Shown here: positions 1 through 64,000 of the stretch, piece by piece
How positions within the stretch are numbered: the stretch's first letter is position 1
Layout of the letters: each line of letters begins with the position of its first letter
DNA from: Parapedobacter pyrenivorans
Lineage (GTDB): Bacteria > Bacteroidota > Bacteroidia > Sphingobacteriales > Sphingobacteriaceae
Reading direction: 5' to 3'
NCBI RefSeq assembly: GCF_014636865.1
Contig: NZ_BMER01000001.1
Location: forward strand, 2,902,718-2,966,717
Length of the DNA: 64,000 nt
Program-made: the position numbers and the translations under genes
The notes under the pieces: generated by a model
Databases searched by the model: none
What the model saw: only the letters and a program-made list of their open reading frames with translations
What the model was told of the DNA's origin: nothing

Positions 1-2
1 CA

Positions 3-1106
3 GCAGCTACCGGAATAGGCAATCCCGATCTGAGATGGGAAACGACTAAGTCGGTCGACGTAGGCGTAGAATTGGGTTTTTTGGATAATAGAATATCGTT
101 AATCGCAGATTACTACAATAAGCGTACCTACGATTTGCTTCTGAATGCACAGATTCCCGGAACAAGCGGGTTCACCACGGCATTCAAGAATATTGGGGCC
201 GTGCAAAACAGGGGTTTTGAATTTACGTTGAATACCATCAACATTAATTCGAAATCGTTTAACTGGACTAGCAGTTTTAATATTTCGTTCAACCGCAACA
301 AAATCCTTTCCCTCACGGAAGGTCAGGAGAGTATTGTTTCGACCTCAGGTGGGCCGTTTGGCGGCGTGCCTAAATATTTGGCAAAGGTTGGGTATCCGGT
401 TGCATTGTTTTACGGGGCGATTTATGACGGCGTTTATCAATACGAGGATTTTTATCAAACGGCAAATGGATCATATGTCCTAAAAGATGAGCTGCCAGCC
501 AACGGGACAACAAGATCCGGTATCGCACCCGGTCATGCGAGATACCGAGATCTAAATAACGATGGCAACGTAAATACAGACGATTTTACCGTAATCGGCA
601 ATCCCAATGCAGACTTTGTAGGCGGTTTTAACAACAACTTTACATTTCGCGGTTTTGACCTGGGTGTGTTTCTCCGGTTTTCTTACGGCAACGACGTGTT
701 GAATGCAAACCGGATTATATTCGAGGGGCAAGACAATTTTACGGTCAATACCAACATGTACGCTACGTACGCCGATCGTTGGTCGCCAGACAACGTGAAT
801 TCAACCATCCCGACCCGAGCCGGCCGCGGCCCGCAATATTGGTCTACTAGAATCGTCGAGGATGCATCGATGCTACGGCTAGGTGTGGTTTCTCTTGGAT
901 ATACCTATACCGGCAGACTGATGAGCCGGTTGAAAATGTCGTCCGTCCGATTCAGTTTTGCAGCGAATAATTTGTATACATGGACAAATTACTCGGGGTT
1001 GGATCCTGAGGTCGCCGTCAGGAGTACCAACCTGACGCCAGCGATGGATTATTCTGCCTATCCGCGAGCCAGAACAATGGTATTCGGACTAAACGTAAAC
1101 TTTTGA
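3..1106 (+). CDS. SusC/RagA-family TonB-linked outer-membrane protein, C-terminal part (5' end outside window)
   Basis: The reading frame is open from the left edge of the window, so only the last ~367 residues of a protein usually ~1000 residues long are present. The visible part is the C-terminal half of the beta-barrel. It starts near GNPDLRWE, a SusC landmark, followed by NRISLIADYYNKRTYDLLL-like strand segments, a NNDGN calcium-like loop and a terminal LNVNF ending in phenylalanine, as expected for outer-membrane insertion. SusC proteins form the TonB-energised channel that takes up oligosaccharides captured by the SusD lid lipoprotein, which follows 19 bases downstream. It is the first visible gene of a run of nine same-strand genes. 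Family assignment is firm; the substrate cannot be read from the sequence. Confidence 0.95.
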   Translation, partial: AATGIGNPDLRWETTKSVDVGVELGFLDNRISLIADYYNKRTYDLLLNAQIPGTSGFTTAFKNIGAVQNRGFEFTLNTININSKSFNWTSSFNISFNRNKILSLTEGQESIVSTSGGPFGGVPKYLAKVGYPVALFYGAIYDGVYQYEDFYQTANGSYVLKDELPANGTTRSGIAPGHARYRDLNNDGNVNTDDFTVIGNPNADFVGGFNNNFTFRGFDLGVFLRFSYGNDVLNANRIIFEGQDNFTVNTNMYATYADRWSPDNVNSTIPTRAGRGPQYWSTRIVEDASMLRLGVVSLGYTYTGRLMSRLKMSSVRFSFAANNLYTWTNYSGLDPEVAVRSTNLTPAMDYSAYPRARTMVFGLNVNF

Positions 1107-1125
1107 ACATTGAAATAGTACGATT

Positions 1126-2937
1126 ATGAAAAAGCGCTTTATATTTTTTCTAGTCTTCTTTGCGGGATTTCTATCCTGTAAGAATAATTTGACATTGGAG
1201 CCGACTGATTTTATTGCTCCCCAATATTTTTACAATTCGGAAGAGCAATTAAACCAGTCACTGATCGGCGTTTATAACATTTTGCAAGCACCATCCTTAT
1301 ATGGATTGTCGGGATCGGCCATTTTATATTACCAGTGGCTAGCATCGGTAGACGAAGGATTTAACCTCAGTGGCAGTACGAACATTCCGCAGAAATATGA
1401 TTACAATTCCTCTTATCTGGGTGTCACCGACGTGTGGAATAGCCTGTATCGTGGGATAGACCGGGCGAATAATCTAATAGCTAATATTGAGAAACCTGAA
1501 ATGGACGAAACGGAGCGGGCGATTATACTGGGCCAGGCTAAGTTTCTCCGTGCGTATTACTACTTCATGTTGGTAAGCAATTACGGTGCGGTGCCCCTAC
1601 TTGTAGAACCTACTGTCTCTGTGAATGAACTTTTTGTTGAACGGACACCGGCAACAACTGTATATGATTTTGTAACCAAAGAAATGGAAGAAGCGGAATC
1701 GATGGTACGACCGATATCGGATTATGATCATAGTGGCCGCGTAAGCCAATCGACGGTTCAAGGGATGCTCGCACGGGTAAATTTGTTTCGGGCGGGCGAA
1801 CCCTATAACGAAGTGGAACGATACAGTGAGGCTTTGAAGTGGGCAAACAAGGTAATCAACTCCGGCCTGCACGAGCTTAATCCAGATTATAGCCAGGTGT
1901 TCATTAATTACATCCAGGATAAATACGACACCAAGGAAAATCTCTGGGAAGTGGAATTCTATACCACCGGTGTAGGTGATCTTTTCAGTCGTCACGGTGG
2001 CTGGGGCTTTATAAACGGCATTCGTCAACAGGACGTCAATCTCGGCTTTTCCAACGGCGGCCTGCAAGCTCATCCTAAACTATTCAACTTGTTTGATCCA
2101 CACGATACGCGCAGGGATTGGTCCATTGCTCCGTTTCAGTACCAGAATGATCGCGGCACAGTTAAAGTCTATTGGCGCGATAACCAGCTGTTTGATCGGC
2201 GTGTGGGCAAGTGGCGAAGAGAATATGAATTAACGGAGCGGAGGATAAATAATTTTACGTCAACGAACTACGCCATTTTGCGGTATTCGGATGTACTGTT
2301 GATGGCTGCCGAAGCAGAAAATTTCATCAATGGTCCTGAATCTGCCTATCAGTACGTAAACGAAGTGAGGCAGCGTGGATACGGAAAAGATGCCCACGGA
2401 CAAACACTAAGCAGGATAACGATCACGAACGGCGGTACTAATTATACGGAGCCCCCTACCGTCACGATTAGCGGAGGTGGGGCAACAGCCGACGCTACCG
2501 CTGTGGCTAGTGTTTCTGAAGGGGCCGTAACCAATATTGCTGTTGTAACGCGAGGAGCATTTTACGAAACGGACCCAATTATAACAATCGAAGGGACGGG
2601 TTCCGGGGCGACAGCCACTGCAACAATTTCAATTGTTGGCGATGAACTATTGAAACCCGAGGAATATGCTACAAAGGCCGATTTATTAAAGACCATACAG
2701 GATGAAAGGTCAAGAGAACTCGCGTTTGAGGGGCACCGCCGTTATGATCTGATTCGCTGGGGGCTGCTCGTGTCAACCATGAAGGAGTTGGCTAGTGAGA
2801 TTGAGGCGACAGCACCGAATAATTATAAACCACTTACGATCGCTGGGCAGAATATTTCGGAAAAGCACATTTACATTCCCATCCCACTGCGAGAGCTCAC
2901 GTTAAATCCAAAATTAGTACAAACTGACGGTTGGTAA
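1126..2937 (+). CDS. SusD/RagB-family nutrient-binding lipoprotein with an internal repeat insertion
   Basis: 603 residues. It begins with a lipoprotein signal ending FLSCK (cysteine ~18), followed by SusD landmarks: repeated TPR-like helices with FLRAYYYFMLV near residue 140, then ILRYSDVLLMAAEAEN near 380-400 and ELAFEGHRRYDLIRWG near 535-550. SusD proteins sit on the cell surface over the SusC barrel and bind glycans. The odd part is residues ~430-505: two glycine/threonine-rich units of about 36 residues (NYTEPPTVTISGGG and FYETDPIITIEGTG cores) sit between helices that normally adjoin. Such repeats are known from adhesin-like and phage structural proteins, not from SusD. The reading frame is intact through the insertion, so the gene looks functional. 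Confidence 0.95.
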   Translation: MKKRFIFFLVFFAGFLSCKNNLTLEPTDFIAPQYFYNSEEQLNQSLIGVYNILQAPSLYGLSGSAILYYQWLASVDEGFNLSGSTNIPQKYDYNSSYLGVTDVWNSLYRGIDRANNLIANIEKPEMDETERAIILGQAKFLRAYYYFMLVSNYGAVPLLVEPTVSVNELFVERTPATTVYDFVTKEMEEAESMVRPISDYDHSGRVSQSTVQGMLARVNLFRAGEPYNEVERYSEALKWANKVINSGLHELNPDYSQVFINYIQDKYDTKENLWEVEFYTTGVGDLFSRHGGWGFINGIRQQDVNLGFSNGGLQAHPKLFNLFDPHDTRRDWSIAPFQYQNDRGTVKVYWRDNQLFDRRVGKWRREYELTERRINNFTSTNYAILRYSDVLLMAAEAENFINGPESAYQYVNEVRQRGYGKDAHGQTLSRITITNGGTNYTEPPTVTISGGGATADATAVASVSEGAVTNIAVVTRGAFYETDPIITIEGTGSGATATATISIVGDELLKPEEYATKADLLKTIQDERSRELAFEGHRRYDLIRWGLLVSTMKELASEIEATAPNNYKPLTIAGQNISEKHIYIPIPLRELTLNPKLVQTDGW

Positions 2938-2961
2938 TAGCATAAATAAAATCTAGTAGAG

Positions 2962-3900
2962 ATGAAATACATATTATTCAATATCGCTATAATACTTAGT
3001 CTATCCTGTTCAAAGGATGTAATCATAGACACTTCCTTCTCCGTAACAAGCCCCAAGACTACCTATCGGGTCGGAGAACCGGTGGAATTTAACATTTCGG
3101 GTAACCCCGGTATGCTGACATTTTTCTCTGGAGAGATGGGGAAGCGACATGATTTCGTAACGCGTAAACAGGCAGATGGCGTACCAGAACTACAATTCAC
3201 TTCCCTTCTTGGAAATGTTGGGCAGTCCAATACGTTGGAGATCATGGTGTCAACTAATTTTAAGGGGATTGGTCAAGCCGAAGATGAAGCCGTTACCGCT
3301 GCAAATATCCTTGCAGCAGACTGGATTGATATCACGGACCGTGCTACGCTGTCCGACGGCGTTTCAACACCTTCGGGAAAAATTGATCTTTCGGATTTTG
3401 CCGCCAATGAAAGGCCCATATTTCTGGCATTTAAGTATCGGGCCGTCAGCGGGTCGGCACAACCGAAGTGGACCATTTCGGGGCTAACGGTGGCCAATCA
3501 GTTGGCGGATGGCACGAAGTACACCCTGGCGAATTTAGGTAACTCCGCGATTTCCAATTATGGTGTTTCAACCACAATAAGTCCGGGATGGCGGGCAGCC
3601 AAGATCAGCAATACCTATGGTTGGACGAGCAGTTCTGCGGCGTTGACTATTGCAGGCGCCGCTACTGCCGATGCTGCTACCGAGGATGCTGAGTCATGGG
3701 TACTGAGCGGCCCCATCGATCTTAAAAGGGTTACCCCCGATTTTGGCGTGCCTATTAAAAACCTAAGCTCAAAAATTGAAGGCTATACGTATACGTATTC
3801 ATCAATCGGAACTTTTAAAGCAACGTTCGAAAGTTACGCGAAGACAACTTACCAAAATGACACCGAAAGGCAAACGATAGAGATTACGATTACGCCCTAG
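2962..3900 (+). CDS. DUF5017 domain lipoprotein of the PUL
   Basis: 312 residues. The N-terminus is a lipoprotein signal with lipobox SLSCS (cysteine ~16), so the protein is probably surface-anchored. After it comes the beta-rich pattern of DUF5017: a TYRVGEPVEFNISGNP strand pair and a FFSGEMG segment near residues 50-60, then jelly-roll-like repeats. DUF5017 proteins occur directly after SusC/SusD in Bacteroidota glycan loci and are thought to be additional surface glycan-binding proteins. The gene lies 24 bases after susD and 26 before the glycoside-hydrolase-like gene. The exact ligand is unknown. Confidence 0.85.
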   Translation: MKYILFNIAIILSLSCSKDVIIDTSFSVTSPKTTYRVGEPVEFNISGNPGMLTFFSGEMGKRHDFVTRKQADGVPELQFTSLLGNVGQSNTLEIMVSTNFKGIGQAEDEAVTAANILAADWIDITDRATLSDGVSTPSGKIDLSDFAANERPIFLAFKYRAVSGSAQPKWTISGLTVANQLADGTKYTLANLGNSAISNYGVSTTISPGWRAAKISNTYGWTSSSAALTIAGAATADAATEDAESWVLSGPIDLKRVTPDFGVPIKNLSSKIEGYTYTYSSIGTFKATFESYAKTTYQNDTERQTIEITITP

Positions 3901-3926
3901 CATTGTTAATTACGCAATAAAACATC

Positions 3927-5627
3927 ATGAGAAAAAATGAAATGAGCAAGGTCTCCTTGAGGGGAGACTATTGCCGGAACCGCTACGCTTACGCTTTTAC
4001 GTTACTGTCTGTGTTGACCGTATCATTTCAAGCCTTGGCGCAAAAAAAGGCAGATCAACCTAAGGTCAAGGATAAGATAATTGTAAATGTCGCTGCAGAT
4101 GCGATCGTGGCATGGCCCAGCTGGCGTAAGGACATAGACTCCCTGGATCGGGACGAAATCGTGTATACCTTAAGAAATTACATTGATGAATATGCCAAGA
4201 CGCAGGTGACGACCATATTGTATAATGTCAATTATCAGCGCGCTGCTTACGATAGCAAAGTCATGACGCCGTACTGGGATCTTCCAGCCGGTGTTACAGC
4301 CACAAGTTGGGCGCTGCCCCACGCCAAGTTGCGTAAAAAGCAAGTCGACCCATTCGAGGTTTGCATCAAACGGACTAGAGAGCAAAACATGAGTCCATGG
4401 TTGTCCATCCGGATGAATGACCATCATTATTGGGACGATAGTACCAAACTCAGTTCGTTTATCCTCGAACACCCGGAATACATGCTGTATCCTACGGCCT
4501 TCATGAATTATGGAAAAAAGGAAGTCAGGGATTTTTACCTGGCGTTGATCAGCGAAGCACTCGATAAATACGATGTAGATGGGATAGAGCTGGACTGGAT
4601 CCGAACTCAAACGCTATTCAAGGACGGGACCCAACAAGATTGGATCGCGATCGTTAACGACTTCATGCGACAAGCACGGGAGCTCGTCAATCAAAAGGCA
4701 GCTAAACGTGGTCATCCGATTCGGATAGCCACGCGGGTACTTTCCACACCCGAAATCAGTGAATCTTACGGCCTGGATGGGGTTGCTTGGGTAAAAAATG
4801 GATGGACCGACATGTTGATTCCCGCGAACTGGCATAATCCGACAAACTTCGATATCCCCTTAGAGCTATGGCGGAAACTGATTGGTCCAAACCACGATTA
4901 TGTGCTGGCTCCGTCGGCAGATATGTATTACTCCTGCCAGCGCGATCCGTACGGCAAAACGTTCAGATTCGATTTGGAGTCGATGAGAGGGTTTGCGTTG
5001 AGTGCGTTCAATCGGGGTGCAGATGCGATTTACCTATTCAATCATTTCAACCGGCGCGACTACGATCGGAAAGTGATCGAATCGGATGGCTCAACTTATA
5101 AAATCAATGACAGGACGGCTATACTCACCGAAATCGGCTCGGCCGAAACCGTCAATAGCACACCGCGAAGACATCCATTAACCTACCCTTCTCCGGCGGG
5201 GAGGAACAAAGAGACCGCATCGCTATTGCCCGTCGATCTGACCGCGGCTGAACAATCGTTCACGTTGTATACCGGGCCGAAGACAGCCAATGCGGACTAC
5301 GTCGTACTAGCCGGACTTGAGTTGATGGAGGGCTATGAGACAGCCAAAATACAAGTCAAAGTAAACGATGTGCTGACAACGGTGCTGCCGGATGTGACCA
5401 GGGCAAACGGTACTGTCTATACGAAAACCAAAAAGTGGGAACAGGTTGGCAACGTAGCTGATGTTGCGCCACGGGTGATGCGCTTTAAAATCGATCCAAA
5501 AGCGGTGAAGGCAGGGTACAACACGATCAGTTTGGTTAACCCGAACGGCGATCAGCAGAAACTCATCTGGCTGGAAGTGAAGGTTGAAGCCCAACAGGAA
5601 AGTCGGTCGGTGGCTACGCCGAAATGA
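3927..5627 (+). CDS. secreted glycoside-hydrolase-like TIM-barrel protein
   Basis: 566 residues. A cationic, hydrophobic N-terminus ending ALAQ near residue 39 looks like a type I signal peptide, so the protein should be periplasmic or exported. The body resembles the family-10-like putative glycosyl hydrolases of Bacteroidota. The best candidate catalytic motif is DGIELDW near residues 216-222, at the end of a beta-strand, after WLSIRMNDHHYW near 155. Residues ~415-560 form a beta-sandwich-like tail. A second in-frame ATG at 3942 (MSKVSLRG) is an alternative start; the first lies closer to the previous stop and keeps a longer signal. It lies inside the PUL, upstream of the transporter. I do not assign it to a CAZy family. 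Confidence 0.7.
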   Translation: MRKNEMSKVSLRGDYCRNRYAYAFTLLSVLTVSFQALAQKKADQPKVKDKIIVNVAADAIVAWPSWRKDIDSLDRDEIVYTLRNYIDEYAKTQVTTILYNVNYQRAAYDSKVMTPYWDLPAGVTATSWALPHAKLRKKQVDPFEVCIKRTREQNMSPWLSIRMNDHHYWDDSTKLSSFILEHPEYMLYPTAFMNYGKKEVRDFYLALISEALDKYDVDGIELDWIRTQTLFKDGTQQDWIAIVNDFMRQARELVNQKAAKRGHPIRIATRVLSTPEISESYGLDGVAWVKNGWTDMLIPANWHNPTNFDIPLELWRKLIGPNHDYVLAPSADMYYSCQRDPYGKTFRFDLESMRGFALSAFNRGADAIYLFNHFNRRDYDRKVIESDGSTYKINDRTAILTEIGSAETVNSTPRRHPLTYPSPAGRNKETASLLPVDLTAAEQSFTLYTGPKTANADYVVLAGLELMEGYETAKIQVKVNDVLTTVLPDVTRANGTVYTKTKKWEQVGNVADVAPRVMRFKIDPKAVKAGYNTISLVNPNGDQQKLIWLEVKVEAQQESRSVATPK

Positions 5628-5676
5628 GCATGCGGAATGATAGGGGAAAGCACGTACCACTGGATAAACGTTGACC

Positions 5677-6987
5677 ATGGCTAGTATCATTATAAAGAAC
5701 TACCGCTGGTTGATTGTGTCGTTGTTATTCGTCGCAACAACTATCAACTACCTCGACCGGCAGATCATCGGGCTACTGAAACCGACCCTGGAAAAAGAGT
5801 TCAATTGGTCGGAAACTGATTTCGCCCATATCGTAATGGCTTTCACGGCTGCGTACGCAATCGGCTTGCTGGTTTTCGGCCGACTGATCGATAAGGTCGG
5901 TACCAAATGGGGATATGCGATCAGTGTAGTGGTATGGAGTGTGGCAGGTATGTTGCACGCGGTAGCTAGGGGTGTCTTTGGTTTTGCGGCTGCACGTATT
6001 GGTCTTGGCATCGGCGAAGCAGGTAATTTTCCTGCCGCAATGAAAGCTGTTGCTGAATGGTTTCCCAAAAAAGAGCGTGCACTGGCTACGGGCATTTTTA
6101 ATGCGGGTACAAGCATCGGTGTTGTAACCGCGTTGTTTATGACACCTTGGATTCTTACCCACTATGGCTGGCAGGAAGTGTTCTGGATCACCGGGTCACT
6201 TGGTTTCGTATGGCTGATGGTGTGGTGGTGGTTGTATGAGGTGCCGGCCGAGCAGAAGCGGCTATCCGCGGATGAGCTGAAACTCATCCAAAGTGGCCAG
6301 ACCATGGCCGAAACGGAAACCGACCAAAAGCCGATCAAATGGGGAAGGCTGTTTTCCTTTCCGCAAACGTGGGCATTTATCACCGGCAAGTTGTTGATCG
6401 ATCCCATCTATTGGTTTTTCCTATTTTGGTTACCTTCGTATTTCTCTTCCACATTTAGCCTAGACCTTACTAAGCCCAGTCCCGAACTGATGGTCATCTA
6501 TGCGGCCACAACCGTAGGCAGCATCGCCGGAGGGTATTTTTCATCACTATTGGTCAAAAGGGGGTGGCGTACGCTAAACGCCAGAAAGGCGGCTTTGTTG
6601 GTGTTTGCCATCTTGGAAACGTCGATTATCCTCACGCAATTCGTGACGGACGTATGGATTGCTGTGGCACTCATCAGTGCCGCCGTAGCGGTACATCAGG
6701 CCTGGGCAACCAATATCTTTACGATGGCTTCAGACATGTTCCCGAAGAGCACGGTCAGTTCAGTAGTGGGAATAGGCGGGATGGCCGGCGCCGTAGGGGG
6801 GATTTTATTTCCTATGCTGGTTGGCTACCTGCTCGACGCTTATAAGCTGCAAGGTAATTTGTCAGGAGGGTACAACCTGCTGTTCACCATTTGCGGGATG
6901 ACCTATCTAGTTGCCTGGGCAATCATTCATGTTTTAACCAGAAGCGCATCGAGAATCGATGCATTCGACCAAAAATTTAATCACTAA
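5677..6987 (+). CDS. MFS transporter, hexuronate/anion-cation symporter type
   Basis: About 436 residues with 12 predicted membrane segments. The N-terminal pattern TINYLDRQIIGLLKP and the loop-2/3 GRLIDKVGTKWGY motif are typical of the MFS anion:cation symporter family that includes ExuT-like uronate carriers. GIGEAGNFPAAMKAVAEWF near residue 110 and RALATGIFNAGTSIG near 135 also match this subfamily. I chose ATG 5677 over the in-frame TTG 5671. It presumably imports the mono- or disaccharide released by the upstream enzymes, with a uronic acid being a reasonable but unproven guess. It lies between the two putative glycosidases in the same operon. Confidence 0.88.
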   Translation: MASIIIKNYRWLIVSLLFVATTINYLDRQIIGLLKPTLEKEFNWSETDFAHIVMAFTAAYAIGLLVFGRLIDKVGTKWGYAISVVVWSVAGMLHAVARGVFGFAAARIGLGIGEAGNFPAAMKAVAEWFPKKERALATGIFNAGTSIGVVTALFMTPWILTHYGWQEVFWITGSLGFVWLMVWWWLYEVPAEQKRLSADELKLIQSGQTMAETETDQKPIKWGRLFSFPQTWAFITGKLLIDPIYWFFLFWLPSYFSSTFSLDLTKPSPELMVIYAATTVGSIAGGYFSSLLVKRGWRTLNARKAALLVFAILETSIILTQFVTDVWIAVALISAAVAVHQAWATNIFTMASDMFPKSTVSSVVGIGGMAGAVGGILFPMLVGYLLDAYKLQGNLSGGYNLLFTICGMTYLVAWAIIHVLTRSASRIDAFDQKFNH

Positions 6988-7001
6988 AAAAGAATAGAAC
7001 A

Positions 7002-9500
7002 ATGAGACACTATGTAATCCTGATGATTTTTCTTGCATGCCTGGTCCATCATGATGGACGTGGCAGTACCACGCATGATAATCCGCGACACCCGAATAAT
7101 AGCGTACAGCTAAAAACACCGACACTAAGTCTGGTCTGGAATAAAGAAGCAGCAGGTTGGCGCATCACCGGAATTAATGTGAACAATAAACAACTCCAGG
7201 TTCCGAGTGGGCTGTATACCATTCTTTACCTGAACTACCATCCCTCTGGGGGGCGCGTTGATCAAGACGTGGAAGGCCAGGATCATTCATTCTATCCAAG
7301 CGATGTAAAGACATTGGCTGACGGCGCACTGGAGTTTAGCCAGCAACTGAGTATCGGTACCGTCGTTGCAAAATGGAGCACCGACAAACGCTTTTCCTCT
7401 GATATTTTAGTGGAATTACGTGTCAAAGCTGACAAAGATGGATATTTCTCCCTCGCCACGCCAACGGTTGCGGCTGTGGAGCCCAGAGATATCGCCTGGG
7501 GGATGGTACCGGGTTCGTGGTACGGAAGGGAACTGCAATTAAATCCAGATCTTGCTGTGAAGTACAGCCAGGGGCTGCCTGCCACACCGGTTTTATCGAA
7601 GGAGAATTCGACGATGACGTTTGCGCCCACGATCAGTACCACCAATGGGATTACGTTTGCCGTGGTACCAAACCCCGGAACGGGCGCTGATCCCTGGCCA
7701 AAGGACTCTGCAGACCGGCAAACCAATAAGTTGGGAGTGTCGACGATGAATCGCCACAATGAGGTAACGCCAACGGCGTATGCGCCAGTACTGGGTCGGG
7801 AAGGCTCATACTTAAAAAAAGGACAGGAAACCACGTTTAAATTTCGATATACCATCCAAGACTCGGATTGGTTTCAGGTATTTAAACATGCTGTCATGAA
7901 TGTTTATGATTTCGGTTCGCTTTTGCAAATTCAACAACAAAAGGAGTCCTTGGCGAGTCGGTTGGAACGCATGCAGGTATTCCTTCGGGATGAAAAGCGG
8001 TCGAAATGGCGGACTTGGGACCACCACGGTAAAGTGATTGGCGCAAATGGGTCGAAGAACGCTGATGTTGGCGCGATGTTGCTGCTGGCGAATAATGGCC
8101 ATGATTCAACGATCCAAAGCCGTATCCCTTTTGTGAGGAATTACAAATTAGTGCAACAACAAACCGGAGATGGCTTTTTCCAACATGCTGCACTTGGTGA
8201 ATATCCTTTTGAGGACAGTTTCCCGGTCGGTGAACAATTTCCTTTTGCTTCCGAAGTAGGTAACTGGGTCGAACCGATTTATACAACCTATTACACGCTG
8301 ATGGATATGGGAAATATGCTGTTGTTCAATCCGCAGGATGAAACACTTAAAGACCGCGTCCGGCTGGCGGGCGAAAAGCTGATTTCATGGCAACACGAAG
8401 ACGGATCCTGGGAGGTAGCTTATGACCGTTTGACCCTGAAATCACCGTTTCCAACATTGAAGGATTATCGTCCAACCTGGTACGGCTTGTTGATAGCGCA
8501 TCGGATACTAAAAGATGAACGGTATCTCGAAGCAGCAAAAAAAGGAGCCGATTGGCTCATAGAAAATGGGGTTAAAAAAGGATACTACCTCGGCGTATAT
8601 GGAGATTCAGGCAACCAATGGGACTTTGCAACCGCGCAATGTGCACAGGGCTTTTTGGATCTGTACGATATAAGCGGTGACAAACGTTATCTCGACGCCG
8701 CAATCGAGGCAAGCCGTGTTTTTGCGACGTCGATATTCACGCATCCCGTAGCAAGTAAGAAAATTAAGACGGTGAATGGGAAACAGTATGAGGACTGGGA
8801 AATCAACCAAACCGGACTAAGTGTGGAACACATTAATGGGACAGCATCCGGAGCCGGGCCAATTTTGATTTCAAGTTATGCAGGGTTATTTGTCCGTATT
8901 TACGAGCAAACGGGCGAATCCTTGTTTCTGGACATGGCTAGGGCGGCATCCCGTGGGCGCCATGCCTTCAATGATGAGCCTTCCGGACAGGCGATTTACT
9001 ACTGGACCCGAGTGGTAAACCCCAAAGGAGGAGCCAGCGAATTCCCGCATCATGCATATTGGCAAATTGGCTGGATCACAGACTACCTGCTTTCGGAAAT
9101 GCGCATGCGATCGGAAGGAAAGATCGAGTTCCCACGTGGATTCATGACCCCTAAGGTCGGTCCGCATGTATCCTATGGTTTTGCAACAGGCAATGTTTAT
9201 GGCAAAAAGGCCGACATTTTGCTAAGCCCCGGTTTGCTGACGTCCGATAACCCGTATATCGAATACCTGTTGGCGCATGACGAGGAAAAGAAGAAGCTAT
9301 ACATTATGCTCTTGAATCAATCGCTGGCACCCCAGCAGGCCACGCTTGGTATTGACCTTGCGAACCTTTCCGTGAAGAATAAGCGGATCTCCAAAGTGGA
9401 ATTATTAGGACAACCTGCCGACATAACGAGGACAGGCAACCAAGTCAAGTTCGATCTTCCAGAATGGGGTGTAAATGTAGTTGAGGTTTCATATCGGTAA
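7002..9500 (+). CDS. six-hairpin glycosidase-like secreted protein
   Basis: 832 residues with a short N-terminal hydrophobic stretch that resembles a signal peptide. Residues ~25-320 look like a beta-sandwich domain. Residues ~325-700 carry the alternating helices of an (alpha/alpha)6 or six-hairpin barrel, with WQHEDGSWEV, PTWYGLLIAHRIL and GNQWDFATAQCAQGFLDLY as markers of this fold. The last ~100 residues form another beta domain. Such architecture is common among glycosidases and some polysaccharide lyases. I cannot name the family or catalytic acid with confidence. It starts 14 bases after the transporter gene and is followed by an esterase gene, which fits degradation of a decorated glycan. 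Confidence 0.65.
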   Translation: MRHYVILMIFLACLVHHDGRGSTTHDNPRHPNNSVQLKTPTLSLVWNKEAAGWRITGINVNNKQLQVPSGLYTILYLNYHPSGGRVDQDVEGQDHSFYPSDVKTLADGALEFSQQLSIGTVVAKWSTDKRFSSDILVELRVKADKDGYFSLATPTVAAVEPRDIAWGMVPGSWYGRELQLNPDLAVKYSQGLPATPVLSKENSTMTFAPTISTTNGITFAVVPNPGTGADPWPKDSADRQTNKLGVSTMNRHNEVTPTAYAPVLGREGSYLKKGQETTFKFRYTIQDSDWFQVFKHAVMNVYDFGSLLQIQQQKESLASRLERMQVFLRDEKRSKWRTWDHHGKVIGANGSKNADVGAMLLLANNGHDSTIQSRIPFVRNYKLVQQQTGDGFFQHAALGEYPFEDSFPVGEQFPFASEVGNWVEPIYTTYYTLMDMGNMLLFNPQDETLKDRVRLAGEKLISWQHEDGSWEVAYDRLTLKSPFPTLKDYRPTWYGLLIAHRILKDERYLEAAKKGADWLIENGVKKGYYLGVYGDSGNQWDFATAQCAQGFLDLYDISGDKRYLDAAIEASRVFATSIFTHPVASKKIKTVNGKQYEDWEINQTGLSVEHINGTASGAGPILISSYAGLFVRIYEQTGESLFLDMARAASRGRHAFNDEPSGQAIYYWTRVVNPKGGASEFPHHAYWQIGWITDYLLSEMRMRSEGKIEFPRGFMTPKVGPHVSYGFATGNVYGKKADILLSPGLLTSDNPYIEYLLAHDEEKKKLYIMLLNQSLAPQQATLGIDLANLSVKNKRISKVELLGQPADITRTGNQVKFDLPEWGVNVVEVSYR

Positions 9501-9513
9501 TATACAACGAAAT

Positions 9514-10824
9514 ATGTCAAAAATAGCTCATCTTTTGCGGAACCTGTGCCTGTTAAGTATTTGCCTCGGCGCACCGATGCGCAGTATAAACGCGCAAGCG
9601 CAGCATGAGTTCGAATTGCCGGCGCCGTTCCATATGCGGGGTGGCTTACCGAATTTTTTCGACAAAGTAAAGAATCGGATTGGAAGCGAACTTTGTGTGG
9701 CGTATATCGGCGGGAGTATCACCGAAGCAAGGGATGGTTGGCGGGAGTTGACATATCATACGCTCCGGACCTCATTTCCGCACAATACGTTCAAACATGT
9801 CGATGCCGCAATTGGCGGAACAACGTCCACCCTGGGCGTTTTCCGCATGGATCAAGATGTCTTGCGGCACAAACCTGACTTGCTTTTCGTGGAGTTTGCC
9901 GTGAATGACTCTCCGCTGCCACCCGACGTGATTTATCGTTCCATCGAGGGGATTGTGAGAAAGACCTGGTCGGCCAATCCGAATACCGACATATGCTTTG
10001 TATACACCATTACAGAAACAATCGTAGATAAGTTCCGGGAAACGGGGCGCTTTCCCCGTGCCGCCGAAGCGATGGAGCAGGTAGCGCAGCACTATGGCAT
10101 CCCATCCATTCATATCGGAGTGGAGGTTGCCAAGTTGCGCGAAGCCGGGGACCTGGTTTTTACCGGGAACCCCGGCGAGCACCCTGGTAAAATCGTTTTC
10201 ACGGCGGACAAAGTGCACCCACTGCCTGCCTCTGGCCATCCAATCTGTGCACATATCGTGATGAAGCACCTGATGGAGATGCAGGGTCGGAACGCAAGCC
10301 ATAGGCATGAGTTGAAAAAACCGTTCGTATCAGACAATTGGGAAAGTGCTAAAATGCTTTCCCTAAGTGAGTTTGATGAAAATAAAGACTGGGTCAAGCT
10401 GGAACAGGACCATCCAGTGCAAAAGCAGGTAGCTTCATTTATCCCTGCGCTGTATAAGGCCGTCCCCCCTGATGCGACGATCCGCATACGATTTGAAGGT
10501 AACGTATTGGGGTTTTATGATGTGATCGGGCCGGGAAGCGGTATACTCGACGTAAATGTCAACGGCAAGGCGTCTGAAGTAACCCGATTTGATAACCATT
10601 GCATTCACTATCGGAAAACCTTCTTTTTCCTAGACGGATTGAATGATGGCGTTAACGATGTTACGATTAAGGTGTCAGGCAAAGAATTCGACAAGGCGGC
10701 TATTCTGCTGCAAAATCCCAGAAAGCTAACAATGGACGATCCTGCACGATTCGCAGACAATGCATGGTTCCTTGGCAATATATTGATGGTGGGAAAACCG
10801 ATCGCTATCAACTTCGGTGATTAA
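9514..10824 (+). CDS. SGNH/GDSL-family esterase or carbohydrate deacetylase
   Basis: 436 residues from the ATG at 9514; an upstream TTG at 9481 would overlap the previous gene by 20 bases and is less likely. Residues 1-28 look like a signal peptide. Block I is YIGGSIT near residues 64-70 (nucleophile serine), the Gly/Asn blocks are GGTTSTLG and EFAVNDS, and block V is DKVHP near 230-235 (catalytic His). This order fits the SGNH hydrolase fold. A C-terminal beta domain of ~170 residues follows. In a PUL such enzymes usually remove acetyl groups from glycans. It is in the same operon as the glycosidase-like and oxidoreductase genes. Confidence 0.85.
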   Translation: MSKIAHLLRNLCLLSICLGAPMRSINAQAQHEFELPAPFHMRGGLPNFFDKVKNRIGSELCVAYIGGSITEARDGWRELTYHTLRTSFPHNTFKHVDAAIGGTTSTLGVFRMDQDVLRHKPDLLFVEFAVNDSPLPPDVIYRSIEGIVRKTWSANPNTDICFVYTITETIVDKFRETGRFPRAAEAMEQVAQHYGIPSIHIGVEVAKLREAGDLVFTGNPGEHPGKIVFTADKVHPLPASGHPICAHIVMKHLMEMQGRNASHRHELKKPFVSDNWESAKMLSLSEFDENKDWVKLEQDHPVQKQVASFIPALYKAVPPDATIRIRFEGNVLGFYDVIGPGSGILDVNVNGKASEVTRFDNHCIHYRKTFFFLDGLNDGVNDVTIKVSGKEFDKAAILLQNPRKLTMDDPARFADNAWFLGNILMVGKPIAINFGD

Positions 10825-10835
10825 GATAAATTTTT

Positions 10836-13181
10836 ATGGTACAACAGGAAAGATTTAGCGTTGACGGCAGAAGCCTACATTTGGAAACGATGCAGGCAGA
10901 CCTCATCATCATTGGTGGGGGGCTCTCCGGCACGTGTACGGCCATTACGGCGGCACGCCAGGGTATGGAGGTCATATTGGTGCAAGATCGCCCCGTACTC
11001 GGAGGCAATGCTTCCAGCGAAGTACGCCTTTGGGTGTTGGGCGCTACATCCCACATGGGCAACAATAACCGATGGAGCAGGGAGGGCGGCGTGGTCGACG
11101 AGCTATTGGTCGAAAATATGTATCGCAATCCGGAAGGCAATCCCATGATATTTGACTTGGTTCTACTGGATAAAGTAAGCCAAGAACCGAACATCAAATT
11201 ACTCCTCAATACCGCGGTCTATGAGGTGGAGAAGGGCGGTCCGGAATACATTAATGGGGTAAAGGCCTTTTGCAGCCAAAATTCAACGACTTATTACTTA
11301 ACCGCACCCCTGTTTTGTGATTCCTCGGGGGATGGGATCGTAGGATTTCTCGCCGGTGCAGCGTTTCGTATGGGTGCCGAAAGCCGGGACGAATTTGACG
11401 AACTGATGGCACCCGATGCGGAATATGGCGAATTGCTGGGCCATTCGTTATATTTCTACAGCAAAGATGTGGGAACCCCGGTGAGCTTTATTCCACCCTC
11501 ATTCGCAATCGATGTGTCGAAAGAGATTCCGCGTTTCCGTAATTTTAAAGCAAATGAACACGGCTGCCAGCTTTGGTGGGTGGAACACGGTGGCCGTTTG
11601 GATACCGTGCATGACACCGAACGGATCAAATGGGAGCTTTGGCGTGTGGTATACGGGATCTGGGATTACATTAAGAACTCAGCAAGGTTTCCTGAAGCGG
11701 AAACGATGACGCTCGAGTGGGTAGGAATGATTCCCGGTAAACGCGAGAGCCGTCGTTTTGAGGGAGAATACATGCTCTCGCAACGCGACCTCATCGAACA
11801 GCGCACCCATCCCGATGCGGTAGCATATGGGGGTTGGTCTATCGACCTACACCCCGCGGATGGTGTATTCAGCGATCGGCAGCCGTGTAATCAGTGGCAC
11901 AGCAAGGGGGTTTTCCAGATTCCGTACCGTACGTTATATAGCAAAAACATCAAAAACCTGTTTATCGCCGGGCGTATCATCAGTGTAAGCCATGTGGCGT
12001 TTGGTGCAACACGGGTAATGGCTACCAGTGCGTATGTTGGGCAGGCGGTTGCGGTAGCGGCGTCGATCTGTAAGCGGTTCAGTATATTGCCGTCCGCTGT
12101 ATACGCTGATGGGTATATCGATCGCTTGCAGCAGCAATTGATGAAAACAGGGCAGTACATTCCGGGCCTTGCCCTCCATGACGATGCTGATTTGGCGCAA
12201 CAAGCGAATGTATCTGTTTCTAGTGCGTTGTCCTTTTCGGGCTTCAGTGGTGCAGACGTGATATGGCGGCCACTCAATATTTCGGCTGCGCAGCTAATCC
12301 CTTTGCCCGCTGGCAATGTGCCGGGTTTTGTGGTTACTATTGACGCCCATCAGGATACGCAGGTGCTCGTAGAACTGCGGGCAAGCAGCCGCAAGGGTGG
12401 TTTCACGCCCGATGGCGTGCTGGCTCAGGAAACCATCGCATTGCCGGGTGGAAAAACGGAAATCCAATTGGGTTTTGATGTCGCGCTTGACGAGGCGCAA
12501 TATGTATTCCTGACATTCTTGAAAAATGAACACGTGAGTCTTCCCTACACGGAAGAGCGGATAACCGGACTGGTTACGGTATTTAACGGTGTCAATAAAA
12601 AGGTATCCAACAACGGACGGCAACAACCGAAAGCCGGATTGGGAATAGATGAATTTGAATTCTGGTGCCCGCAACGACGGCCGCAGGGCCAGAACATAGC
12701 CTTCACGGTTTCCAAGGCGGTAACGGCATTCGGGGCAGAGAATTTGCGAAATGGAATAGACCGACCCACGACAGCGCCGAATGCCTGGGTTGCTGACCCC
12801 AGCGACGCCAACCCACACGTAATGCTCACCTGGGATCGGCCGCAGTCGATTAGCCGTATCGAGCTGGCTTTCGATACCGATTTCGACCACGCAATGGAGT
12901 CTGTTCTTATGACCCACCCCGAGCGGGTCATGCCTTTTTGCGTCCGTAACTATCGCATAGAAGACGCCAGTGGTCGGTTGGTATATCAGCGAGCGGGTAA
13001 TTACCAAACCCGAAATACGCTTACCTTTGACCGCCCTGTGATAACGGACAAGCTAACCATTTATATGGAACACCCGTCAAAAGATGTACCGGCGTCACTT
13101 TTCGCTATGCGTTGTTACAAAAGCGATCCATTGCGCGTACAGGAAGAAACAAAAGCACAGAAAAATAACGAGCAAAAATGA
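10836..13181 (+). CDS. FAD-dependent oxidoreductase (FAD_oxidored family) with C-terminal beta domains
   Basis: 781 residues. The dinucleotide-binding motif is IIIGGGLSGT near residues 24-33, followed by LVQDRPVLGGNASSEVRLWV near 48-67, which is characteristic of the FAD_oxidored (PF12831-like) family. A second FAD motif, NLFIAGRIISVSHVAFGATRVM, lies near 375-395. Residues ~470-770 add beta-sandwich, discoidin-like segments. M19 (10890), directly before the Rossmann motif, is a possible alternative start. Members of this family are frequent in glycan loci but their substrates are mostly unknown; oxidation of a sugar is plausible. The gene ends in a 4-base ATGA overlap with the following symporter, implying translational coupling. 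Confidence 0.85.
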   Translation: MVQQERFSVDGRSLHLETMQADLIIIGGGLSGTCTAITAARQGMEVILVQDRPVLGGNASSEVRLWVLGATSHMGNNNRWSREGGVVDELLVENMYRNPEGNPMIFDLVLLDKVSQEPNIKLLLNTAVYEVEKGGPEYINGVKAFCSQNSTTYYLTAPLFCDSSGDGIVGFLAGAAFRMGAESRDEFDELMAPDAEYGELLGHSLYFYSKDVGTPVSFIPPSFAIDVSKEIPRFRNFKANEHGCQLWWVEHGGRLDTVHDTERIKWELWRVVYGIWDYIKNSARFPEAETMTLEWVGMIPGKRESRRFEGEYMLSQRDLIEQRTHPDAVAYGGWSIDLHPADGVFSDRQPCNQWHSKGVFQIPYRTLYSKNIKNLFIAGRIISVSHVAFGATRVMATSAYVGQAVAVAASICKRFSILPSAVYADGYIDRLQQQLMKTGQYIPGLALHDDADLAQQANVSVSSALSFSGFSGADVIWRPLNISAAQLIPLPAGNVPGFVVTIDAHQDTQVLVELRASSRKGGFTPDGVLAQETIALPGGKTEIQLGFDVALDEAQYVFLTFLKNEHVSLPYTEERITGLVTVFNGVNKKVSNNGRQQPKAGLGIDEFEFWCPQRRPQGQNIAFTVSKAVTAFGAENLRNGIDRPTTAPNAWVADPSDANPHVMLTWDRPQSISRIELAFDTDFDHAMESVLMTHPERVMPFCVRNYRIEDASGRLVYQRAGNYQTRNTLTFDRPVITDKLTIYMEHPSKDVPASLFAMRCYKSDPLRVQEETKAQKNNEQK

Positions 13182-14830
13182 CCACGCTGGATTACTGGGT
13201 AATTGCCATTTTCTCCATTGGTATTTTAGTGGCCGGACTCTCGATGAGTGACCGCAAAGCTGATATGAAGTCATATTTCGGTGCCAGCGGCGCCTTACCC
13301 TGGTGGATGAGCGGACTCTCCCTTTACATGGGGTTCTTCTCGGCGGGCACGTTTGTGGTGTGGGGAGCGATCGCCTATGAGCAAGGTTGGGTGGCTGTGG
13401 CCATTCAATGGACCATGGCGGTCGCAGGTTTCCTTATCGGACGGTTTATTGCGCCGCGCTGGCGACAAACCGGTGTGTTGACCGCTGCTGAGTTTATACA
13501 ACAACGTTTTGGCAGCAGCGTGCACAAGTTTTACACCTTCGTGTTCCTGTTGATGAGCTTCGCCTATAACGGTGCGTTTCTTTACCCCGTCGCAAAGCTG
13601 GTAAATGTTTCTACCGGCTTGCCTTCGCATTGGGCGATTATCCTTTTTGGCCTTATGGCGGTACTATATACCACTTCTGGAGGTCTTTGGGCGGTCATTG
13701 TCACCAATGTGCTCCAGTTCGTGGTGCTCACTGCGGCGGTGTTGATTGTCGTTCCGTTGGCATTTGACAAGGTAGGTGGTATCGGTCAATTCATTCAGGA
13801 TGCGCCGCTTGGCTTTTTTAACCTCACCGGCGGCGAATATTCCCTTTGGTTCATGGTAGCTTTCGGGTTTTACAACATGGTTTTCATTGGTGGGAATTGG
13901 GCATACGTGCAACGATACACGAGCGTGCCCACTAAACGCGAGGCAAAAAAGGTGGGTTATTTATTCGGTTGGCTATATGTGTTTAGCCCCGTGGTGTGGA
14001 TGTTACCGCCAATGTTGTACCGTATGATCAATGTTGATTTGGGGGGGCTCGAAAATGAAGGAGCATACTTGATGATGTGTAAAGAGGTGTTACCGGCGGG
14101 GATGATGGGCTTGATGATTACGGGGATGATTTTTGCGACTACCGATTCGGTAAATGCATCGCTGAACGTGTCATCGGCCGTGTTTACCAACGATGTCTAT
14201 AAGCGGTTACACCCTGGTTCTTCCAACAAGTCGCTGATGTGGGTGGCACGGCTCTCCACGCTTGGTTTTGGAGTCGTTACGGTATTGATAGCCCTTATGG
14301 TTCCGGCCATGGGGGGGATTGTGGAAGTGGTATTGAGTATCGGAGCGCTCACCGGCGTACCGTTGTATGGGCCGGCGGTATGGGCGCTGTTCTCCAAGCG
14401 CCAAACGGCTTTCTCGGTGTTGTTTGTTACCATCAGTAGCCTGTTGGTCAACCTGTTTTTCAAGTTCGTTTCGCCTGCTTTATTCGAGATCTCGTTGGGC
14501 CGCATGCAGGAAACCGTGCTTGGTGTAACCTTGCCCATCGTACTTCTGGCTGTATTTGAAGTGATATACCGCGATAGACCCTACCGGGTACCGACTGCGA
14601 CGGATGACAACCTCGCTGGAGCTGATGATGCCTCGCAAGGTAGGCGTAGAGGCACTTTGGCGGTAAAGACTATCGCACTATCTCTGCTAGGCGTCGGCCT
14701 GTTGATTTTGCTATTAGGCTTGCTGGCTACCCACGGTAGGGCGGCAGTGCTTATTATTGCGCTGGCCATCTTAGCCCTGGGAGCGGCGCTAATACTGTCG
14801 TTACGGCGAAGCCGGCGGGCCAATGGATAA
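13178..14830 (+). CDS. sodium:solute symporter (SSS family)
   Basis: 550 residues with about 13 hydrophobic segments, the LeuT-like SSS pattern. Landmarks are GASGALPWWMSGLSLYMGFFSAGTFV near residues 32-57, the ATTDSVNASLNVSSAVFTNDVYKRL segment near 320-345 and a final pair of helices near 500-545. SSS carriers take up sugars, sugar acids or amino acids with Na+. It overlaps the oxidoreductase by 4 bases, so it may import that enzyme's substrate or product. It is the last gene of the first operon; a decayed SDR gene on the opposite strand follows immediately. Confidence 0.9.
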   Translation: MTTLDYWVIAIFSIGILVAGLSMSDRKADMKSYFGASGALPWWMSGLSLYMGFFSAGTFVVWGAIAYEQGWVAVAIQWTMAVAGFLIGRFIAPRWRQTGVLTAAEFIQQRFGSSVHKFYTFVFLLMSFAYNGAFLYPVAKLVNVSTGLPSHWAIILFGLMAVLYTTSGGLWAVIVTNVLQFVVLTAAVLIVVPLAFDKVGGIGQFIQDAPLGFFNLTGGEYSLWFMVAFGFYNMVFIGGNWAYVQRYTSVPTKREAKKVGYLFGWLYVFSPVVWMLPPMLYRMINVDLGGLENEGAYLMMCKEVLPAGMMGLMITGMIFATTDSVNASLNVSSAVFTNDVYKRLHPGSSNKSLMWVARLSTLGFGVVTVLIALMVPAMGGIVEVVLSIGALTGVPLYGPAVWALFSKRQTAFSVLFVTISSLLVNLFFKFVSPALFEISLGRMQETVLGVTLPIVLLAVFEVIYRDRPYRVPTATDDNLAGADDASQGRRRGTLAVKTIALSLLGVGLLILLLGLLATHGRAAVLIIALAILALGAALILSLRRSRRANG

Positions 14831-14837
14831 CGGCACA

Positions 14838-15178
14838 CTGCATCGCCGAAAGCCCATGATGATATTTCCTGATAGCCAACTGCCTTGAGCTTATATTTTG
14901 CTTGCATGGCTTTCCATAAGTCCTCTTTGTCCGCCATAACGGTTTGGAGGGACATTTGCAGCGGGGACCCAGCTTTTACATCGAAGTATTCGGCGATCTT
15001 TGGCCACAGATCGTTCCAACGGAACAGATCGCCATTAGCAATATTAAATGCGTGGTTAGCACATTGCGGCTGGGTGGCCGCCCAAACAGTGGCTTTTGCT
15101 AATAGTCCGGCGTCTGTCATTTCCATCAGTTTGTCGTATGCGTCAGGCTTACCCGGAAATCGCTTATCCCATTGAAAA
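14838..15178 (-). pseudogene. remnant of a PRISE-type SDR (progesterone 5-beta-reductase-like) gene
   Basis: On the minus strand a continuous frame encodes about 110 residues that closely resemble the C-terminal half of PRISE-type short-chain reductases. The series is RFPGKPDAYDKLMEMTDAGL, then ATVWAATQPQCANHAFNIAN, GDLFRWNDLWPKIAEYF, and the MSLQTVMADKEDLW segment. Family members are about 350 residues; here the N-terminal ~200 residues, including the NAD(P)-binding motif, are absent. At the other end the frame runs into the reverse complement of the symporter gene without its normal C-terminus. No start codon fits. This is therefore a truncated leftover between two operons. Confidence 0.75.
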
Positions 15179-15250
15179 CATTGAGGGTTTTAGGCTGTTA
15201 ACCATAAGGAATCAAAAGTATTGTAGCTTTTCATAACCAAAAACAGCGCC

Positions 15251-15586
15251 ATGAGTGAACACTATTACGATGAAAAAGATTTAGCAAAGTTTGGCAACAT
15301 CGGCGAATTTCAAAAAGAACTGGGTGATCGCTTTTTCGCTTATTATGGGGAAGTATTCAAGGACAGTGAATTATCAGCGCGGGAAAAATCGCTAATTGCG
15401 CTGGCAGTAGCACATGCCGTGCAATGCCCTTACTGTATCGATGCCTATAGTACGGACGCCTATGAAAAAGGATGGAGCGAAGCGCAGCTGATGGAAGCGG
15501 TTCATGTTGCAGCGGCCATACGGGGCGGAGCTTCCCTGGTGCACGGTGTGCAGATGATGAACAAGGTAAAAAAAATAGCCATGTAA
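15251..15586 (+). CDS. carboxymuconolactone decarboxylase-like protein of arsenosugar cluster
   Basis: 111 residues, the usual length of a single-domain CMD/AhpD-fold protein. The redox motif is CPYCID near residues 59-64 with a downstream histidine (EAVHVAAAIRGGASLVHG), the signature of peroxidase-like members. A dedicated 'arsenosugar biosynthesis-associated peroxidase-like' subgroup is known beside the radical SAM gene arsS, which starts 2 bases after this stop codon. It is the first gene of a six-gene operon. Its exact role in the pathway is not established; protection or thiol chemistry near arsenic is an inference. Confidence 0.85.
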   Translation: MSEHYYDEKDLAKFGNIGEFQKELGDRFFAYYGEVFKDSELSAREKSLIALAVAHAVQCPYCIDAYSTDAYEKGWSEAQLMEAVHVAAAIRGGASLVHGVQMMNKVKKIAM

Positions 15587-15588
15587 CG

Positions 15589-16638
15589 ATGAAGTCATTA
15601 AAGGCACAACATCATTCTCTGGCCGATGCCCATGCACAGTTAGCCATCCTGGCGTATGGCCAAGACGGTACCGCCATCCCCATTTCCTTCCGGGATAAAC
15701 TGGCCCAATCCCAGTCGTATCCCTTCAAGGCCCGGCAAATCGACACCTTGCAGGTCAATATCGGTAAGATGTGCAACCAAACATGTAAGCATTGCCACGT
15801 GGATGCCGGGCCTGACCGCAAAGAGATCATGACCGCGGAGACCATGCAGCTATGCCTTGACGTGCTTCGACAGCATGAGCAGCTCACCGTCGTAGACCTT
15901 ACCGGCGGAGCCCCCGAGATGAATCCCAACTTCCGCTGGTTTGTGGAACAGCTGACCCGGTTGGGGAAACACGTTATCGTACGATGTAATCTCACTATCA
16001 TCCTGGCGAATAAAAAATATGCCGACCTGCCGGATTTCTATCGGAAACATCGTGTCGAAGTCGTTTCCTCGCTTCCCTTCTACGCCCAGGACAGGACCGA
16101 CAGGCAACGGGGCAATGGCGTATTTGACGCCAGCATCCACGCACTTCAGCTGCTCAACCGTGCCGGCTACGGAAAGGAGGGATCCGGAATGAAACTCAAT
16201 CTGGTTTACAATCCTTCAGGCGCTTTTCTGCCATCCGGCCAAATTGCTTTGGAAACAACCTACAGAGAGGTACTCAGGCAGCGGTTTTCCATTGAGTTCA
16301 ACGAGTTGTTTGTCATTACGAATATGCCCATCAGCCGTTTTCTTGATTATTTATTGATGAGCGGTAATTACGAAAGCTATATGGAAAAGCTTATCCATGC
16401 GTATAATCCGGCGGCAGCGGCAAACGTAATGTGCCGCAACACCCTTTCCGTGGGGTGGGACGGCTATCTGTACGATTGCGATTTCAATCAGATGCTCGAA
16501 TTGAAAGTCAATTGCGAGAGTCAACACATCCGCGAGTTCAATCATCAGACATTAAAGGAAAGAGAAATCGTTGTAGGCAACCATTGCTATGGGTGCACAG
16601 CCGGATCGGGATCAAGCTGCGGAGGTACGATAGCATAA
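15589..16638 (+). CDS. arsS: arsenosugar biosynthesis radical SAM protein ArsS
   Basis: 349 residues from ATG 15589, two bases after the CMD gene stop; the frame is open further upstream but overlaps that gene. The radical SAM cluster motif is CNQTCKHC with cysteines at residues 62, 66 and 69, followed by HVDAGPDR. The C-terminus holds a cysteine-rich DUF3641-type segment (HCYGCTAGSGSSCGG). ArsS transfers the 5'-deoxyadenosyl group of SAM to dimethylated arsenic, making the arsenosugar precursor. Identification rests on this two-domain layout and on the two glycosyltransferases and peroxidase-like gene that flank it. An ArsM methyltransferase is not in this window. Confidence 0.9.
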   Translation: MKSLKAQHHSLADAHAQLAILAYGQDGTAIPISFRDKLAQSQSYPFKARQIDTLQVNIGKMCNQTCKHCHVDAGPDRKEIMTAETMQLCLDVLRQHEQLTVVDLTGGAPEMNPNFRWFVEQLTRLGKHVIVRCNLTIILANKKYADLPDFYRKHRVEVVSSLPFYAQDRTDRQRGNGVFDASIHALQLLNRAGYGKEGSGMKLNLVYNPSGAFLPSGQIALETTYREVLRQRFSIEFNELFVITNMPISRFLDYLLMSGNYESYMEKLIHAYNPAAAANVMCRNTLSVGWDGYLYDCDFNQMLELKVNCESQHIREFNHQTLKEREIVVGNHCYGCTAGSGSSCGGTIA

Positions 16639-16652
16639 CTAACCTAGCAAGT

Positions 16653-17258
16653 ATGGCGCGAGCGGATATCCTGATCATATTTGCCAAAATGCCGGTTTAT
16701 GGCAAGGTAAAAACCCGTCTTGCTGTTTCCATTGGCCATGCCGCGGCTTTGGAAATTTACCGGCAACTGTTGAGCCATACCCTCAATATGGCGACGAAAG
16801 TAAAAGCCGAAAAAATCATGTTTTATTCCGACGAGACTACGCTTGATCTTACAATTGCCCCTGGTTTCGCAAACGCCACGCAGTGTGGCGACGATTTAGG
16901 GGAGCGAATGAAAAATGCATTTACTGATGTGTTCGGGCAAGGGTATGCCAAGGCAGTAATTGTTGGTACGGACTGCCCTGCTATAGATGAAACGATTGTA
17001 GCAACAGCTTTCGATACACTGGACAAACGGGATGTTGTCATCGGCCCCGCATATGACGGTGGTTACTATTTGTTGGGAATGAAGCGGGCACATCCAACGT
17101 TGTTCGAAAATATTCCGTGGAGTACAGCAGCCGTTTTTGAGAAGACCGTAGCGATTTGCAAAAACGATGGACTCAGTTATTCGCTTTTGCCGCCGTTGCC
17201 CGACGTCGACGAAGAAAAGGATCTGCCGCATCTGGCAAAAATGAACCAACATGGATAA
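16653..17258 (+). CDS. TIGR04282-type glycosyltransferase of arsenosugar cluster (DUF2064)
   Basis: 201 residues from ATG 16653, 14 bases after arsS. The start is supported by the family's MxxADILIIFAKMPxYGKVKTRL opening. GTDCPAIDE near residues 108-116 and YDGGYYLLGMK near 132-142 are the nucleotide-sugar-handling motifs of the DUF2064/GT-A-like group known as TIGR04282. These proteins occur with arsS and are thought to act on the sugar moiety of arsenosugars. The 3' end overlaps the next glycosyltransferase by 8 bases, indicating coupled translation. Confidence 0.88.
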   Translation: MARADILIIFAKMPVYGKVKTRLAVSIGHAAALEIYRQLLSHTLNMATKVKAEKIMFYSDETTLDLTIAPGFANATQCGDDLGERMKNAFTDVFGQGYAKAVIVGTDCPAIDETIVATAFDTLDKRDVVIGPAYDGGYYLLGMKRAHPTLFENIPWSTAAVFEKTVAICKNDGLSYSLLPPLPDVDEEKDLPHLAKMNQHG

Positions 17259-17958
17259 TCGACAGTCGACCTTCTTAAGTATCATCATTCCGACATACAA
17301 TGAGGCCGGTCAAATCGTTCGTACCCTCAACAAAATACGTGCGGCGAATGAGACGCATCATACGGAAATAATTGTCGTAGACGGTGGCAGTACCGACAAT
17401 ACGGTTGCTTTAGCAGTCGCCGCGCGGGCAATTGTGGTGCACAGCGAACAGAAGGGAAGAGCGGCTCAAATGAACAAAGGGGTTGCCGGGGCAATAGGAG
17501 AGATGCTTTATTTTCTACATGCAGATAGCATTCCGCCCATTAACTTTATGCACGACATTCGGGCGGCCCATTCACAGGGGGTAAAAAGCGGATGCTTCAG
17601 GCTTGCCTTTGACTGTCACCACTGGTTTCTGAGGGCAAACGCCTGGTTTACCCGGTTTGATCTCAATGCCTTCCGCTTTGGCGATCAAAGTCTATTTGTA
17701 ACCAAAGCGGTATTTCAGAAGTCGGGCGGATTCAGGGATGATTTGTACATCATGGAAGACCAAGAGATCATACACCGCTTAAAGAAACACGGAAAATTCG
17801 CCGTGCTGAACGACAGCGTTGTCACTTCTGCCCGGAAATACCTGGAAAATGGCATATACCGGATGCAGGGTATTTTTTACGCCACGTGGATTTTATACTA
17901 CCTCGGATATCCGCAGGCCCGTTTGGTCAAGTTGCATCGGAAATTTTTAAGGAGATAA
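17251..17958 (+). CDS. TIGR04283-type family 2 glycosyltransferase of arsenosugar cluster
   Basis: 235 residues. It opens with the GT2 pattern LSIIIPTYNEAGQIVRTL, then IIVVDGGSTDNT near residues 47-58 and the DXD-like LHADSIPP near 90-97. MEDQEIIHRLKKHGKF near 168-183 is the acceptor-side motif. The TIGR04283 group is a short form of GT2 associated with arsenosugar genes. It overlaps the preceding gene by 8 bases. The probable role is glycosyl transfer onto the arsenic-containing ribosyl intermediate; acceptor and donor are not known from sequence. Confidence 0.88.
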   Translation: MDNRQSTFLSIIIPTYNEAGQIVRTLNKIRAANETHHTEIIVVDGGSTDNTVALAVAARAIVVHSEQKGRAAQMNKGVAGAIGEMLYFLHADSIPPINFMHDIRAAHSQGVKSGCFRLAFDCHHWFLRANAWFTRFDLNAFRFGDQSLFVTKAVFQKSGGFRDDLYIMEDQEIIHRLKKHGKFAVLNDSVVTSARKYLENGIYRMQGIFYATWILYYLGYPQARLVKLHRKFLRR

Positions 17959-17982
17959 TCATTGTTAATTGAGTTGGCAACT

Positions 17983-19056
17983 ATGAAACCCAATGATGAA
18001 AATGCAAAGTTACCGCCGGCACAGCGGCCCTTTCGGGTGCTGATTATATCAGGCTCCCAACGAAGGCAATACAATTGTCCGGGCGTTGACAGCAAATCCC
18101 GGACGCTGATGTTAAAGATGGCGGAAATGTTACCCAAGGAATGGGAAATCGATTACGAAGACCTGGGTAACGTTTATGCGAGAGCGGGAATACAAAGTTG
18201 CAATGCATGTGTATCGACGGCCATGGCCCTTTGTGTGTGGCCCTGCAATTGCTATAAAAAGGATAGCCGTAAAGAACCCGATCTGATGTGGAACCTAGAC
18301 CTGTATGCCCGGTTGGATATGGCAGATGCCTGGGCTATTATCGGCCCGATCAACTGGTACAGCTGCAGCAGTAACCTAAAACTGATGTTCGATCGGCTGG
18401 TGTGCATGAATGGTGGCAACCCGGATGAAAAAAGCATCGACCACAAAAATCCGGAAAAAGCCATGGCTTTGGAACACACCGCGCGGTGGGAGTCGATGAG
18501 CCTGAATCATTTGGAAGGGCGAACAGCAGCCTTCTTTTGCTATGGAGACGAAGGAGGCGATGAACTAGACGAAGCAGGGCGCCCGAAAATCCTACAGCAC
18601 AAACATTATTTTGACCCGGTCCAAGAACCCTTTAGCGATGAACGCAATGCGTATGCATCCCTGGTGTGGCAGTGCCGCTATGGAGGGGTAGAAGTGCCAG
18701 ATCAGCTATGGAAATGCGGCATTACCGGTAGCGGTAAAAAATACAGCGATAATCAAGCGGAGCATATGGTTCTTGAAAACGAATTTATGGCTTCATTTTT
18801 CACCTGGGTGCAGGATTTTGAAAATTTCGTCCGGCAGAAGGGCAAAGTGCCACCAAACAGGTACAGGGCCTACGGTTATAAAGCACCGAGGCATTTTTGG
18901 GAAAATATAAAAGATGGCATACGGTATGTTCGCATGATGGTGGGCAAGGCGCCCAAAGGTTCTTCACCTCGCATACAGCAAGACCTCGGGTTGAATAAAG
19001 GTGTTACTTGGCACACCAAAAAAGGCGAAGGAGAAAAACTGAGGCGCCATGACTAA
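17983..19056 (+). CDS. flavodoxin-like NAD(P)H-dependent FMN reductase family protein
   Basis: 357 residues from ATG 17983. A TTG at 17962 lies seven bases after an AAGGAG-like element (17949-17954) and would add seven residues; either start is possible. The N-terminal part has the flavodoxin/FMN-reductase strand VLIISGSQRR, then CNACVSTAMALC near residues 66-77, and the GPINWYSCSSNLKLMFDRL flavin-binding-like turn near 120-138. The following 200 residues are an extension without a family I recognise. It lies within the arsenosugar operon and overlaps the next gene by 8 bases. Electron delivery to the radical SAM or hydroxylase steps is an inference. Confidence 0.78.
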   Translation: MKPNDENAKLPPAQRPFRVLIISGSQRRQYNCPGVDSKSRTLMLKMAEMLPKEWEIDYEDLGNVYARAGIQSCNACVSTAMALCVWPCNCYKKDSRKEPDLMWNLDLYARLDMADAWAIIGPINWYSCSSNLKLMFDRLVCMNGGNPDEKSIDHKNPEKAMALEHTARWESMSLNHLEGRTAAFFCYGDEGGDELDEAGRPKILQHKHYFDPVQEPFSDERNAYASLVWQCRYGGVEVPDQLWKCGITGSGKKYSDNQAEHMVLENEFMASFFTWVQDFENFVRQKGKVPPNRYRAYGYKAPRHFWENIKDGIRYVRMMVGKAPKGSSPRIQQDLGLNKGVTWHTKKGEGEKLRRHD

Positions 19057-19912
19057 CTCCATTTTCGATGTTTACGGTGCACCTGTGCTGGCCATCCTTT
19101 TCGTCCTACTTTTTGTCCTTGAAAGTAACTATCAGCTACGTAAACGGGTGCAGGGCCGATGGAAGCGAGTAATCATTAATTTTGTCGTTTCGATACCGGC
19201 GTTTTTGCTGCTGCGGCTTATGCTCATTCCAGTAATGGTTTGGCTGGCCATGAAAAACCAATCCTGGCACATCGGCCTCAACTACCTGTTTGATGCAACT
19301 CCACTTATCGAGGGCGCAATCGCTTTTATGCTGCTTGATTACAGCAATTACCTCTGGCATATATTGCTCCATAAGCTGCCGATTCTTTGGCGCTTCCATT
19401 TGGTACATCACTGCGATCTTGACCTGGATGTCACCACCGCATTTCGTTTTCATTTCGGAGAGCTGGTCGGGTCGGTACTTTTCCGTGGTGCAGCCGTTGT
19501 ATTGATCGGCGCCGGTCCGGTAGCCGTGTTGATTTATGAAATCGCCTTTGAGGCCGCCACGCAATTTCATCACAGCAATTTAAAAATGCCATTCCGGCTG
19601 GAAAGGATGTTGAACTTTTTTGTCGTTACCCCGCGCATGCATGGTATTCACCATTCGATCGTTAAGCAGCAAACCGATAGTAATTACGCGATTGTCTTTT
19701 CGGTTTGGGACCGAATACACCGCACCGTCCGCCTGAATGTTGATCAAGATAAGATCATAACGGGCGTGCCGTCCTATGCCGACGAAAGTGAGCTGACCAT
19801 TGGCAGGCTCTTTAAATTGCCCTTTACGAAAATCCGCCCCTGGCCACCTATAAGACATAACGCTTCGGGGAACGAAAGGGAAAAGAAAGAACCTCGTGAT
19901 TCTATCCGTTGA
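19049..19912 (+). CDS. sterol desaturase / fatty acid hydroxylase family membrane protein
   Basis: 287 residues with four to five membrane segments. The di-iron histidine clusters are complete: HILLH near residues 106-110, HLVHHCD near 118-124 with a following FRFH, and HGIHHS near 197-202. This is the eight-histidine pattern of the fatty acid hydroxylase superfamily. It is the last gene of the arsenosugar operon and overlaps the flavodoxin-like gene by 8 bases, so the flavoprotein may donate electrons to its di-iron centre. A link to arsenolipid formation is tempting but inferred only from position. Confidence 0.85.
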   Translation: MTNSIFDVYGAPVLAILFVLLFVLESNYQLRKRVQGRWKRVIINFVVSIPAFLLLRLMLIPVMVWLAMKNQSWHIGLNYLFDATPLIEGAIAFMLLDYSNYLWHILLHKLPILWRFHLVHHCDLDLDVTTAFRFHFGELVGSVLFRGAAVVLIGAGPVAVLIYEIAFEAATQFHHSNLKMPFRLERMLNFFVVTPRMHGIHHSIVKQQTDSNYAIVFSVWDRIHRTVRLNVDQDKIITGVPSYADESELTIGRLFKLPFTKIRPWPPIRHNASGNEREKKEPRDSIR

Positions 19913-19949
19913 ATTTTCCGACACCGCAAAAAGAAGTAACATTTTGAAT

Positions 19950-19966
19950 TACTAATAGAATTAGTA
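19950..19966. promoter_or_regulatory. operator-like palindrome upstream of dnaE2
   Basis: TACTAAT-AGA-ATTAGTA is a perfect 7-base inverted repeat with a 3-base spacer. It lies 26 bases before the dnaE2 start and just upstream of a TACCTTTG element, so a bound protein would block transcription. A damage-responsive LexA-like or S24-type repressor is an obvious candidate, but no matching consensus was checked. Confidence 0.55.
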
Positions 19967-19970
19967 TAAC

Positions 19971-19978
19971 TACCTTTG
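19971..19978 (+). promoter_or_regulatory. Bacteroidota -7 promoter box for dnaE2
   Basis: TACCTTTG matches the Bacteroidota TAnnTTTG -7 consensus. A TTTG at 19943-19946 is the only nearby candidate -33 box, but its spacing of 24 bases is longer than the usual ~20. The inverted repeat 19950-19966 lies between the two boxes. Confidence 0.5.
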
Positions 19979-19991
19979 CCTTCATAGAAAA

Positions 19992-22900
19992 ATGGAAGGG
20001 CAAATGAGCTACGTCGAGTTACAGGTTACCAGCAATTTCAGTTTCCTGCGCGGTGCGTCGCACCCCGAGGAGCTGGCGGAGCGGGCGGCGGCGCTGGGCT
20101 ACAGCGCCATTGCCATCACCGACCGCAACAGCTTTGCCGGCATTGTGCGCGCGCATATGGCGGCAAAGAAGCACGGCATCCGGCTCATTCCCGCCTGCCG
20201 CCTCGATCTGCTGGATGGGCCCAGCCTGCTTGCCTACCCTACCGACCTTGCGGCCTACGGCCGGCTTTCCACACTGCTCACCACCGGCAACCGCCGAGCT
20301 GAGAAAGGAAAATGCCACCTGTACAAGGCCGATGTCTATGCGCACAGCGCGGGCATCGAATTCATCGCCGTGCCACCCGATAAGCTAACGGCTTCTTTCG
20401 CGCTTGAGCCCGATTACATCCGGCACATCACCGAATACCGGCAGGAGCTGGGCAGCCACCTCTGCCTGGGTGCCGTACGCACCTATACCGGCGATGACGC
20501 CAAGAAACTGTTTCGCATCCATCAGCTCTGCCAGCAGCTGGATATGCCGATGGTCGCGCTAAACGATATACACTACCACATTCCGCAGCGCCGCGAACTG
20601 CAGGATGTGCTCACCTGTATCCGCGAGAAGTGCACCCTACAAACGGCGGGCTATCGGCTGCATTCCAATGCGGAGCGGTACCTCAAACCGGCTGAAGAGA
20701 TGGATCGGCTGTTCCGGCAATACCCAGAAGCCATCCGCAACGCGGCGGCCATCGCCGATGCCTGCCACTTTTCCCTCAGCGAACTCACGTATGTCTATCC
20801 CACAGAGCTCGTTCCGGAAGGCCGCACCCCGCAGGAGGAGCTCGCGCACCTCACCTGGGCAGGGGCAACGGAGCGGTTCGGCGGCGATATACCCGTCAAC
20901 GTCCGCGAAACCATTGCGATGGAGCTGGCGTTCATCCAGCAGAAGAACTACGCCTCGTATTTCCTCACCGTGCACGATTACGTGCGCTTCGCCCGCGAGC
21001 GCAACATCCTGTGCCAGGGCAGGGGCTCGGCCGCCAACTCCACGGTATGCTATTGCCTGGGCATCACCTCGGTCAATCCCGCCAAGTTCCGGCTGCTGTT
21101 CGCCCGGTTCATGTCCGATGCGCGGGATGAACCGCCCGATATCGACGTGGATTTCGAGCACGAGCGGCGGGAGGAGGTCATCCAATATATCTACGAAAAA
21201 TATACGCGGGATCGGGCCGCCATCGTGGCCACCGTTACGCAGGTACGCGCCAAGGGGGCAGTGCGCGATGTCGGCAAGGCCATGGGCCTCTCGGTGGATG
21301 CCGTGGGCCGGCTGGCGGGCACGGTAAGCAGCCATTGGGACGAAGGCCTTGATGAGCAGCTGCTAGCCGAGCAGGGATTCGATGTGCGCGATCCGCAACT
21401 GCGCAAGGTGCTGGAGCTTACCTACCAGTACATGGGCTTCCCGCGCCAGCTGGGGCAGCATACCGGCGGTTTCGTTATCACGCAGGGCAACCTGCATGCG
21501 CTGTGCCCCATCATCAACGCCCGCATGGAAGACCGCACCAACCTGGAGTGGAATAAGGACGACCTCGAAGCGCTCGGGTTCCTGAAGGTTGATGTGCTGG
21601 GCCTGGGCATGCTCACCTGCATCCGCAAGGCGTTTGACCTGGCGAAACAGCATTACGGTCTCGACCTCACGCTGGCCAATATCCCGCAGGATGACCCGAA
21701 GGTATATGAGATGATCAGCCATGCCGATACGCTCGGCGTGTTCCAGATCGAGAGCCGGGCACAGATGTCCATGCTACCGAGGCTGCGGCCCCGCACGTTC
21801 TACGACCTGGTCATCGAGGTGGCCATCGTGCGGCCCGGGCCGATACAGGGCGATATGGTGCATCCCTACCTGCGGCGGCGCAATGGCGAGGAGCCCGTGG
21901 AATATCCCTCCGAGGAAATCCGGGGTATCCTCGAGAAGACACTCGGCGTGCCGCTGTTCCAGGAGCAGGCTATGGAGATCGCCATGGTGGCGGCGGATTT
22001 CACGGCCGCCGACGCCGACGCCCTCCGGCGCAGCATGGCCACCTTCAAGGCCAAGGGGCAGGTATCCGCCTTCCATGAGAAGATGGTAAGTGGGATGATG
22101 AAAAAAGGCTATACCGAGGAGTTCGCCAACCGGGTGTTCCGGCAGCTGGAAGGTTTCGGCAGCTACGGCTTCCCCGAGAGCCACGCCGCCTCCTTCGCCC
22201 TGCTGGTATATGTGTCGTCGTGGATCAAGTGTTACTATCCCGATATCTTTGCCGCTGCCCTGCTCAACAGCCAGCCCATGGGGTTCTACCAGCCCGCGCA
22301 GATCATCATCGATGCCCGCAACCACGGCGTCACCGTCCTGCCGGTGGATGTAAACCATTCCCTGTGGGATCATACGCTGGATGGTGAGTTCGGTAAAAGC
22401 CACCACGCGCTACGCCTGGGCTTCCGGCAGGTCAAGGGCCTGCGTGAGGAAGATATGGAGGTACTCATCAACGCACGCCCGCAGGGCGGGTACACCGCCA
22501 TCAGCGCACTGGCTGATGCCGGTGTGCCATTGGCGGCGCTGGAGCGGCTGGCCGATGCGGATGCCTTCGGCTCCATGGGGGTCGATCGCCGGCAGGCACT
22601 CTGGGCCGTCTCGGCGCTGGCAGACCGGCCGGTGGCGCTGTTCGAGGGCCAATCCTCGGCATGCACCAACGAAGGGCAGATCGAGCTGCCGCTGATGACC
22701 GCTGGCGAGCACGTGGTGCAGGATTACGCCAGCACGGCGTTATCCATCAAGGCGCATCCCGTCAGTTTCCTCCGGGAAAAGCTGGAGCTACTGCGGGTTA
22801 CACCAACGGGCAGGCTTCCCACCATGCAGGATGGCATGTTCGTGAAGGTCTGCGGCATGGTCACCGTGCGGCAGCGGCCCGGCACGGCCAAGGGTGTGCT

Positions 22901-23150
22901 GTTCGTCACCGTAGAGGACGAGACCGGTTTTGCCAACCTGGTGGTATGGGGCACCATGTTCGAGAAATACCGCCGCGAGATCCTGCAGTCGCGGCTGCTT
23001 TTGGTATCCGGCAAGCTGCAGATCGAGGGCGAGGTCATCCACGTCATCGTGCAGCACTGCACCAACCTCAATGGCTGGCTGCGCGGGCTGGCCACCCCCG
23101 ACGAAGCCGATACCGCCGGGGTATTCCACAAAGGGCGAAATTTTCAATAA
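19992..23150 (+). CDS. dnaE2: error-prone DNA polymerase III alpha subunit DnaE2
   Basis: 1052 residues, the usual DnaE2 length. The PHP domain is at the N-terminus (SNFSFLRGASHPEELAERA, then AITDRNSFAGIVRAH). The polymerase core has the PDIDVDFEHERREEV catalytic aspartates near residues 380-395 and GFLKVDVLGLGML near 532-544. Helix-hairpin-helix segments follow and a C-terminal OB fold (GTAKGVLFVTVEDETGFANLVVW) ends it. DnaE2 does translesion synthesis and damage-induced mutagenesis, usually with ImuA and ImuB encoded beside it; neither is found here. The gene is visibly richer in G+C than its neighbours. ATG 20004 (MSYVELQ) is an alternative start that fits the family opening well. Confidence 0.96.
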   Translation: MEGQMSYVELQVTSNFSFLRGASHPEELAERAAALGYSAIAITDRNSFAGIVRAHMAAKKHGIRLIPACRLDLLDGPSLLAYPTDLAAYGRLSTLLTTGNRRAEKGKCHLYKADVYAHSAGIEFIAVPPDKLTASFALEPDYIRHITEYRQELGSHLCLGAVRTYTGDDAKKLFRIHQLCQQLDMPMVALNDIHYHIPQRRELQDVLTCIREKCTLQTAGYRLHSNAERYLKPAEEMDRLFRQYPEAIRNAAAIADACHFSLSELTYVYPTELVPEGRTPQEELAHLTWAGATERFGGDIPVNVRETIAMELAFIQQKNYASYFLTVHDYVRFARERNILCQGRGSAANSTVCYCLGITSVNPAKFRLLFARFMSDARDEPPDIDVDFEHERREEVIQYIYEKYTRDRAAIVATVTQVRAKGAVRDVGKAMGLSVDAVGRLAGTVSSHWDEGLDEQLLAEQGFDVRDPQLRKVLELTYQYMGFPRQLGQHTGGFVITQGNLHALCPIINARMEDRTNLEWNKDDLEALGFLKVDVLGLGMLTCIRKAFDLAKQHYGLDLTLANIPQDDPKVYEMISHADTLGVFQIESRAQMSMLPRLRPRTFYDLVIEVAIVRPGPIQGDMVHPYLRRRNGEEPVEYPSEEIRGILEKTLGVPLFQEQAMEIAMVAADFTAADADALRRSMATFKAKGQVSAFHEKMVSGMMKKGYTEEFANRVFRQLEGFGSYGFPESHAASFALLVYVSSWIKCYYPDIFAAALLNSQPMGFYQPAQIIIDARNHGVTVLPVDVNHSLWDHTLDGEFGKSHHALRLGFRQVKGLREEDMEVLINARPQGGYTAISALADAGVPLAALERLADADAFGSMGVDRRQALWAVSALADRPVALFEGQSSACTNEGQIELPLMTAGEHVVQDYASTALSIKAHPVSFLREKLELLRVTPTGRLPTMQDGMFVKVCGMVTVRQRPGTAKGVLFVTVEDETGFANLVVWGTMFEKYRREILQSRLLLVSGKLQIEGEVIHVIVQHCTNLNGWLRGLATPDEADTAGVFHKGRNFQ

Positions 23151-23189
23151 CAGATACAGCATATGGGTATGCCGGATAACACTTTCGTG

Positions 23190-23996
23190 TCATTTTCCAT
23201 CGTTGCTTTTTCTTGATTCCTTTTGTACCGGTCCCTGGTGCTTATGCAGGGCACTATCCACGTTGCTGGTCAGGATGAACTGCCGCAGTTCGCCGCGTTC
23301 CCAGGCATTGGCCATCGGGTCGACGTCGGGCATCGGAATGTCCGCCCGTTTCTCTTTCTTCTCGGCAGTCGAAATATTGAACCGCTTGTCTCGTTCCTCC
23401 AGCAATTGCGGATGGAGCTGCCCATCTTCAGTAAAACCCATCATCACCATCGGCGATCCCAACGGCAGTGTCCGCTGCTGGTCCGTATGCCAGGTATGGA
23501 TGGTCTTGCCATAGGTGGATACCAGCTTTTCCATCAGCTCATGTTCGGCTACTTCTGGAATACCCGGCGCAATGAGCGCGCCGGACTTTACCTCGTAGTG
23601 ATGCGAATGCCAGAGCTTTTTTTCTTCTTCCGGTAGCGTCCTGAACAGCCGCTCGGTAATGATGTATTCAACGCCCATCAGTTTCGCGTCCCGGTCGTTG
23701 CCGTCAAAGATGACGGCTTGGTACACATCCTCGTTGAGCTGGTGGACATAATGGTGCGCCTCCATCTGCGCGTTGATATTCCCGTTGTAGAAATGGAAAC
23801 CATCCAGGTAAGCATTGAAATGCCTGAGCGGAGATTTATCCTGTAACATATCTGCACCTGCTTCCAACAGTTTGTCCTTACCCGGCTTTTTGTCGCCTGG
23901 CGCTTCCACGTTCGATTCCGTATTCCTTCCGCCGCAGCCGAACAACCCGATTCCGGCGATGAGCCATACTACAAAGATTTCACTGTGTTTGACCAT
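23190..23996 (-). CDS. DUF1264 / oil-body-associated-protein-like lipoprotein
   Basis: 268 residues. The N-terminus is a lipoprotein signal with lipobox LFGC (cysteine ~21). The central domain is a clear DUF1264 match by eye: FHFYNGN and EAHHYVHQLNEDV near residues 68-90, AKLMGVEYIITE near 103-114, and KKLWHSHHYEVKSG near 125-138. The same domain is found in plant oil-body-associated proteins; its molecular function is unknown. In bacteria it is often a secreted single-domain protein. The gene is monocistronic, convergent with dnaE2 and separated from it by about 40 bases. Confidence 0.85.
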   Translation of the reverse strand: MVKHSEIFVVWLIAGIGLFGCGGRNTESNVEAPGDKKPGKDKLLEAGADMLQDKSPLRHFNAYLDGFHFYNGNINAQMEAHHYVHQLNEDVYQAVIFDGNDRDAKLMGVEYIITERLFRTLPEEEKKLWHSHHYEVKSGALIAPGIPEVAEHELMEKLVSTYGKTIHTWHTDQQRTLPLGSPMVMMGFTEDGQLHPQLLEERDKRFNISTAEKKEKRADIPMPDVDPMANAWERGELRQFILTSNVDSALHKHQGPVQKESRKSNDGK

Positions 23997-24721
23997 GAGT
24001 TCTCCGTTAACGTAACTACCTAATTGCCAACACTGCGCTTCCCGGATTGTTTAAGAATATTCCAACAGTGTCACCGACGGAATATTGTCTTTTTAACGTA
24101 TCTTAACAATCCCGTTGTAACAAAGCGGGGCAGGAATGCACCACCCCGTTTCGGGGCTTTGTATTCACCGACTCTTATAGCGAATCATATCATTTCAACT
24201 TTATCGTATTCCTACACCCAGGATAATTGGTACACCCCAAAAAGTCGCCGAATTTCCCATTTCTTTTAACCATATAACCACTTTGGCAATCCGGACACAT
24301 CAGCTTGTCCGTTAAAATTTCCAGGTTTTTAAACGTCTGGTTACAACTGGGGTAATGCGAGCATCCCAAAAATTGACTGCCATTAGAGGGGTTCTGCCTG
24401 ATCACCAGCTTCCCGGTTTTACAGTAGGGACAGGGCGTAGCGTTCACCGCCCCGTCTGCCGTGGTCAATAAATAATTGGTGTCTTTTAGCAGCTCTTCCA
24501 CAAACAACGACGCCTCTGATGGAGCGAGCAACACCACCTCATTTTTAGTCCGCGTCAACGCCACATAAAACAACCTGCGTTCCTCTGCAAACCGGTACGC
24601 TTCATTATCACTCAGCAATAGCGATAGGATAGGGGTCATCCGTCATTTTGTTGGGAAAGCCGAGCAAATGGTTGCTGAGTTTTAGCACGATTATTAGCCG
24701 AATAAGAAGTTGTTGTAAAGA

Positions 24722-25012
24722 TTAATCGTAAAAAGGTTCTTGCCGATTATCCCAAAAGAAATGTAGAATGATACGAGTATTTGTTACCTCGTACAGGAAT
24801 GAAGTGTACCGACTAATTAGGCCTAGCCGGATATGTTCCCCCAATTCACTTTTCTTAAAGAGATATGGTTGCTCCTTTAGTAGGAGAATCGTTTTTTCAG
24901 CTTCCCTGATAAATTTATCAGCGGGTCTCTTACCAAATTTTTCCGTGATGAATGCGTGTAAAAATTGAAGGGATTTCTTGGCTTTAGGTGTATAATGAAT
25001 TTCCAGACTCAT
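24722..25012 (-). CDS. RelE/ParE-family toxin
   Basis: 96 residues, the normal size for a RelE/ParE toxin. It starts IHYTPKAKKSLQFLHAFI, has the helical FGKRPADKFIREAEKTILLL segment, and ends with the strands RYTSFLYEVTNTRIILHFFWDNRQEP typical of this fold. ParE-type members poison gyrase and RelE-type members cut mRNA; the sequence does not decide between them. Its ATG overlaps the antitoxin stop (ATGA, 25009-25012). The pair lies inside the missing part of the broken helicase gene. Confidence 0.85.
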   Translation of the reverse strand: MSLEIHYTPKAKKSLQFLHAFITEKFGKRPADKFIREAEKTILLLKEQPYLFKKSELGEHIRLGLISRYTSFLYEVTNTRIILHFFWDNRQEPFYD

Positions 25013-25218
25013 TTTACATCTAGCATTTCTCGAATTGAAGTGAATGGCGTCAATTTGCCGGCTTGTGCTTCCAGCATCGACTCCTTCGTCCCATCCGCCA
25101 CATATGTAGGTAAAGCTTCGTCTTCTTCGACAACGAAATTAATCTTAAGTAGCTTCAATACGGATTCAACAGCAAGAAGTTGTTCCTTGTTTTCTGGTTG
25201 GACAATCAAAGTTTGCAT
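25009..25218 (-). CDS. antitoxin of RelE/ParE module
   Basis: 69 residues from the ATG at 25218 (MQTLIVQPENKEQLLAVESV); ATG 25233 would add five residues. Small, acidic and helical, with LLKINFVVEEDEALPTY and a C-terminal TSIREML segment. Similar short DUF2683-like antitoxins are found directly before RelE/ParE toxins in Bacteroidota. No DNA-binding motif is obvious. It overlaps the toxin by 4 bases, the usual arrangement for translationally coupled modules. Confidence 0.8.
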   Translation of the reverse strand: MQTLIVQPENKEQLLAVESVLKLLKINFVVEEDEALPTYVADGTKESMLEAQAGKLTPFTSIREMLDVK

Positions 25219-26770
25219 GTTTGGACCATTCATTTTTGTAAAAATACGAAATAATTGCCAACTACAAAAATGTGATACGAGATTGCAGCGATTCCGAAAT
25301 TGGCTTTCGCTTACCATCAATCAATCCAACTCTTTACGCAATTTCGGATTGCTTACCCAAAATGCCTCATCCACCCCAAAATGCTCAAGATAGATATCAT
25401 AATCCTTTAGATAGAAGTCAGGCCGGTACATGATAGCTCCGTGTGGATACGGTTTCTCATATTCATACTCAATTCCATTGAGGTACAAGAAATTCGCTAT
25501 CATAAGTTCCTCTACACTTTTTACCCTTTCGCCCTGTATCGTGTCATGCTTAGCTTTTGACACCATATTCAGTGGTGGTTCACATTTTGATTTTAATGTG
25601 TGGAAATCAATGCCCTTCTCTGTGTCTATTTTTTCGCCATATGAAACCTGCCATGTCAGTGCCTGACAAAAGGCGATGAAAATGCAGGTTCCATGAGGCC
25701 GTTAAAAACAAATTATTTTCGAATGAATCGTAATTATCGTATTCTTCCGGAATGTTCATATAACAAGCAACGTATTGAATAAATGCTTGCAATGCTGCTG
25801 CATCTTCAAAAATATCTTCCTTTAAATACGCTTTGATTACCCCGCTCAACGTGTTTTCGTTTGTGACAGCGGGAATGTCCGCACGGTGTTTTTTTATGGT
25901 ATCATAACCGAGTTTATGAAAGGTTGTTGCTTTGGTGGCAACGCCAATTTTTGTCAGTCTTTCGTTTAGTTCATCAACCGTTTTTTTGGTAAATGACAAT
26001 AGCAAGATGTCATCGGCATTGCTATTTTTCTGTTCAATGAGGTATTGAACCTTTCCAAGAATCGTTAACGTTTTTCCGGACCCTGCACCTGCAATTATTA
26101 AGTTTGCGTATTCATCCGTTATCAATGCCGTACGCTGCTGGTCGTCCAGGCTTTTTCCTTCAATATGGTCAAAATATTCCCGTAGTCTTTCCTTTTGTGT
26201 TTTGACGTAGTTCCGGTTATATCGAATGACGTAGTTGTCAAAATCTTCGAAAATCTCATTGAAGCTTTTTACGGCTGTTTCTTTCTTGTAATAACTGGTT
26301 TTGTTCTTAAAGAATTGACCGACAGTAGCATACTCAGATTTCAGCTGATCACGCTGCACCCAGGTCACATAGTCGTTTAATGAACGAACCAAGTCAAGAA
26401 ATTCATTGATTGTCTGTAGGTTTTTTTGGTAAATAGGGGTTGCATATTTTTTCTTCTCTGATAACAGTCTGTATATAATTAGAATAATCAATATTACTGT
26501 CGAAACGATGATAAACCTCCATATTATATCTTGTTTATGTTATGATTGTGTTTGGTATTAAAGTGATTTTAACTTGACAAATGCGACACCGCATTTATTA
26601 CATTTGCCCATTGGTTAGTGACCAGCCTAATTTAAGCTAGGATTTATTGGGGTTACAAGTTCATTACGAATAAGTTCAAGCGTAAAATTATCATACCTCT
26701 GTCGGCTTCCCGAAATTAAGACTGTGTAATTTTACAAAATTCTCTTCAAATTAACCTAAACCTAAATACC

Positions 26771-27619
26771 CTAACACGCCTGTTTATCGCTTTCAAAATT
26801 GGATAGAGCAGCATATCCTGTTGGTGGCATATTTCCAAGACTGTCATGTGGCCTGTGATTGTTATAATCATCCATCCATTGCCAGGTAACTTCCCTCACT
26901 TCGTCCAATGTGTCAAACAGGTAGCAGTCCAGCACATTATCACGGTAAGTACCGTTCAATCTTTCCACGAAACCGTTCTGCGTGGGCTTTCCGGGCTGGA
27001 TATATAAAAACTCGATGCCGTTGACCATGCTCCATTCCGTTAAAAGCTGGGATATGAACTCCGGGCCGTTATCCATCCTGATTTTCCTGGGCTTGCCCCT
27101 GCGTTTAATCAGATGGTTCAGCACCCAGACCACCCGGGAACTGCGCAGGGAATAATCCACTTCGATATGCAATGCCTCTCTGTTGAAATCGTCCATTACG
27201 TTGAAGGAGCGGAACCGGCGGCCATTGCTCAGCGCATCGCTCATGAAATCCATCGACCAGGTGTCATTGGACGATATAGGTTTAACAAGCGGCTGCTTTA
27301 TCCTTTGCGGCAACCGCCGCTTTGCTTTCCTTCTTATGTTCAGTCCGATAAGCTTATACACCCGATGGACGCGTTTGTGGTTCCATCCATAGCCCTCCCG
27401 GCGTAACCTCCTGAACGCTTTCCAGAAACCCCCCGTGGGAAATCCTCCGCTTTCTTACGCAGAGCGCATTCAACCTCGCTATCATCGCGCATATTTACAT
27501 AATAATAACAGGTCTTGCTCAAACCCAACACCCGGCACGCCCTGCTGATGCCTTTCCCAACTCCATCAATTCCTGGGCAATCTGTTTTTTCTGGCAGGGC
27601 TTCAAAGCTTTTTTGCAAT
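26771..27619 (-). pseudogene. IS3-family transposase orfB, frameshifted
   Basis: The DDE integrase part (26771-27361) is intact to the eye: [10 protein letters not shown] near its start, MDNGPEFIS, and [18 protein letters not shown]. Upstream the frame is broken twice. One change lies within GELMELGK/GKGISRACRV near 27553. The other lies in a run of G residues near 27433, where [11 protein letters not shown] turns into [11 protein letters not shown]. The reconstructed protein would be ~280 residues, normal for OrfB. As it stands the element should not transpose by itself. Confidence 0.8.
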
Positions 27620-27868
27620 GACCTCCTTTGCGGCCTCCAAATCAAGGGCAAGATCAGCGTACATCCGCTTAAGCTTGCGGTTCTCTTCCTCCAGTTCCTT
27701 TACGCGTTTCAGCTCGCTGCCGTCAAGGCCACCGTATCGCTGCCGCCATTTGTAAAATGAGGCCGGACTAACTCCGTGTTCGCGCGTAATCTCCTGAACA
27801 CTTTTACCCGCCTCGAATTCCTTAAGAATCTTACTGATCTGCTCCGGTTTGAATCGCTTCCCTTTCAT
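27602..27868 (-). CDS. IS3-family transposase orfA
   Basis: 88 residues. A helix-turn-helix N-terminus ([20 protein letters not shown], then [17 protein letters not shown]) is followed by a leucine-zipper-like helix ([20 protein letters not shown]), as in OrfA of IS407-type elements. In IS3 elements OrfA overlaps orfB and programmed -1 frameshifting makes the fusion transposase; an A-rich run near 27610 would suit this. OrfA itself is intact although orfB is broken. Confidence 0.88.
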
Positions 27869-28042
27869 AATACACTGTTAAAGTTATCAATCATTTTCTA
27901 TTCTCTAACAGTCTTTTTTTCAGGGAAGCTTACAGCACACTTTTCAATTTGTATGTTTTATTTGTCAATCGTTCGGTTTATTTTCCCGAATTAGCTAAGT
28001 ATTGCTTTTTAATCTCTGCTATGACTGGCACGATTAGGGCGA

Positions 28043-29569
28043 TCATTCTTCGTTCTTTATAATTGTGAATAATATTTCAAGTTGCTCTGTCGGCATTTTT
28101 TTTTGTTTGCTTAAATACTTTTTCAGTTTCTCCAATGTCTTGGGTCTTAAGTTATCTTTAGCCAATCCTAGCAACATTTCTATTTCATTAGGCTCATCGA
28201 TTCTTTTTGAATAAGTAGGGTCGTTAAAAAGTTTCGAAACCAAAATAGTCTGCCCATTTTCTAAAGCCGTTTCAAGTAAGAGGTTGTATTTACCTTTTGT
28301 TAAAGTCGGTTGTCTGTCAATGAGGGTGATCTTACCATTGCCTAATGGGGCGAATTCAATTTCTTCGTCAAGATCGAAATCGTCTTCCACAATATTGTTG
28401 AGTGTTTTTAAATTTGATGTTAAAGGAGTGCGATTTTCTTCAAATCTATCTTCTGAAATGGCTAAAAGCATTTCTGCAATTTGATCTAAGTACTCAAAGT
28501 CTTGTACTGATTTCCATTTATCGGGAATAATGTTATGCCCATGCAGCGCTCCGATAAGCCCACCTGTAAAAGCTGCAATACTATCGGTGTCTGATCCCAA
28601 TGCATTTACCGCTTCAATTACAGCTTCTAATGGCGTTTTGTGAAACTTTGTAGCCAAATAGATTCCTGCAATAACTGTCGCTGTTCCTGAACCTTTTGTG
28701 GCCTGGTCGAAGCAACCAAGTTTTTTCAAGGTTTCCTGAACAGGTAAAGTTTGTTTTATGCTTTGGAATACAAAACGTAATTGGTCTTGTGTCTCCGTGA
28801 GTGTTTCGGAATAAATTGTTTCAAAAGTTGTATTGCCAGTTTTATTCCATTCTTTGATCCATTCTCTTATTTCCGCTCTATTTGCAAATGAAAGTTCAAA
28901 CTTCTTCGGAAAATCCAGTCCGATATGTGTAATGTAGTTTTCCCAATTAAAATCCTCGGGTCTGTAAACGATAATTTGATTTAAAGCATATCCGTAGAGC
29001 ATCGCGCCTAAAATGGCCCTTGGGTGTCCGTGGGTAATTATGCTGTTGCAAAATATTTCTTCCTTAATTTTTTCAATGTTTCCAAGATTAGCTAATGCAA
29101 TCGGCAAAACTCTCATAGCCGCACCGTTTGCACCGCTTTGTTTGTAATCGTAATTCTCCCCGTTTATTTTGTAGCTATAAAAATTATTGAACCATTTTAC
29201 TGATTTTCTTTGAATTTTATCAGCGGCGACTTTTACCGTTCTGCCGCCTCCTCTCGCGTACTCTAGCCAATTAACGAGCTCAGTTTTTGCGAAATAATTA
29301 TGGTCTGAAGCGCCATCTTTTTTGATGCTTCTTGCAACAGCCAAAAGTAGTTGTGTGTCGTCAGAATAGGCACCTGCCTTTATAGTATCAATAAAACCAT
29401 AAAATCTACCACCCACCACTTTTTTCCACGTATGAAAGCTGTCAATTCGTTTAGTTCCAAATTTCTCATTTAAAGATTGTGTATTTTTCTCAAACTCAGT
29501 TATCCAACCTAAAGCATCTCCAATTGCTGAGAGTTTAACGCTTCCCTTATATTTTGTTTCTGCTTTCAT
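28043..29569 (-). CDS. ADP-ribosylglycohydrolase (DraG/ARH family) with C-terminal extension
   Basis: 508 residues. The ARH fold occupies ~1-360: GDALGW at 17-22, YSDDTQ at 68-73 (metal-binding Asp), THGHP near 179-183 and GSDTDS at 325-330 (metal-binding Asp pair), followed by GGLIGALHGHNIIPDKW. All metal ligands expected of a binuclear Mg/Mn ADP-ribosylhydrolase are present. The last ~150 residues are an acidic, helical extension without a family I recognise. Its ATG overlaps the stop of the DarT-like gene by one base (TAATG), so the two are co-translated. Known members remove ADP-ribose from proteins or small molecules; here the partner suggests reversal of ADP-ribosylation by the adjacent transferase, as an antitoxin. 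Confidence 0.88.
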   Translation of the reverse strand: MKAETKYKGSVKLSAIGDALGWITEFEKNTQSLNEKFGTKRIDSFHTWKKVVGGRFYGFIDTIKAGAYSDDTQLLLAVARSIKKDGASDHNYFAKTELVNWLEYARGGGRTVKVAADKIQRKSVKWFNNFYSYKINGENYDYKQSGANGAAMRVLPIALANLGNIEKIKEEIFCNSIITHGHPRAILGAMLYGYALNQIIVYRPEDFNWENYITHIGLDFPKKFELSFANRAEIREWIKEWNKTGNTTFETIYSETLTETQDQLRFVFQSIKQTLPVQETLKKLGCFDQATKGSGTATVIAGIYLATKFHKTPLEAVIEAVNALGSDTDSIAAFTGGLIGALHGHNIIPDKWKSVQDFEYLDQIAEMLLAISEDRFEENRTPLTSNLKTLNNIVEDDFDLDEEIEFAPLGNGKITLIDRQPTLTKGKYNLLLETALENGQTILVSKLFNDPTYSKRIDEPNEIEMLLGLAKDNLRPKTLEKLKKYLSKQKKMPTEQLEILFTIIKNEE

Positions 29570-30249
29570 TATAATCTTGAATTATTGAAAAGTGAATTGT
29601 CTACGACAAAATTAGTAGTATTATAGTCGCTTAGAGCAGCTTTTCCTGTTGCTAGATCTTTTTCATCTTTGAAGCACACCTGTAATATATCCGAAACAGC
29701 AATCTTGTTTTTCACTAAAACTTCAGCCTGTTCATCTGTCGGATATTTTTCTTTTAAATGGTTTCTCGTAATAGTTTTTGAACTATAAGAAGTAACAATT
29801 TGTAATGAGTCTGCAAACAACATTCGAAATTTGGCTATATCGCCCGTTACTCCAATTTTCCTTTTATTGTGGGTGTTTGCTGCATTGGTTACAGAAAACA
29901 ACGTATCAAGTTGGTAGATATATTTTTTGTCAATTTTCAGAACACACCAATATATGTGATGTTCGTGTGTTGTTTTTTGCCGGAAGCGATTAAACAAAAA
30001 TGAGTTGGGGTGTTGTATTGATAGGTTAATGTAACTTTTATCATCAAATCGAATATCATCGGTAAATTCTACATAGTCAAAAATATCTGTTTGGTCAATA
30101 TCAAATTGCTCAAGTAAATTTCTTGATAGCAATTTTCCCTGCTCAAAGATACTTAACAAATTAATGGTGGGAGTGAAGTGAATTAAATGCTCAATTCCTC
30201 TACCAACGATCTCCTTTTGAAATTCTTTATGATCCTGTTTTAATTCCAT
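29569..30249 (-). CDS. DarT-like (DUF4433-type) ADP-ribosyltransferase
   Basis: 226 residues. The N-terminal HFTPTINLLSIFEQGKLLSR (H24) matches the NAD-binding opening of DarT. YINLSIQHPNSFLF near residues 73-86 and the late YPTDEQAEVLV segment with E176 match the substrate loop and catalytic glutamate of DarT proteins. DarT attaches ADP-ribose to bases of single-stranded DNA and is toxic unless a partner removes it. The usual partner is a DarG macrodomain; here the neighbour is instead an ADP-ribosylglycohydrolase. It begins three bases after a UvrD-like helicase gene in the same operon. The substrate could also be RNA or protein; that cannot be decided here. Confidence 0.8.
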   Translation of the reverse strand: MELKQDHKEFQKEIVGRGIEHLIHFTPTINLLSIFEQGKLLSRNLLEQFDIDQTDIFDYVEFTDDIRFDDKSYINLSIQHPNSFLFNRFRQKTTHEHHIYWCVLKIDKKYIYQLDTLFSVTNAANTHNKRKIGVTGDIAKFRMLFADSLQIVTSYSSKTITRNHLKEKYPTDEQAEVLVKNKIAVSDILQVCFKDEKDLATGKAALSDYNTTNFVVDNSLFNNSRL

Positions 30250-30252
30250 TTT

Positions 30253-31791
30253 CTAAAATGGTAAATCGTTTTTATTATCTGTTTTTGAAAGACTACTTCT
30301 TTCAATTTTTTCAAGCAAACTTTCGTCAATTTCTGAAAGGTATCGTGATGGCATTCCACTGGATAACAAATACAATCTTTCTCTTGCTCTTGTCATCGAT
30401 GTATAGAGTAAACGTCTTTCCGTTGAAATATGGAATTCGTCGTCAGCATCAATGAAACCTGCCGGATAGGGAATAACATCATCATTTAAGTCAACGATAA
30501 ATACATTCTCGAATTCAAGTCCTTTGACAGATGATAGAGTGCAGATTTTTATATTGTCGCTTCCAAAATCTATATCCTCAGAATTTAATAGAATTTGATT
30601 TTCAAAGTTATTTGCGTCCAAAAAACCTTGAATATTATTTAATCCATTTCTGTTCCTATGCAGAATAACAGTTGAATTGATGTTGTCATCTACCTTTAGT
30701 TTTTTAAGTTCTTTCAGAATATAAGCACATTGTTGATCCCAATTGTGAAAATAACCTACTAAGGGTTTCTTTTCACCTTTACGTGCCGTTTCGACGGCTG
30801 TAAAATCGCTTTTATCATCTTCCTTTTCCAGAAGAGAGAGTGCAGCTCGTACAATTTGTACGGTATTTCTATAATTTTTCTTGAATTCAATAGTTCTACC
30901 ACCTCTTACATTCAAACCAACTTCGCCCCAAGTGAATCCACTTTTATAGATCCTCTGGGCAGCATCAGCAATAATTGAAATACTTTTTGTTTCGTCGGAA
31001 ACAAGTTGTGAAATGACAAGAATTTGCGCTTTACTTAAGTCTTGGGCTTCATCAACAATAATGTGAGTAAAAGGCTTTGTGAATTTTGGTTTTGAACTGA
31101 TTATTTTCAAACAAAGCAATGCATAATCGTCAAAATCTGCTTGATCGTTAACTTTAAGTTGATTATTGTAATCTGAATAAATCCTCCAAATGATCTCTTT
31201 GTCCGCTTTTGTTACTCTATCATTTGTTCCCCGTCCCACTCGTTTTGCATCAATGTATTCTTCTTTAGATTGGAAAGCTTTGCCTTTCATCCAAGAAATT
31301 TCTTCAAGAAAAAAATCAACAGTTTTACTCGCTACATTCTGTGAGGAATATTTTGCTTTTATAGTTGCAACAATAATGCTTTGGCTCGTTCCCGAAATAG
31401 TTTTGGAAATACGTTTGCCACCAATTACTTTAGATAGTGGAATGCCATTTTGTTCGATAAAATGGTAAGCCCATTTATGGAAATTAGTTACAAAGACATT
31501 TATTCCTTTGGGTTTAGTTGGTTTTATTTCCTCACTGTCAGCCTGATAGCCACCCGAAATATGAGGAGTAATTGCGTTAATATATTTTACAAGTGTCTTA
31601 TTGTACGTGAATATTGCAACTTTGGCTTCTTGAAATAAGTTTGATCTCGTGTCAAGCAAATGTTTAGCTCGGTAAAGGGCGACTGTCGTTTTTCCGCTTC
31701 CAGCAACGCCTTTTATTTGTATAGGCTCTGTAACTTGCAAAAACAAAACTCGCTTTTGTTCCCCTTTTAAAATTATCGGTTTTAGTGCCAT
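30253..31791 (-). CDS. UvrD/Rep-like superfamily 1 helicase
   Basis: 512 residues, shorter than classical UvrD (~720). Walker A is GVAGSGKT at 28-35, Walker B DEAQD at 247-251, followed by the QRIYKSGFTW motif III-like segment, CTLSSVKGLEFENVFIVDL near 415-433 (motif V) and RRLLYTSMTRARERLYLL near 465-482 (motif VI). All helicase motifs are present, so it should be an active ATPase. Residues 120-215 hold a short 1B-type insertion. It heads the operon with the DarT-like and ADP-ribosylglycohydrolase genes, with three bases to the next gene. Supplying or sensing single-stranded DNA for the transferase is a testable inference. Confidence 0.9.
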   Translation of the reverse strand: MALKPIILKGEQKRVLFLQVTEPIQIKGVAGSGKTTVALYRAKHLLDTRSNLFQEAKVAIFTYNKTLVKYINAITPHISGGYQADSEEIKPTKPKGINVFVTNFHKWAYHFIEQNGIPLSKVIGGKRISKTISGTSQSIIVATIKAKYSSQNVASKTVDFFLEEISWMKGKAFQSKEEYIDAKRVGRGTNDRVTKADKEIIWRIYSDYNNQLKVNDQADFDDYALLCLKIISSKPKFTKPFTHIIVDEAQDLSKAQILVISQLVSDETKSISIIADAAQRIYKSGFTWGEVGLNVRGGRTIEFKKNYRNTVQIVRAALSLLEKEDDKSDFTAVETARKGEKKPLVGYFHNWDQQCAYILKELKKLKVDDNINSTVILHRNRNGLNNIQGFLDANNFENQILLNSEDIDFGSDNIKICTLSSVKGLEFENVFIVDLNDDVIPYPAGFIDADDEFHISTERRLLYTSMTRARERLYLLSSGMPSRYLSEIDESLLEKIERSSLSKTDNKNDLPF

Positions 31792-31979
31792 GAAATTCTG
31801 TGGTTAGTGAGGTTGCGACCAAAATAAATCTGATGCCATTCTGCGCCCGCTCAATTCGGATATTCAATATTAAATTCGTTGATGTGGAGATTGTTCGTTC
31901 CTTAATGCCCCAAACTTTCTCAAATCCTTTCTATATTCTATACGGTTTCCCGTAATCAGCTTTTACTATTTGATTATAA

Positions 31980-32350
31980 TATGATAATCATAGTATAGTG
32001 CTGGGCTGCTCTTGATTTGTATAGCACGCTGGCTATTAATTACACCAGAGAGCATAGCGACGCCTTGTCTGCGCCATAGGCGGATACTTTGAATGTTCGC
32101 CCTGCTTTAGGGTGCCAAATTGGCTCCTTAGCATCCAGTATTCTTCAACGGTCAATTCAATCATGAAATCATCCGGGAATCGCTCGATGTTGCGCCTACC
32201 CTGTCTTTTCAATTGTTTGGTCTCCACAGTGTATAGGTCGGCGAGGTCTCTGTCCAACATTACGTTAAGCCCATTGATTTGGAAAATCCGATCCTGAACG
32301 TTAGCTTCTAATAGTACGGTGTCTGTTCGTTCTAATTCGGTTTTAGTCAT
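31980..32350 (-). pseudogene. ORF6N (KilA-N-type) domain protein remnant, frameshifted and truncated
   Basis: The first ~90 codons (32350 to about 32066) encode a good ORF6N domain: QDRIFQINGLNVMLDRDLAD, then KRQGRRNIERFPDDFM and MLRSQFGTLKQGEHSKYPPM. At about 32060 the frame is lost. The expected GVAMLSGVxNSxRAI continuation is seen in the next frame as VAMLSGVINSQRAIQI, after which the sequence ends at a stop near 31982 instead of continuing ~100 residues. ORF6N proteins are phage or mobile-element DNA-binding proteins. This copy is not functional. Confidence 0.75.
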
Positions 32351-32417
32351 TGATAGTAAGTTATATTCGACGAAACAATTTGTGCCGTCACTTGGTTAGC
32401 TGATTTGTATTTCTTGT

Positions 32418-32594
32418 TTAGTAATCGGTTAGTAAAAACTCGTCTATAAATATCCTTTCAAATTTATCTCGATCAACGTCAGCATATACACTTACACCAT
32501 TAGACGTATCGCCACCATCAAAATCACTTGCATTAAGCCAGGTTGCACTGGTCGAATATAAAGGTAGGGCGCCGGGATTTAATTTCCAAACTTT
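32418..32594 (-). pseudogene. C-terminal fragment of an unidentified gene
   Basis: A minus-strand frame of about 58 codons without a start codon ends at the stop 32418-32420. It encodes a non-random peptide with WKLNPGALPLYSTSATWLNA, DFDGGDTSNGVSVYADVDRD and a terminal IDEFLLTDY. The composition and the clean C-terminus suggest the end of a real protein whose upstream part was deleted. I do not recognise the family. It lies between the ORF6N remnant and the ABC-3C operon. Confidence 0.4.
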
Positions 32595-32759
32595 TGTTGG
32601 AAATTATAGACGGAAGGTATAGCCATGATTTATTGAGTGATACGTGATATAATCGGAAATTCCTTACATGAGTTATTGGCTAAGATGGTCTTGACGAAAT
32701 TGAGCGTTTTTTTGGATAAACTATTTTGCTGAATTTTAGATTTAAGCCAAATTGTTTAT

Positions 32760-34724
32760 TCATTCATGGGAGTGAAATCCTTTGTTGTCAGGAAACTTAT
32801 TAGTTTCGTCATGGCTTGCAGAGCGAGATTTCAAAATGAAATTACCTTCTTTTTCCGAAAAACGCTCAACAACGAATTCGTCAAATTCTGTTGGGAACTT
32901 ACCATAACCGGTAGTTAAAATTACTTGATATTCTTTTATAGAACCGTCAGGTTGTTTACCGAAGGCAACTGCATTATTAAGTAATGCTAAATTTTGATTT
33001 AGGTGATCGGTATCTATGCCTGAATCTTCAGGCGTATCGATCAGCAAAAATCTTGGATGTTTAACTGAATTTAGCTTCAACGACAGTGCAAGCATAGTAA
33101 AATAGTACATCAACCGTTTGGGCACATCACTACTATTCGCTTTATATTCTCTATTATCAATGAATGGCATGTAATCTTCATCGATGTAAGCCTCGTGACT
33201 TTGATAGGAAGATTTGGATAGAAGCTCACTATATATCTGATTGAATTGGGCTATCGTGTTCGCATTATTTTTGTTATATTCTTCTTTCGCTTTATTCAGA
33301 CTTGCTTGTGCTGCTCCAAAAATTTTGTTTTTGTCTTCATAATCTTTCTTAAGCCTACTTTCTTCAGTACTGTTTTTTAGGCCGTAGTTAATTTTTAGGA
33401 GCTCATCTTTTAATTTGAAAATGCGATCATTAAGATCGTCTACGACTGTCGAGTTACCCGCAAACTCCGCTGTGTTGATGATATTTTTTAATTTTAGTGT
33501 GTATTCTTCCCAAAGAAGTGTGTTTTGTTCTATACGCTGTTTTTTTTCTATCAGATCATCCTCATAAGCGGCCTTACCTAAATTGATTGCTTTAATGCTT
33601 TTCTGCTTATGAGATAGAATGTCTTTGTACTCGTTAGCATTATAAACAAACTTCTCATAATCATCATCATTGAATTTTGATCCACAAATGCAATATCCTT
33701 CAACAACATCCTTTTTGGTCATACAAAAAGGGCATAGTTCCATGGCAAAAAGATCGAGTTTTTCGTGGGTAAATATGATCTTTTCAATTTGAGCGATCTC
33801 CTGTACTAATCCAGCATGTAAAATATCGATCTTGGCTTTTTCGTTTTCTAAAGCCCCTATTGCAACCCGATCCTGTGATAACTTTAGCTCCAAGTCTACA
33901 AGTATCGATTGCACCTGGGCCAATTCTCCCATCTTATCATCAACGGTTGTATTTTCCTTTAAATGACCTTTTCTTTCGGCCTCGAGCGTTGCCAAGGTCG
34001 ACTCGATTTCCGTTTTTCTTAAAGAAAGTTTCTCAAAATCACCATTTACTTCATGATTTGCCGTGAAATTTTCCCAGAGAGCCTTTGCTAGGTCCCGATG
34101 TTTCATAGCCGCTCTTGCCTTGTCTATTTTCTTGAAATAATCCGCGGAAGAAATCCCGAGTAATATCTCAAAGATCGATTTTCTAATAATTATGGAATCG
34201 GCTACAAAATTTTCGGCTAAAGGGGCTTTGTAAATTTTTCTTGGCTCTGTATTCTGATCATAGTTAAGCAGCCGGAAAAGATCGTTAAAATTAAAATACC
34301 AATGCGAACCGCCCAAGTAAAGCTCAAATACAGGTATTTCCAGTTTTTCCAGTAACCAGTCAGAAAAAATAAACGAAGCGGACTTTCTGTCCAACGGAAA
34401 GGATTGAGTTCCTGAAGGTTGGTCAATAAATATGTCCGAGGAATTGATAAAGCGCTTGAACGAATAGGCAATACCATTGATCGAAAGATCAAGATGGACA
34501 TAATTGTTTTTATCGTTTAAAATCAGTGAATAGCGACCTTCGGCATCATCATCGGTGAAAGGCTTTATTTTACCACCTAACGCATATTCAATAAAATAAC
34601 TAAAAGTACTTTTACCAGAGCCATTGTCTCCTAAAATAATATTGACACCAGGATGAAGATCGGGTGATTCATAAAAGTAGTTATCCCCGAAATACTTAAC
34701 TTTGTTTATGATCAAACTTCCCAT
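32760..34724 (-). CDS. SMC/Rad50-like ATPase of an ABC-three-component type system
   Basis: 654 residues. Walker A GDNGSGKST is at 32-40. Residues ~195-330 and ~365-510 form a heptad-rich coiled coil that meets at a cysteine hook (C331, C334, C345, C347). Walker B is FLLIDTPEDSG near 560-570. ATP-driven dimer closure around DNA is the normal behaviour of this group. It is the last gene of an operon and overlaps the small middle gene by 13 bases. ABC ATPase + small middle protein + effector is the composition of the ABC-3C conflict systems described by comparative genomics. Its role would be sensing or loading on foreign nucleic acid; that role is an inference. Confidence 0.85.
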   Translation of the reverse strand: MGSLIINKVKYFGDNYFYESPDLHPGVNIILGDNGSGKSTFSYFIEYALGGKIKPFTDDDAEGRYSLILNDKNNYVHLDLSINGIAYSFKRFINSSDIFIDQPSGTQSFPLDRKSASFIFSDWLLEKLEIPVFELYLGGSHWYFNFNDLFRLLNYDQNTEPRKIYKAPLAENFVADSIIIRKSIFEILLGISSADYFKKIDKARAAMKHRDLAKALWENFTANHEVNGDFEKLSLRKTEIESTLATLEAERKGHLKENTTVDDKMGELAQVQSILVDLELKLSQDRVAIGALENEKAKIDILHAGLVQEIAQIEKIIFTHEKLDLFAMELCPFCMTKKDVVEGYCICGSKFNDDDYEKFVYNANEYKDILSHKQKSIKAINLGKAAYEDDLIEKKQRIEQNTLLWEEYTLKLKNIINTAEFAGNSTVVDDLNDRIFKLKDELLKINYGLKNSTEESRLKKDYEDKNKIFGAAQASLNKAKEEYNKNNANTIAQFNQIYSELLSKSSYQSHEAYIDEDYMPFIDNREYKANSSDVPKRLMYYFTMLALSLKLNSVKHPRFLLIDTPEDSGIDTDHLNQNLALLNNAVAFGKQPDGSIKEYQVILTTGYGKFPTEFDEFVVERFSEKEGNFILKSRSASHDETNKFPDNKGFHSHE

Positions 34725-35212
34725 GTAAGCACATTGTTTTGCGTGAATATTTTATCGACCAACGTTTTTATCGTCACTGTTTTGATCATACCCAGCGCCG
34801 TTTTTAACACAAGTGCATTGGTGGTTTCATTTAAGAACAATGAAGTTCGAAGAAAGTCCTCGGGTATAAATTCCTTTTTTAGCCAAAGGTCTATCGTTTT
34901 TGAAGTAACATTCATGGAAACTCCTATATAGTTTTTATTCTTTAGTATAATGATCAGATGATGTAATAACTTCTTCTTTATTTGCGCCCTCGTATATATT
35001 TTAGATAAAAATCTTTGGTCAAGTTTATTCGGATCGCCGCCTTCATTGATGAGGTCGATTAAATAGGCAATCTTTCGGAAATCCTTGAACCTTTTTGCCT
35101 CGGTCGTACAATCTAGAGCATTAAGCAGAATGATAGTATTATAGGCCAGAAAGTTATAATCCTCTTTCTGGATGAACATGAGTCGCTTTTTCGCTGCGTT
35201 TTTATTCTGCAT
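34712..35212 (-). CDS. middle-component-like small protein of ABC-3C type operon
   Basis: 166 residues from ATG 35212 (MQNKNAAKKRL); an upstream ATG at 35248 would add 12 residues and increase the overlap. It is helical and basic, with YNTIILLNALDCTTEAKRF near 20-38 and KTIDLWLKKEFIPEDFLR near 105-122. I see no catalytic motif. Position and size match the 'middle component' found between ATPase and effector genes in ABC-3C systems, often a winged-helix-like adaptor. It overlaps the protease gene by 11 bases and the ATPase gene by 13, so production of the three proteins should be tightly coupled. Confidence 0.65.
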   Translation of the reverse strand: MQNKNAAKKRLMFIQKEDYNFLAYNTIILLNALDCTTEAKRFKDFRKIAYLIDLINEGGDPNKLDQRFLSKIYTRAQIKKKLLHHLIIILKNKNYIGVSMNVTSKTIDLWLKKEFIPEDFLRTSLFLNETTNALVLKTALGMIKTVTIKTLVDKIFTQNNVLTWEV

Positions 35213-36314
35213 AGATCCCCTCCTTGTCGAAAGAAAGATAACATTCATTGATCAGGTCCAAGACAATGCGATAAATCAGATCATCGTCTAAGATCGGATA
35301 CTCGTATTTTTTTGATTTTACCTGAATAATTTCAATAGCCTTATTTTTAAATCGTTGAATGAGTGCCTTAACTTGATCTGTGGTAAGTTGCTCGTCGTTA
35401 CTTTGATCGATAAAGTCGACAAGTTCACCTTGACAAGCGTCAAAAATTCGATATTTTATTGCACTTAGATCACGTTCCAGAAGGCTGGATAATTCCGATT
35501 TTCCTAAGGAAAGCTCTTGGCAATATCTTTGAATTTTCAATGTCGACATTTTACTATCTACTGCCTCAAATTTTTCAACAAGGTTCCTCGCATCGCTTAA
35601 AGTAAGTTCACCAAACTGTTCGCTTCCCCAATTGTCACCGAATATTTCGGTGGAGATATCAAATTTCTCTAGCCCGATATGATCAACAATTCTTCCTAGC
35701 GAACAACATTTGATATCATTATTCAAGGCTTCCGATCCTGTTACACTTTTTAATATCCCGATCAAATAAAAAATATCTTCGTTAATGATGAAAGCACCAC
35801 TTCCTGACAAACCGCAGGCATCATCACTACCACCTTTAAATTTGTCTTGGCCTGAAAGTGTTATGCGAAACTCATTATTTGATATACCATTCAGCACTCT
35901 GCTTTTGAAAGTTCTACATTGCTCCGGGTTTACAACTTGAAATCCCGTGAAAGTAACTGGCATATCGATCTTGAAACTATCTGAGATTAAAATTTCAGGA
36001 AACTCATTATCTGAATCAAGATAGTTAACTTTAAGCAGAGCCCAATCTTCACACTCATCAGAAGCCACGATTTCGACAGCCTCGATTGTTTCAAAGGGTG
36101 TATTATAAAAGTCTTGACGTTCAATCAAAATCTGATCAAGTCTAACATCTTTAAATATGTTGTTCTCCCCATAAATACAATGATAGGCTGTCAGTACAAA
36201 AAAGCCATTTGTACCTTTTACCAAACATCCGCTACCATGATTTCTTAGTTGTTGGTCGATAAAAATTTTAATGCGCACACACGGCTTATTGGTTAATTTT
36301 TCATTCATATTCAA
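35202..36314 (-). CDS. trypsin-like serine protease with C-terminal ABC-3C-type domain
   Basis: 370 residues, no signal peptide, so cytoplasmic. The catalytic triad is visible: H45 in LTAYHC, D90 in CEDWALLKV and S170 in CGLSGSGAF, the usual order for the chymotrypsin fold. Residues ~215-370 are a helical C-terminal domain (DARNLVEKFEAVDSKM and later DDDLIYRIVLDLINECYLSF) that resembles the adaptor tail by which effectors join ABC-3C complexes. A cytoplasmic trypsin tied to an SMC-like ATPase suggests activated proteolysis of a host or phage protein. It overlaps the MBL gene by 14 bases. Confidence 0.8.
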   Translation of the reverse strand: MNMNEKLTNKPCVRIKIFIDQQLRNHGSGCLVKGTNGFFVLTAYHCIYGENNIFKDVRLDQILIERQDFYNTPFETIEAVEIVASDECEDWALLKVNYLDSDNEFPEILISDSFKIDMPVTFTGFQVVNPEQCRTFKSRVLNGISNNEFRITLSGQDKFKGGSDDACGLSGSGAFIINEDIFYLIGILKSVTGSEALNNDIKCCSLGRIVDHIGLEKFDISTEIFGDNWGSEQFGELTLSDARNLVEKFEAVDSKMSTLKIQRYCQELSLGKSELSSLLERDLSAIKYRIFDACQGELVDFIDQSNDEQLTTDQVKALIQRFKNKAIEIIQVKSKKYEYPILDDDLIYRIVLDLINECYLSFDKEGIYAE

Positions 36315-37398
36315 AAATATTCGTGCCTTCTACTAATTCCCAATTTCCAACAGATAGATCCTTGTCATCTACGAATTTGCCAGCTTTACGTTCGACTTCT
36401 ATTCTAGGATAATTTAAGTATATTTTTCGATGTTTTTCAAAATTACTCGTGACTCGTTCCGGATGATATATAATGCGGGCGATGGTTTCGCGATCTGGGT
36501 GTGTATGATCAGAACTCCCTCCATTAGTGGATATAATAAATCGATCACAATCGATCATATCCAGAACGTCATTCATAGTATTATTTTTGCTGCCATGATG
36601 TGAAACTTTGACGAGATCAACTTTCAATCTTTTTTGAACTGAATAATTTTTGGAGATTAAAGCTTGTTTAATAAGTTCGGTATGTGAATCTCCTAATAAT
36701 AAAACACTAAGATCAAAGGTGCGAAGTACGAAAGCGATGGATGAACTATTAAATAAGTCCTCAAAAATGCTTTTCTCTGGAGTATCATCATTTTCGGCTA
36801 GATCCGCAAGACTCCCTCTATCGATTTGTGATGATGCAATACTTGAAGAAATGTTTATGTCCCGAAGTTTTTTGTTGTACTCAGCTGATAAATCAGGCCA
36901 TTTTCCGTAAAGGTCGTCAAGGACATCTTTAGTTGGTGATAACACTTCAATAGAAATTCCGGGGGGAACCACCGGCGTAACTCCTATGTAAATATCTTCG
37001 GCCCATTTTTCTTTAAGTTCACCTTTATCAATGAGCAATTCTTCAAGCGTTTTAGCTTGACTAAGACTGATAGTTTCACTATTCCTAAGAAATTTTATAT
37101 TCTTCGAATTGAACCAATATTTTCCGATTTGGGATGGTTTAAAAAAGGGGGATTTAAAGAATTTAATAAGACCGGCGATATGATCGGAGTCGACGTGTGT
37201 TAATACTAAAACATCAATGAATTCGATTTTCCGCAGCTCATTTTTTAAGGTATTATCATAAGTTTGAGCTGTCCCCCCATCAATGAGCATGTGGAATGGA
37301 TTGCCATTTGAATCGATGGTTTTAACAATAATTGAATCTCCATGATATGCCGGCAAAACCATAACTTGAGTTTTCTTCGGTCGTTGAATAGTAGACAA
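36301..37398 (-). CDS. MBL-fold hydrolase (ComEC-type) of ABC-3C operon
   Basis: 365 residues, cytoplasmic. Metallo-beta-lactamase metal motifs are complete: HVDSDH at 68-73, LLLGDSH near 232-238 and VSHHGS near 262-267, with a later HTHPDRETI segment. The order matches the stand-alone ComEC/Rec2-like hydrolases, some of which are nucleases. It is the first structural gene of the operon after the XRE regulator, 83 bases from it, and overlaps the protease gene by 14 bases. It may be a second effector or act upstream of the protease; no experimental precedent is cited. Confidence 0.82.
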   Translation of the reverse strand: MSTIQRPKKTQVMVLPAYHGDSIIVKTIDSNGNPFHMLIDGGTAQTYDNTLKNELRKIEFIDVLVLTHVDSDHIAGLIKFFKSPFFKPSQIGKYWFNSKNIKFLRNSETISLSQAKTLEELLIDKGELKEKWAEDIYIGVTPVVPPGISIEVLSPTKDVLDDLYGKWPDLSAEYNKKLRDINISSSIASSQIDRGSLADLAENDDTPEKSIFEDLFNSSSIAFVLRTFDLSVLLLGDSHTELIKQALISKNYSVQKRLKVDLVKVSHHGSKNNTMNDVLDMIDCDRFIISTNGGSSDHTHPDRETIARIIYHPERVTSNFEKHRKIYLNYPRIEVERKAGKFVDDKDLSVGNWELVEGTNIFEYE

Positions 37399-37481
37399 TT
37401 TTGTATGTTTCAGTACTAACAGGAACTAAATTAGAAAAAAATAAATGTAAGTAGGTCGAGTTGAGGTTTCAGACAACGCTA

Positions 37482-37760
37482 TTACTCTGTTTTCTTAACC
37501 ATTCGTTCCTTCTTGGTCAACTTTTCTACATCAACGTTTAGCCCATTGGCTACTTCCAGCAAGGTAGAAAACATAAAATCTTCCTTTCCATTTTCCATGT
37601 CACTAATTTTGGCTCGATCAAGTTTAGGGCTTTTGTCAGCTAATTGTTCCTGTGTAAGTTTAGCCTTATTTCGGTACTTCTTAATATTACTTCCAATCCT
37701 CTTGTAAATACCTTCATACTTTTCAATTACCCTGCTTTTTTGTTCTTCTTTATCAGTCAT
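37482..37760 (-). CDS. XRE-family transcriptional regulator
   Basis: 92 residues. A single HTH_3 domain lies at ~20-80: YKRIGSNIKKYRNKAKLTQ, then LADKSPKLDRAKISDMENGK and TLLEVANGLNVDVEKL. It is the promoter-proximal gene of the ABC-3C operon on the same strand and may autoregulate it, as such regulators commonly do. A palindrome with ATGTGG half-sites lies 24 bases upstream of the start. Confidence 0.9.
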   Translation of the reverse strand: MTDKEEQKSRVIEKYEGIYKRIGSNIKKYRNKAKLTQEQLADKSPKLDRAKISDMENGKEDFMFSTLLEVANGLNVDVEKLTKKERMVKKTE

Positions 37761-37783
37761 TTACGATTTTTGTTAAAATATTT

Positions 37784-37803
37784 ATGTGGTTATATTGCCA
37801 CAT
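37784..37803. promoter_or_regulatory. XRE operator-like inverted repeat
   Basis: ATGTGG and CCACAT form a 6-base inverted repeat with an 8-base AT-rich spacer between the XRE gene and a divergent promoter. It overlaps the likely -33 position of the rightward promoter, so one bound repressor could control both directions. Confidence 0.5.
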
Positions 37804-37817
37804 TAAATATGTTTTGT

Positions 37818-37825
37818 TATCTTTG
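37818..37825 (+). promoter_or_regulatory. Bacteroidota -7 promoter box, rightward, in the XRE intergenic region
   Basis: TATCTTTG matches TAnnTTTG. ATTG at 37794-37797 stands 20 bases upstream, a good -33 spacing. Transcription would start near 37832 and run into the structured region that follows, with no protein gene in reach. A second TATCTTTG lies near 37953. Confidence 0.5.
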
Positions 37826-37831
37826 TTTTAG

Positions 37832-38095
37832 TTTATTAGCGACAACAAGGGAACAGCTATTAAAGCTGTTCTTAATGATGTATCTCGTTTGGAAAAACGG
37901 TCAATTTTGCCCACGAGAGTACCGTAAGGTCGCCCAAAACTGCTGGATTGTTTATCTTTGTCGGTATACACCCAGTGGGGCGACTCTTGCGTAAGACTTT
38001 CTAGGGGCATGCCAAAAACCTCGAGTAGGTTTTTGGCTAGGTTTACTGACCGTTTTCCTCAACTAGAAAGCTGCAGGAGTCGCCCTATTGGTTTT
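37832..38095 (+). ncRNA. candidate structured non-coding RNA next to the ABC-3C operon
   Basis: No convincing protein gene is present, but inverted repeats are dense. GAACAGCT (37851) pairs with AGCTGTTC (37864). GGGCGACTC (37978) pairs with GAGTCGCCC (38077). Inside that pair CTTTCTAG (37997) pairs with CTAGAAAG (38063), and inside that GCCAAAAACCT (38011) pairs with AGGTTTTTGGC (38027). The last three nest into one long arm of about 110 bases. A rightward promoter-like box precedes it. It does not resemble tmRNA, RNase P RNA or a tRNA. It could equally be the end of a mobile element. Confidence 0.45.
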
Positions 38096-38840
38096 TGCGA
38101 CCTAACTTGCTAAGCTTTCTGAGATGGCATCGTTTAAATAACCAATGATTATGAAAACGATCATCGCGAAACCGTTAAAGTACCTCAACCACATTCTAAT
38201 TGCGGCGCCTACCGCAATTTGCGGTACTAGAAGCGTACAACTCCAGTCCCTACAATCAATCTTAAAGAACGTAAAACGTGCACCTGTATAAGGTTAACCA
38301 AAAAACAATGCGGCTATGATTCGCTTACGGGAGGGCAAAGAAAAAGTCCTTCCGTCGTGTGGGAATATAAACTCCCGATTTCATGGCTGCCACCGACCCC
38401 AATGCTGAAAGAAAAACCCGTTTTTAGCTCAGGTTGGTGAAGGTGTTTATTTTCGGTTACTATGCAATAGCTAAAAGTAGACGCTTTTTTCCAAACCTGC
38501 AAATAATCGCGGAAATTTTCTTCGGCTTGGCGGTCGGTTTGGGAATGAGTTTTTCGTAAACCGTTAATTACCAATGCTGAATGAAATCAATTTTACGCAT
38601 AGGGGAGGGGTATGCCCTTTCCAAACATAAACTTAAGCACACTTATATACTATTTATCCGCCTGTTGGCCGTGGTGACGATCATGTGTTTGGAAGCCCGC
38701 GCGCAGCCGGAGCGAAGCGAAGTCTCGACCTCGGTCGGGAACCTAGCTCACCGCTCCACTGCGCTGTCGGGCGTTTTTTCCGAAAGCATTAACAGTCCGA
38801 TCAGCTCAACCTTTTCTTCACACAAAAACCAAAATCACGT
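38096..38840. other. mostly non-coding interval between island and TlpA operon
   Basis: Small open frames exist on + at 38150-38292 (47 codons, MKTIIAKPLKYLNHILIAA start) and 38581-38850 (89 codons, with a hydrophobic signal-like stretch, overlapping the TlpA start), and on - at 38314-38574. None matches a family I know, and none has strong support. The interval changes from AT-rich to GC-rich, which marks the right edge of the accessory island. Confidence 0.4.
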
Positions 38841-40256
38841 ATGTATTTAGAAAACACAGGCTGGCTATTACCCAGCCTGACACTCAAAATCGCATTCCTA
38901 CTTATTATCGTGGGCGTGGCCACACATAGCAAAGGCCAAGCGCCCAAGACACCCGCAAAGGCAGAGCTAACCAATGCATTGCCGACAGGAAATTCAATTT
39001 TTGACGAGCTATGGAACGCGCCGCTTACATTATGGAATGCAGCAGATAACAGTACCGAAACCGTTACGCTCAAAGATCACCGGGGCAAGGTGATTGTCCT
39101 CGATTTCTGGGCTACGTGGTGCAAAAGCTGTATTGTGAATATGCCGCGCATGCATCGCCTGCAAGACCAGTTTCAGGAAAATATGATCGTCTTGCCGGTT
39201 ACGTATGAATCAACGGAAACAGTAGCCACATTATTTACCCGCTCCAAAGCCAGTGGCATCGGGCAGCTGCGAGGTTCTTTTCAGACCATCCTTTCAGACT
39301 CACTGCTCAAAGAGGCTTTCCCCAATCCAAACGGAACCATCCCTTATTTCGCACTAATCGGTAAAGACGGGCTGTATAAAGGCCCAATTACTCCCGAATA
39401 CTTAACCGAAAGCCTGATCGCTGATCTCACAGCGGGGGATGCAGGCGGTGTACCGCACCTACGCGCAGCGCCGGTAAAGCCGCTGATGGATTGGTCGGCA
39501 TCACTTGGTGCCGATTGGCAGCCGCCGATCGGGTATCATACCATGCTCTCCCGTTACATGCACGGTGCAGGAGAACCCACAGGGCGAGAAATCGATTCCC
39601 TAAAAGGCACAGAATGGCAATATTACATGAATCAACCGTTGCTCCGGCTATTTGGCGTGGCGTTAAGCAGCCCACTGCCCCGCCAGGCAAACCGAAGGAT
39701 CATGCTGGTTGATTCTGCCGTGAGGTTTGACGACCACAGCTTACGGAATCCGAAATATGAACCTTTTGTATATAACTATTGTTACGAGGCGACGTATCCG
39801 GTCGGAACCCCCAAAGAGGCAGTGAAAGCGCGAATGCTGGCAGACCTCAATGCGTTGACCGGGGTAAAGGGGCAGTTAATCGTTAAAAGCATGCCTAGTC
39901 TGATCATACAAGGTAACGGGAATGCCAAAAGCCATCCGGCGCCAAACAACGAGGTACAGTGGTTGAATATGGTGTCGGTAGCTTGGTTTCTTAATCAACG
40001 ATACGATATCGCTATCCCCCCTGTACTTGATGAGACAGGCTTCGACGGACAAATATGGATGGATGATTCGGCTCGTAAAGGGACCATCGCAGATGTCCGA
40101 AGGGTATTGCAAGCACAAGGTTTTGATCTGGTGGAAGAAAACCGGATGCTGGAGATGTTTTTATTGACTGACGGCGATAACCAGGAAGAAATCGGACAGC
40201 TCTCCCTTACGCTTACGAAACACGGCTACGTGAGAGGGGAGGGTGGCCATGAATAA
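38841..40256 (+). CDS. TlpA-family thioredoxin-like protein with long C-terminal domain
   Basis: 471 residues. A membrane or signal segment at ~14-30 targets it to the periplasm. The thioredoxin domain is at ~55-195 with WATWCKSC (C94, C97) and the cis-proline loop TIPYFALIGKDG near 165-176. Residues ~200-471 form an extra domain with LGADWQPP and repeated strand patterns, similar to the DUF3738-like tails of Bacteroidota TlpA proteins that lie beside SusC genes. It overlaps the SusC gene by 8 bases. A role in redox control or maturation of the neighbouring uptake system is inferred. Confidence 0.85.
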   Translation: MYLENTGWLLPSLTLKIAFLLIIVGVATHSKGQAPKTPAKAELTNALPTGNSIFDELWNAPLTLWNAADNSTETVTLKDHRGKVIVLDFWATWCKSCIVNMPRMHRLQDQFQENMIVLPVTYESTETVATLFTRSKASGIGQLRGSFQTILSDSLLKEAFPNPNGTIPYFALIGKDGLYKGPITPEYLTESLIADLTAGDAGGVPHLRAAPVKPLMDWSASLGADWQPPIGYHTMLSRYMHGAGEPTGREIDSLKGTEWQYYMNQPLLRLFGVALSSPLPRQANRRIMLVDSAVRFDDHSLRNPKYEPFVYNYCYEATYPVGTPKEAVKARMLADLNALTGVKGQLIVKSMPSLIIQGNGNAKSHPAPNNEVQWLNMVSVAWFLNQRYDIAIPPVLDETGFDGQIWMDDSARKGTIADVRRVLQAQGFDLVEENRMLEMFLLTDGDNQEEIGQLSLTLTKHGYVRGEGGHE

Positions 40257-43236
40257 GTTTGGCTATGCATTGACAGCACTGGCTTTGTACATGGGCAGTG
40301 TGTCTGCCACCGCTCAGGTAAAACAGGATAGCTTGCAGCGGGATACCGTTTTGTTGGAAGAGGTGGAGGTATCAACAGGCTACCAAACCTTGCCGGCCGA
40401 ACGGGCAACCGGCTCCTTCGAGCGGGTAGACGAAAGGCTGTTCAATAGGCAGGTATCCACCCATGTGCTGTCACGTTTGGATGGCGTCATGCCGGGCATA
40501 TTATTCGACAAGCGCGGTCCTTCGGACGTCCTGCGGGTAAGGGGGCTGAGTTCAATAGGGCTTACGGACAGCCGTCCGCTGATCATCCTCGATAACTTTC
40601 CTTATGAAGGCGATCTGGACGCTATTAATCCCAACGACGTGGCGAGCGTAACCCTGCTCAAGGATGCAGCATCTGCATCCATCTGGGGGGCACGGGCAGG
40701 GAATGGCGTACTGGTGATCACCACAAAGAAAGGCCGATTTGCCCAGCCGTTTCAATTGTCGGCTACTTCCAATATCACCATACAGGAAAAGCCCGACCTT
40801 TTCTATCAACCGCAGGTTGCGTCAACCGATTACATCGATATCGAGAAGATGCTGTTCGACCGTGGCGTGTATAATTCCGACTTGTCCAATACACGTACCT
40901 GGCCGGTGGTCTCACCGGTAGTAGATATATTGGATGCGCAGCGACGTGGCTTGCTGACCGAGGAAGAGGCGACAACGAAAATTGACGCGCTTAGAAACGT
41001 AGACCTTCGAAACGATATGAGCCGTTATCTCTACCGTGAAGCCGTCATGCAGCAATATGCGCTGTCCCTGCGTGGGGGGAGCAACCGGCTGAATACGCTA
41101 TTTTCTGCGGGTTTCGACAGGAATCTTCAGTCGGAGCGGGGCAATGGTTATACGCGAACAACCGTTAGAAACCAAACCTCACTGAGGCCACTGGATAAAC
41201 TAACGATGGATATCGGCATCGCCTATTCGGCAAGTAATCGACAGTCAAACGACCCCGGTTCAATAAGTATAAGTACGGGCAACGGTATTTACCCCTATGC
41301 GGCGTTGGTAGATGAAAATGGTCAGCCCGCGGTGATTGCAAGAGATCGGCGTGCAGGCTATGCAGATACCGCGGGGATGGGAAGGCTGCTCGATTGGCGG
41401 TACCGGCCCTACGAGGAACTTGCACTCGCAGACAACACGACACGATTGCAGAACCTGCTGTTCAACTTTTCTGCACGATATCAATGGAGTTCTCATTTGA
41501 GTACGGAAATACGCGGGCAGTATGAAAACCAATGGACCGATGGGCAGCAGTTGCAGCACGAACATTCGTACTATGTGCGTAATTTGGTTAATACGTTTAC
41601 GCAACTGGCGGGCGAGAATGTGATCAGACCCGTTCCGCTGGGCAGCATATTAGACGGTAGCCGGTCGCGTTTGCAAGGCTATGGCATCCGTGGGCAGGCC
41701 AACTACAACCGGGATTGGTCTATTCATCGCGTGGCAGCTATTGCCGGTGGCGAGATCAGGCATGCCGGAACCGAATCGAACAGCGATAGGTTCTACGGGT
41801 ATGATGCAGACCTGCGGATCAGCCAAGGAGTAGACTATGTAAACCGCTATCCGCGCTATACCAATTCGAGTTTAAGTAACATACCTTACATGGTATCCAG
41901 CCAGCGGGCGGTAACCCGGTTTGTTTCGCTGTATGCCAATGCTTCCTATACCTTGGCCGATCGGTACACCGTTTCGGCAAGTGCACGGCGGGATGCATCC
42001 AACCTCTTCGGGGTGGCTACCAATAACAAATGGTCGCCATTCTGGTCGGCCGGTCTGGCATGGAATATTGCAGATGAGCCTTTTTATCATTGGTCGGCTG
42101 TACCGCACCTCAAATTGCGTACTACGTATGGCCATGCGGGCAATACCGACAATGACCGGCCTGCCGTTACCACCATCGATTACCGCGGTGTTACAACGTT
42201 GGGCAGATTTCCCTATGCCATTGTCAGTAATCCACCTAATCCGGAGTTGCGTTGGGAAGACGTGGCTACTTGGAACATCGGGCTGGATTTTGCAACCCGG
42301 GGACGTACCCTGGGCGGTAGTCTGGAATATTATATCAAAACCGCATCAGACCTGATTGCACTGGTCGAAGCAGATCGTACATCGGGCTTTAATTCCTTTT
42401 CGCGCAATAGTGCGGTACTGCAAAACCATGGGTTCGACATTTCATTGTATGGCCGCCATGGAAAAGGCAACCTCGGGTGGTTGTGGGATGCTTCGTTTTC
42501 CCACACGCGCAATAAGGTGCTGGAATATTATTATTCCCCAACAAGCTATAGCAATGCGGTGACCAGGGGTGGAAATACGTTAACTCCCTTTGTCGGTCGG
42601 CCGGCCTACGCCCTGCTAAGTTATCGGTTCGCGGGCCTCGATCCCGAAACGGGCGACCCCTTGGGGTACTTAAACGGGGAAGTCTCCAAAGACTACACGA
42701 GTATGATACAGCGCGCTACCGAAAACGATGTCATACTGCACGGCACCGCCATGCCGCCCTATTTCGGTGCGTTGCGCAATACGTTCCAATGGAAGAACCT
42801 ATCTATTTCAGCAAACGTAACGTTCCGTTTCGGCTATTTTTTCCGCAGGAACACGGTGATGTATTACCCCATCCTTTCCGGCAGCGCCATCAACATACAT
42901 GGCGATTATTACAAACGGTGGCAACAGCCTGGCGACGAGGTACATACCACGGTACCGTCCATGCTGATACCGGGCAGCGCCGTGCGCGACGGATTTTACC
43001 GTGATTCCGAAGCAACTGCCGAGCGTGGAGACCACATTCGTCTGCAGGATGTAAACCTAAGTTATGCATTCCGTGGCGATGCATTGCGGTGGGGGCCGTT
43101 TAGGGAAATCAGGGCAACCCTCTATGCGCGCAATCTGGGCCTAATCTGGAAAGCCAATGATGCGGGGCTGGATCCGGACTACTTGGAAATGCCCGCGCCC
43201 CGAAGTGTTGCGTTTGGGTTATCGATGGACTTTTAA
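40249..43236 (+). CDS. SusC/RagA-family TonB-linked outer-membrane protein
   Basis: 995 residues from ATG 40249 (GTG 40243 is possible). A signal peptide ends near residue 22. The plug starts directly with VEVSTGYQTLPAERATGSFE; the carboxypeptidase-regulatory-like N-terminal domain of most SusC proteins is absent. The plug signature VTLLKDAASASIWGARAGNGVL is near 140-162 and the barrel ends in LSMDF with terminal phenylalanine. It overlaps the TlpA gene by 8 bases and is followed after 10 bases by susD-like. This TlpA-SusC-SusD type is often not linked to carbohydrate enzymes and may take up peptides or other nutrients. Confidence 0.95.
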   Translation: MNKFGYALTALALYMGSVSATAQVKQDSLQRDTVLLEEVEVSTGYQTLPAERATGSFERVDERLFNRQVSTHVLSRLDGVMPGILFDKRGPSDVLRVRGLSSIGLTDSRPLIILDNFPYEGDLDAINPNDVASVTLLKDAASASIWGARAGNGVLVITTKKGRFAQPFQLSATSNITIQEKPDLFYQPQVASTDYIDIEKMLFDRGVYNSDLSNTRTWPVVSPVVDILDAQRRGLLTEEEATTKIDALRNVDLRNDMSRYLYREAVMQQYALSLRGGSNRLNTLFSAGFDRNLQSERGNGYTRTTVRNQTSLRPLDKLTMDIGIAYSASNRQSNDPGSISISTGNGIYPYAALVDENGQPAVIARDRRAGYADTAGMGRLLDWRYRPYEELALADNTTRLQNLLFNFSARYQWSSHLSTEIRGQYENQWTDGQQLQHEHSYYVRNLVNTFTQLAGENVIRPVPLGSILDGSRSRLQGYGIRGQANYNRDWSIHRVAAIAGGEIRHAGTESNSDRFYGYDADLRISQGVDYVNRYPRYTNSSLSNIPYMVSSQRAVTRFVSLYANASYTLADRYTVSASARRDASNLFGVATNNKWSPFWSAGLAWNIADEPFYHWSAVPHLKLRTTYGHAGNTDNDRPAVTTIDYRGVTTLGRFPYAIVSNPPNPELRWEDVATWNIGLDFATRGRTLGGSLEYYIKTASDLIALVEADRTSGFNSFSRNSAVLQNHGFDISLYGRHGKGNLGWLWDASFSHTRNKVLEYYYSPTSYSNAVTRGGNTLTPFVGRPAYALLSYRFAGLDPETGDPLGYLNGEVSKDYTSMIQRATENDVILHGTAMPPYFGALRNTFQWKNLSISANVTFRFGYFFRRNTVMYYPILSGSAINIHGDYYKRWQQPGDEVHTTVPSMLIPGSAVRDGFYRDSEATAERGDHIRLQDVNLSYAFRGDALRWGPFREIRATLYARNLGLIWKANDAGLDPDYLEMPAPRSVAFGLSMDF

Positions 43237-43246
43237 TTTAATAACA

Positions 43247-44602
43247 ATGATATCATTAAAGAAAACGCTGGGACTGGGTTTGATCTTCTGCTGTACGGTC
43301 GCCTGTGAAAAATACCTTGCGGAAAAGCCCAGTTCTTCAATCGCCATACCTTCAACCGTGGGGGATTTTCAGGCATTGGTTGACTATCAAGCAAGGATGA
43401 ACGAAAATTATCCCGATTGCGGCGATAATGCGGCTGACTATTTCTACCTGCTCACAGCAGATTGGATGGCTCGTGCGGAATGGGGGCGTGGAACTTACGT
43501 TTGGGACCCCCAAGCGGATGCCTCGCGGGATTGGTCGGTCTGCTATGAGAAGATCTTCTACACCAACATTGTCCTAGAGGGGATAGATGATGCGTTGCTG
43601 GACGGTCTGGGAGAAAGAGATCGTGATCGGGTGAAAGGCAGTGCACTGTTTATCCGTGGATTTACCTACCTCAACTTGGTGCAGTTATTTGTGCCTCCTT
43701 ATGATTTGGATATCGAAGATAGCCCTTATGGCTTGCCGCTTCGATTGACCCCGGATATCAACGCGGCGACAACTAGAGCCACGGTGGGCGATACGTATCG
43801 GCAAATAGAGGCAGACCTGCTGGAAGCCGTTTCGTTCCTGCCGGATAAATCGTTTATCGCGACACGCCCATCGAAGGCTGCCGCATACGCAGCGCTTTCG
43901 CGGTTGTACGTGTTTATGGAACGGTACGACGATGCATTAACCTATGCAGACCGTTGTTTGGCCGTTCAGCCAGACCTGATGGATTACAACGATCTTGACG
44001 CTTCACAGCGGGAGCCGTTTACCGAATTGAACCCAGAGGTCATTTTTCATGCGGCGTTGCAGGGTCAGTCCGGTATTCTCGCGCAGTCACGCGCCCGTGT
44101 AGACTCAACGCTGTACTCGACGTATGGCCCGAATGATCTTCGCAAGGCACTGTTTTTTGAGGAGCAGAGCGATGGTACATGCCTATTTAAAGGCTCCTAT
44201 TTTGGGAGAGGCGCAATTTTTTCAGGACTGGCAACCGGCGAGGTCTATCTGATGAGGGCTGAATCGTTGATTCGTTTGGGCGATTGGCAGGAAGGAGTTG
44301 AAACCCTGAAACAATTGTTGAATAAGCGGATGGAAGCCGGAATGGTCGACATCCCCGCCGATCTGGATGAAGAACGTGCGCTGGCATGGGTCTTGGCAGA
44401 GCGGGAAAGAGAGTTGGCGTTTCGTGGAGGGGTAAGATGGGGCGATCTCCGGCGGTTGAACAAAGACGAGCGATTTGCGAAGACGTTGGTTCGAGTTGTT
44501 GACGGCCAGACCTATGTGTTGGAACCGAACGATCCGCGTTATACCTTTCTGATACCGATTCAAGTCATTTTACATTCGGGAATTCTGCAGAACCAGCGTT
44601 AA
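43247..44602 (+). CDS. SusD/RagB-family lipoprotein
   Basis: 451 residues, at the short end for SusD. Lipobox TVACEK (cysteine ~20) gives surface anchoring. SusD landmarks are YEKIFYTNIVLEGID near 98-112, VKGSALFIRGFTYLNLVQLF near 128-147, GEVYLMRAESLIRLGDW near 328-344 and RERELAFRGGVRWGDLRRLN near 384-403. It pairs with the preceding SusC. A strong hairpin terminator follows. The start at ATG 43247 was chosen because the lipoprotein signal begins there; the longer frame runs inside susC. Confidence 0.93.
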   Translation: MISLKKTLGLGLIFCCTVACEKYLAEKPSSSIAIPSTVGDFQALVDYQARMNENYPDCGDNAADYFYLLTADWMARAEWGRGTYVWDPQADASRDWSVCYEKIFYTNIVLEGIDDALLDGLGERDRDRVKGSALFIRGFTYLNLVQLFVPPYDLDIEDSPYGLPLRLTPDINAATTRATVGDTYRQIEADLLEAVSFLPDKSFIATRPSKAAAYAALSRLYVFMERYDDALTYADRCLAVQPDLMDYNDLDASQREPFTELNPEVIFHAALQGQSGILAQSRARVDSTLYSTYGPNDLRKALFFEEQSDGTCLFKGSYFGRGAIFSGLATGEVYLMRAESLIRLGDWQEGVETLKQLLNKRMEAGMVDIPADLDEERALAWVLAERERELAFRGGVRWGDLRRLNKDERFAKTLVRVVDGQTYVLEPNDPRYTFLIPIQVILHSGILQNQR

Positions 44603-44610
44603 CATGAAAT

Positions 44611-44642
44611 ACGGGTACAGCGCTAACTGTACCCGTTCATTT
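44611..44642 (+). terminator. intrinsic-terminator-like hairpin after susD-like gene
   Basis: ACGGGTACAG and CTGTACCCGT form a perfect 10-base stem with a 6-base loop (44611-44636), followed by a T-rich stretch. It ends the TlpA-SusC-SusD operon and sits before the convergent DUF6520 gene. Confidence 0.8.
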
Positions 44643-44666
44643 GTTACTCACAAAACCGACCCCTGC

Positions 44667-44996
44667 TTAATTTCCGGAAAACGCCCCGTACGTGAGGTCC
44701 TGATGCTGGTCCCCGTCTTCGATCGCCTCAATAAGTTCCGGCGAAAGATCGGGTTGCCCTCCTGCGTCAGGAGCGTCTACAAGACATACCTGTTCTTGAC
44801 CTGAACAATCGTTTTCACTGGCTCCGGGAGCCTCGTCATATCCCCGCGGATCTGTAGGGGGAAACCCTTTCTCAGGGTTATATGACCACATGGTGGCGCT
44901 TGATGTACTAAGAGCCTGCACCGCGGCTTTGCCGACGAACACTGTGAACGCCAGCAACAACGCTACCAAGGGTAGCTGCTTACTTAATTTAACCAT
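44667..44996 (-). CDS. DUF6520-family small exported protein
   Basis: 109 residues from ATG 44996 (MVKLSKQLPLVALLLAF). The N-terminus is a membrane or signal segment (~5-25), followed by a low-complexity acidic, proline-rich tail with one likely disulfide pair (DCSGQEQVCL). This layout is that of DUF6520, a Bacteroidota family of unknown function found beside MauE/DoxX and AraC genes as here. I would expect it in the periplasm. It is the last gene of the leftward AraC-MauE-DUF6520 set. Confidence 0.7.
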   Translation of the reverse strand: MVKLSKQLPLVALLLAFTVFVGKAAVQALSTSSATMWSYNPEKGFPPTDPRGYDEAPGASENDCSGQEQVCLVDAPDAGGQPDLSPELIEAIEDGDQHQDLTYGAFSGN

Positions 44997-45195
44997 AATT
45001 ACTCCTGTTTTAAAGAACATCACTTGGCGGGTTGCTTGCTCCCTTCAAACGGTTTGTTATTCCTGCCCTCCGGCAGCCGGTGAAGGCATCGTTTTATCGC
45101 CTTCCTCTTTTGGTTGTAAACCGCTCGTGGGAACGTCGCTTCCCGCTTTTGTGATTGCCGAGTTAGCTACACCCAGCGTCCGTATACGGATATCG

Positions 45196-45654
45196 TTATC
45201 GGCCGTCAGCCCACCGCTGCGGCTTCTTTTCGTTACGTGTTTTTATGCTTCGGTGGTATAGTACCCCACCCATTGCTGCCAATGCGGCGAGCCCCATGTT
45301 TACCCAGAAATGTGCCGTCCACGAAAGGCTGCTGAAGAGCTTGCCGCAGGCGCACACCACATTTCCATCAGGCTCAGATGCCGCGTAGGCGGTATAGCCG
45401 GCGAACGCCAAAAGCATCACGACCGAAGCCCAAAGGCCCCAGCGTCTTGTTCGCGGGTAAACCAATAGTCCGGTTACGGCCAGTTCGCCGATAGGCAGCC
45501 CCCACTCCAAAACCGCCTTTGCCCAGCCGGGCAGCGGTTGCTTGTATAGCTGGATACGGAATACCGTATGGTACCAAACTTTCTCGATGCCGGTATAAAA
45601 GAAAAGCATGGTGAGCAGAACGGTAATGATGAGCATGTAAGGTGTTGCTTTCAT
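45196..45654 (-). CDS. MauE/DoxX-family redox-associated membrane protein
   Basis: 152 residues from ATG 45654. Four membrane segments, with TGIEKVWYHTVFRIQLYKQP near 20-40, a CACGKLF cysteine pair near 105-111, and LSWTAHFWVNMGLAAL near 114-129. The MauE-like group of the DoxX fold handles thiol/disulfide chemistry in the inner membrane. The neighbourhood with TlpA thioredoxin fits this. On the same strand another frame stays open past its stop for ~45 codons (to ~45065), so a frameshifted C-terminal tail or a small extra gene cannot be ruled out. Confidence 0.8.
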   Translation of the reverse strand: MKATPYMLIITVLLTMLFFYTGIEKVWYHTVFRIQLYKQPLPGWAKAVLEWGLPIGELAVTGLLVYPRTRRWGLWASVVMLLAFAGYTAYAASEPDGNVVCACGKLFSSLSWTAHFWVNMGLAALAAMGGVLYHRSIKTRNEKKPQRWADGR

Positions 45655-45740
45655 AACGCTAAGGAAAGGTGAAAAGCCGCCGATGTGGCTAACCGAAACG
45701 ATAGCCGTGCAGCTATTTTTCCGGCGGATGGTCAAACCGG

Positions 45741-46718
45741 TCAATGCTGCTGGCGAAAGGCTGTGGGCGTTAGTCCGGTCTCGCGCTTAAAGGCGCGGAT
45801 GAGACTCTCGGCATACATAAAGCCTACCCGTTCGGCAATGGCGGTAAGCGAAAGTTCGGTATCCAGCAGCAGGTGCTTCGCCGCGTGGATACGCTGCATG
45901 CGTACAGCACAGGCAACGGAGATGCCATACTTAGCGGCATAGGCATGCCGAAGCGCGGGAGCCGACCATCCGAATTGCCGTGAAATCCCCTTTAGCCGCA
46001 TGGAGTACTTTTCGGCGTAGTGTGCTTCGATATGGGCCTGCACACCGTCGAGCATCGTGTCGATCGGGTGTATGGCGGGTTGCTGCTGCAATCGTTCGTG
46101 GTAAAGGGCTAGCAACCGGGCGAGGTATATCTTCAACGCGCCGTCCAATTCGTCGCCCCGCTTCGGGCAGTTCCGTATACGTTGGAGGGTGCGCTGCTCG
46201 TCTTGCATTAGCGTAGCCTCGCGAAGGCACAACGGCGGGTCGGCGTTGGTTTTCCATGCGTTTACGAGAGGATGCAGCTCGTTATACTGCCGCGTAAGCC
46301 ATACGAGGTATCCGTATGGAAACGCAACCAACAAGGTCTCATGTTGGCCGGGTGGCAGGTTAAAAAGGTAGTTGCCGGCAGGTAGGTAGCACCCGCAGTA
46401 CCTGCCCTTTTCCAGCCGGAAGGGTGCCCCGCCGTGCAGCAGTCTGTTTATGCGACCTTTGAGCTGGTATACAAACAAAACCAGGCCTTCGCCGAGCTGC
46501 AACTGCATGGCTTGGCCGCGGACAATATGTGCCGTATACAGGTAGATGCTGAATTGCCACCCTTCGACCAGTTGCAGAAATAAATGCGCTTCTGCATGTT
46601 CCAGCAGGCTGCGTTTAGCATAAGGTATCGGATAATCGCTGATCCTTACCGGATCGTTTAGTGCTTTGGCCGGCCGATCCGATGCCTGGGCAAAGCAAAT
46701 AGTTAGTGTTCTTTCCAT
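45741..46718 (-). CDS. AraC-family transcriptional regulator
   Basis: 325 residues. The C-terminal ~100 residues hold the double helix-turn-helix of AraC proteins: MRLKGISRQFGWSAPALRHAYAAKYG and IHAAKHLLLDTELSLTAIAERVGF, then RAFKRETGLTPTAFRQQ. The N-terminal part is a ligand or sensor domain without a strong family match. It precedes the MauE-like and DUF6520 genes on the same strand and may regulate them and the facing TlpA-SusC-SusD operon. Confidence 0.9.
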   Translation of the reverse strand: MERTLTICFAQASDRPAKALNDPVRISDYPIPYAKRSLLEHAEAHLFLQLVEGWQFSIYLYTAHIVRGQAMQLQLGEGLVLFVYQLKGRINRLLHGGAPFRLEKGRYCGCYLPAGNYLFNLPPGQHETLLVAFPYGYLVWLTRQYNELHPLVNAWKTNADPPLCLREATLMQDEQRTLQRIRNCPKRGDELDGALKIYLARLLALYHERLQQQPAIHPIDTMLDGVQAHIEAHYAEKYSMRLKGISRQFGWSAPALRHAYAAKYGISVACAVRMQRIHAAKHLLLDTELSLTAIAERVGFMYAESLIRAFKRETGLTPTAFRQQH

Positions 46719-46995
46719 GTGCTAAAAATGGATAGGTAGAAACTAAGGAATGGCAATTGGTGACAGAATCGTATCATGGGTTGATAGGCTTGGCTCGTCA
46801 AAGGACGAAAGCATTCGTCCGCCGGTAGACCTATTTCGTCCCGTTAAAGTCGGATTCCGTTTTGAATCACGCATAAAGTTAGTCAGGATTCCCATGTTTG
46901 CCGCTGTCGACAAGTTTATTCCGATGGCCAAAGGAAGCAGGGGATTCCGAAAACCTGAGTAAGAGAGTAGGATAAAACCTTAACACGGAGAAACC
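46719..46995. other. intergenic region upstream of micro-peptide gene
   Basis: Two overlapping open frames cover it (46750-46962 on + and 46743-46931 on -), both ~60-70 codons and without family resemblance. I see no clear promoter box. It probably carries the divergent control regions of the AraC gene and the micro-peptide gene. Confidence 0.3.
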
Positions 46996-47061
46996 ATGGA
47001 AGAAGAATCTTTTTTCCCGATTTTCGAAGAAGAACCAAAATGTGATCCCTGGATCTTTTAA
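46996..47061 (+). CDS. 21-residue acidic micro-peptide, candidate precursor or signal peptide
   Basis: The frame ATG 46996 to TAA 47061 encodes 21 residues: seven acidic residues (MEEESFFPIF, then EEEPK), one cysteine and an aromatic C-terminus (CDPWIF). GGAG at 46987-46990 sits five bases before the ATG, a better ribosome-binding site than most genes here have. A GC-rich hairpin follows directly, and then an acyltransferase-like gene and a two-component system, all on the same strand. It has no signal peptide or known leader motif. I propose a small substrate or signal, with moderate doubt because short frames occur by chance. Confidence 0.45.
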   Translation: MEEESFFPIFEEEPKCDPWIF

Positions 47062-47074
47062 TCGAGCATGAAGG

Positions 47075-47098
47075 TGCCCCGCAATAAGCGGCGGGGCA
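47075..47098 (+). terminator. hairpin between micro-peptide and acyltransferase-like gene
   Basis: TGCCCCGC and GCGGGGCA form a perfect 8-base stem with an 8-base loop, followed by TCATCCTGTTTTC. Placed between two same-strand genes it would act as a partial terminator or RNA stabiliser, giving more peptide than enzyme. Confidence 0.65.
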
Positions 47099-47137
47099 TC
47101 ATCCTGTTTTCAACCGTGTTTTCCAATAAACCCAGAA

Positions 47138-47992
47138 ATGAATTTCTATCAACAACTGACAGCCATGGCCAACGAAATCGAAGGTATCGATGTAATAACG
47201 TCCGAGGCATGGTACCGGCGCTTTGCAATTTTCAGCGCCAACCTGGGCTTAATGATACCAAATGTACCCATGGCAGATCATGTGGATTTATTCAAAAAGA
47301 CGATCCGTAACCAGTGCTGGGCAAAGGAAGAACAGCGCCATTTTCAGCAAATGGAGTATGCCCTGGATGATCCGGTAAGGGAAGTTATCGCAGGATTGCC
47401 TAAACAACCAGCCATTATTGCTACCTTCCATATGGGGTCATATCGATTGTTGGGGCAAGTGTTGGCCAAAATGGGCGTAAAGTTTTCCCTGCTTTTGGCC
47501 ACCAATATCGCCATTGATCAGGGTGAAACGTTCCGCAGATCGATCCACGACATCGGCGGTCCACTGCCAACGACATTTGACATCATCGATGCGGAGTCGC
47601 CTGCCGCTGGGTTGAAAATGCTGCGATCCCTAGGCAGGGGTGAAAGTTTATTGGCATATGTAGACGGCAATACCGGCGCGGGTAGCCAGCAGTCCAAGAC
47701 CATACCGGTGCCCTTTATGAACGGTACGTTACACGTCAGACAAGGGTTGCCTTGGCTGGCGTATAGGGCGGGTGTGCCATTGCATGTCATCCACTGCCTG
47801 CGGGGGGGACCGGGTCGTGCCAGGTTCAAGCTTGGTGTCAATCCGTTGCCAGGTAACAATGGATACACACCCATCGCTTCGGATATCCAACGGGCGATGC
47901 AGGTATTGTATGCCGATTTGGCTGCACACATAACAGATGATCCTTGGCAGTGGGAATGCTGGCTCTATCTGCAGCATTATTTACTAAAGTGA
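47138..47992 (+). CDS. divergent LpxL/HtrB-like (lysophospholipid) acyltransferase-family protein
   Basis: 284 residues. The fold pattern is that of lipid A late acyltransferases: PAIIATFHMGSYRLLGQVLAKMG near 91-113, DIGGPLPTTFDIIDA near 139-153, LGRGESLLAYVDGNTGAG near 167-184 and VPFMNGTLHVRQGLPWLAYRAGVPLHVIHC near 192-221. The canonical HxxxxD/E catalytic pair is altered: H98 is followed five residues later by R103. There is no N-terminal membrane segment. The gene lies between a micro-peptide gene and a sensor kinase, so acylation of a peptide or other small product is possible. Confidence 0.65.
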   Translation: MNFYQQLTAMANEIEGIDVITSEAWYRRFAIFSANLGLMIPNVPMADHVDLFKKTIRNQCWAKEEQRHFQQMEYALDDPVREVIAGLPKQPAIIATFHMGSYRLLGQVLAKMGVKFSLLLATNIAIDQGETFRRSIHDIGGPLPTTFDIIDAESPAAGLKMLRSLGRGESLLAYVDGNTGAGSQQSKTIPVPFMNGTLHVRQGLPWLAYRAGVPLHVIHCLRGGPGRARFKLGVNPLPGNNGYTPIASDIQRAMQVLYADLAAHITDDPWQWECWLYLQHYLLK

Positions 47993-48019
47993 GTAATTTT
48001 TTCGTAGGTTTTATGGGTG

Positions 48020-48052
48020 TTTAAACGATAATTTTTAATATTATCGTTTAAA
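48020..48052. promoter_or_regulatory. 13-base inverted repeat before kinase gene
   Basis: TTTAAACGATAAT and ATTATCGTTTAAA form a perfect 13-base inverted repeat with a 7-base spacer, ten bases before the kinase start. It lacks a T-run, so an operator is more likely than a terminator. Autoregulation by the downstream LytTR regulator is possible. Confidence 0.55.
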
Positions 48053-48062
48053 ATATAAGCCT

Positions 48063-49172
48063 ATGCAGCCAATTATACCTAGAAGCCCATGGTTTCATCG
48101 CGTGATTTTGCACAGTCGCTGGTGGCTACTCTATACGGCAGTGGTCTCCTCGCTCAACTTATTTGGCAGGCCAGTTCATTATGTTTTTGGTTACCTCATG
48201 GTCTGCTTGCTGATGGCTTTGACCTTTTATGCGCTACTGGTAATCCATTGGCATATCCGCAACAATTGGTTGAAAGCGGTAGGCTATCTGGTGGTAGCGG
48301 TGGCCATGCAATTGTTGTTGTTCGAGCTATTGAATGTTTGGCTGCCGAGTATCCACATTGAATTACAACGTCCTGTAAAAGCCATGACACTGCGTTCACT
48401 ATTCTTTGGTTTGAATATGTTTCTGGATGTTGCGCTAGGAGCCGTAGCTTATGCACTCCATCGAAAGGCAGTTAACGCACTGGAACAACAGCTCCAATTG
48501 GAACGGGCGTTGCATGCAAAGGAAGTCGAACGCTTAAACATGGAGGCGTTAGCGTTGCAACGTGAGTTGGAAAGGAGACGGGCAGAAAGTGCACAGTGGG
48601 TAACCGCGATGAATTCGCACGGTATTCGAAATGCTTACAATGCTATTTACCAATTGCTCTTAAAGAACGAAAAGATTGCAAACGGCTTTCTGGGCTTAAA
48701 AGCGATGCATGAATATGTGTTGGAAAATGCACCGGGCCAATCGGGAATGGTACCACTGAGACATGAAATAGAGATGCTACGAATATGGTCGAAGGTTTAT
48801 GAACTGGGATACCAATCAAATAGCTCATTGGATATCGAGGTGGCGACTCGGCTGCCGCCGATCTCGGTGCCTTCATTCAGTTACATCGTCTTTCTGGAGA
48901 ATGCATACGAACTGGGAGATAACGGAAACGCCGAACATCCCGTTCAGATCAGAATCAATATCGTCAAACAGCATGTCCATTTCAGGATCCGGAATAAGAA
49001 AATAACGAATAAAATGAAGAGCCGGTTTAAATCCGGTCGCCCATCAGGTTTGGGTATTAAAGGGGTACGACAGCGATTGGAATTGACCGATATTCCTTAT
49101 AACCTGGTAATTGAGGACCGCGACGACTTTTATACGGCTACTTTATCCATTGATTATACTAAACACATTTAA
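48063..49172 (+). CDS. LytS/YehU-type sensor histidine kinase (divergent)
   Basis: 369 residues. Four membrane segments at ~18-135, a short coiled coil at ~140-175 and a His_kinase/HATPase part follow. The phospho-acceptor histidine is in NSHGIRNAYN (H186); the family normally has NPHFLFNxLN, so the motif is divergent. The N-box ENAYELGDNG and the G-box GLGIKGVRQRLEL are near 282-291 and 333-345. Divergence in both boxes raises the question of reduced or atypical activity. It is followed after one base by its LytTR response regulator and preceded by the acyltransferase-like gene. Confidence 0.85.
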   Translation: MQPIIPRSPWFHRVILHSRWWLLYTAVVSSLNLFGRPVHYVFGYLMVCLLMALTFYALLVIHWHIRNNWLKAVGYLVVAVAMQLLLFELLNVWLPSIHIELQRPVKAMTLRSLFFGLNMFLDVALGAVAYALHRKAVNALEQQLQLERALHAKEVERLNMEALALQRELERRRAESAQWVTAMNSHGIRNAYNAIYQLLLKNEKIANGFLGLKAMHEYVLENAPGQSGMVPLRHEIEMLRIWSKVYELGYQSNSSLDIEVATRLPPISVPSFSYIVFLENAYELGDNGNAEHPVQIRINIVKQHVHFRIRNKKITNKMKSRFKSGRPSGLGIKGVRQRLELTDIPYNLVIEDRDDFYTATLSIDYTKHI

Positions 49173-49173
49173 T

Positions 49174-49965
49174 ATGGCTATCCTTCCTTATCCCCATCGT
49201 TTGCGGATTGTTGTTGTCGACGACCACCAATCCAGTATTGATGTAATTAATGCGCACGCCACCAAAATGGAAAACGTGTCGGTATCTTTGGCAACTACCG
49301 ATCCGTTTGAAGCGCTCCGTTTTATCCGACAGAACACCGTAGAAGCCGTTTTCCTCGACGTCCGGATGGATGTGATGGACGGATTGGAGTTCATTGAGCA
49401 ATTAGCTGATCCACCACCGATTGTACTGACCACAGCCTATGATGAATTTGCCCTGAAGGGCTATGAACTGGAGGTGGTGGACTACCTGTTGAAACCGATT
49501 GATTTTGCCCAGTTTGCCAAAGCTATTCATCGCGTCGAAAAAAAGCTGTTTGGCGTAGCAGCACCAACAGTGCCGATTGAAGAACGAGCAGATTCCCGTG
49601 TTATTTTGCCGGTTGAGCATAAGATGATCATGGTGAATCTAACGGATATCCTTGCCTTGGCGGCCCGCCGGAACACAACCGAAGTACATGTCCTTGGTCA
49701 GTACCATTTCTTGGACAGGCATACGAGTAAAGTATCTCGAGAAGTGATGGACATGGTCGTCAATAGGCCGTTTGGCGAATTGGTAGATAGCTTGCCTTAT
49801 CCACAGTTTGTACGGACACATCGTAGTTACGCAGTGGCGTTGGATATGATCGCCGAATTCAATGGAGGGTTTGTGAAGTTGTTCCATTTGCCGCAAAAAT
49901 CGTTCTCGGTTTCGGAAACCTACCGCGAAGAAATCAAGAACTTATTGAGTAAAGAAAATCAATAG
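49174..49965 (+). CDS. LytTR-family response regulator
   Basis: 263 residues from ATG 49174; the longer frame overlaps the kinase gene. The receiver domain (~10-130) has DD near 16-17, phospho-acceptor D62 in FLDVRMD, and VVDYLLKPIDF near 103-113. The LytTR DNA-binding domain (~150-260) has TTEVHVLGQYHFLDRHT and FVRTHRSYAVALDMI. It starts one base after the kinase gene, so the two form a cognate pair. LytTR proteins typically bind short repeats upstream of their targets; the inverted repeat before the kinase gene is a candidate. Confidence 0.92.
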   Translation: MAILPYPHRLRIVVVDDHQSSIDVINAHATKMENVSVSLATTDPFEALRFIRQNTVEAVFLDVRMDVMDGLEFIEQLADPPPIVLTTAYDEFALKGYELEVVDYLLKPIDFAQFAKAIHRVEKKLFGVAAPTVPIEERADSRVILPVEHKMIMVNLTDILALAARRNTTEVHVLGQYHFLDRHTSKVSREVMDMVVNRPFGELVDSLPYPQFVRTHRSYAVALDMIAEFNGGFVKLFHLPQKSFSVSETYREEIKNLLSKENQ

Positions 49966-50012
49966 TCCACATATGTTTAACATACTTTATTTAACGCTAA
50001 AAGGAGGCTCTT

Positions 50013-50315
50013 ATGGAAAACAACCCTTATTTATCTTACCCCAAAAAGGAAAGCGCGTTGGCGGAAGCTGTCGTAGCGCTACTTAACCAAATTGCAGAAC
50101 TGCTCAAGCAGTTGCTGGCCGGTCTGGGCAATCCCGCTCGTCGCCATGGGCTGCTACGACCTGAAGAGGTAATGACCATGCTCTGCATTACCGACCGTAC
50201 CCTGCGAAGGTATAATCAGCAAGGTATCCTCCGGCCCATCCGCTTTGGCGGCATGTACTTTTACCTGATGGATGAAATCATCGCATCGGGTAGAGGAGAT
50301 GCTACCGCCGGATAG
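50013..50315 (+). CDS. helix-turn-helix (excisionase/MerR-like) protein
   Basis: 100 residues. An AAGGAGG element (50001-50007) six bases before the ATG gives a strong ribosome-binding site. The C-terminal half is a MerR/HTH_17-type domain: LLRPEEVMTMLCITDRTLRRYNQQGILRPIRFGGMYFYL. The N-terminal half is an amphipathic helix (AVVALLNQIAELLKQLLAGL). Such proteins act as excisionases or as small regulators in mobile elements. It stands directly before the DUF6266 set, on the same strand. Confidence 0.8.
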   Translation: MENNPYLSYPKKESALAEAVVALLNQIAELLKQLLAGLGNPARRHGLLRPEEVMTMLCITDRTLRRYNQQGILRPIRFGGMYFYLMDEIIASGRGDATAG

Positions 50316-50326
50316 CTGCCTTCGTT

Positions 50327-50360
50327 GCTTCCCGCCGTCCGCATCGAGGCGGCGGGAAGC
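50327..50360 (+). terminator. GC-rich hairpin after HTH gene
   Basis: GCTTCCCGCCG and CGGCGGGAAGC form a perfect 11-base stem with a 12-base loop, 11 bases after the HTH gene. There is no clear T-run, so termination efficiency is uncertain. Confidence 0.6.
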
Positions 50361-50727
50361 ACAGGTATCAATATCCGTTCCCACTTCGGTATTCGTTGCG
50401 ACTTCCCTTTGATCTTGGTTTGGTCTCGGTTATACCTCGCTTTGCGCAGACCAATACGAGTGCAATACGAGGTAGCTCGGAGTGCAGAAGGAGCTCCCAA
50501 GCAACTCGTTATCTTTTCGCTTTCCAGTCTGGTACCCTGCACGGTTAGTCATCGTGTTGCCCGGCTAAACCCGGCTAAATCCGGCCAATGGTGGCCAATT
50601 CCGGTCAACTGCGGACAGCTGTTATTTTATTCTTTTTCAGGTGTTTATGTTTGCGTCGTCAGCGTTGGGCTACCAAAGGGTAGGACGCTGGCGATATGAA
50701 TTTTTACACTTAAAAAAGGAGGACATT
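50361..50727. other. long leader region upstream of DUF6266 genes with ten-base repeats
   Basis: No protein gene is supported here. The notable content is the block of six ten-base units at 50561-50620, listed separately. A ribosome-binding site (AAAGGAGG, 50714-50721) precedes the first DUF6266 gene. The rest shows no feature I recognise. Confidence 0.5.
50561..50620 (+). repeat. six imperfect ten-base tandem repeats
   Basis: The units are CCGGCTAAAC, CCGGCTAAAT, CCGGCCAATG, GTGGCCAATT, CCGGTCAACT and GCGGACAGCT. Period is exactly ten bases, close to one DNA helical turn, with the core CCGGcCAA drifting from unit to unit. It lies ~110 bases before the first DUF6266 gene. It could be a cooperative protein-binding array or simple slippage. 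Confidence 0.7.
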
Positions 50728-51366
50728 ATGGCAAAATTCATAAACGGTGCAATAGGCACTTTTTCGGGAAAAGTGGGAAGCATAATCGGCAGCAGCTGGC
50801 GCAACATCCACTACATGCGTGGTCTGCCGAAGAAACGCACGAAGCCGTTTTCGGAGGCGCAATTGGCACAGCAACAGCGTTTCGGGCTGATGGGTAAGTT
50901 CCTACTCCCACTCAAGGGGTTGTTTGAGATCGGCTTGGCCAACTTGGACGACGGCGAGGCTACGCTCTTCAACCAGGCGATGGGAATGAACCTGCCGGCC
51001 GTGACGGGCAGCTACCCGGAGTTTACCATCGACTACGGCAAGGTGCAATTCAGCAAGGGTGGATTGTTGAAGCCGCGGGGCGTAACGCTCACCGCCGGTG
51101 CGCAGGAGGTGACGGTAGCGTGGCGACCGGGGGTAACACCATTCAACGGCCACGCGGACGATGACGTGTACTTGCTGTTGTATGACCGCGAGCTGGAGGT
51201 GTTTTACACCACGGATGAGGTGGTGCAGCGCTCGGTTGGCGAGGCGGTCGTTCCCATAGATGACGACACGGTGGGGCATGATGCGGAGGTATGGCTGTTT
51301 TGCGTGAGCCGCGACGGTGCTTCGATATCGGAAACGGTGTATGGAGGTTCGGTATTGTGGGCGTAG
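50728..51366 (+). CDS. DUF6266 family protein (copy 1)
   Basis: 212 residues from ATG 50728 with AAAGGAGG upstream. N-terminal GAIGTFSGKVGSIIGSSWR and LPKKRTKPFSEAQLAQQQRFG are the DUF6266 hallmark. The family is Bacteroidota-specific and of unknown function; it is often found with DUF5675 genes, as here. The N-terminal part is basic and low in acidic residues, the C-terminal part a beta-rich domain (DDDVYLLLYDREL, AEVWLFCVSRDG). No signal peptide or membrane segment. A second, diverged copy follows after a hairpin. Confidence 0.75.
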   Translation: MAKFINGAIGTFSGKVGSIIGSSWRNIHYMRGLPKKRTKPFSEAQLAQQQRFGLMGKFLLPLKGLFEIGLANLDDGEATLFNQAMGMNLPAVTGSYPEFTIDYGKVQFSKGGLLKPRGVTLTAGAQEVTVAWRPGVTPFNGHADDDVYLLLYDRELEVFYTTDEVVQRSVGEAVVPIDDDTVGHDAEVWLFCVSRDGASISETVYGGSVLWA

Positions 51367-51394
51367 CTCGTGCTGCGACTAAAGTTTGACATGG

Positions 51395-51415
51395 ACCGGG
51401 GCCTTGTGCCCCGGT
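51395..51415 (+). terminator. hairpin between the two DUF6266 genes
   Basis: ACCGGGGC and GCCCCGGT form a perfect 8-base stem with a 5-base loop, then TCATTAAAAAGGAG, the ribosome-binding site of copy 2. Probably an attenuator or RNA-processing hairpin rather than an operon end. Confidence 0.6.
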
Positions 51416-51434
51416 TCATTAAAAAGGAGAGATC

Positions 51435-52070
51435 ATGGCAAAATTAACTGACTTGTTGGCGTTTTCGGGCGCTGTTGGCGATATGGTGGGTTGTAAGGGG
51501 CCGCACGGGTTTTACATCCGGAGCCGCCCACGGAAATCGCACAAAGAACCCACTGCAAGGCAATTGGAAGTGCGTGCGCGATTGGCATTGGTGATGGGCT
51601 TTTTAAAGCCACTCAAAGCGGTTATTCATCTGGGCTTTTCGGCCACCAATACCACAAGGACCAAGATGTCGGCAATGAATGCTGCGGCCTCGCATGTGCT
51701 CAACCATGCAATTGCTGGTGAATATCCCGACCTGCAGATCGAGCCTGAAGAGGTGCGGTTGAGCCGAGGCATGTTACAGGGTTTGGCAGACGTGGGAATC
51801 GGGATGTTGGGTACTTCGGTGGATGTGACCTGGTCGACCGAGCCGCCTCAATTCATCGGCTATCCGGACGACCGCGTAACGATCGTGGTTTATCATCCGG
51901 CGGAAAAGACCGTAATGGTTGGAAAGGTATCACGGGACGCGGGAGCGGTGTCGGTGGATGTCTCGGATGAACCGACCGGCAGTGAGCTGCTGGTGTACGC
52001 CTGCGTGTCGGATCGCGACAGGAAAGAGTTTTCGAATAGCCAGTTTTTGGGGAGAATTACCTATGAATGA
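51435..52070 (+). CDS. DUF6266 family protein (copy 2)
   Basis: 211 residues. Same layout as copy 1 but strongly diverged: LTDLLAFSGAVGDMVGCKGPHGFYIRSRPRK at the start, then ARQLEVRARLALVMGFLKPLKAVIHLGF, and the later DDRVTIVVYHPAEKTVMVG and LLVYACVSDRDRKE strands matching those of copy 1. Preceded by AAAAGGAGAG. It overlaps the DUF5675 gene by 8 bases. The two copies differ enough to suggest complementary rather than identical roles, for example two subunits. Confidence 0.7.
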   Translation: MAKLTDLLAFSGAVGDMVGCKGPHGFYIRSRPRKSHKEPTARQLEVRARLALVMGFLKPLKAVIHLGFSATNTTRTKMSAMNAAASHVLNHAIAGEYPDLQIEPEEVRLSRGMLQGLADVGIGMLGTSVDVTWSTEPPQFIGYPDDRVTIVVYHPAEKTVMVGKVSRDAGAVSVDVSDEPTGSELLVYACVSDRDRKEFSNSQFLGRITYE

Positions 52071-52521
52071 ACGACAAAGAATAAAAATAATCCGCGTGGC
52101 GCAGGGGAAGAACAGTACCCTGAGCCACCTCTATATCGGCAGCTTTTTCTGTTGCTACCTGCTGGAAGACAGCATCCGAACGGAGAAAATCCAGGGCCTT
52201 ACCTGCATCCCGGAGGGGGAGTATGGGCTTTCGCTCAATCCCTGGGCGGGCATGAACGCACGCTATGCGCCCAAATACCCCAAGCTGCACCAAGGCATGG
52301 TGGAGATCATCGAGATACCAAACTACAGCTTGGTGTTCATCCACATCGGCAATTACCATACGCAGACGGCAGGCTGCCCGCTCACGGGATCGTACTGGCA
52401 ACTGCTGGATGGCGACTACCAGGTGCTGCACTCCGCCGCAGCGTATAAGTACGTGTACCCGTTGCTGGTGGAGCAGATTGGGCTGGGTAATGATCGGGTA
52501 ATGGTAGAGAATCGGTTTTAG
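52063..52521 (+). CDS. DUF5675 family protein
   Basis: 152 residues from ATG 52063, overlapping the preceding gene by 8 bases. DUF5675 landmarks are LSHLYIGSFFCCYLLEDSIR near 20-40, IQGLTCIPEGEYGLSLN near 43-59, EIIEIPNYSLVFIHIGNYHTQTAGCPLTG near 84-112. The histidine, Gly-Asn and Cys pattern resembles L,D-transpeptidase or lysin-like folds, and DUF5675 is often annotated in phage and mobile-element contexts. A cell-wall or lysis-related role is possible but unproven. Its last bases form the left arm of a 17-base inverted repeat. Confidence 0.75.
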   Translation: MNERQRIKIIRVAQGKNSTLSHLYIGSFFCCYLLEDSIRTEKIQGLTCIPEGEYGLSLNPWAGMNARYAPKYPKLHQGMVEIIEIPNYSLVFIHIGNYHTQTAGCPLTGSYWQLLDGDYQVLHSAAAYKYVYPLLVEQIGLGNDRVMVENRF

Positions 52522-52706
52522 CCTGCTGCTCACCAACTGGATCTCCGGCGCTATGCTTGGATCTCCTAGGTTGGCTCTGCAGCAGGCTAAAACCGAATGG
52601 GGCAGGGGTATGGGGGCTTTCGCAACCCATCCAGCTGCTTAGCAAGCCCGTAAGGAACCTAGTGGCGTGAGCAGAGCGAGCGTTACAGTTCCGTTGGGCT
52701 TGCTAA
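52513..52706 (+). ncRNA. two large hairpins in the DUF5675 downstream region
   Basis: CGGTTTTAGCCTGCTGC (52513) pairs perfectly with GCAGCAGGCTAAAACCG (52579), a 17-base stem over a 49-base loop with TGGATCTCC occurring twice. TTAGCAAGCCC (52639) pairs with GGGCTTGCTAA (52696), an 11-base stem. CGTTACAGTT occurs twice (52681 and 52724). Candidates are a structured 3' region, a small RNA or remnants of mobile-element ends. No known RNA family is recognised. Confidence 0.45.
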
Positions 52707-52780
52707 CAGCACCCCACGTTACAGTTGCGGCGCGCGTCCAAAGTGCCTCCACATTTAATAGATCACAAAAAAGCTAAAAA

Positions 52781-53005
52781 ATGAACGTAAACAAAGAAAC
52801 CGTTGGGCTTCCCGAAGCGGAGAAGCCGACACTATACGACAGGATCAAAGAAACGCTGGCGATGGCCAGTCAATTGATTATTGCTGCGCCACTGAAGCTG
52901 CCGCCCAAGGTAGTCGTGGTAGCCAAATATGTAGCGCTGGCACTTGGTGTATTGGAAGCCGTGGAAAGTGCTGCAAAAAAAGGGGACGACGATGATGAAG
53001 ACTAA
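52781..53005 (+). CDS. small hypothetical protein of the DUF6266 cassette
   Basis: 74 residues. A helical N-terminus (PTLYDRIKETLAMASQLII), a hydrophobic middle (VVVVAKYVALALGVLEAV) and an acidic tail (KKGDDDDED). One membrane-associated or amphipathic helix is likely. It overlaps the following small membrane protein gene by 14 bases. I recognise no family. Its place before a holin-like protein suggests a joint role. Confidence 0.6.
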   Translation: MNVNKETVGLPEAEKPTLYDRIKETLAMASQLIIAAPLKLPPKVVVVAKYVALALGVLEAVESAAKKGDDDDED

Positions 53006-53168
53006 CCACCAGCTCGGCATCGGCACCACCGGCGGAACGCTGCTGGGCATCATCGGCCAACTGGGCATGCACGATATGTTGCGCACAGCACTGCTCGCCG
53101 CCATCGGTGCCGTGGTGAGCTTTGCCGTGACGTGGCTGCTGCAACGCCTGTGGCGGAGACGCCACTAA
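52992..53168 (+). CDS. small membrane protein, holin-like
   Basis: 58 residues from ATG 52992. Two hydrophobic stretches (GGTLLGIIGQLGM and ALLAAIGAVVSFAVTWLLQRL) and a basic tail RLWRRRH make a small holin-like or hydrophobic peptide. It overlaps the preceding gene by 14 bases and a strong terminator follows. Size and topology fit phage holins, but so do many small membrane proteins; the call rests on context. Confidence 0.6.
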   Translation: MMKTNHQLGIGTTGGTLLGIIGQLGMHDMLRTALLAAIGAVVSFAVTWLLQRLWRRRH

Positions 53169-53186
53169 TCGACTGAGGTTTCCTTC

Positions 53187-53239
53187 AAGCGTGAAGAGAC
53201 TGCCTACGGGTGGTCCCTTTACGCTTTTTCTGTTTTTTT
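53187..53239 (+). terminator. strong intrinsic terminator ending the DUF6266 cassette
   Basis: AAGCGTGAAG (53187) pairs with CTTTACGCTT (53217), a 10-base stem with one G-U pair, followed by TTTCTGTTTTTTT. It lies 18 bases after the holin-like gene. Confidence 0.85.
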
Positions 53240-53343
53240 GGACGATCAGAAGTGGGCCAAACGTGGCTGTTGCCCTCCTTGTTCCGGCAAATAGTGTATC
53301 AACCTGAGCAAATCTCGTGCACGCTTTCGGACTTCCGGCAATC

Positions 53344-53362
53344 TATATTTGCAACCTGTTGC
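53344..53362 (+). promoter_or_regulatory. -7 box and small palindrome upstream of SSS gene
   Basis: TATATTTG (53344-53351) matches TAnnTTTG. It overlaps GCAACCTGTTGC (53351-53362), a 5-base inverted repeat that would lie over the transcription start and could serve as a repressor site. The symporter ATG is 28 bases further on. Confidence 0.5.
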
Positions 53363-53389
53363 ATTTGCCAATTAATTGAATAAGCCGAA

Positions 53390-55060
53390 ATGAATAGGTT
53401 AACCACGGGAGATTACGTTGTTTTTATTTGCTATTTTATCATCGTTGCCGGATACGGCCTGTGGGTGTATTTCCGAAAAAAAACTGCCGAGATTTCGACC
53501 ACGGAATACTTCCTGGCGGAGGGAAAACTTACGTGGTGGGCCATAGGTGCGTCGTTGATTGCTTCTAACATTTCCGCGGAACAGTTTATCGGCATGAGCG
53601 GCTCCGGTTTTCAGATGGGATTGGCCATCGCATCTTACGAGTGGATGTCGGCGCTGACGCTGATTGTGGTCGCCGTTTTCTTCATCCCGGTCTACCTGAA
53701 GAACAAGATTTTCACCATGCCCCAGTTTCTAAGCCAACGGTATAACGATACGGTAGGCTTGATCATGGCGGTGTTCTGGCTGCTGCTGTATGTAGTCGTT
53801 AACCTCACGTCTATCCTGTTTCTGGGCGCGTTGGCCATCAATAGCATATCCGGGTTAGACCTGACCACCTGTATGTATTTTTTGGCGGTATTTGCCATTG
53901 TGATTACATTGGGCGGAATGAAAGTCATCGGTTATACCGATGTAATACAAGTCGGTATTCTCGTGCTAGGAGGCCTAGCCACTACCTACTTGGCGCTTGA
54001 TTTGGTAGCCGATCATTTCGGTTCTTCGGGTGTATTACAGGGGTTTAAGCTGATGACGGAGCACGCAGACAGTCATTTTGAAATGATATTGCACCGCGAT
54101 AATCCCCACTATTTTGATTTGCCGGGTCTGAGTGTCATCCTGGGCGGCTTATGGATCGCCAACCTCAATTACTGGGGATGCAATCAGTATATCACGCAGC
54201 GGGCATTGGGTGCCGATTTGAAAACGGCGCGCCGGGGGATCCTGTTTGCTGCCTTCTTGAAATTGCTGATGCCCTTGATCGTGGTGCTGCCGGGTATTGC
54301 GGGATACGTATTGTACCAGCAGGGAAACTTCCAACAGGAAATGCTTGCCGATGGCTCGCTGAATCCCGATCGAGCCTATCCCGTATTATTGAACCTATTG
54401 CCTCCAGGCCTCAAAGGACTTTCGTTTGCGGCGCTTACCGCAGCAGTCGTTGCCTCCCTAGCGGGTAAGGCCAATAGCATCGCAACCATTTTTACGCTGG
54501 ATATCTACAAAAGGCTTTCGGGCAGGCAGGTTTCCGAACGGAAAATGGTGCATGTGGGGAAGTGGACCGTTGTCGTTTCGATGTTGGTCGCTGTGGTGAT
54601 TGCCCCATTTTTGGGAATCGATAAGAAGGGCGGTTTCCAGTACATCCAGGAATATACAGGTTTCGTTTCCCCGGGGATTTTCGCGATGTTCATCCTCGGG
54701 TTTTTCTGGAAAGGCACCACATCTAATGCAGCATTGTTTGCGACGATCGGGGGATTTGCGCTTTCAGTATGGCTCAAGTTTTCCCCGAATTGGGTGAGCT
54801 GGTCGTTTCTCGAACCCATCGGATTCGCAAAGCTGAACGCTTCCGGGCAGTTCGAAATACCTTTTTTAGACCGGATGAGCATTGTTTTCGTGTTATGCGT
54901 TATCGGGATGTGGGGCATTAGCCTGTGGGATCGGCATCGGGGCATACAGGCAAAAGGGTTGGAGGTAGACCGGCGGATGTTTGGCGTGGACCGTGGTTTT
55001 GCGGCGGGTGCGTTATTGGTCTGCGGTATACTGGTGGCTTTATATATGATGTTTTGGTAA
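53390..55060 (+). CDS. sodium/glucose-type SSS symporter
   Basis: 556 residues, about 14 membrane segments. The SGLT-like signature is complete: ISTTEYFLAEGKLTWWAIGASLIASNISAEQFIGMSGSGF near 36-75, LNYWGCNQYITQRALGADLKTARRG near 259-283, and ALTAAVVASLAGKANSIATIFTLDIYKRL near 345-373. Members transport sugars or sugar acids with Na+. It precedes the dehydratase gene by 12 bases in the same operon, so a sugar acid or sugar oxidised to one is a fair substrate guess. Confidence 0.92.
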   Translation: MNRLTTGDYVVFICYFIIVAGYGLWVYFRKKTAEISTTEYFLAEGKLTWWAIGASLIASNISAEQFIGMSGSGFQMGLAIASYEWMSALTLIVVAVFFIPVYLKNKIFTMPQFLSQRYNDTVGLIMAVFWLLLYVVVNLTSILFLGALAINSISGLDLTTCMYFLAVFAIVITLGGMKVIGYTDVIQVGILVLGGLATTYLALDLVADHFGSSGVLQGFKLMTEHADSHFEMILHRDNPHYFDLPGLSVILGGLWIANLNYWGCNQYITQRALGADLKTARRGILFAAFLKLLMPLIVVLPGIAGYVLYQQGNFQQEMLADGSLNPDRAYPVLLNLLPPGLKGLSFAALTAAVVASLAGKANSIATIFTLDIYKRLSGRQVSERKMVHVGKWTVVVSMLVAVVIAPFLGIDKKGGFQYIQEYTGFVSPGIFAMFILGFFWKGTTSNAALFATIGGFALSVWLKFSPNWVSWSFLEPIGFAKLNASGQFEIPFLDRMSIVFVLCVIGMWGISLWDRHRGIQAKGLEVDRRMFGVDRGFAAGALLVCGILVALYMMFW

Positions 55061-55072
55061 AAATAATTGATA

Positions 55073-56809
55073 ATGGGTTTGAATAATAACGTAGAGAATA
55101 ATAAGAAATTACGTAGTTCCGATTGGTTTGGCCGCAAGGGCAAGGACGGTTTCATCTACCGCGCGTGGATGAAGAACCAGGGTATTCCCTGGGACATGTT
55201 CCGCGACAAGCCTGTGATCGGTATCTGCAACACGTGGTCGGAGCTGACGCCGTGCAATGCGCATTTCCGCGAGCTTGCCGAGTCCGTCCGGCGTGGGGTG
55301 CTGGAGGCCGGCGGTTTCCCCGTGGAGTTCCCGGTGATGTCGCTGGGCGAAACGCTGATGAAGCCGACGGCGATGCTTTTCCGGAACCTGGCGAGCATGG
55401 ACGTTGAGGAGTCCATCCGGGCGAACCCGTTGGACGGGGTGGTGCTGCTTTGCGGCTGCGACAAGACGACCCCCTCCTTGGTGATGGGCGCATGCAGTGT
55501 GGATCTGCCCACGCTGGTTGTTTCGGGAGGTCCGATGCTCACGGGCAAATACCGTGGCCGGAACATCGGCACGAGCGATATCTGGCGGTTTTCGGAGGAT
55601 GCGCGCCGTGGCATGATGAGCGAGGAGGAACTGAACCTTGCAGAGGGGGGCATGTGCCGGAGTCGTGGGCATTGCGCGGTGATGGGCACCGCGTCATCAA
55701 TGGCGAGTATGGTGGAGGCGCTGGGCATCACCCTGCCGGGTAATGCGGCCATACCGGCAGCCGACGCCAACCGGAAGGTGCTGGCGCAACTGTCCGGCCG
55801 GCGGATCGTGGAGATGGTGCGGAAGGACCTGAAGCTGTCGGACATCCTCACGCGGCAGGCTTTCGAGAACGCCATCCGTGTGAATGCGGCGATCGGCGGA
55901 TCGACGAACTTTGCCATCCACCTGATGGCTATCGCTGGCCGGATGGGCGTGGAGCTGGAGCTGGAGGACTTCGATAGGTTTTCGCGGGAGGTGCCGTTGG
56001 TTGCCAACCTGCAGCCCTCGGGGGCCTATTTCATGGAAGACCTTTACTATGCGGGCGGCCTTCCGGCGGTGATGCACGCCATCGAACGGTTCCTGCATAC
56101 CGATGCGTTGACGGCGAACGGGCGTACGGTTGGCGAGAACACCGCGGGCTGCGTGAGCGTGGATACTACGGTGATCGCCACCGTGGAGGAACCCATCAAC
56201 CCGGTGTCGGGCATGGTGGTGCTACGCGGGAACCTGTGCGAAGACGGGGCCGTGCTGAAGCCGTCGGCAGCATCACCGGCGCTGATGCAGCACACGGGTC
56301 GTGCGGTGGTATTTCGGGACATTGAGGATTACAAGCGGAAGATAGACGACCCGGACCTGGATGTGGACGAGACGTCCGTGTTGGTGCTGAAGAACGTGGG
56401 CCCGAAGGGCTACCCTGGGATGCCGGAGGTGGGCAACATGGGCATCCCGATGAAGCTGCTGGCCAAGGGGGTAACCGACATGGTGCGTATCTCGGATGGA
56501 CGGATGAGCGGCACGGGCTTCGGCACGGTGGTGCTGCACGTGTCTCCAGAGGCTGCCGCAGGGGGCACGCTGGCGCTGGTGGAGGACGGCGATCTGATCC
56601 GCCTGGATGTGGCCGGCCGTCGGCTGGAGCTGCTGGTGGAGGAGGGGGAACTGGCCTCGCGGCGTGCCCGGTGGCAAAACGAAGTGAATCCCTTTGCGCG
56701 CGGCTATGCCAAGCTGTACGTAGACCACGTGGAGCAGGCGCACCTGGGAGCAGATTTCGATTTCCTGAAGGGCGGGTCGGGAAGCGAGGTGTCGCGCGAC
56801 TCGCATTAA
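55073..56809 (+). CDS. IlvD/Edd-family sugar-acid dehydratase
   Basis: 578 residues from ATG 55073 (an upstream in-frame TTG is possible). The [Fe-S]-binding cysteines are in GICNTWSELTPCNAHF near 46-61, LLCGCDKTTPS near 123-133 and GGMCRSRGHCAVMGTASSM near 192-210; GGSTNFAIHL near 272-281 and the SDGRMSGTGFG segment near 480-490 are family signatures. It resembles the arabinonate/xylonate-type dehydratases more than biosynthetic IlvD. It converts a sugar acid to its 2-keto-3-deoxy form. Its C-terminus overlaps the convergent AraC gene by 4 bases. The gene is richer in G+C than its neighbours. Confidence 0.9.
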   Translation: MGLNNNVENNKKLRSSDWFGRKGKDGFIYRAWMKNQGIPWDMFRDKPVIGICNTWSELTPCNAHFRELAESVRRGVLEAGGFPVEFPVMSLGETLMKPTAMLFRNLASMDVEESIRANPLDGVVLLCGCDKTTPSLVMGACSVDLPTLVVSGGPMLTGKYRGRNIGTSDIWRFSEDARRGMMSEEELNLAEGGMCRSRGHCAVMGTASSMASMVEALGITLPGNAAIPAADANRKVLAQLSGRRIVEMVRKDLKLSDILTRQAFENAIRVNAAIGGSTNFAIHLMAIAGRMGVELELEDFDRFSREVPLVANLQPSGAYFMEDLYYAGGLPAVMHAIERFLHTDALTANGRTVGENTAGCVSVDTTVIATVEEPINPVSGMVVLRGNLCEDGAVLKPSAASPALMQHTGRAVVFRDIEDYKRKIDDPDLDVDETSVLVLKNVGPKGYPGMPEVGNMGIPMKLLAKGVTDMVRISDGRMSGTGFGTVVLHVSPEAAAGGTLALVEDGDLIRLDVAGRRLELLVEEGELASRRARWQNEVNPFARGYAKLYVDHVEQAHLGADFDFLKGGSGSEVSRDSH

Positions 56810-57720
56810 ACGACTTCCTCCAGCAATGTCTCGGCGGCACCCCGGTGCACAGATCGGTATTCGAGCGGGGTTACACCGATGATACTCTTGAATTGGCGGT
56901 TGAAGTAGGAAATATTCTTGTACCCACATTCATAGCAAATGCCGGCAATAGTCCAATTTTCCTTGGATAGCAAGTTGGTGGCGTGGGTAACACGGACGTA
57001 GTTGACAAATTGTGAAAATGTTTTCTCCGTCCGTCGCTTAAAATAGCGACAGAACGCGGCCTCATTCATGCACGCAATCGATGCGGCTTCCTTACTGTCG
57101 GGCTCGTCCTTGAAATTGTCGATGATGTATCGGATAACCTTCTCCAGGCGTTCGGCATCTGTTCGATCATGCCTGACCTTGGGGATCACGCTGTCGATCG
57201 AAACCAGGTGCTCATGTAGGCCGGAAAGCCGATGGAGCATCTGCAGTAGCAACAGCAAGGCCTCCATTCCTTTGCTTTGCGTTATACGGTGGAAGCTCAC
57301 AGCCAATTCGCTATCAATACTGTTCAATTTAATCCCCATTGACGAAGCTTGCAAGAGCGAACGGACGTTGACCAGCTCGGCGTTTTCGAAAAAGGAATCA
57401 CCCAAAAAATCTTCCTTAAAGAATATAACAATCGCGTGCGCCGTTTCGCCGGTCTCCTTGAATGACCGATCGTTTAAAAAGCAGTGCGCCAAGCCCGGGC
57501 CGAAAAGGAAAACTTCACCATCGGTGAAATTGAGCACTTTGGTTCCCGCGTAGAGTTTCCCCTGGCTCTTCGGGATCATGATGAGTTCGTAAGCATCGTG
57601 AAAGTGGAAAGGTGAATTGAAATGCGGTTGCAGATACTCCCTAACCACAAAGCTCATATCGGCCGATCCACTTTGGTGCTGGTATACGCTTTTTAATTGG
57701 TGTTGCATCATAATAGTCAT
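56806..57720 (-). CDS. AraC-family regulator of the sugar-acid locus
   Basis: 304 residues from ATG 57720; longer and slightly shorter starts are possible. An AraC-type cupin domain (PHFNSPFHFHDAYELIMIP, then GEVFLFGPGLAHCF) precedes the C-terminal helix-turn-helix pair (ASIACMNEAAFCRYFKRRTEKTFSQFVNYVRV and IAGICYECGYKNISYFNRQFKSIIG). It is convergent with the dehydratase gene and divergent from the SDR operon, with 260 bases between, so it can reach the SDR-SusC-SusD promoter. Confidence 0.9.
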   Translation of the reverse strand: MTIMMQHQLKSVYQHQSGSADMSFVVREYLQPHFNSPFHFHDAYELIMIPKSQGKLYAGTKVLNFTDGEVFLFGPGLAHCFLNDRSFKETGETAHAIVIFFKEDFLGDSFFENAELVNVRSLLQASSMGIKLNSIDSELAVSFHRITQSKGMEALLLLLQMLHRLSGLHEHLVSIDSVIPKVRHDRTDAERLEKVIRYIIDNFKDEPDSKEAASIACMNEAAFCRYFKRRTEKTFSQFVNYVRVTHATNLLSKENWTIAGICYECGYKNISYFNRQFKSIIGVTPLEYRSVHRGAAETLLEEVV

Positions 57721-57980
57721 AAATGGTTGTACATAATTAGCTATTATGTGCGAATAATCAAAGCAGAAATGTATGGGATGTAAATAGTGTATCACAGGTT
57801 GCAAAAGGGGTGTTTTCCGGCGGGGTCGAATCACTGTAATTTAGCCCATGCTAACAATGATTATTAATCGGCCGGTCTTAACACAACGGAATTGAAGAAG
57901 CAGCCGCATGCTGGCTCGCTATTCGTTGTGCGGGGATTGGGCGCTTCCGGAATAGTAACAGCAAATTTTAATTATAACGT
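57721..57980. promoter_or_regulatory. divergent promoter region between AraC regulator and SDR genes
   Basis: 260 bases without a gene. AT-rich stretches and runs such as GGTTGCAAAAGGGG (57797) lie here, but I find no clear TAnnTTTG box. It should hold the AraC-binding sites and the promoters of both directions. Confidence 0.4.
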
Positions 57981-58736
57981 ATGAATAAACGATTTGAAAA
58001 TCAAGTCGCCTTGATAACGGGCGGTGCAGATGGGTTAGGAAAAGCCATTGGATACCGGCTCGCTGCGGAAGGCGCAACCGTGATACTGGCCGACAAAAAC
58101 GAAGATAAATTGGCCATGGCGATAGCGGAGGTGAGTAAGGCGAGCACGAAGGTGAGTGGTTTGCCACTGGATATCGCCGATGAGGATGCCGTACGGCGGG
58201 TATATAAACAAGTTTCCGATCAATTCGGGCGACTGGATATCATGGTGAACGCGGCGGGTATCGTGGGGCCGACCAGTACGCCAATTGAAGATTATAGCGC
58301 CATCGCATTTGACGACGTTTACCGGGTGAACCTGAAAGGGGCTTTCCTGATGACCAAATATGCCATACCATTGATGGCCAAACGGAATTATGGCCGTATC
58401 CTGCTCATCGCATCCATCGCCGGCAAGGAAGGCAACCCCAACATGGTGGGGTATTCGGCAACGAAGGCCGGCGTGATCGGTTTGGTGAAAGGAGTAGGTA
58501 AGGAATATGCCACCAAAGGGATAACCGTAAACGGATTGGCACCGGCTGTTATCAAGACGGCGATGAATGCCGATACGGCGCCCGAGCAGCTCAAATACAT
58601 GACAGACAAGATTCCGATGGGACGTTTGGGAACGGTGGAGGAAGTGGCGTCTGTGGCTAGCTGGATTGTATCGCCGGAGGCCAGTTTTTCAACCGGGTTT
58701 ACTTTTGACATTTCTGGAGGGAGGGCGACGTACTAA
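57981..58736 (+). CDS. short-chain dehydrogenase (SDR), first of a pair
   Basis: 251 residues, normal classical-SDR length. Cofactor motif TGGADGLGKAIG near 14-25 with D/K at LADKNE (NAD-type), NAAGI near 91-95, and the YSATKAGVIG catalytic Tyr-Lys near 156-165. ISGG near the C-terminus is the usual end. Together with the next gene, the dehydratase and the symporter it suggests an oxidative, non-phosphorylated sugar pathway such as those for L-fucose, L-rhamnose or pentoses. The stop overlaps the next start by one base (TAATG). Confidence 0.9.
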   Translation: MNKRFENQVALITGGADGLGKAIGYRLAAEGATVILADKNEDKLAMAIAEVSKASTKVSGLPLDIADEDAVRRVYKQVSDQFGRLDIMVNAAGIVGPTSTPIEDYSAIAFDDVYRVNLKGAFLMTKYAIPLMAKRNYGRILLIASIAGKEGNPNMVGYSATKAGVIGLVKGVGKEYATKGITVNGLAPAVIKTAMNADTAPEQLKYMTDKIPMGRLGTVEEVASVASWIVSPEASFSTGFTFDISGGRATY

Positions 58737-59491
58737 TGTTGGAGGAGAAAAAAGTGGTCATCCTTGGCGGATCTTCGGGCATTGGAAAAGCGACAGCCAT
58801 CCGTTTCGCTAACGAGGGGTATCGGGTATTCATCGGGTCGTCAGACCTCAGCAAAGGGGAGGCAGCATGTAAGCTGCTGCCTGGTGATGGTCATCGTGTG
58901 TTTGAGGTTGACGTGAGAGATAGCAGCCACATCGAAAAGCTGGCGGAATGGATCAACGCGGAATGTGGCGATTTCGATGTGCTGGTCAATAGTGTAGGCG
59001 TATCGCAAGGGATGCCCGTATTGGACAGTGAGTTTGAAAAATGGGATAATGCCTTGCAGGTGATGCTCTATGGCACGGTAAAGAGCTGCCGTTTGCTCGT
59101 GCCGCTGCTAAAAGACGGCGGCCGGGTCATCCACATCACATCCATCCACCAGAACCGGGTGGAAAATGGTAGCTCGGCCTATGGGATGGCCAAAGCCGCC
59201 ATAACCCAATTCACACGGTCGCTGGCATTAGAACTGGCACCACGTAATGTCCTAGCAAATACGATCGCACCGGGCTTTATCAGTACGCCGATGTCGGTCA
59301 AGGCCCATGGCAATGAATTGGAATCGGATTGGTTCAAGGATAATTACATTAAATATAATCACTTGCCCTTGAAGCGGCCGGGGTTACCCGAGGAAGTCTC
59401 GGGTGTGGTGTGGTTCTTGGCCGGTCCGGATGCATCGTACATCACGGGGTCTGTGCTGACGGTGGATGGGGGGTTGACCATCACGTTCTAA
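58736..59491 (+). CDS. short-chain dehydrogenase (SDR), second of a pair
   Basis: 251 residues. Motif LGGSSGIGKATAIRFA near 11-26 (NADP-like GSSD after strand 2), NSVGVS near 86-91, and the YGMAKAAITQFTRSLALELAPRN segment near 147-169 with catalytic Tyr and Lys. DGGLTITF ends it. It is only distantly similar to the first SDR, so the two probably catalyse different steps. It starts one base inside the first SDR gene, implying coupled translation, and precedes the SusC gene by 55 bases. Confidence 0.9.
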   Translation: MLEEKKVVILGGSSGIGKATAIRFANEGYRVFIGSSDLSKGEAACKLLPGDGHRVFEVDVRDSSHIEKLAEWINAECGDFDVLVNSVGVSQGMPVLDSEFEKWDNALQVMLYGTVKSCRLLVPLLKDGGRVIHITSIHQNRVENGSSAYGMAKAAITQFTRSLALELAPRNVLANTIAPGFISTPMSVKAHGNELESDWFKDNYIKYNHLPLKRPGLPEEVSGVVWFLAGPDASYITGSVLTVDGGLTITF

Positions 59492-59546
59492 CGCGGCGAG
59501 CGTAAGCATTTCGAAATTACAAAGGGAATTAGATTAAAATCAGATT

Positions 59547-62500
59547 ATGAGACACAAACTTTTGCGACTGGTACCGGGTGTATTGACCATTTGGTTGCTC
59601 AATTGGGGAGCGATGACGGGATATGCCGAGGCGGCGATCCAACAGGAAGCTATTGTTTCGGGGAGCGTGACCGATAAACAGACCGGCGAGCAGTTGGCTG
59701 GAGCCACGGTGCTCGTTAAATCTACTGGGCGGACCACCGTAACCAATAATGAGGGTGCCTTTTCGATAACGGCGCCCGGCCAAGATACCTTGGTGGTGAC
59801 CTTCGTGAGCTACGAAAGGCTCGAAATACCCATTATGGGTAGAGAACGCCTAACCATTGCCTTGGAGGTCACCTCCGATGCCCTCGACGAGGTGGTTGTT
59901 GTGGGATATGGCACCCAGAAGCGCAGCGAAACCACCGCTTCGGTTGCCACGTTGAAAACGTCGGATGTCAAAAATGCCCCATCGGCAAATCTGAGTAATG
60001 CGTTGAATGGCAGGCTTGCCGGTGTCATTGCCGCACAGAGCAGCGGTGAGCCCGGCCGGGACGGTGCGGAAATCCATATCCGCGGGGTGGCCACCACGGG
60101 CAACAGTTCACCGCTGGTGATCGTTGATGGCGTGCCGCGGTCATTTTCCAAGCTAGACCCCAGCACAATCGAAAGCTTTACGGTCTTGAAGGATGCGGCT
60201 GCAGTAGCACCGTACGGTATGGCCGGGGCGAATGGTGTTATCCTGGTCACCACTAAAAAGGGAAAAAGCGGGCAGATGGCTTTCGAATACAATGGATATG
60301 TGGGCTTCCAAAACCCAACAACTATTGTAGACATGGTCAATGCCTATGATTACGTACGCCTCCGCAATATTGCCGATATCAATGCCGGTCAGGCAGCGCC
60401 GTTTTCCGACGAAATGGTCGAAGGATTCCGGAAGTCGGTGGAGGGGGCCCCGGATGCCGATTACGACAAGTACCCGAATACCAATGCGATGGACGCGATC
60501 CGGAATAAGAACACTGCCCTCACGAACCACAGCGTGGCGTTTTCCGGTGGCACAGATCGCATCACGTACTACACCGGCCTGGGGTACCTCGGGCAGGAAG
60601 GAATGTGGTCGTCGACACGCCGGAAGCGTTACAACCTGGTAACCACCATCGATGCCAAAGTGACCGAAACAACGAAGATCGGGCTGTCAATCAACGCCTA
60701 CAACGAGCTCGTCAATCGGCCGTCGAGCGATCCCCGGCAAATTTTTTCCACTGCACAGGCTTGGTGGCCCATCAATGCGCTCCGCTACTCGAACGGCCTT
60801 GAGGCCTACAATAATGGTAAACGCATCTTGCACCACTTGACAACCGGTTCGCGCGCTAGCGAAGAGAGCCGGGTGATGGCCCAGCTCACGGTTGACCAAG
60901 AAATCCGGGCGGTTAAGGGGTTAAGCCTCAAGGGGGTGGTCAGCTATGACCCAACCACGCTGCACGATAAGAACTGGAATGAACCGGCTCCATCATCTTA
61001 TTCAATCAACACCACCACCACGCCGTATGAGTATACGGAAGTAACCGTTGGCGGCAAACCGTCGTTGCTTGTACAGAACCAACGATGGAAAGATTACACC
61101 CTGCAGGGGATGATCAATTACAACCGGCAATTCGGGCAGCACTCGGTAACGGGCCTGGGCGTCATCGAAGCCCGGCGGTCCGACTGGGATTACGTGGCCG
61201 CGTCACGTGGAAATTACGAATTCAACGTGCCGGAAATCGACTTGGGAAGCTCGGATAAAGAAGATTGGGGCACGGGCGGAACCTCCAGTGAGGCCCGGCA
61301 GGTAGGCTATGTTTACCGGGTAACCTATGGGTTTAATAATCGCTATTTCGCGGAAGCTTCCGGACGTTATGACGGCCATTATTATTTTGCGCCGGGCAAG
61401 CGTTTCGGGTTTTTTCCAGCGTTCTCGCTCGCTTGGCGTTTGTCGGAAGAACGTTTCATGAAGGACAACGTGGAGTGGGTTGACCAATTGAAGCTCCGCG
61501 CGTCGTACGGCGAATCCGGCAACCTGGCTGGCGGGCCGTTCCAGTATTCGAACGCGATGTCCCTGAGTGGGAATGCCTATAACTTCGGCGGCTCCATCTT
61601 GCAGGGTGTTAATGAACGATCAGAGGCAAACCCCTACATCACCTGGGAACGGGCGGTGAAGTCAAATGTCGGCCTGGAAGGTGCAGTGTTTAACAACCTG
61701 TTGAGCTTTGAGGTCGATTATTTTTTCGAAAAGCGCAATAACATGCTGGTATCGCCGTCGTCGGTGGTGCCAACCGAATATGGAATCGGGCTTGCGCAGA
61801 TCAATGCCGGCGTGATGGAAAACCGCGGTCTGGATCTGTCGGTCCAGTTCCAGAAATCGCTTTCGAACGATCTTGAAGTAGGATTGGCTGCCAATTTCAC
61901 CTATGCGAAGAACAAGCTGATTGAGACGTTTGAGAATGCGGTGACACGGAACGACCCCAACCGGTCCCGCACAGGCCGGCCCTTGAATTCCCAGTTCGCA
62001 TTGAAAGCGATGCGGCTATACCAGATCGAAGATTTTGATGAAAATGGGCAATTGCGGGGATTCCCGACGCCTACATTCGGTGCGGTAGCGCCCGGCGACA
62101 TCATGTATGCCGATATCAACGGAGACGGTCAAGTAGATGTCAACGATCAAACCCATATCGGCCATCCGATATTGCCCCAGGTCATCTATGGCTTCAGCCC
62201 GCGGATCAGATACAAGAATTTTGATTTAAACGTACTTTTTCAAGGTGCCGCGCAGACGAATGTCCAGATTCAAATGGAACTGGTTTGGCCGTTTTATGTG
62301 GGCGCAAGCGCCACCCAGGCAGTGGCCGACGATTACTGGACACCGGATAACACCGATGCGCGGTTTCCACGGCTATTCAGTCAGGGCGGCAATGCCAACA
62401 ACCAGCAGTCGTCTAGCTGGTGGTTTTACGATGCTTCTTACCTACGTATCAAAAATGCAGAGTTAGGCTACACGTTACCCACGGAAATAGCCAATGCCAT

Positions 62501-62678
62501 GCGCTTAGGTGGCTTGCGCATCTATGCAGCCGGACAGAATCTGGCTACTTGGAGCGCGATCAAGAAATTTATCGATCCCGAGATGGGGCAGGGCGGCGGT
62601 GGCACCGATAACAACGCACGCGGTTGGTATTACCCGCACCAACAAGTGTTTTCTGTGGGATTAAATGTTCAATTTTAA
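59547..62678 (+). CDS. SusC/RagA-family TonB-linked outer-membrane protein with carboxypeptidase-regulatory-like domain
   Basis: 1043 residues. A signal peptide is followed by the CarboxypepD_reg-like domain at ~35-105 (VSGSVTDKQTGEQLAGATVLVKS). The TonB-linked plug starts DEVVVVGYGTQKRSETTASV near 111-130, then GVIAAQSSGEPGRDGAEIHIRG near 155-176 and VLKDAAAVAPYGMAGANGVILVTTKKGK near 210-237. The barrel ends in LNVQF. It is the uptake channel of the third SusC/SusD pair in this window and follows two dehydrogenase genes, tying uptake to catabolism. Confidence 0.96.
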   Translation: MRHKLLRLVPGVLTIWLLNWGAMTGYAEAAIQQEAIVSGSVTDKQTGEQLAGATVLVKSTGRTTVTNNEGAFSITAPGQDTLVVTFVSYERLEIPIMGRERLTIALEVTSDALDEVVVVGYGTQKRSETTASVATLKTSDVKNAPSANLSNALNGRLAGVIAAQSSGEPGRDGAEIHIRGVATTGNSSPLVIVDGVPRSFSKLDPSTIESFTVLKDAAAVAPYGMAGANGVILVTTKKGKSGQMAFEYNGYVGFQNPTTIVDMVNAYDYVRLRNIADINAGQAAPFSDEMVEGFRKSVEGAPDADYDKYPNTNAMDAIRNKNTALTNHSVAFSGGTDRITYYTGLGYLGQEGMWSSTRRKRYNLVTTIDAKVTETTKIGLSINAYNELVNRPSSDPRQIFSTAQAWWPINALRYSNGLEAYNNGKRILHHLTTGSRASEESRVMAQLTVDQEIRAVKGLSLKGVVSYDPTTLHDKNWNEPAPSSYSINTTTTPYEYTEVTVGGKPSLLVQNQRWKDYTLQGMINYNRQFGQHSVTGLGVIEARRSDWDYVAASRGNYEFNVPEIDLGSSDKEDWGTGGTSSEARQVGYVYRVTYGFNNRYFAEASGRYDGHYYFAPGKRFGFFPAFSLAWRLSEERFMKDNVEWVDQLKLRASYGESGNLAGGPFQYSNAMSLSGNAYNFGGSILQGVNERSEANPYITWERAVKSNVGLEGAVFNNLLSFEVDYFFEKRNNMLVSPSSVVPTEYGIGLAQINAGVMENRGLDLSVQFQKSLSNDLEVGLAANFTYAKNKLIETFENAVTRNDPNRSRTGRPLNSQFALKAMRLYQIEDFDENGQLRGFPTPTFGAVAPGDIMYADINGDGQVDVNDQTHIGHPILPQVIYGFSPRIRYKNFDLNVLFQGAAQTNVQIQMELVWPFYVGASATQAVADDYWTPDNTDARFPRLFSQGGNANNQQSSSWWFYDASYLRIKNAELGYTLPTEIANAMRLGGLRIYAAGQNLATWSAIKKFIDPEMGQGGGGTDNNARGWYYPHQQVFSVGLNVQF

Positions 62679-62691
62679 TCAGTTAGGGATA

Positions 62692-64000
62692 TGATTATGA
62701 CACATCAAATAAAATGCTTTAACCTGTTTCTGTTACTTTTCGTCCTGTCATCATGCAGTAATGACTTTTTGGAAGTGACCCCCCGCGACCAGCTATCTTC
62801 GGAGACCGTTTTCTCTGACCCATCGGGCGCAGACTTGTTTTTGAATGCGATATACGGCAGTTTGCCGGACGAGGAAGGAAAGAGCTATAACTACGATGCT
62901 TTTGAAAACTGGAGCGATAACGCCGTTTGTAGTTTTCATTGGTCCATGTCTTGGACGCAGTCTGTGGCCAGGTCGTACGGTGCAGGTTCCCTTAATCCCG
63001 GGCTGTATAACCACGACTACCCTGCAATTCCGTTTATGTACAATCACACCTATGGTCGAATCCGGAAGTGTAACCTGTTCCTGAAGTTGGTGGAAGAGCA
63101 TGCAGGCAACTTTCCGGAAGAATGGCGTAAACAGCGCGAGGCGGAAGTCCGTTTCTTGCGGGCTTACTTCTATCACCAGCTATGGATGGCGTATGGCGGC
63201 GTACCGTTGGTCACTAACGTGCTCCATCAGGCTTCGCAGGGCGACGAGATCTTTAAGCCCCGGAGTACCTCCGAGGAAACTTACCATTTCTTGGTGTCAG
63301 AACTTGCGGCCATCGCCAACGACCTACCCGCCAATAACACCGCAGGGTCGGCGAACGAGGGCCGGGCCGGTAAGGGCGCTGCCTTGTTCCTGAAGGGTTG
63401 GATTGAACTGTTTGCCGGAAATCATACCGAATCCGCAGCGACCTACAAGCAATTGATCGATGAACTCGGTAACGGAAATCCGTATGGCCTGTTCCCAGAT
63501 TTCCATGATCAGTTCCTGGAAGGAAACAACAACAACAGGGAAACGATATTTGCCTACCAACATGAGCCGTCTACGCGGACCGGGTATCGGAATAACTACT
63601 ATGGGCCCAAGGGGAACTTCAACGGATGGGCATCCATGCAACCCACACAGAATCTCGTGGATGATTATGCCATGGCGAACGGCTTGCGCCCCACCGATGC
63701 CGGGGCGGGTTACGACGAGTCGGCGCCCTATGAAAACCGGGAACCGCGGTTCTACCAGTCGATTATTTTTGACGGGGTGGAGTTCGCCGGGCAGGTATAC
63801 CGGATGAAAGAAGGCCAGCAGTTTGCGCGCAATCCGGCGGCCGAGAACAATACCGGTTATTTCAGGCGTAAAGGAATCGATGCGTCGTTGGTCGGGAACC
63901 TGCATAAGGACGGGGCAAATTACATTTACTTCCGCTACGCTGAAGCCCTGTTAAACTATGCCGAAGCAAGTATCGAAGCGGGGGATATCAGCCAGTCCGT
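62692..64000 (+). CDS. SusD/RagB-family lipoprotein, N-terminal part (3' end outside window)
   Basis: The frame is open to the right edge, so ~436 of probably ~600 residues are seen. The lipoprotein signal has VLSSCSND (cysteine ~22; ATG 62698 is an equally good start). SusD helices are recognisable: YNHTYGRIRKCNLFLKLVE near 118-136, REAEVRFLRAYFYHQLWMAYGGVPLV near 147-172, GKGAALFLKGWIELFAG near 223-239 and YFRYAEALLNYAEASIEAG at the end. It pairs with the preceding SusC. Confidence 0.94.

Follow-up and report, generated by a model that had tools for sequence, protein, structure and literature searches.

The locus analysed here lies in a 64,000-nucleotide stretch of the Parapedobacter pyrenivorans genome, hereafter the window, and is probably one copy of a RiPP-like cassette for modified-peptide signalling that occurs in members of the Sphingobacteriales and Chitinophagales. 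It comprises the genes for a micropeptide, an enzyme of LPLAT fold, a membrane sensor kinase and a LytTR response regulator, together with two RNA features (Table 1).

In the proposed mechanism, the micropeptide would serve as a precursor whose C-terminal Cys core (KCDPWIF in the window) becomes the signal. The LPLAT-fold enzyme would modify this precursor, most likely by transferring an acyl group to it, and the conserved Cys would be the likeliest acceptor. Long forms of the enzyme have a winged-helix-like C-terminal domain by which the precursor is probably held at its leader, and the hairpin that follows the micropeptide gene would cause more peptide than enzyme to be made. The product would then leave the cytoplasm and reach the membrane kinase, its putative receptor, which would phosphorylate the LytTR regulator. 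The phosphorylated regulator, in turn, would switch on target genes, probably including the cassette itself in an autoinducing loop. Inspection by eye of the neighbours common to at least four loci revealed no exporter, leader peptidase or immunity gene, and the lack of the first two counts against the proposed route to the kinase.

Table 1. Coordinates of the cassette features in the window.
Feature	Position	Strand	Remarks
DUF805b RNA (Rfam RF02914, Cis-reg)	46937..46973	+	Presumed 5' leader of the micro-ORF
Micropeptide gene, presumed precursor, 21 aa	46996..47061	+	C-terminal core K-C-D-P-W-I-F
GC-rich hairpin with T-rich tail	47073..47100	+	Micropeptide-enzyme gap; presumed partial terminator or 3'-end stabiliser
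Short-form enzyme of LPLAT fold (LpxM/PatA-like), 284 aa	47138..47992	+	Predicted model, Foldseek
Membrane LytS/AgrC-like sensor histidine kinase	48063..49172	+	Weak PF06580 and PF14501
LytTR response regulator	49174..49965	+	Response_reg and LytTR, both above cut-off

Recurrence and co-inheritance of the cassette

An earlier, sequence-only reading of this DNA had joined the peptide, the enzyme and the kinase-regulator pair into one cassette, a grouping that is strongly supported by its recurrence. The same genome carries four more paralogous cassettes in the order micropeptide, hairpin, enzyme, kinase and LytTR regulator, and others occur elsewhere in Parapedobacter, in Olivibacter, in Chitinophagaceae and in a large sister genus. 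The set compared here consists of 79 non-redundant enzyme loci (88 enzyme ORFs less nine near copies more than 90% alike), drawn from the five own-genome cassettes, 23 named loci and 60 regions chosen more or less in descending order of score. A micropeptide is present at 76 of these loci, a kinase at 76 and a LytTR regulator at 73, frequencies that chance grouping does not account for. The partners also appear to have been inherited together: enzyme-kinase and enzyme-regulator distances correlate with r 0.82 each, a value reached in none of 999 Mantel permutations, which disregard shared ancestry. Single genomes hold up to six divergent enzyme copies. The region from 46930 to 49970 has no near match among 72,556 plasmid records.

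Whether the kinase and regulator also persist apart from the enzyme has a divided answer. Enzyme loci keep both partners at the frequencies given above, but the genome contains enzyme-free LytS kinases as well. A search of it with the window kinase gave five additional matches, four of them adjoining a LytTR regulator and none with an enzyme within 1.5 kb on either side. Two of these enzyme-free kinases outscore both of the other cassette kinases recovered by the same search.

The micropeptide gene and its flanking RNA elements

The 21-codon micro-ORF proposed earlier is present, with an ATG at 46996, the translation MEEESFFPIFEEEPKCDPWIF and a stop codon at 47059-47061. A frame of 21 codons is by itself unremarkable, and it is the conservation in relatives, which the sequence-only reading had named as a check, that lifts the micro-ORF beyond chance. 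With micropeptides curated by eye, only L075, L097 and L119 among the 79 loci yielded none upstream of the enzyme. The GGAG site, 6-9 bases 5' of the ATG, is likewise in place but appears incidental, as many micropeptides of relatives have, by eye, A-rich starts without GGAG.

The nearest relatives of the window micropeptide are MEASLNEAYELLFPILDEDDKCEHIYL (L081) and ...LLLFPIIDDDDKCDNFII (L087). Micropeptides diverge across the family and retain a C-terminal core around a Cys, most commonly in the form K/R-C-x5-stop; in the window, five residues follow the Cys before the stop. This Cys is present in 75 of 76 micropeptides, Asn replacing it in that of L143. Counted back from the end, it lies at a distance of five or six residues in 44 of 73 curated peptides, and L, F or I is the final residue in 39 of those 44. 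Most precursors are 40-60 aa long, leader-like stretches included, whereas those of the window and L081 are the shortest and accompany enzymes without the C-terminal domain. These lengths depend on start codons assigned by rule: the peptides of L130 and L142 have 18 residues under the ATG rule and 41 if a GTG start is taken. When 23 representatives were compared with NCBIfam and Pfam, only scattered single-member matches to known families emerged (best E 0.05).

A strict C-terminal Cys pattern, defined after the peptides had been inspected and more discriminating than looser ones, occurs upstream of 43 of 79 enzyme starts. The corresponding figures are 8 of 312 for other ORF starts from the same loci (Fisher 2.4e-27), which are mechanical ORFs of at least 150 aa and not verified genes, and, averaged over ten shuffles, 3.8 of 79. 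Substitution patterns further indicate that the micropeptides evolve as coding sequence, with selection on their amino acids. In all 17 micropeptide pairs that have no member in common, pS exceeds pN; the comparison took in only peptides with 55% identity or more, a restriction biased towards low pN, and some of the pairs come from one clade. In 14 of the pairs, 220 of the 383 differences fall at third codon positions. Among the 34 listed peptide pairs, that of the window with L124 resembles a chance alignment. The distance from the Cys to the end, labelled automatically, tracks the enzyme tree, with 4 changes against a mean of 23.2 in label shuffles that disregard shared ancestry.

The hairpin described after the micro-ORF was recovered together with its T-rich tail. 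Folding of 46960-47140 gives a z of -3.45, and that of the 70 nt from the micro-ORF stop codon a z of -3.67. Values below -2 follow the micropeptide in 58 of 73 loci, whereas the control stretch behind the stop codon of the enzyme shows them in 15 of 78. This comparison across loci is alone informative, counts of promoter and terminator patterns around the window locus being at chance level. Upstream, the DUF805b RNA (37.4 bits against a gathering score of 35.6) is the sole match to its model in the genome and ends 22 bases before the micro-ORF. Rfam places the same element before the micropeptides of the two nearest relatives (L020 and L018). In sister genomes, it also precedes GG-leader, bacteriocin-like peptides, as judged by eye. 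No paper on the DUF805 motif was found in the literature search.

The enzyme and its sensor pair

The predicted model of the window enzyme (pLDDT 89.9) assigns it the LPLAT (LpxM/PatA) fold. All 14 PDB matches returned by Foldseek at E <=0.001 are LpxM or PatA (E 2.5e-10 for LpxM and 4.9e-9 for PatA), and a long-form enzyme model matches the same fold with a Z of about 21. Profile searches gave an E of 4.8e-6 with the NCBIfam LpxL model, far under that model's cut-off score, and nothing in Pfam at E 0.01, Lip_A_acyltrans being sub-threshold at E 0.068. The LpxL-like character of the protein, its H98 and its R103 are all as first described. H98, D176 and W272 are invariant in 79 of 79 enzymes, G177 is near-invariant, and a WxxW motif is present. 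Ordinary acyl transfer is nevertheless not assured, because the acid of the HX4D/E motif is missing from 77 of the 79 sequences (R in 49, Q in 14, A in 6, and P, M, G and F in 2 each); the position is E only in L124 and L127.

Long-form relatives carry an extra C-terminal domain that the window enzyme does not have. Its modelled structure is suggestive of a winged-helix-like RiPP recognition element (RRE). Comparison with TbiB1, the structure of which was solved with its leader peptide, gave a Z of 6.3 over 69 residues, a value in the range that can reflect merely a common arrangement and nearly equalled by NO66 oxygenase domains (Z 6.2). MccB residues 1-81 gave a Z of 5.6. By sequence, 14 such tails contained no PqqD in Pfam, and PDB sequence profiles offered no convincing relative (best E 0.07). 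The joint absence of leader and C-terminal domain is an observation on the window clade alone; co-loss as a general rule was rejected, L007 being without the domain yet keeping a leader-like stretch.

The LytS/LytTR pair reported beside the enzyme is indeed there. The kinase matches His_kinase (PF06580) at E 6.2e-4, under the cut-off, and HATPase_c_5 (PF14501) at E 0.0089, with 16.4 bits against a cut-off of 22. Hydropathy indicates three hydrophobic segments in it, and two to four across the kinases. The regulator, read from an ATG at 49174, matches Response_reg (E 8.5e-18) and LytTR (PF04397; E 5e-10, 39.9 bits against 22.6). The residues of phosphotransfer are conserved: the phospho-acceptor His is found in 69 of 70 cassette kinases, and the phospho-Asp and Lys are kept in 70 of 70 cassette regulators.

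Known systems and competing explanations

By analogy, the layout is best read as similar to Agr or ComQXPA, but with an enzyme of LPLAT fold. In ComQXPA of Bacillus, a precursor, a lipid-modifying enzyme, a kinase and a regulator act together, and a residue near the C-terminus of the precursor is modified; ComQ is an isoprenyl transferase and ComA a NarL-type regulator. The cassette conserves a Cys, not Trp, and its enzyme does not have the fold of ComQ. Like AgrBDCA of Firmicutes, it unites in one operon a small precursor, a dedicated modifying protein, a membrane kinase and a LytTR regulator, the last represented here by PF04397. The single Cys of the core, near the C-terminus as in Agr, likens it to the AIP of S. 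aureus. However, the cassette has an LPLAT-fold enzyme and a Gram-negative Bacteroidota host, its precursor usually stops at the core and has no charged recognition tail at the C-terminus, and Pfam found no AgrB among 14 larger proteins encoded between 40243 and 53168; nor was one seen by eye, at the other loci, among neighbour clusters common to four or more of them. According to PMC8895600, complete AgrC-AgrA is found in alphaproteobacteria, clostridia and bacilli.

The cassette enzyme shares its fold and invariant His with LpxL, LpxM and PatA of the LPLAT superfamily. It differs from them in the general loss of the HX4D/E acid (77 of 79), in its D176, G177 and WxxW, in its place beside a micropeptide and a kinase (76 of 79 for each) and in the additional domain of the long forms. 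As in RiPP clusters, a short ribosomal precursor that combines a variable stretch with a conserved core lies next to a candidate modifying enzyme (76 of 79 loci). N-acylated lipidated RiPPs, the Cys-lipidated DybA and DAG-RiPPs of Bacteroidota MNIO clusters appear in the accessible part of PMC12636315. The cassette has in common with them a ribosomal precursor and Bacteroidota, while the lipid on the peptide, a feature of those RiPPs, is only proposed for it. DybA, unlike the cassette peptide, is lipidated via the lipoprotein pathway after MNIO, and the same part of that paper describes no LPLAT-fold enzyme with a sensor pair. The four-gene cassette itself has no description in the literature searched, where most subscription journals were not covered, nor in the available portions of PMC8895600, PMC12636315 and PMC9248904.

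Other explanations would assign the same genes different functions. The product could be an antimicrobial or another extracellular natural product that the kinase and regulator sense for autoinduction or immunity, with signalling secondary. Lantibiotic clusters follow the same gene logic of precursor, modifying enzyme and dedicated two-component system; several divergent cassettes per genome and the DUF805b element before GG-leader, bacteriocin-like peptides in sister genomes, seen by eye, also fit. We consider this unlikely, as a core of about six residues in a bare four-gene set is closer to a pheromone system, and none of the shared neighbours looked by eye like an exporter, an immunity gene or a leader protease. 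That no exporter or leader peptidase was recognised there would, in turn, suit a lipid-status sensor, in which the state of the acyl-donor pool would decide how far the enzyme acylates the micropeptide, or a lipid, while the kinase would read an intracellular, membrane-anchored product without any cell-to-cell signal. The LpxM/PatA-like fold, from a superfamily whose members employ acyl donors, and the two to four hydrophobic segments that hydropathy gives the kinases speak for such a sensor. Several highly divergent cassettes per genome with clade-specific cores, however, resemble specificity groups, for which a general lipid sensor would have no use, and this explanation is improbable.

It is more improbable still that the micro-ORF is a cis-acting leader peptide, functionless in itself, whose translation governs a terminator or attenuator hairpin before the enzyme gene. 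A strong T-tailed hairpin does lie directly 3' of the micro-ORF, with strong folding in the same 58 of 73 loci, and an RNA element lies upstream. Yet selection acts on the amino acids, the conserved part is a clade-variable C-terminal core and not a single-codon run, most precursors have 40-60 residues with leader-like stretches, and the core type tracks the enzyme.

The preferred reading remains a modified-peptide signalling cassette. Gram-positive bacteria are well known for signalling between cells by means of peptides; we know of no described peptide pheromone in Sphingobacteriales or Chitinophagales, and the literature searched contained none. Tentatively, the cassettes may represent a new pheromone class, made of ribosomal peptides and used by Gram-negative Bacteroidota, in which LPLAT-fold enzymes with the HX4D/E acid exchanged, and with a leader-binding RRE-like domain in the long form, would mature Cys-core precursors, each read by a LytS/LytTR pair of its own. 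The compactness and recurrence of the cassette, together with its recognisable precursor core, open the pheromone question to direct testing. Its enzyme family would bring an acyltransferase fold into the range of RiPP-modifying enzymes and, if acylation were confirmed, its short natural substrates could be used for peptide lipidation. Should the pheromone class prove true, the divergent copies within a genome would constitute parallel, insulated communication channels, and the 21-residue precursor of the window would mark a sub-branch without leader and without leader-binding domain.

Layout and recurrence of the cassette

All five parts that the sequence-only reading had placed in one cassette, namely a micro-ORF, a hairpin, an enzyme, a kinase and a regulator, were found at their proposed positions.

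Features of the cassette and its surroundings in the window
Feature	Position	Strand	Remarks
Upstream genes	40243-46718		SusC/SusD pair, small DUF6520-like protein (named by eye; no Pfam match), MauE protein, AraC regulator
DUF805b RNA	46937-46973	+	Rfam match, 5' of the micro-ORF
Micropeptide gene	46996-47061	+	Encodes MEEESFFPIFEEEPKCDPWIF
Hairpin	47073-47100		GC-rich, T-rich tail, after the micro-ORF
Enzyme gene	47138-47992	+	Same strand as the micro-ORF
Kinase gene	48063-49172	+	Divergent LytS-like protein
Regulator gene	49174-49965	+	Clear LytTR protein
HTH_17-like protein	50013-50315		3' of the regulator; Pfam score under cut-off
Two small proteins	within 50013-53168		No match in Pfam scan
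Two DUF6266 proteins	within 50731-52070		Downstream of the regulator
DUF5675 protein	52066-52521		Downstream of the regulator

The arrangement recurs. A search with the window enzyme retrieved four paralogues from its own genome (27-35% identity), each preceded by a short ORF with Cys in its C-terminal part (PCDEFIL, KCGFTPL, KCEIDWL, SCETPIIRIFT) and followed by a kinase and a LytTR-type regulator. The same query matched 9 of 41 genomes, own included. An enzyme profile matched 87 of 399 family genomes, spread over 6 of 25 genera, and single genomes gave as many as six matches. Named genomes, when scanned, contributed 23 loci from Parapedobacter, Olivibacter, Ferruginibacter, Terrimonas, Agriterribacter and other Chitinophagaceae or Bacteroidota assemblies. 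Across a phylum-wide spread sample, 10 of 395 genomes, own included, matched at E 1e-10; five of these matches, at 42-47 bits, are weak and could represent ordinary acyltransferases instead.

Enough flanking sequence was available for 88 enzyme loci, and nine near copies were dropped to leave 79. A micropeptide lies directly 5' of the enzyme in 76 of these (73 curated, plus L089, L092 and L093); the search upstream of the enzyme found none at L075, L097 and L119. Of the 79 loci, 76 have the kinase (exceptions L068, L119 and L136) and 73 the regulator (absent from L068, L069, L104, L108, L119 and L136), with the absences at L068 reflecting a sequence that stops 19 bases past the enzyme. Transposase-like ORFs were seen by eye close to the kinase-less L119 and L136; these two and L104, where such ORFs also lie near, look like decayed cassettes that have lost kinase, regulator or both. 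By eye, the frames just 5' of the enzyme at L075 and L119 resemble the tail of a membrane peptidase of M50 type. In the 70 loci where all three proteins were called, distance correlations were 0.82 for enzyme-kinase, 0.82 for enzyme-regulator and 0.91 for kinase-regulator, values as high occurring in 0 of 999 permutations, and they partly reflect shared ancestry too.

The micropeptide, its core and its flanking RNA elements

Thirty-four peptide pairs were comparable, 17 of them with no shared member, and pS exceeded pN in all 17. Differences at codon positions 1, 2 and 3 numbered 93, 70 and 220 (14 of the 17 pairs). On these counts the micropeptide is a coding sequence, and it also has a core. 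A C-terminal Cys is present in 75 of 76 micropeptides. The exception, L143, ends in KKNDLVWL, with Asn replacing the Cys, and its enzyme is very divergent (end branch 2.43); this natural variant may bear on whether modification takes place at Cys. Of the 73 curated peptides, 44 have the Cys five or six residues from the C-terminus, and 39 of those 44 end in L, F or I. K or R directly precedes the Cys in 44 of the 72 curated peptides with one. Core variants are clade-specific (KCDxxIL-like, RCPIxTI, KCNIVFP, CDVILPGLDMF, KCIPYEGL and, in Chitinophagaceae, DSCCIDTQPPLPPG), and many longer precursors have a leader-like stretch in common, such as NPIPLDQL or KPLSIEEL.

The strict pattern [KRPSD]C-x(5,6)-stop, devised only after the peptides had been inspected, occurs upstream of 43/79 enzymes versus 8/312 other ORF starts (shuffles, mean 3.8/79). 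Corresponding counts are 49/79 versus 52/312 for C-x(5-7)-stop (shuffles 15.9) and 67/79 versus 126/312 for the loose C-x(4-13)-stop (shuffles 44.1). Cys-to-end distance also tracks the enzyme tree, with 4 changes against a shuffled mean of 23.2 and minimum of 15 (200 shuffles); an earlier count with finer classes, one of them set partly by locus, gave 9 against 30.2.

Segments of 70 nt starting at the micropeptide stop codon folded with z < -2 in 58/73 loci (mean -3.3, window -3.67), compared with 15/78 (mean -0.7) for segments of equal length starting at the enzyme stop codon (Fisher 5e-14). The simplest use of the hairpin would be to curb read-through, so that precursor exceeds enzyme.

The window enzyme clusters with those of P. 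koreensis (L081) and P. soli (L087), with support of 100/97. Their micropeptides, FFPIFEEEPKCDPWIF, LLFPILDEDDKCEHIYL and LLFPIIDDDDKCDNFII, have in common F-P-I-[FLI], then an acidic run and K-C-[DE]; another genome of the window's genus encodes a micropeptide identical to that of P. koreensis. In all three loci the GAAAA of DUF805b lies 44-47 bases 5' of the start codon, Rfam support for the relatives' element coming from scans of loci L020 and L018, and the window copy is the sole Rfam match of this element in its 5.9-Mb genome. Most cassettes lack it: the core pattern precedes 7/73 micropeptides, these three and four of KCIPYEGL type (L095, L104, L105, L107), and Rfam found it in 3/35 loci scanned. 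In sister genomes, GAAAA lies 43-52 bases before GG-leader bacteriocin-like peptides (L163, L167, L169) and a DUF6520-like secreted protein (L168), all named by eye, and 41-42 bases 5' of two other genes (L162, L166). This spacing puts the micro-ORF where DUF805b-led genes begin, and DUF805b may serve more generally as a leader for genes of small secreted proteins.

Enzyme, kinase and regulator

By sequence, the window enzyme has weak lipid-A acyltransferase matches only. Its predicted model (pLDDT 89.9) matched LpxM (E 2.5e-10, TM 0.67) and PatA (E 4.9e-9), the only PDB matches at E 0.001 or better. His98, Asp176 and Trp272 are invariant in all 79 enzymes, Gly177 is found in 78 and Trp275 in 77. 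The acid position of HX4D/E is occupied by R in 49, Q in 14, A in 6, P, M, G or F in 2 each, and E in 2. The natural reading of these residues is a site that would be active but altered, and from the modelled fold we infer transfer of an acyl group.

Fifty-three of the 79 enzymes exceed 320 residues, and a C-terminal profile built from 14 long forms, which carry an extra domain, matches 26 of the 65 others. In the model of one long form, L072 (pLDDT 91), residues 305-374 match the RiPP recognition element of TbiB1, whose structure was solved with a leader peptide (Z 6.3, 69 residues), although the comparison tool warns that Z < 8 can mean merely a common arrangement. The same domain matches MccB residues 1-81, likewise a RiPP recognition element, at Z 5.6; NO66 domains score nearly equal to TbiB1, and sequence profiles gave no match to the domain. 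The predicted resemblance to a RiPP recognition element is suggestive only.

The phospho-acceptor His is present in 69/70 cassette kinases, an Asn taken as ATP-binding in 68/70, and the regulator Asp and Lys in 70/70; by a simple hydropathy scan, the N-terminal 200 residues of the kinases hold between two and four hydrophobic segments. Because phosphotransfer residues and membrane segments are present, these proteins should work. The window's own genome has five more kinases resembling that of the window, with no enzyme within 1.5 kb on each side and a LytTR neighbour at four. Two of them outscore both other cassette kinases retrieved with the window kinase, and the same search missed the remaining two. 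It is therefore the gene order, not the kinase family, that is cassette-specific. At the minus-strand end of L017, an ORF by a non-cassette LytS/LytTR pair looks by eye like the C-terminal part of a lantibiotic dehydratase.

A putative modified-peptide signal

In the proposed route, precursor would be produced in excess, the enzyme would modify this precursor in the Cys core or close by, and the product would encounter the membrane kinase, so that the LytTR regulator would be phosphorylated and act on its targets. Among neighbour clusters common to four or more loci, no exporter or leader peptidase was recognised by eye, although one clade has symporter-like and oligopeptidase-like neighbours at six loci. 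The signal might thus stay inside the cell, anchored in the membrane.

Neighbouring genes are candidate targets of the regulator. Upstream on the opposite strand, an AraC-like regulator occurs at 30/79 loci, the window's included, and a Crp-like regulator (named by eye) at 22. Downstream HTH, DUF6266 or CHAP-like proteins accompany subsets of loci. Relatives of the window's HTH and DUF6266 proteins recur after other cassettes; the genome has 19 DUF6266 matches, mostly away from cassettes. The MauE protein encoded upstream in the window has relatives at 17/79 loci.

Layout and logic are like those of Agr and ComQXPA, but an LPLAT-fold enzyme stands in place of AgrB and ComQ, respectively. Pfam and NCBIfam hold no family of their own for the micropeptides or the enzyme, and literature searches on the topic found no description of the cassette. 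There is a fair chance that it represents a new RiPP class.
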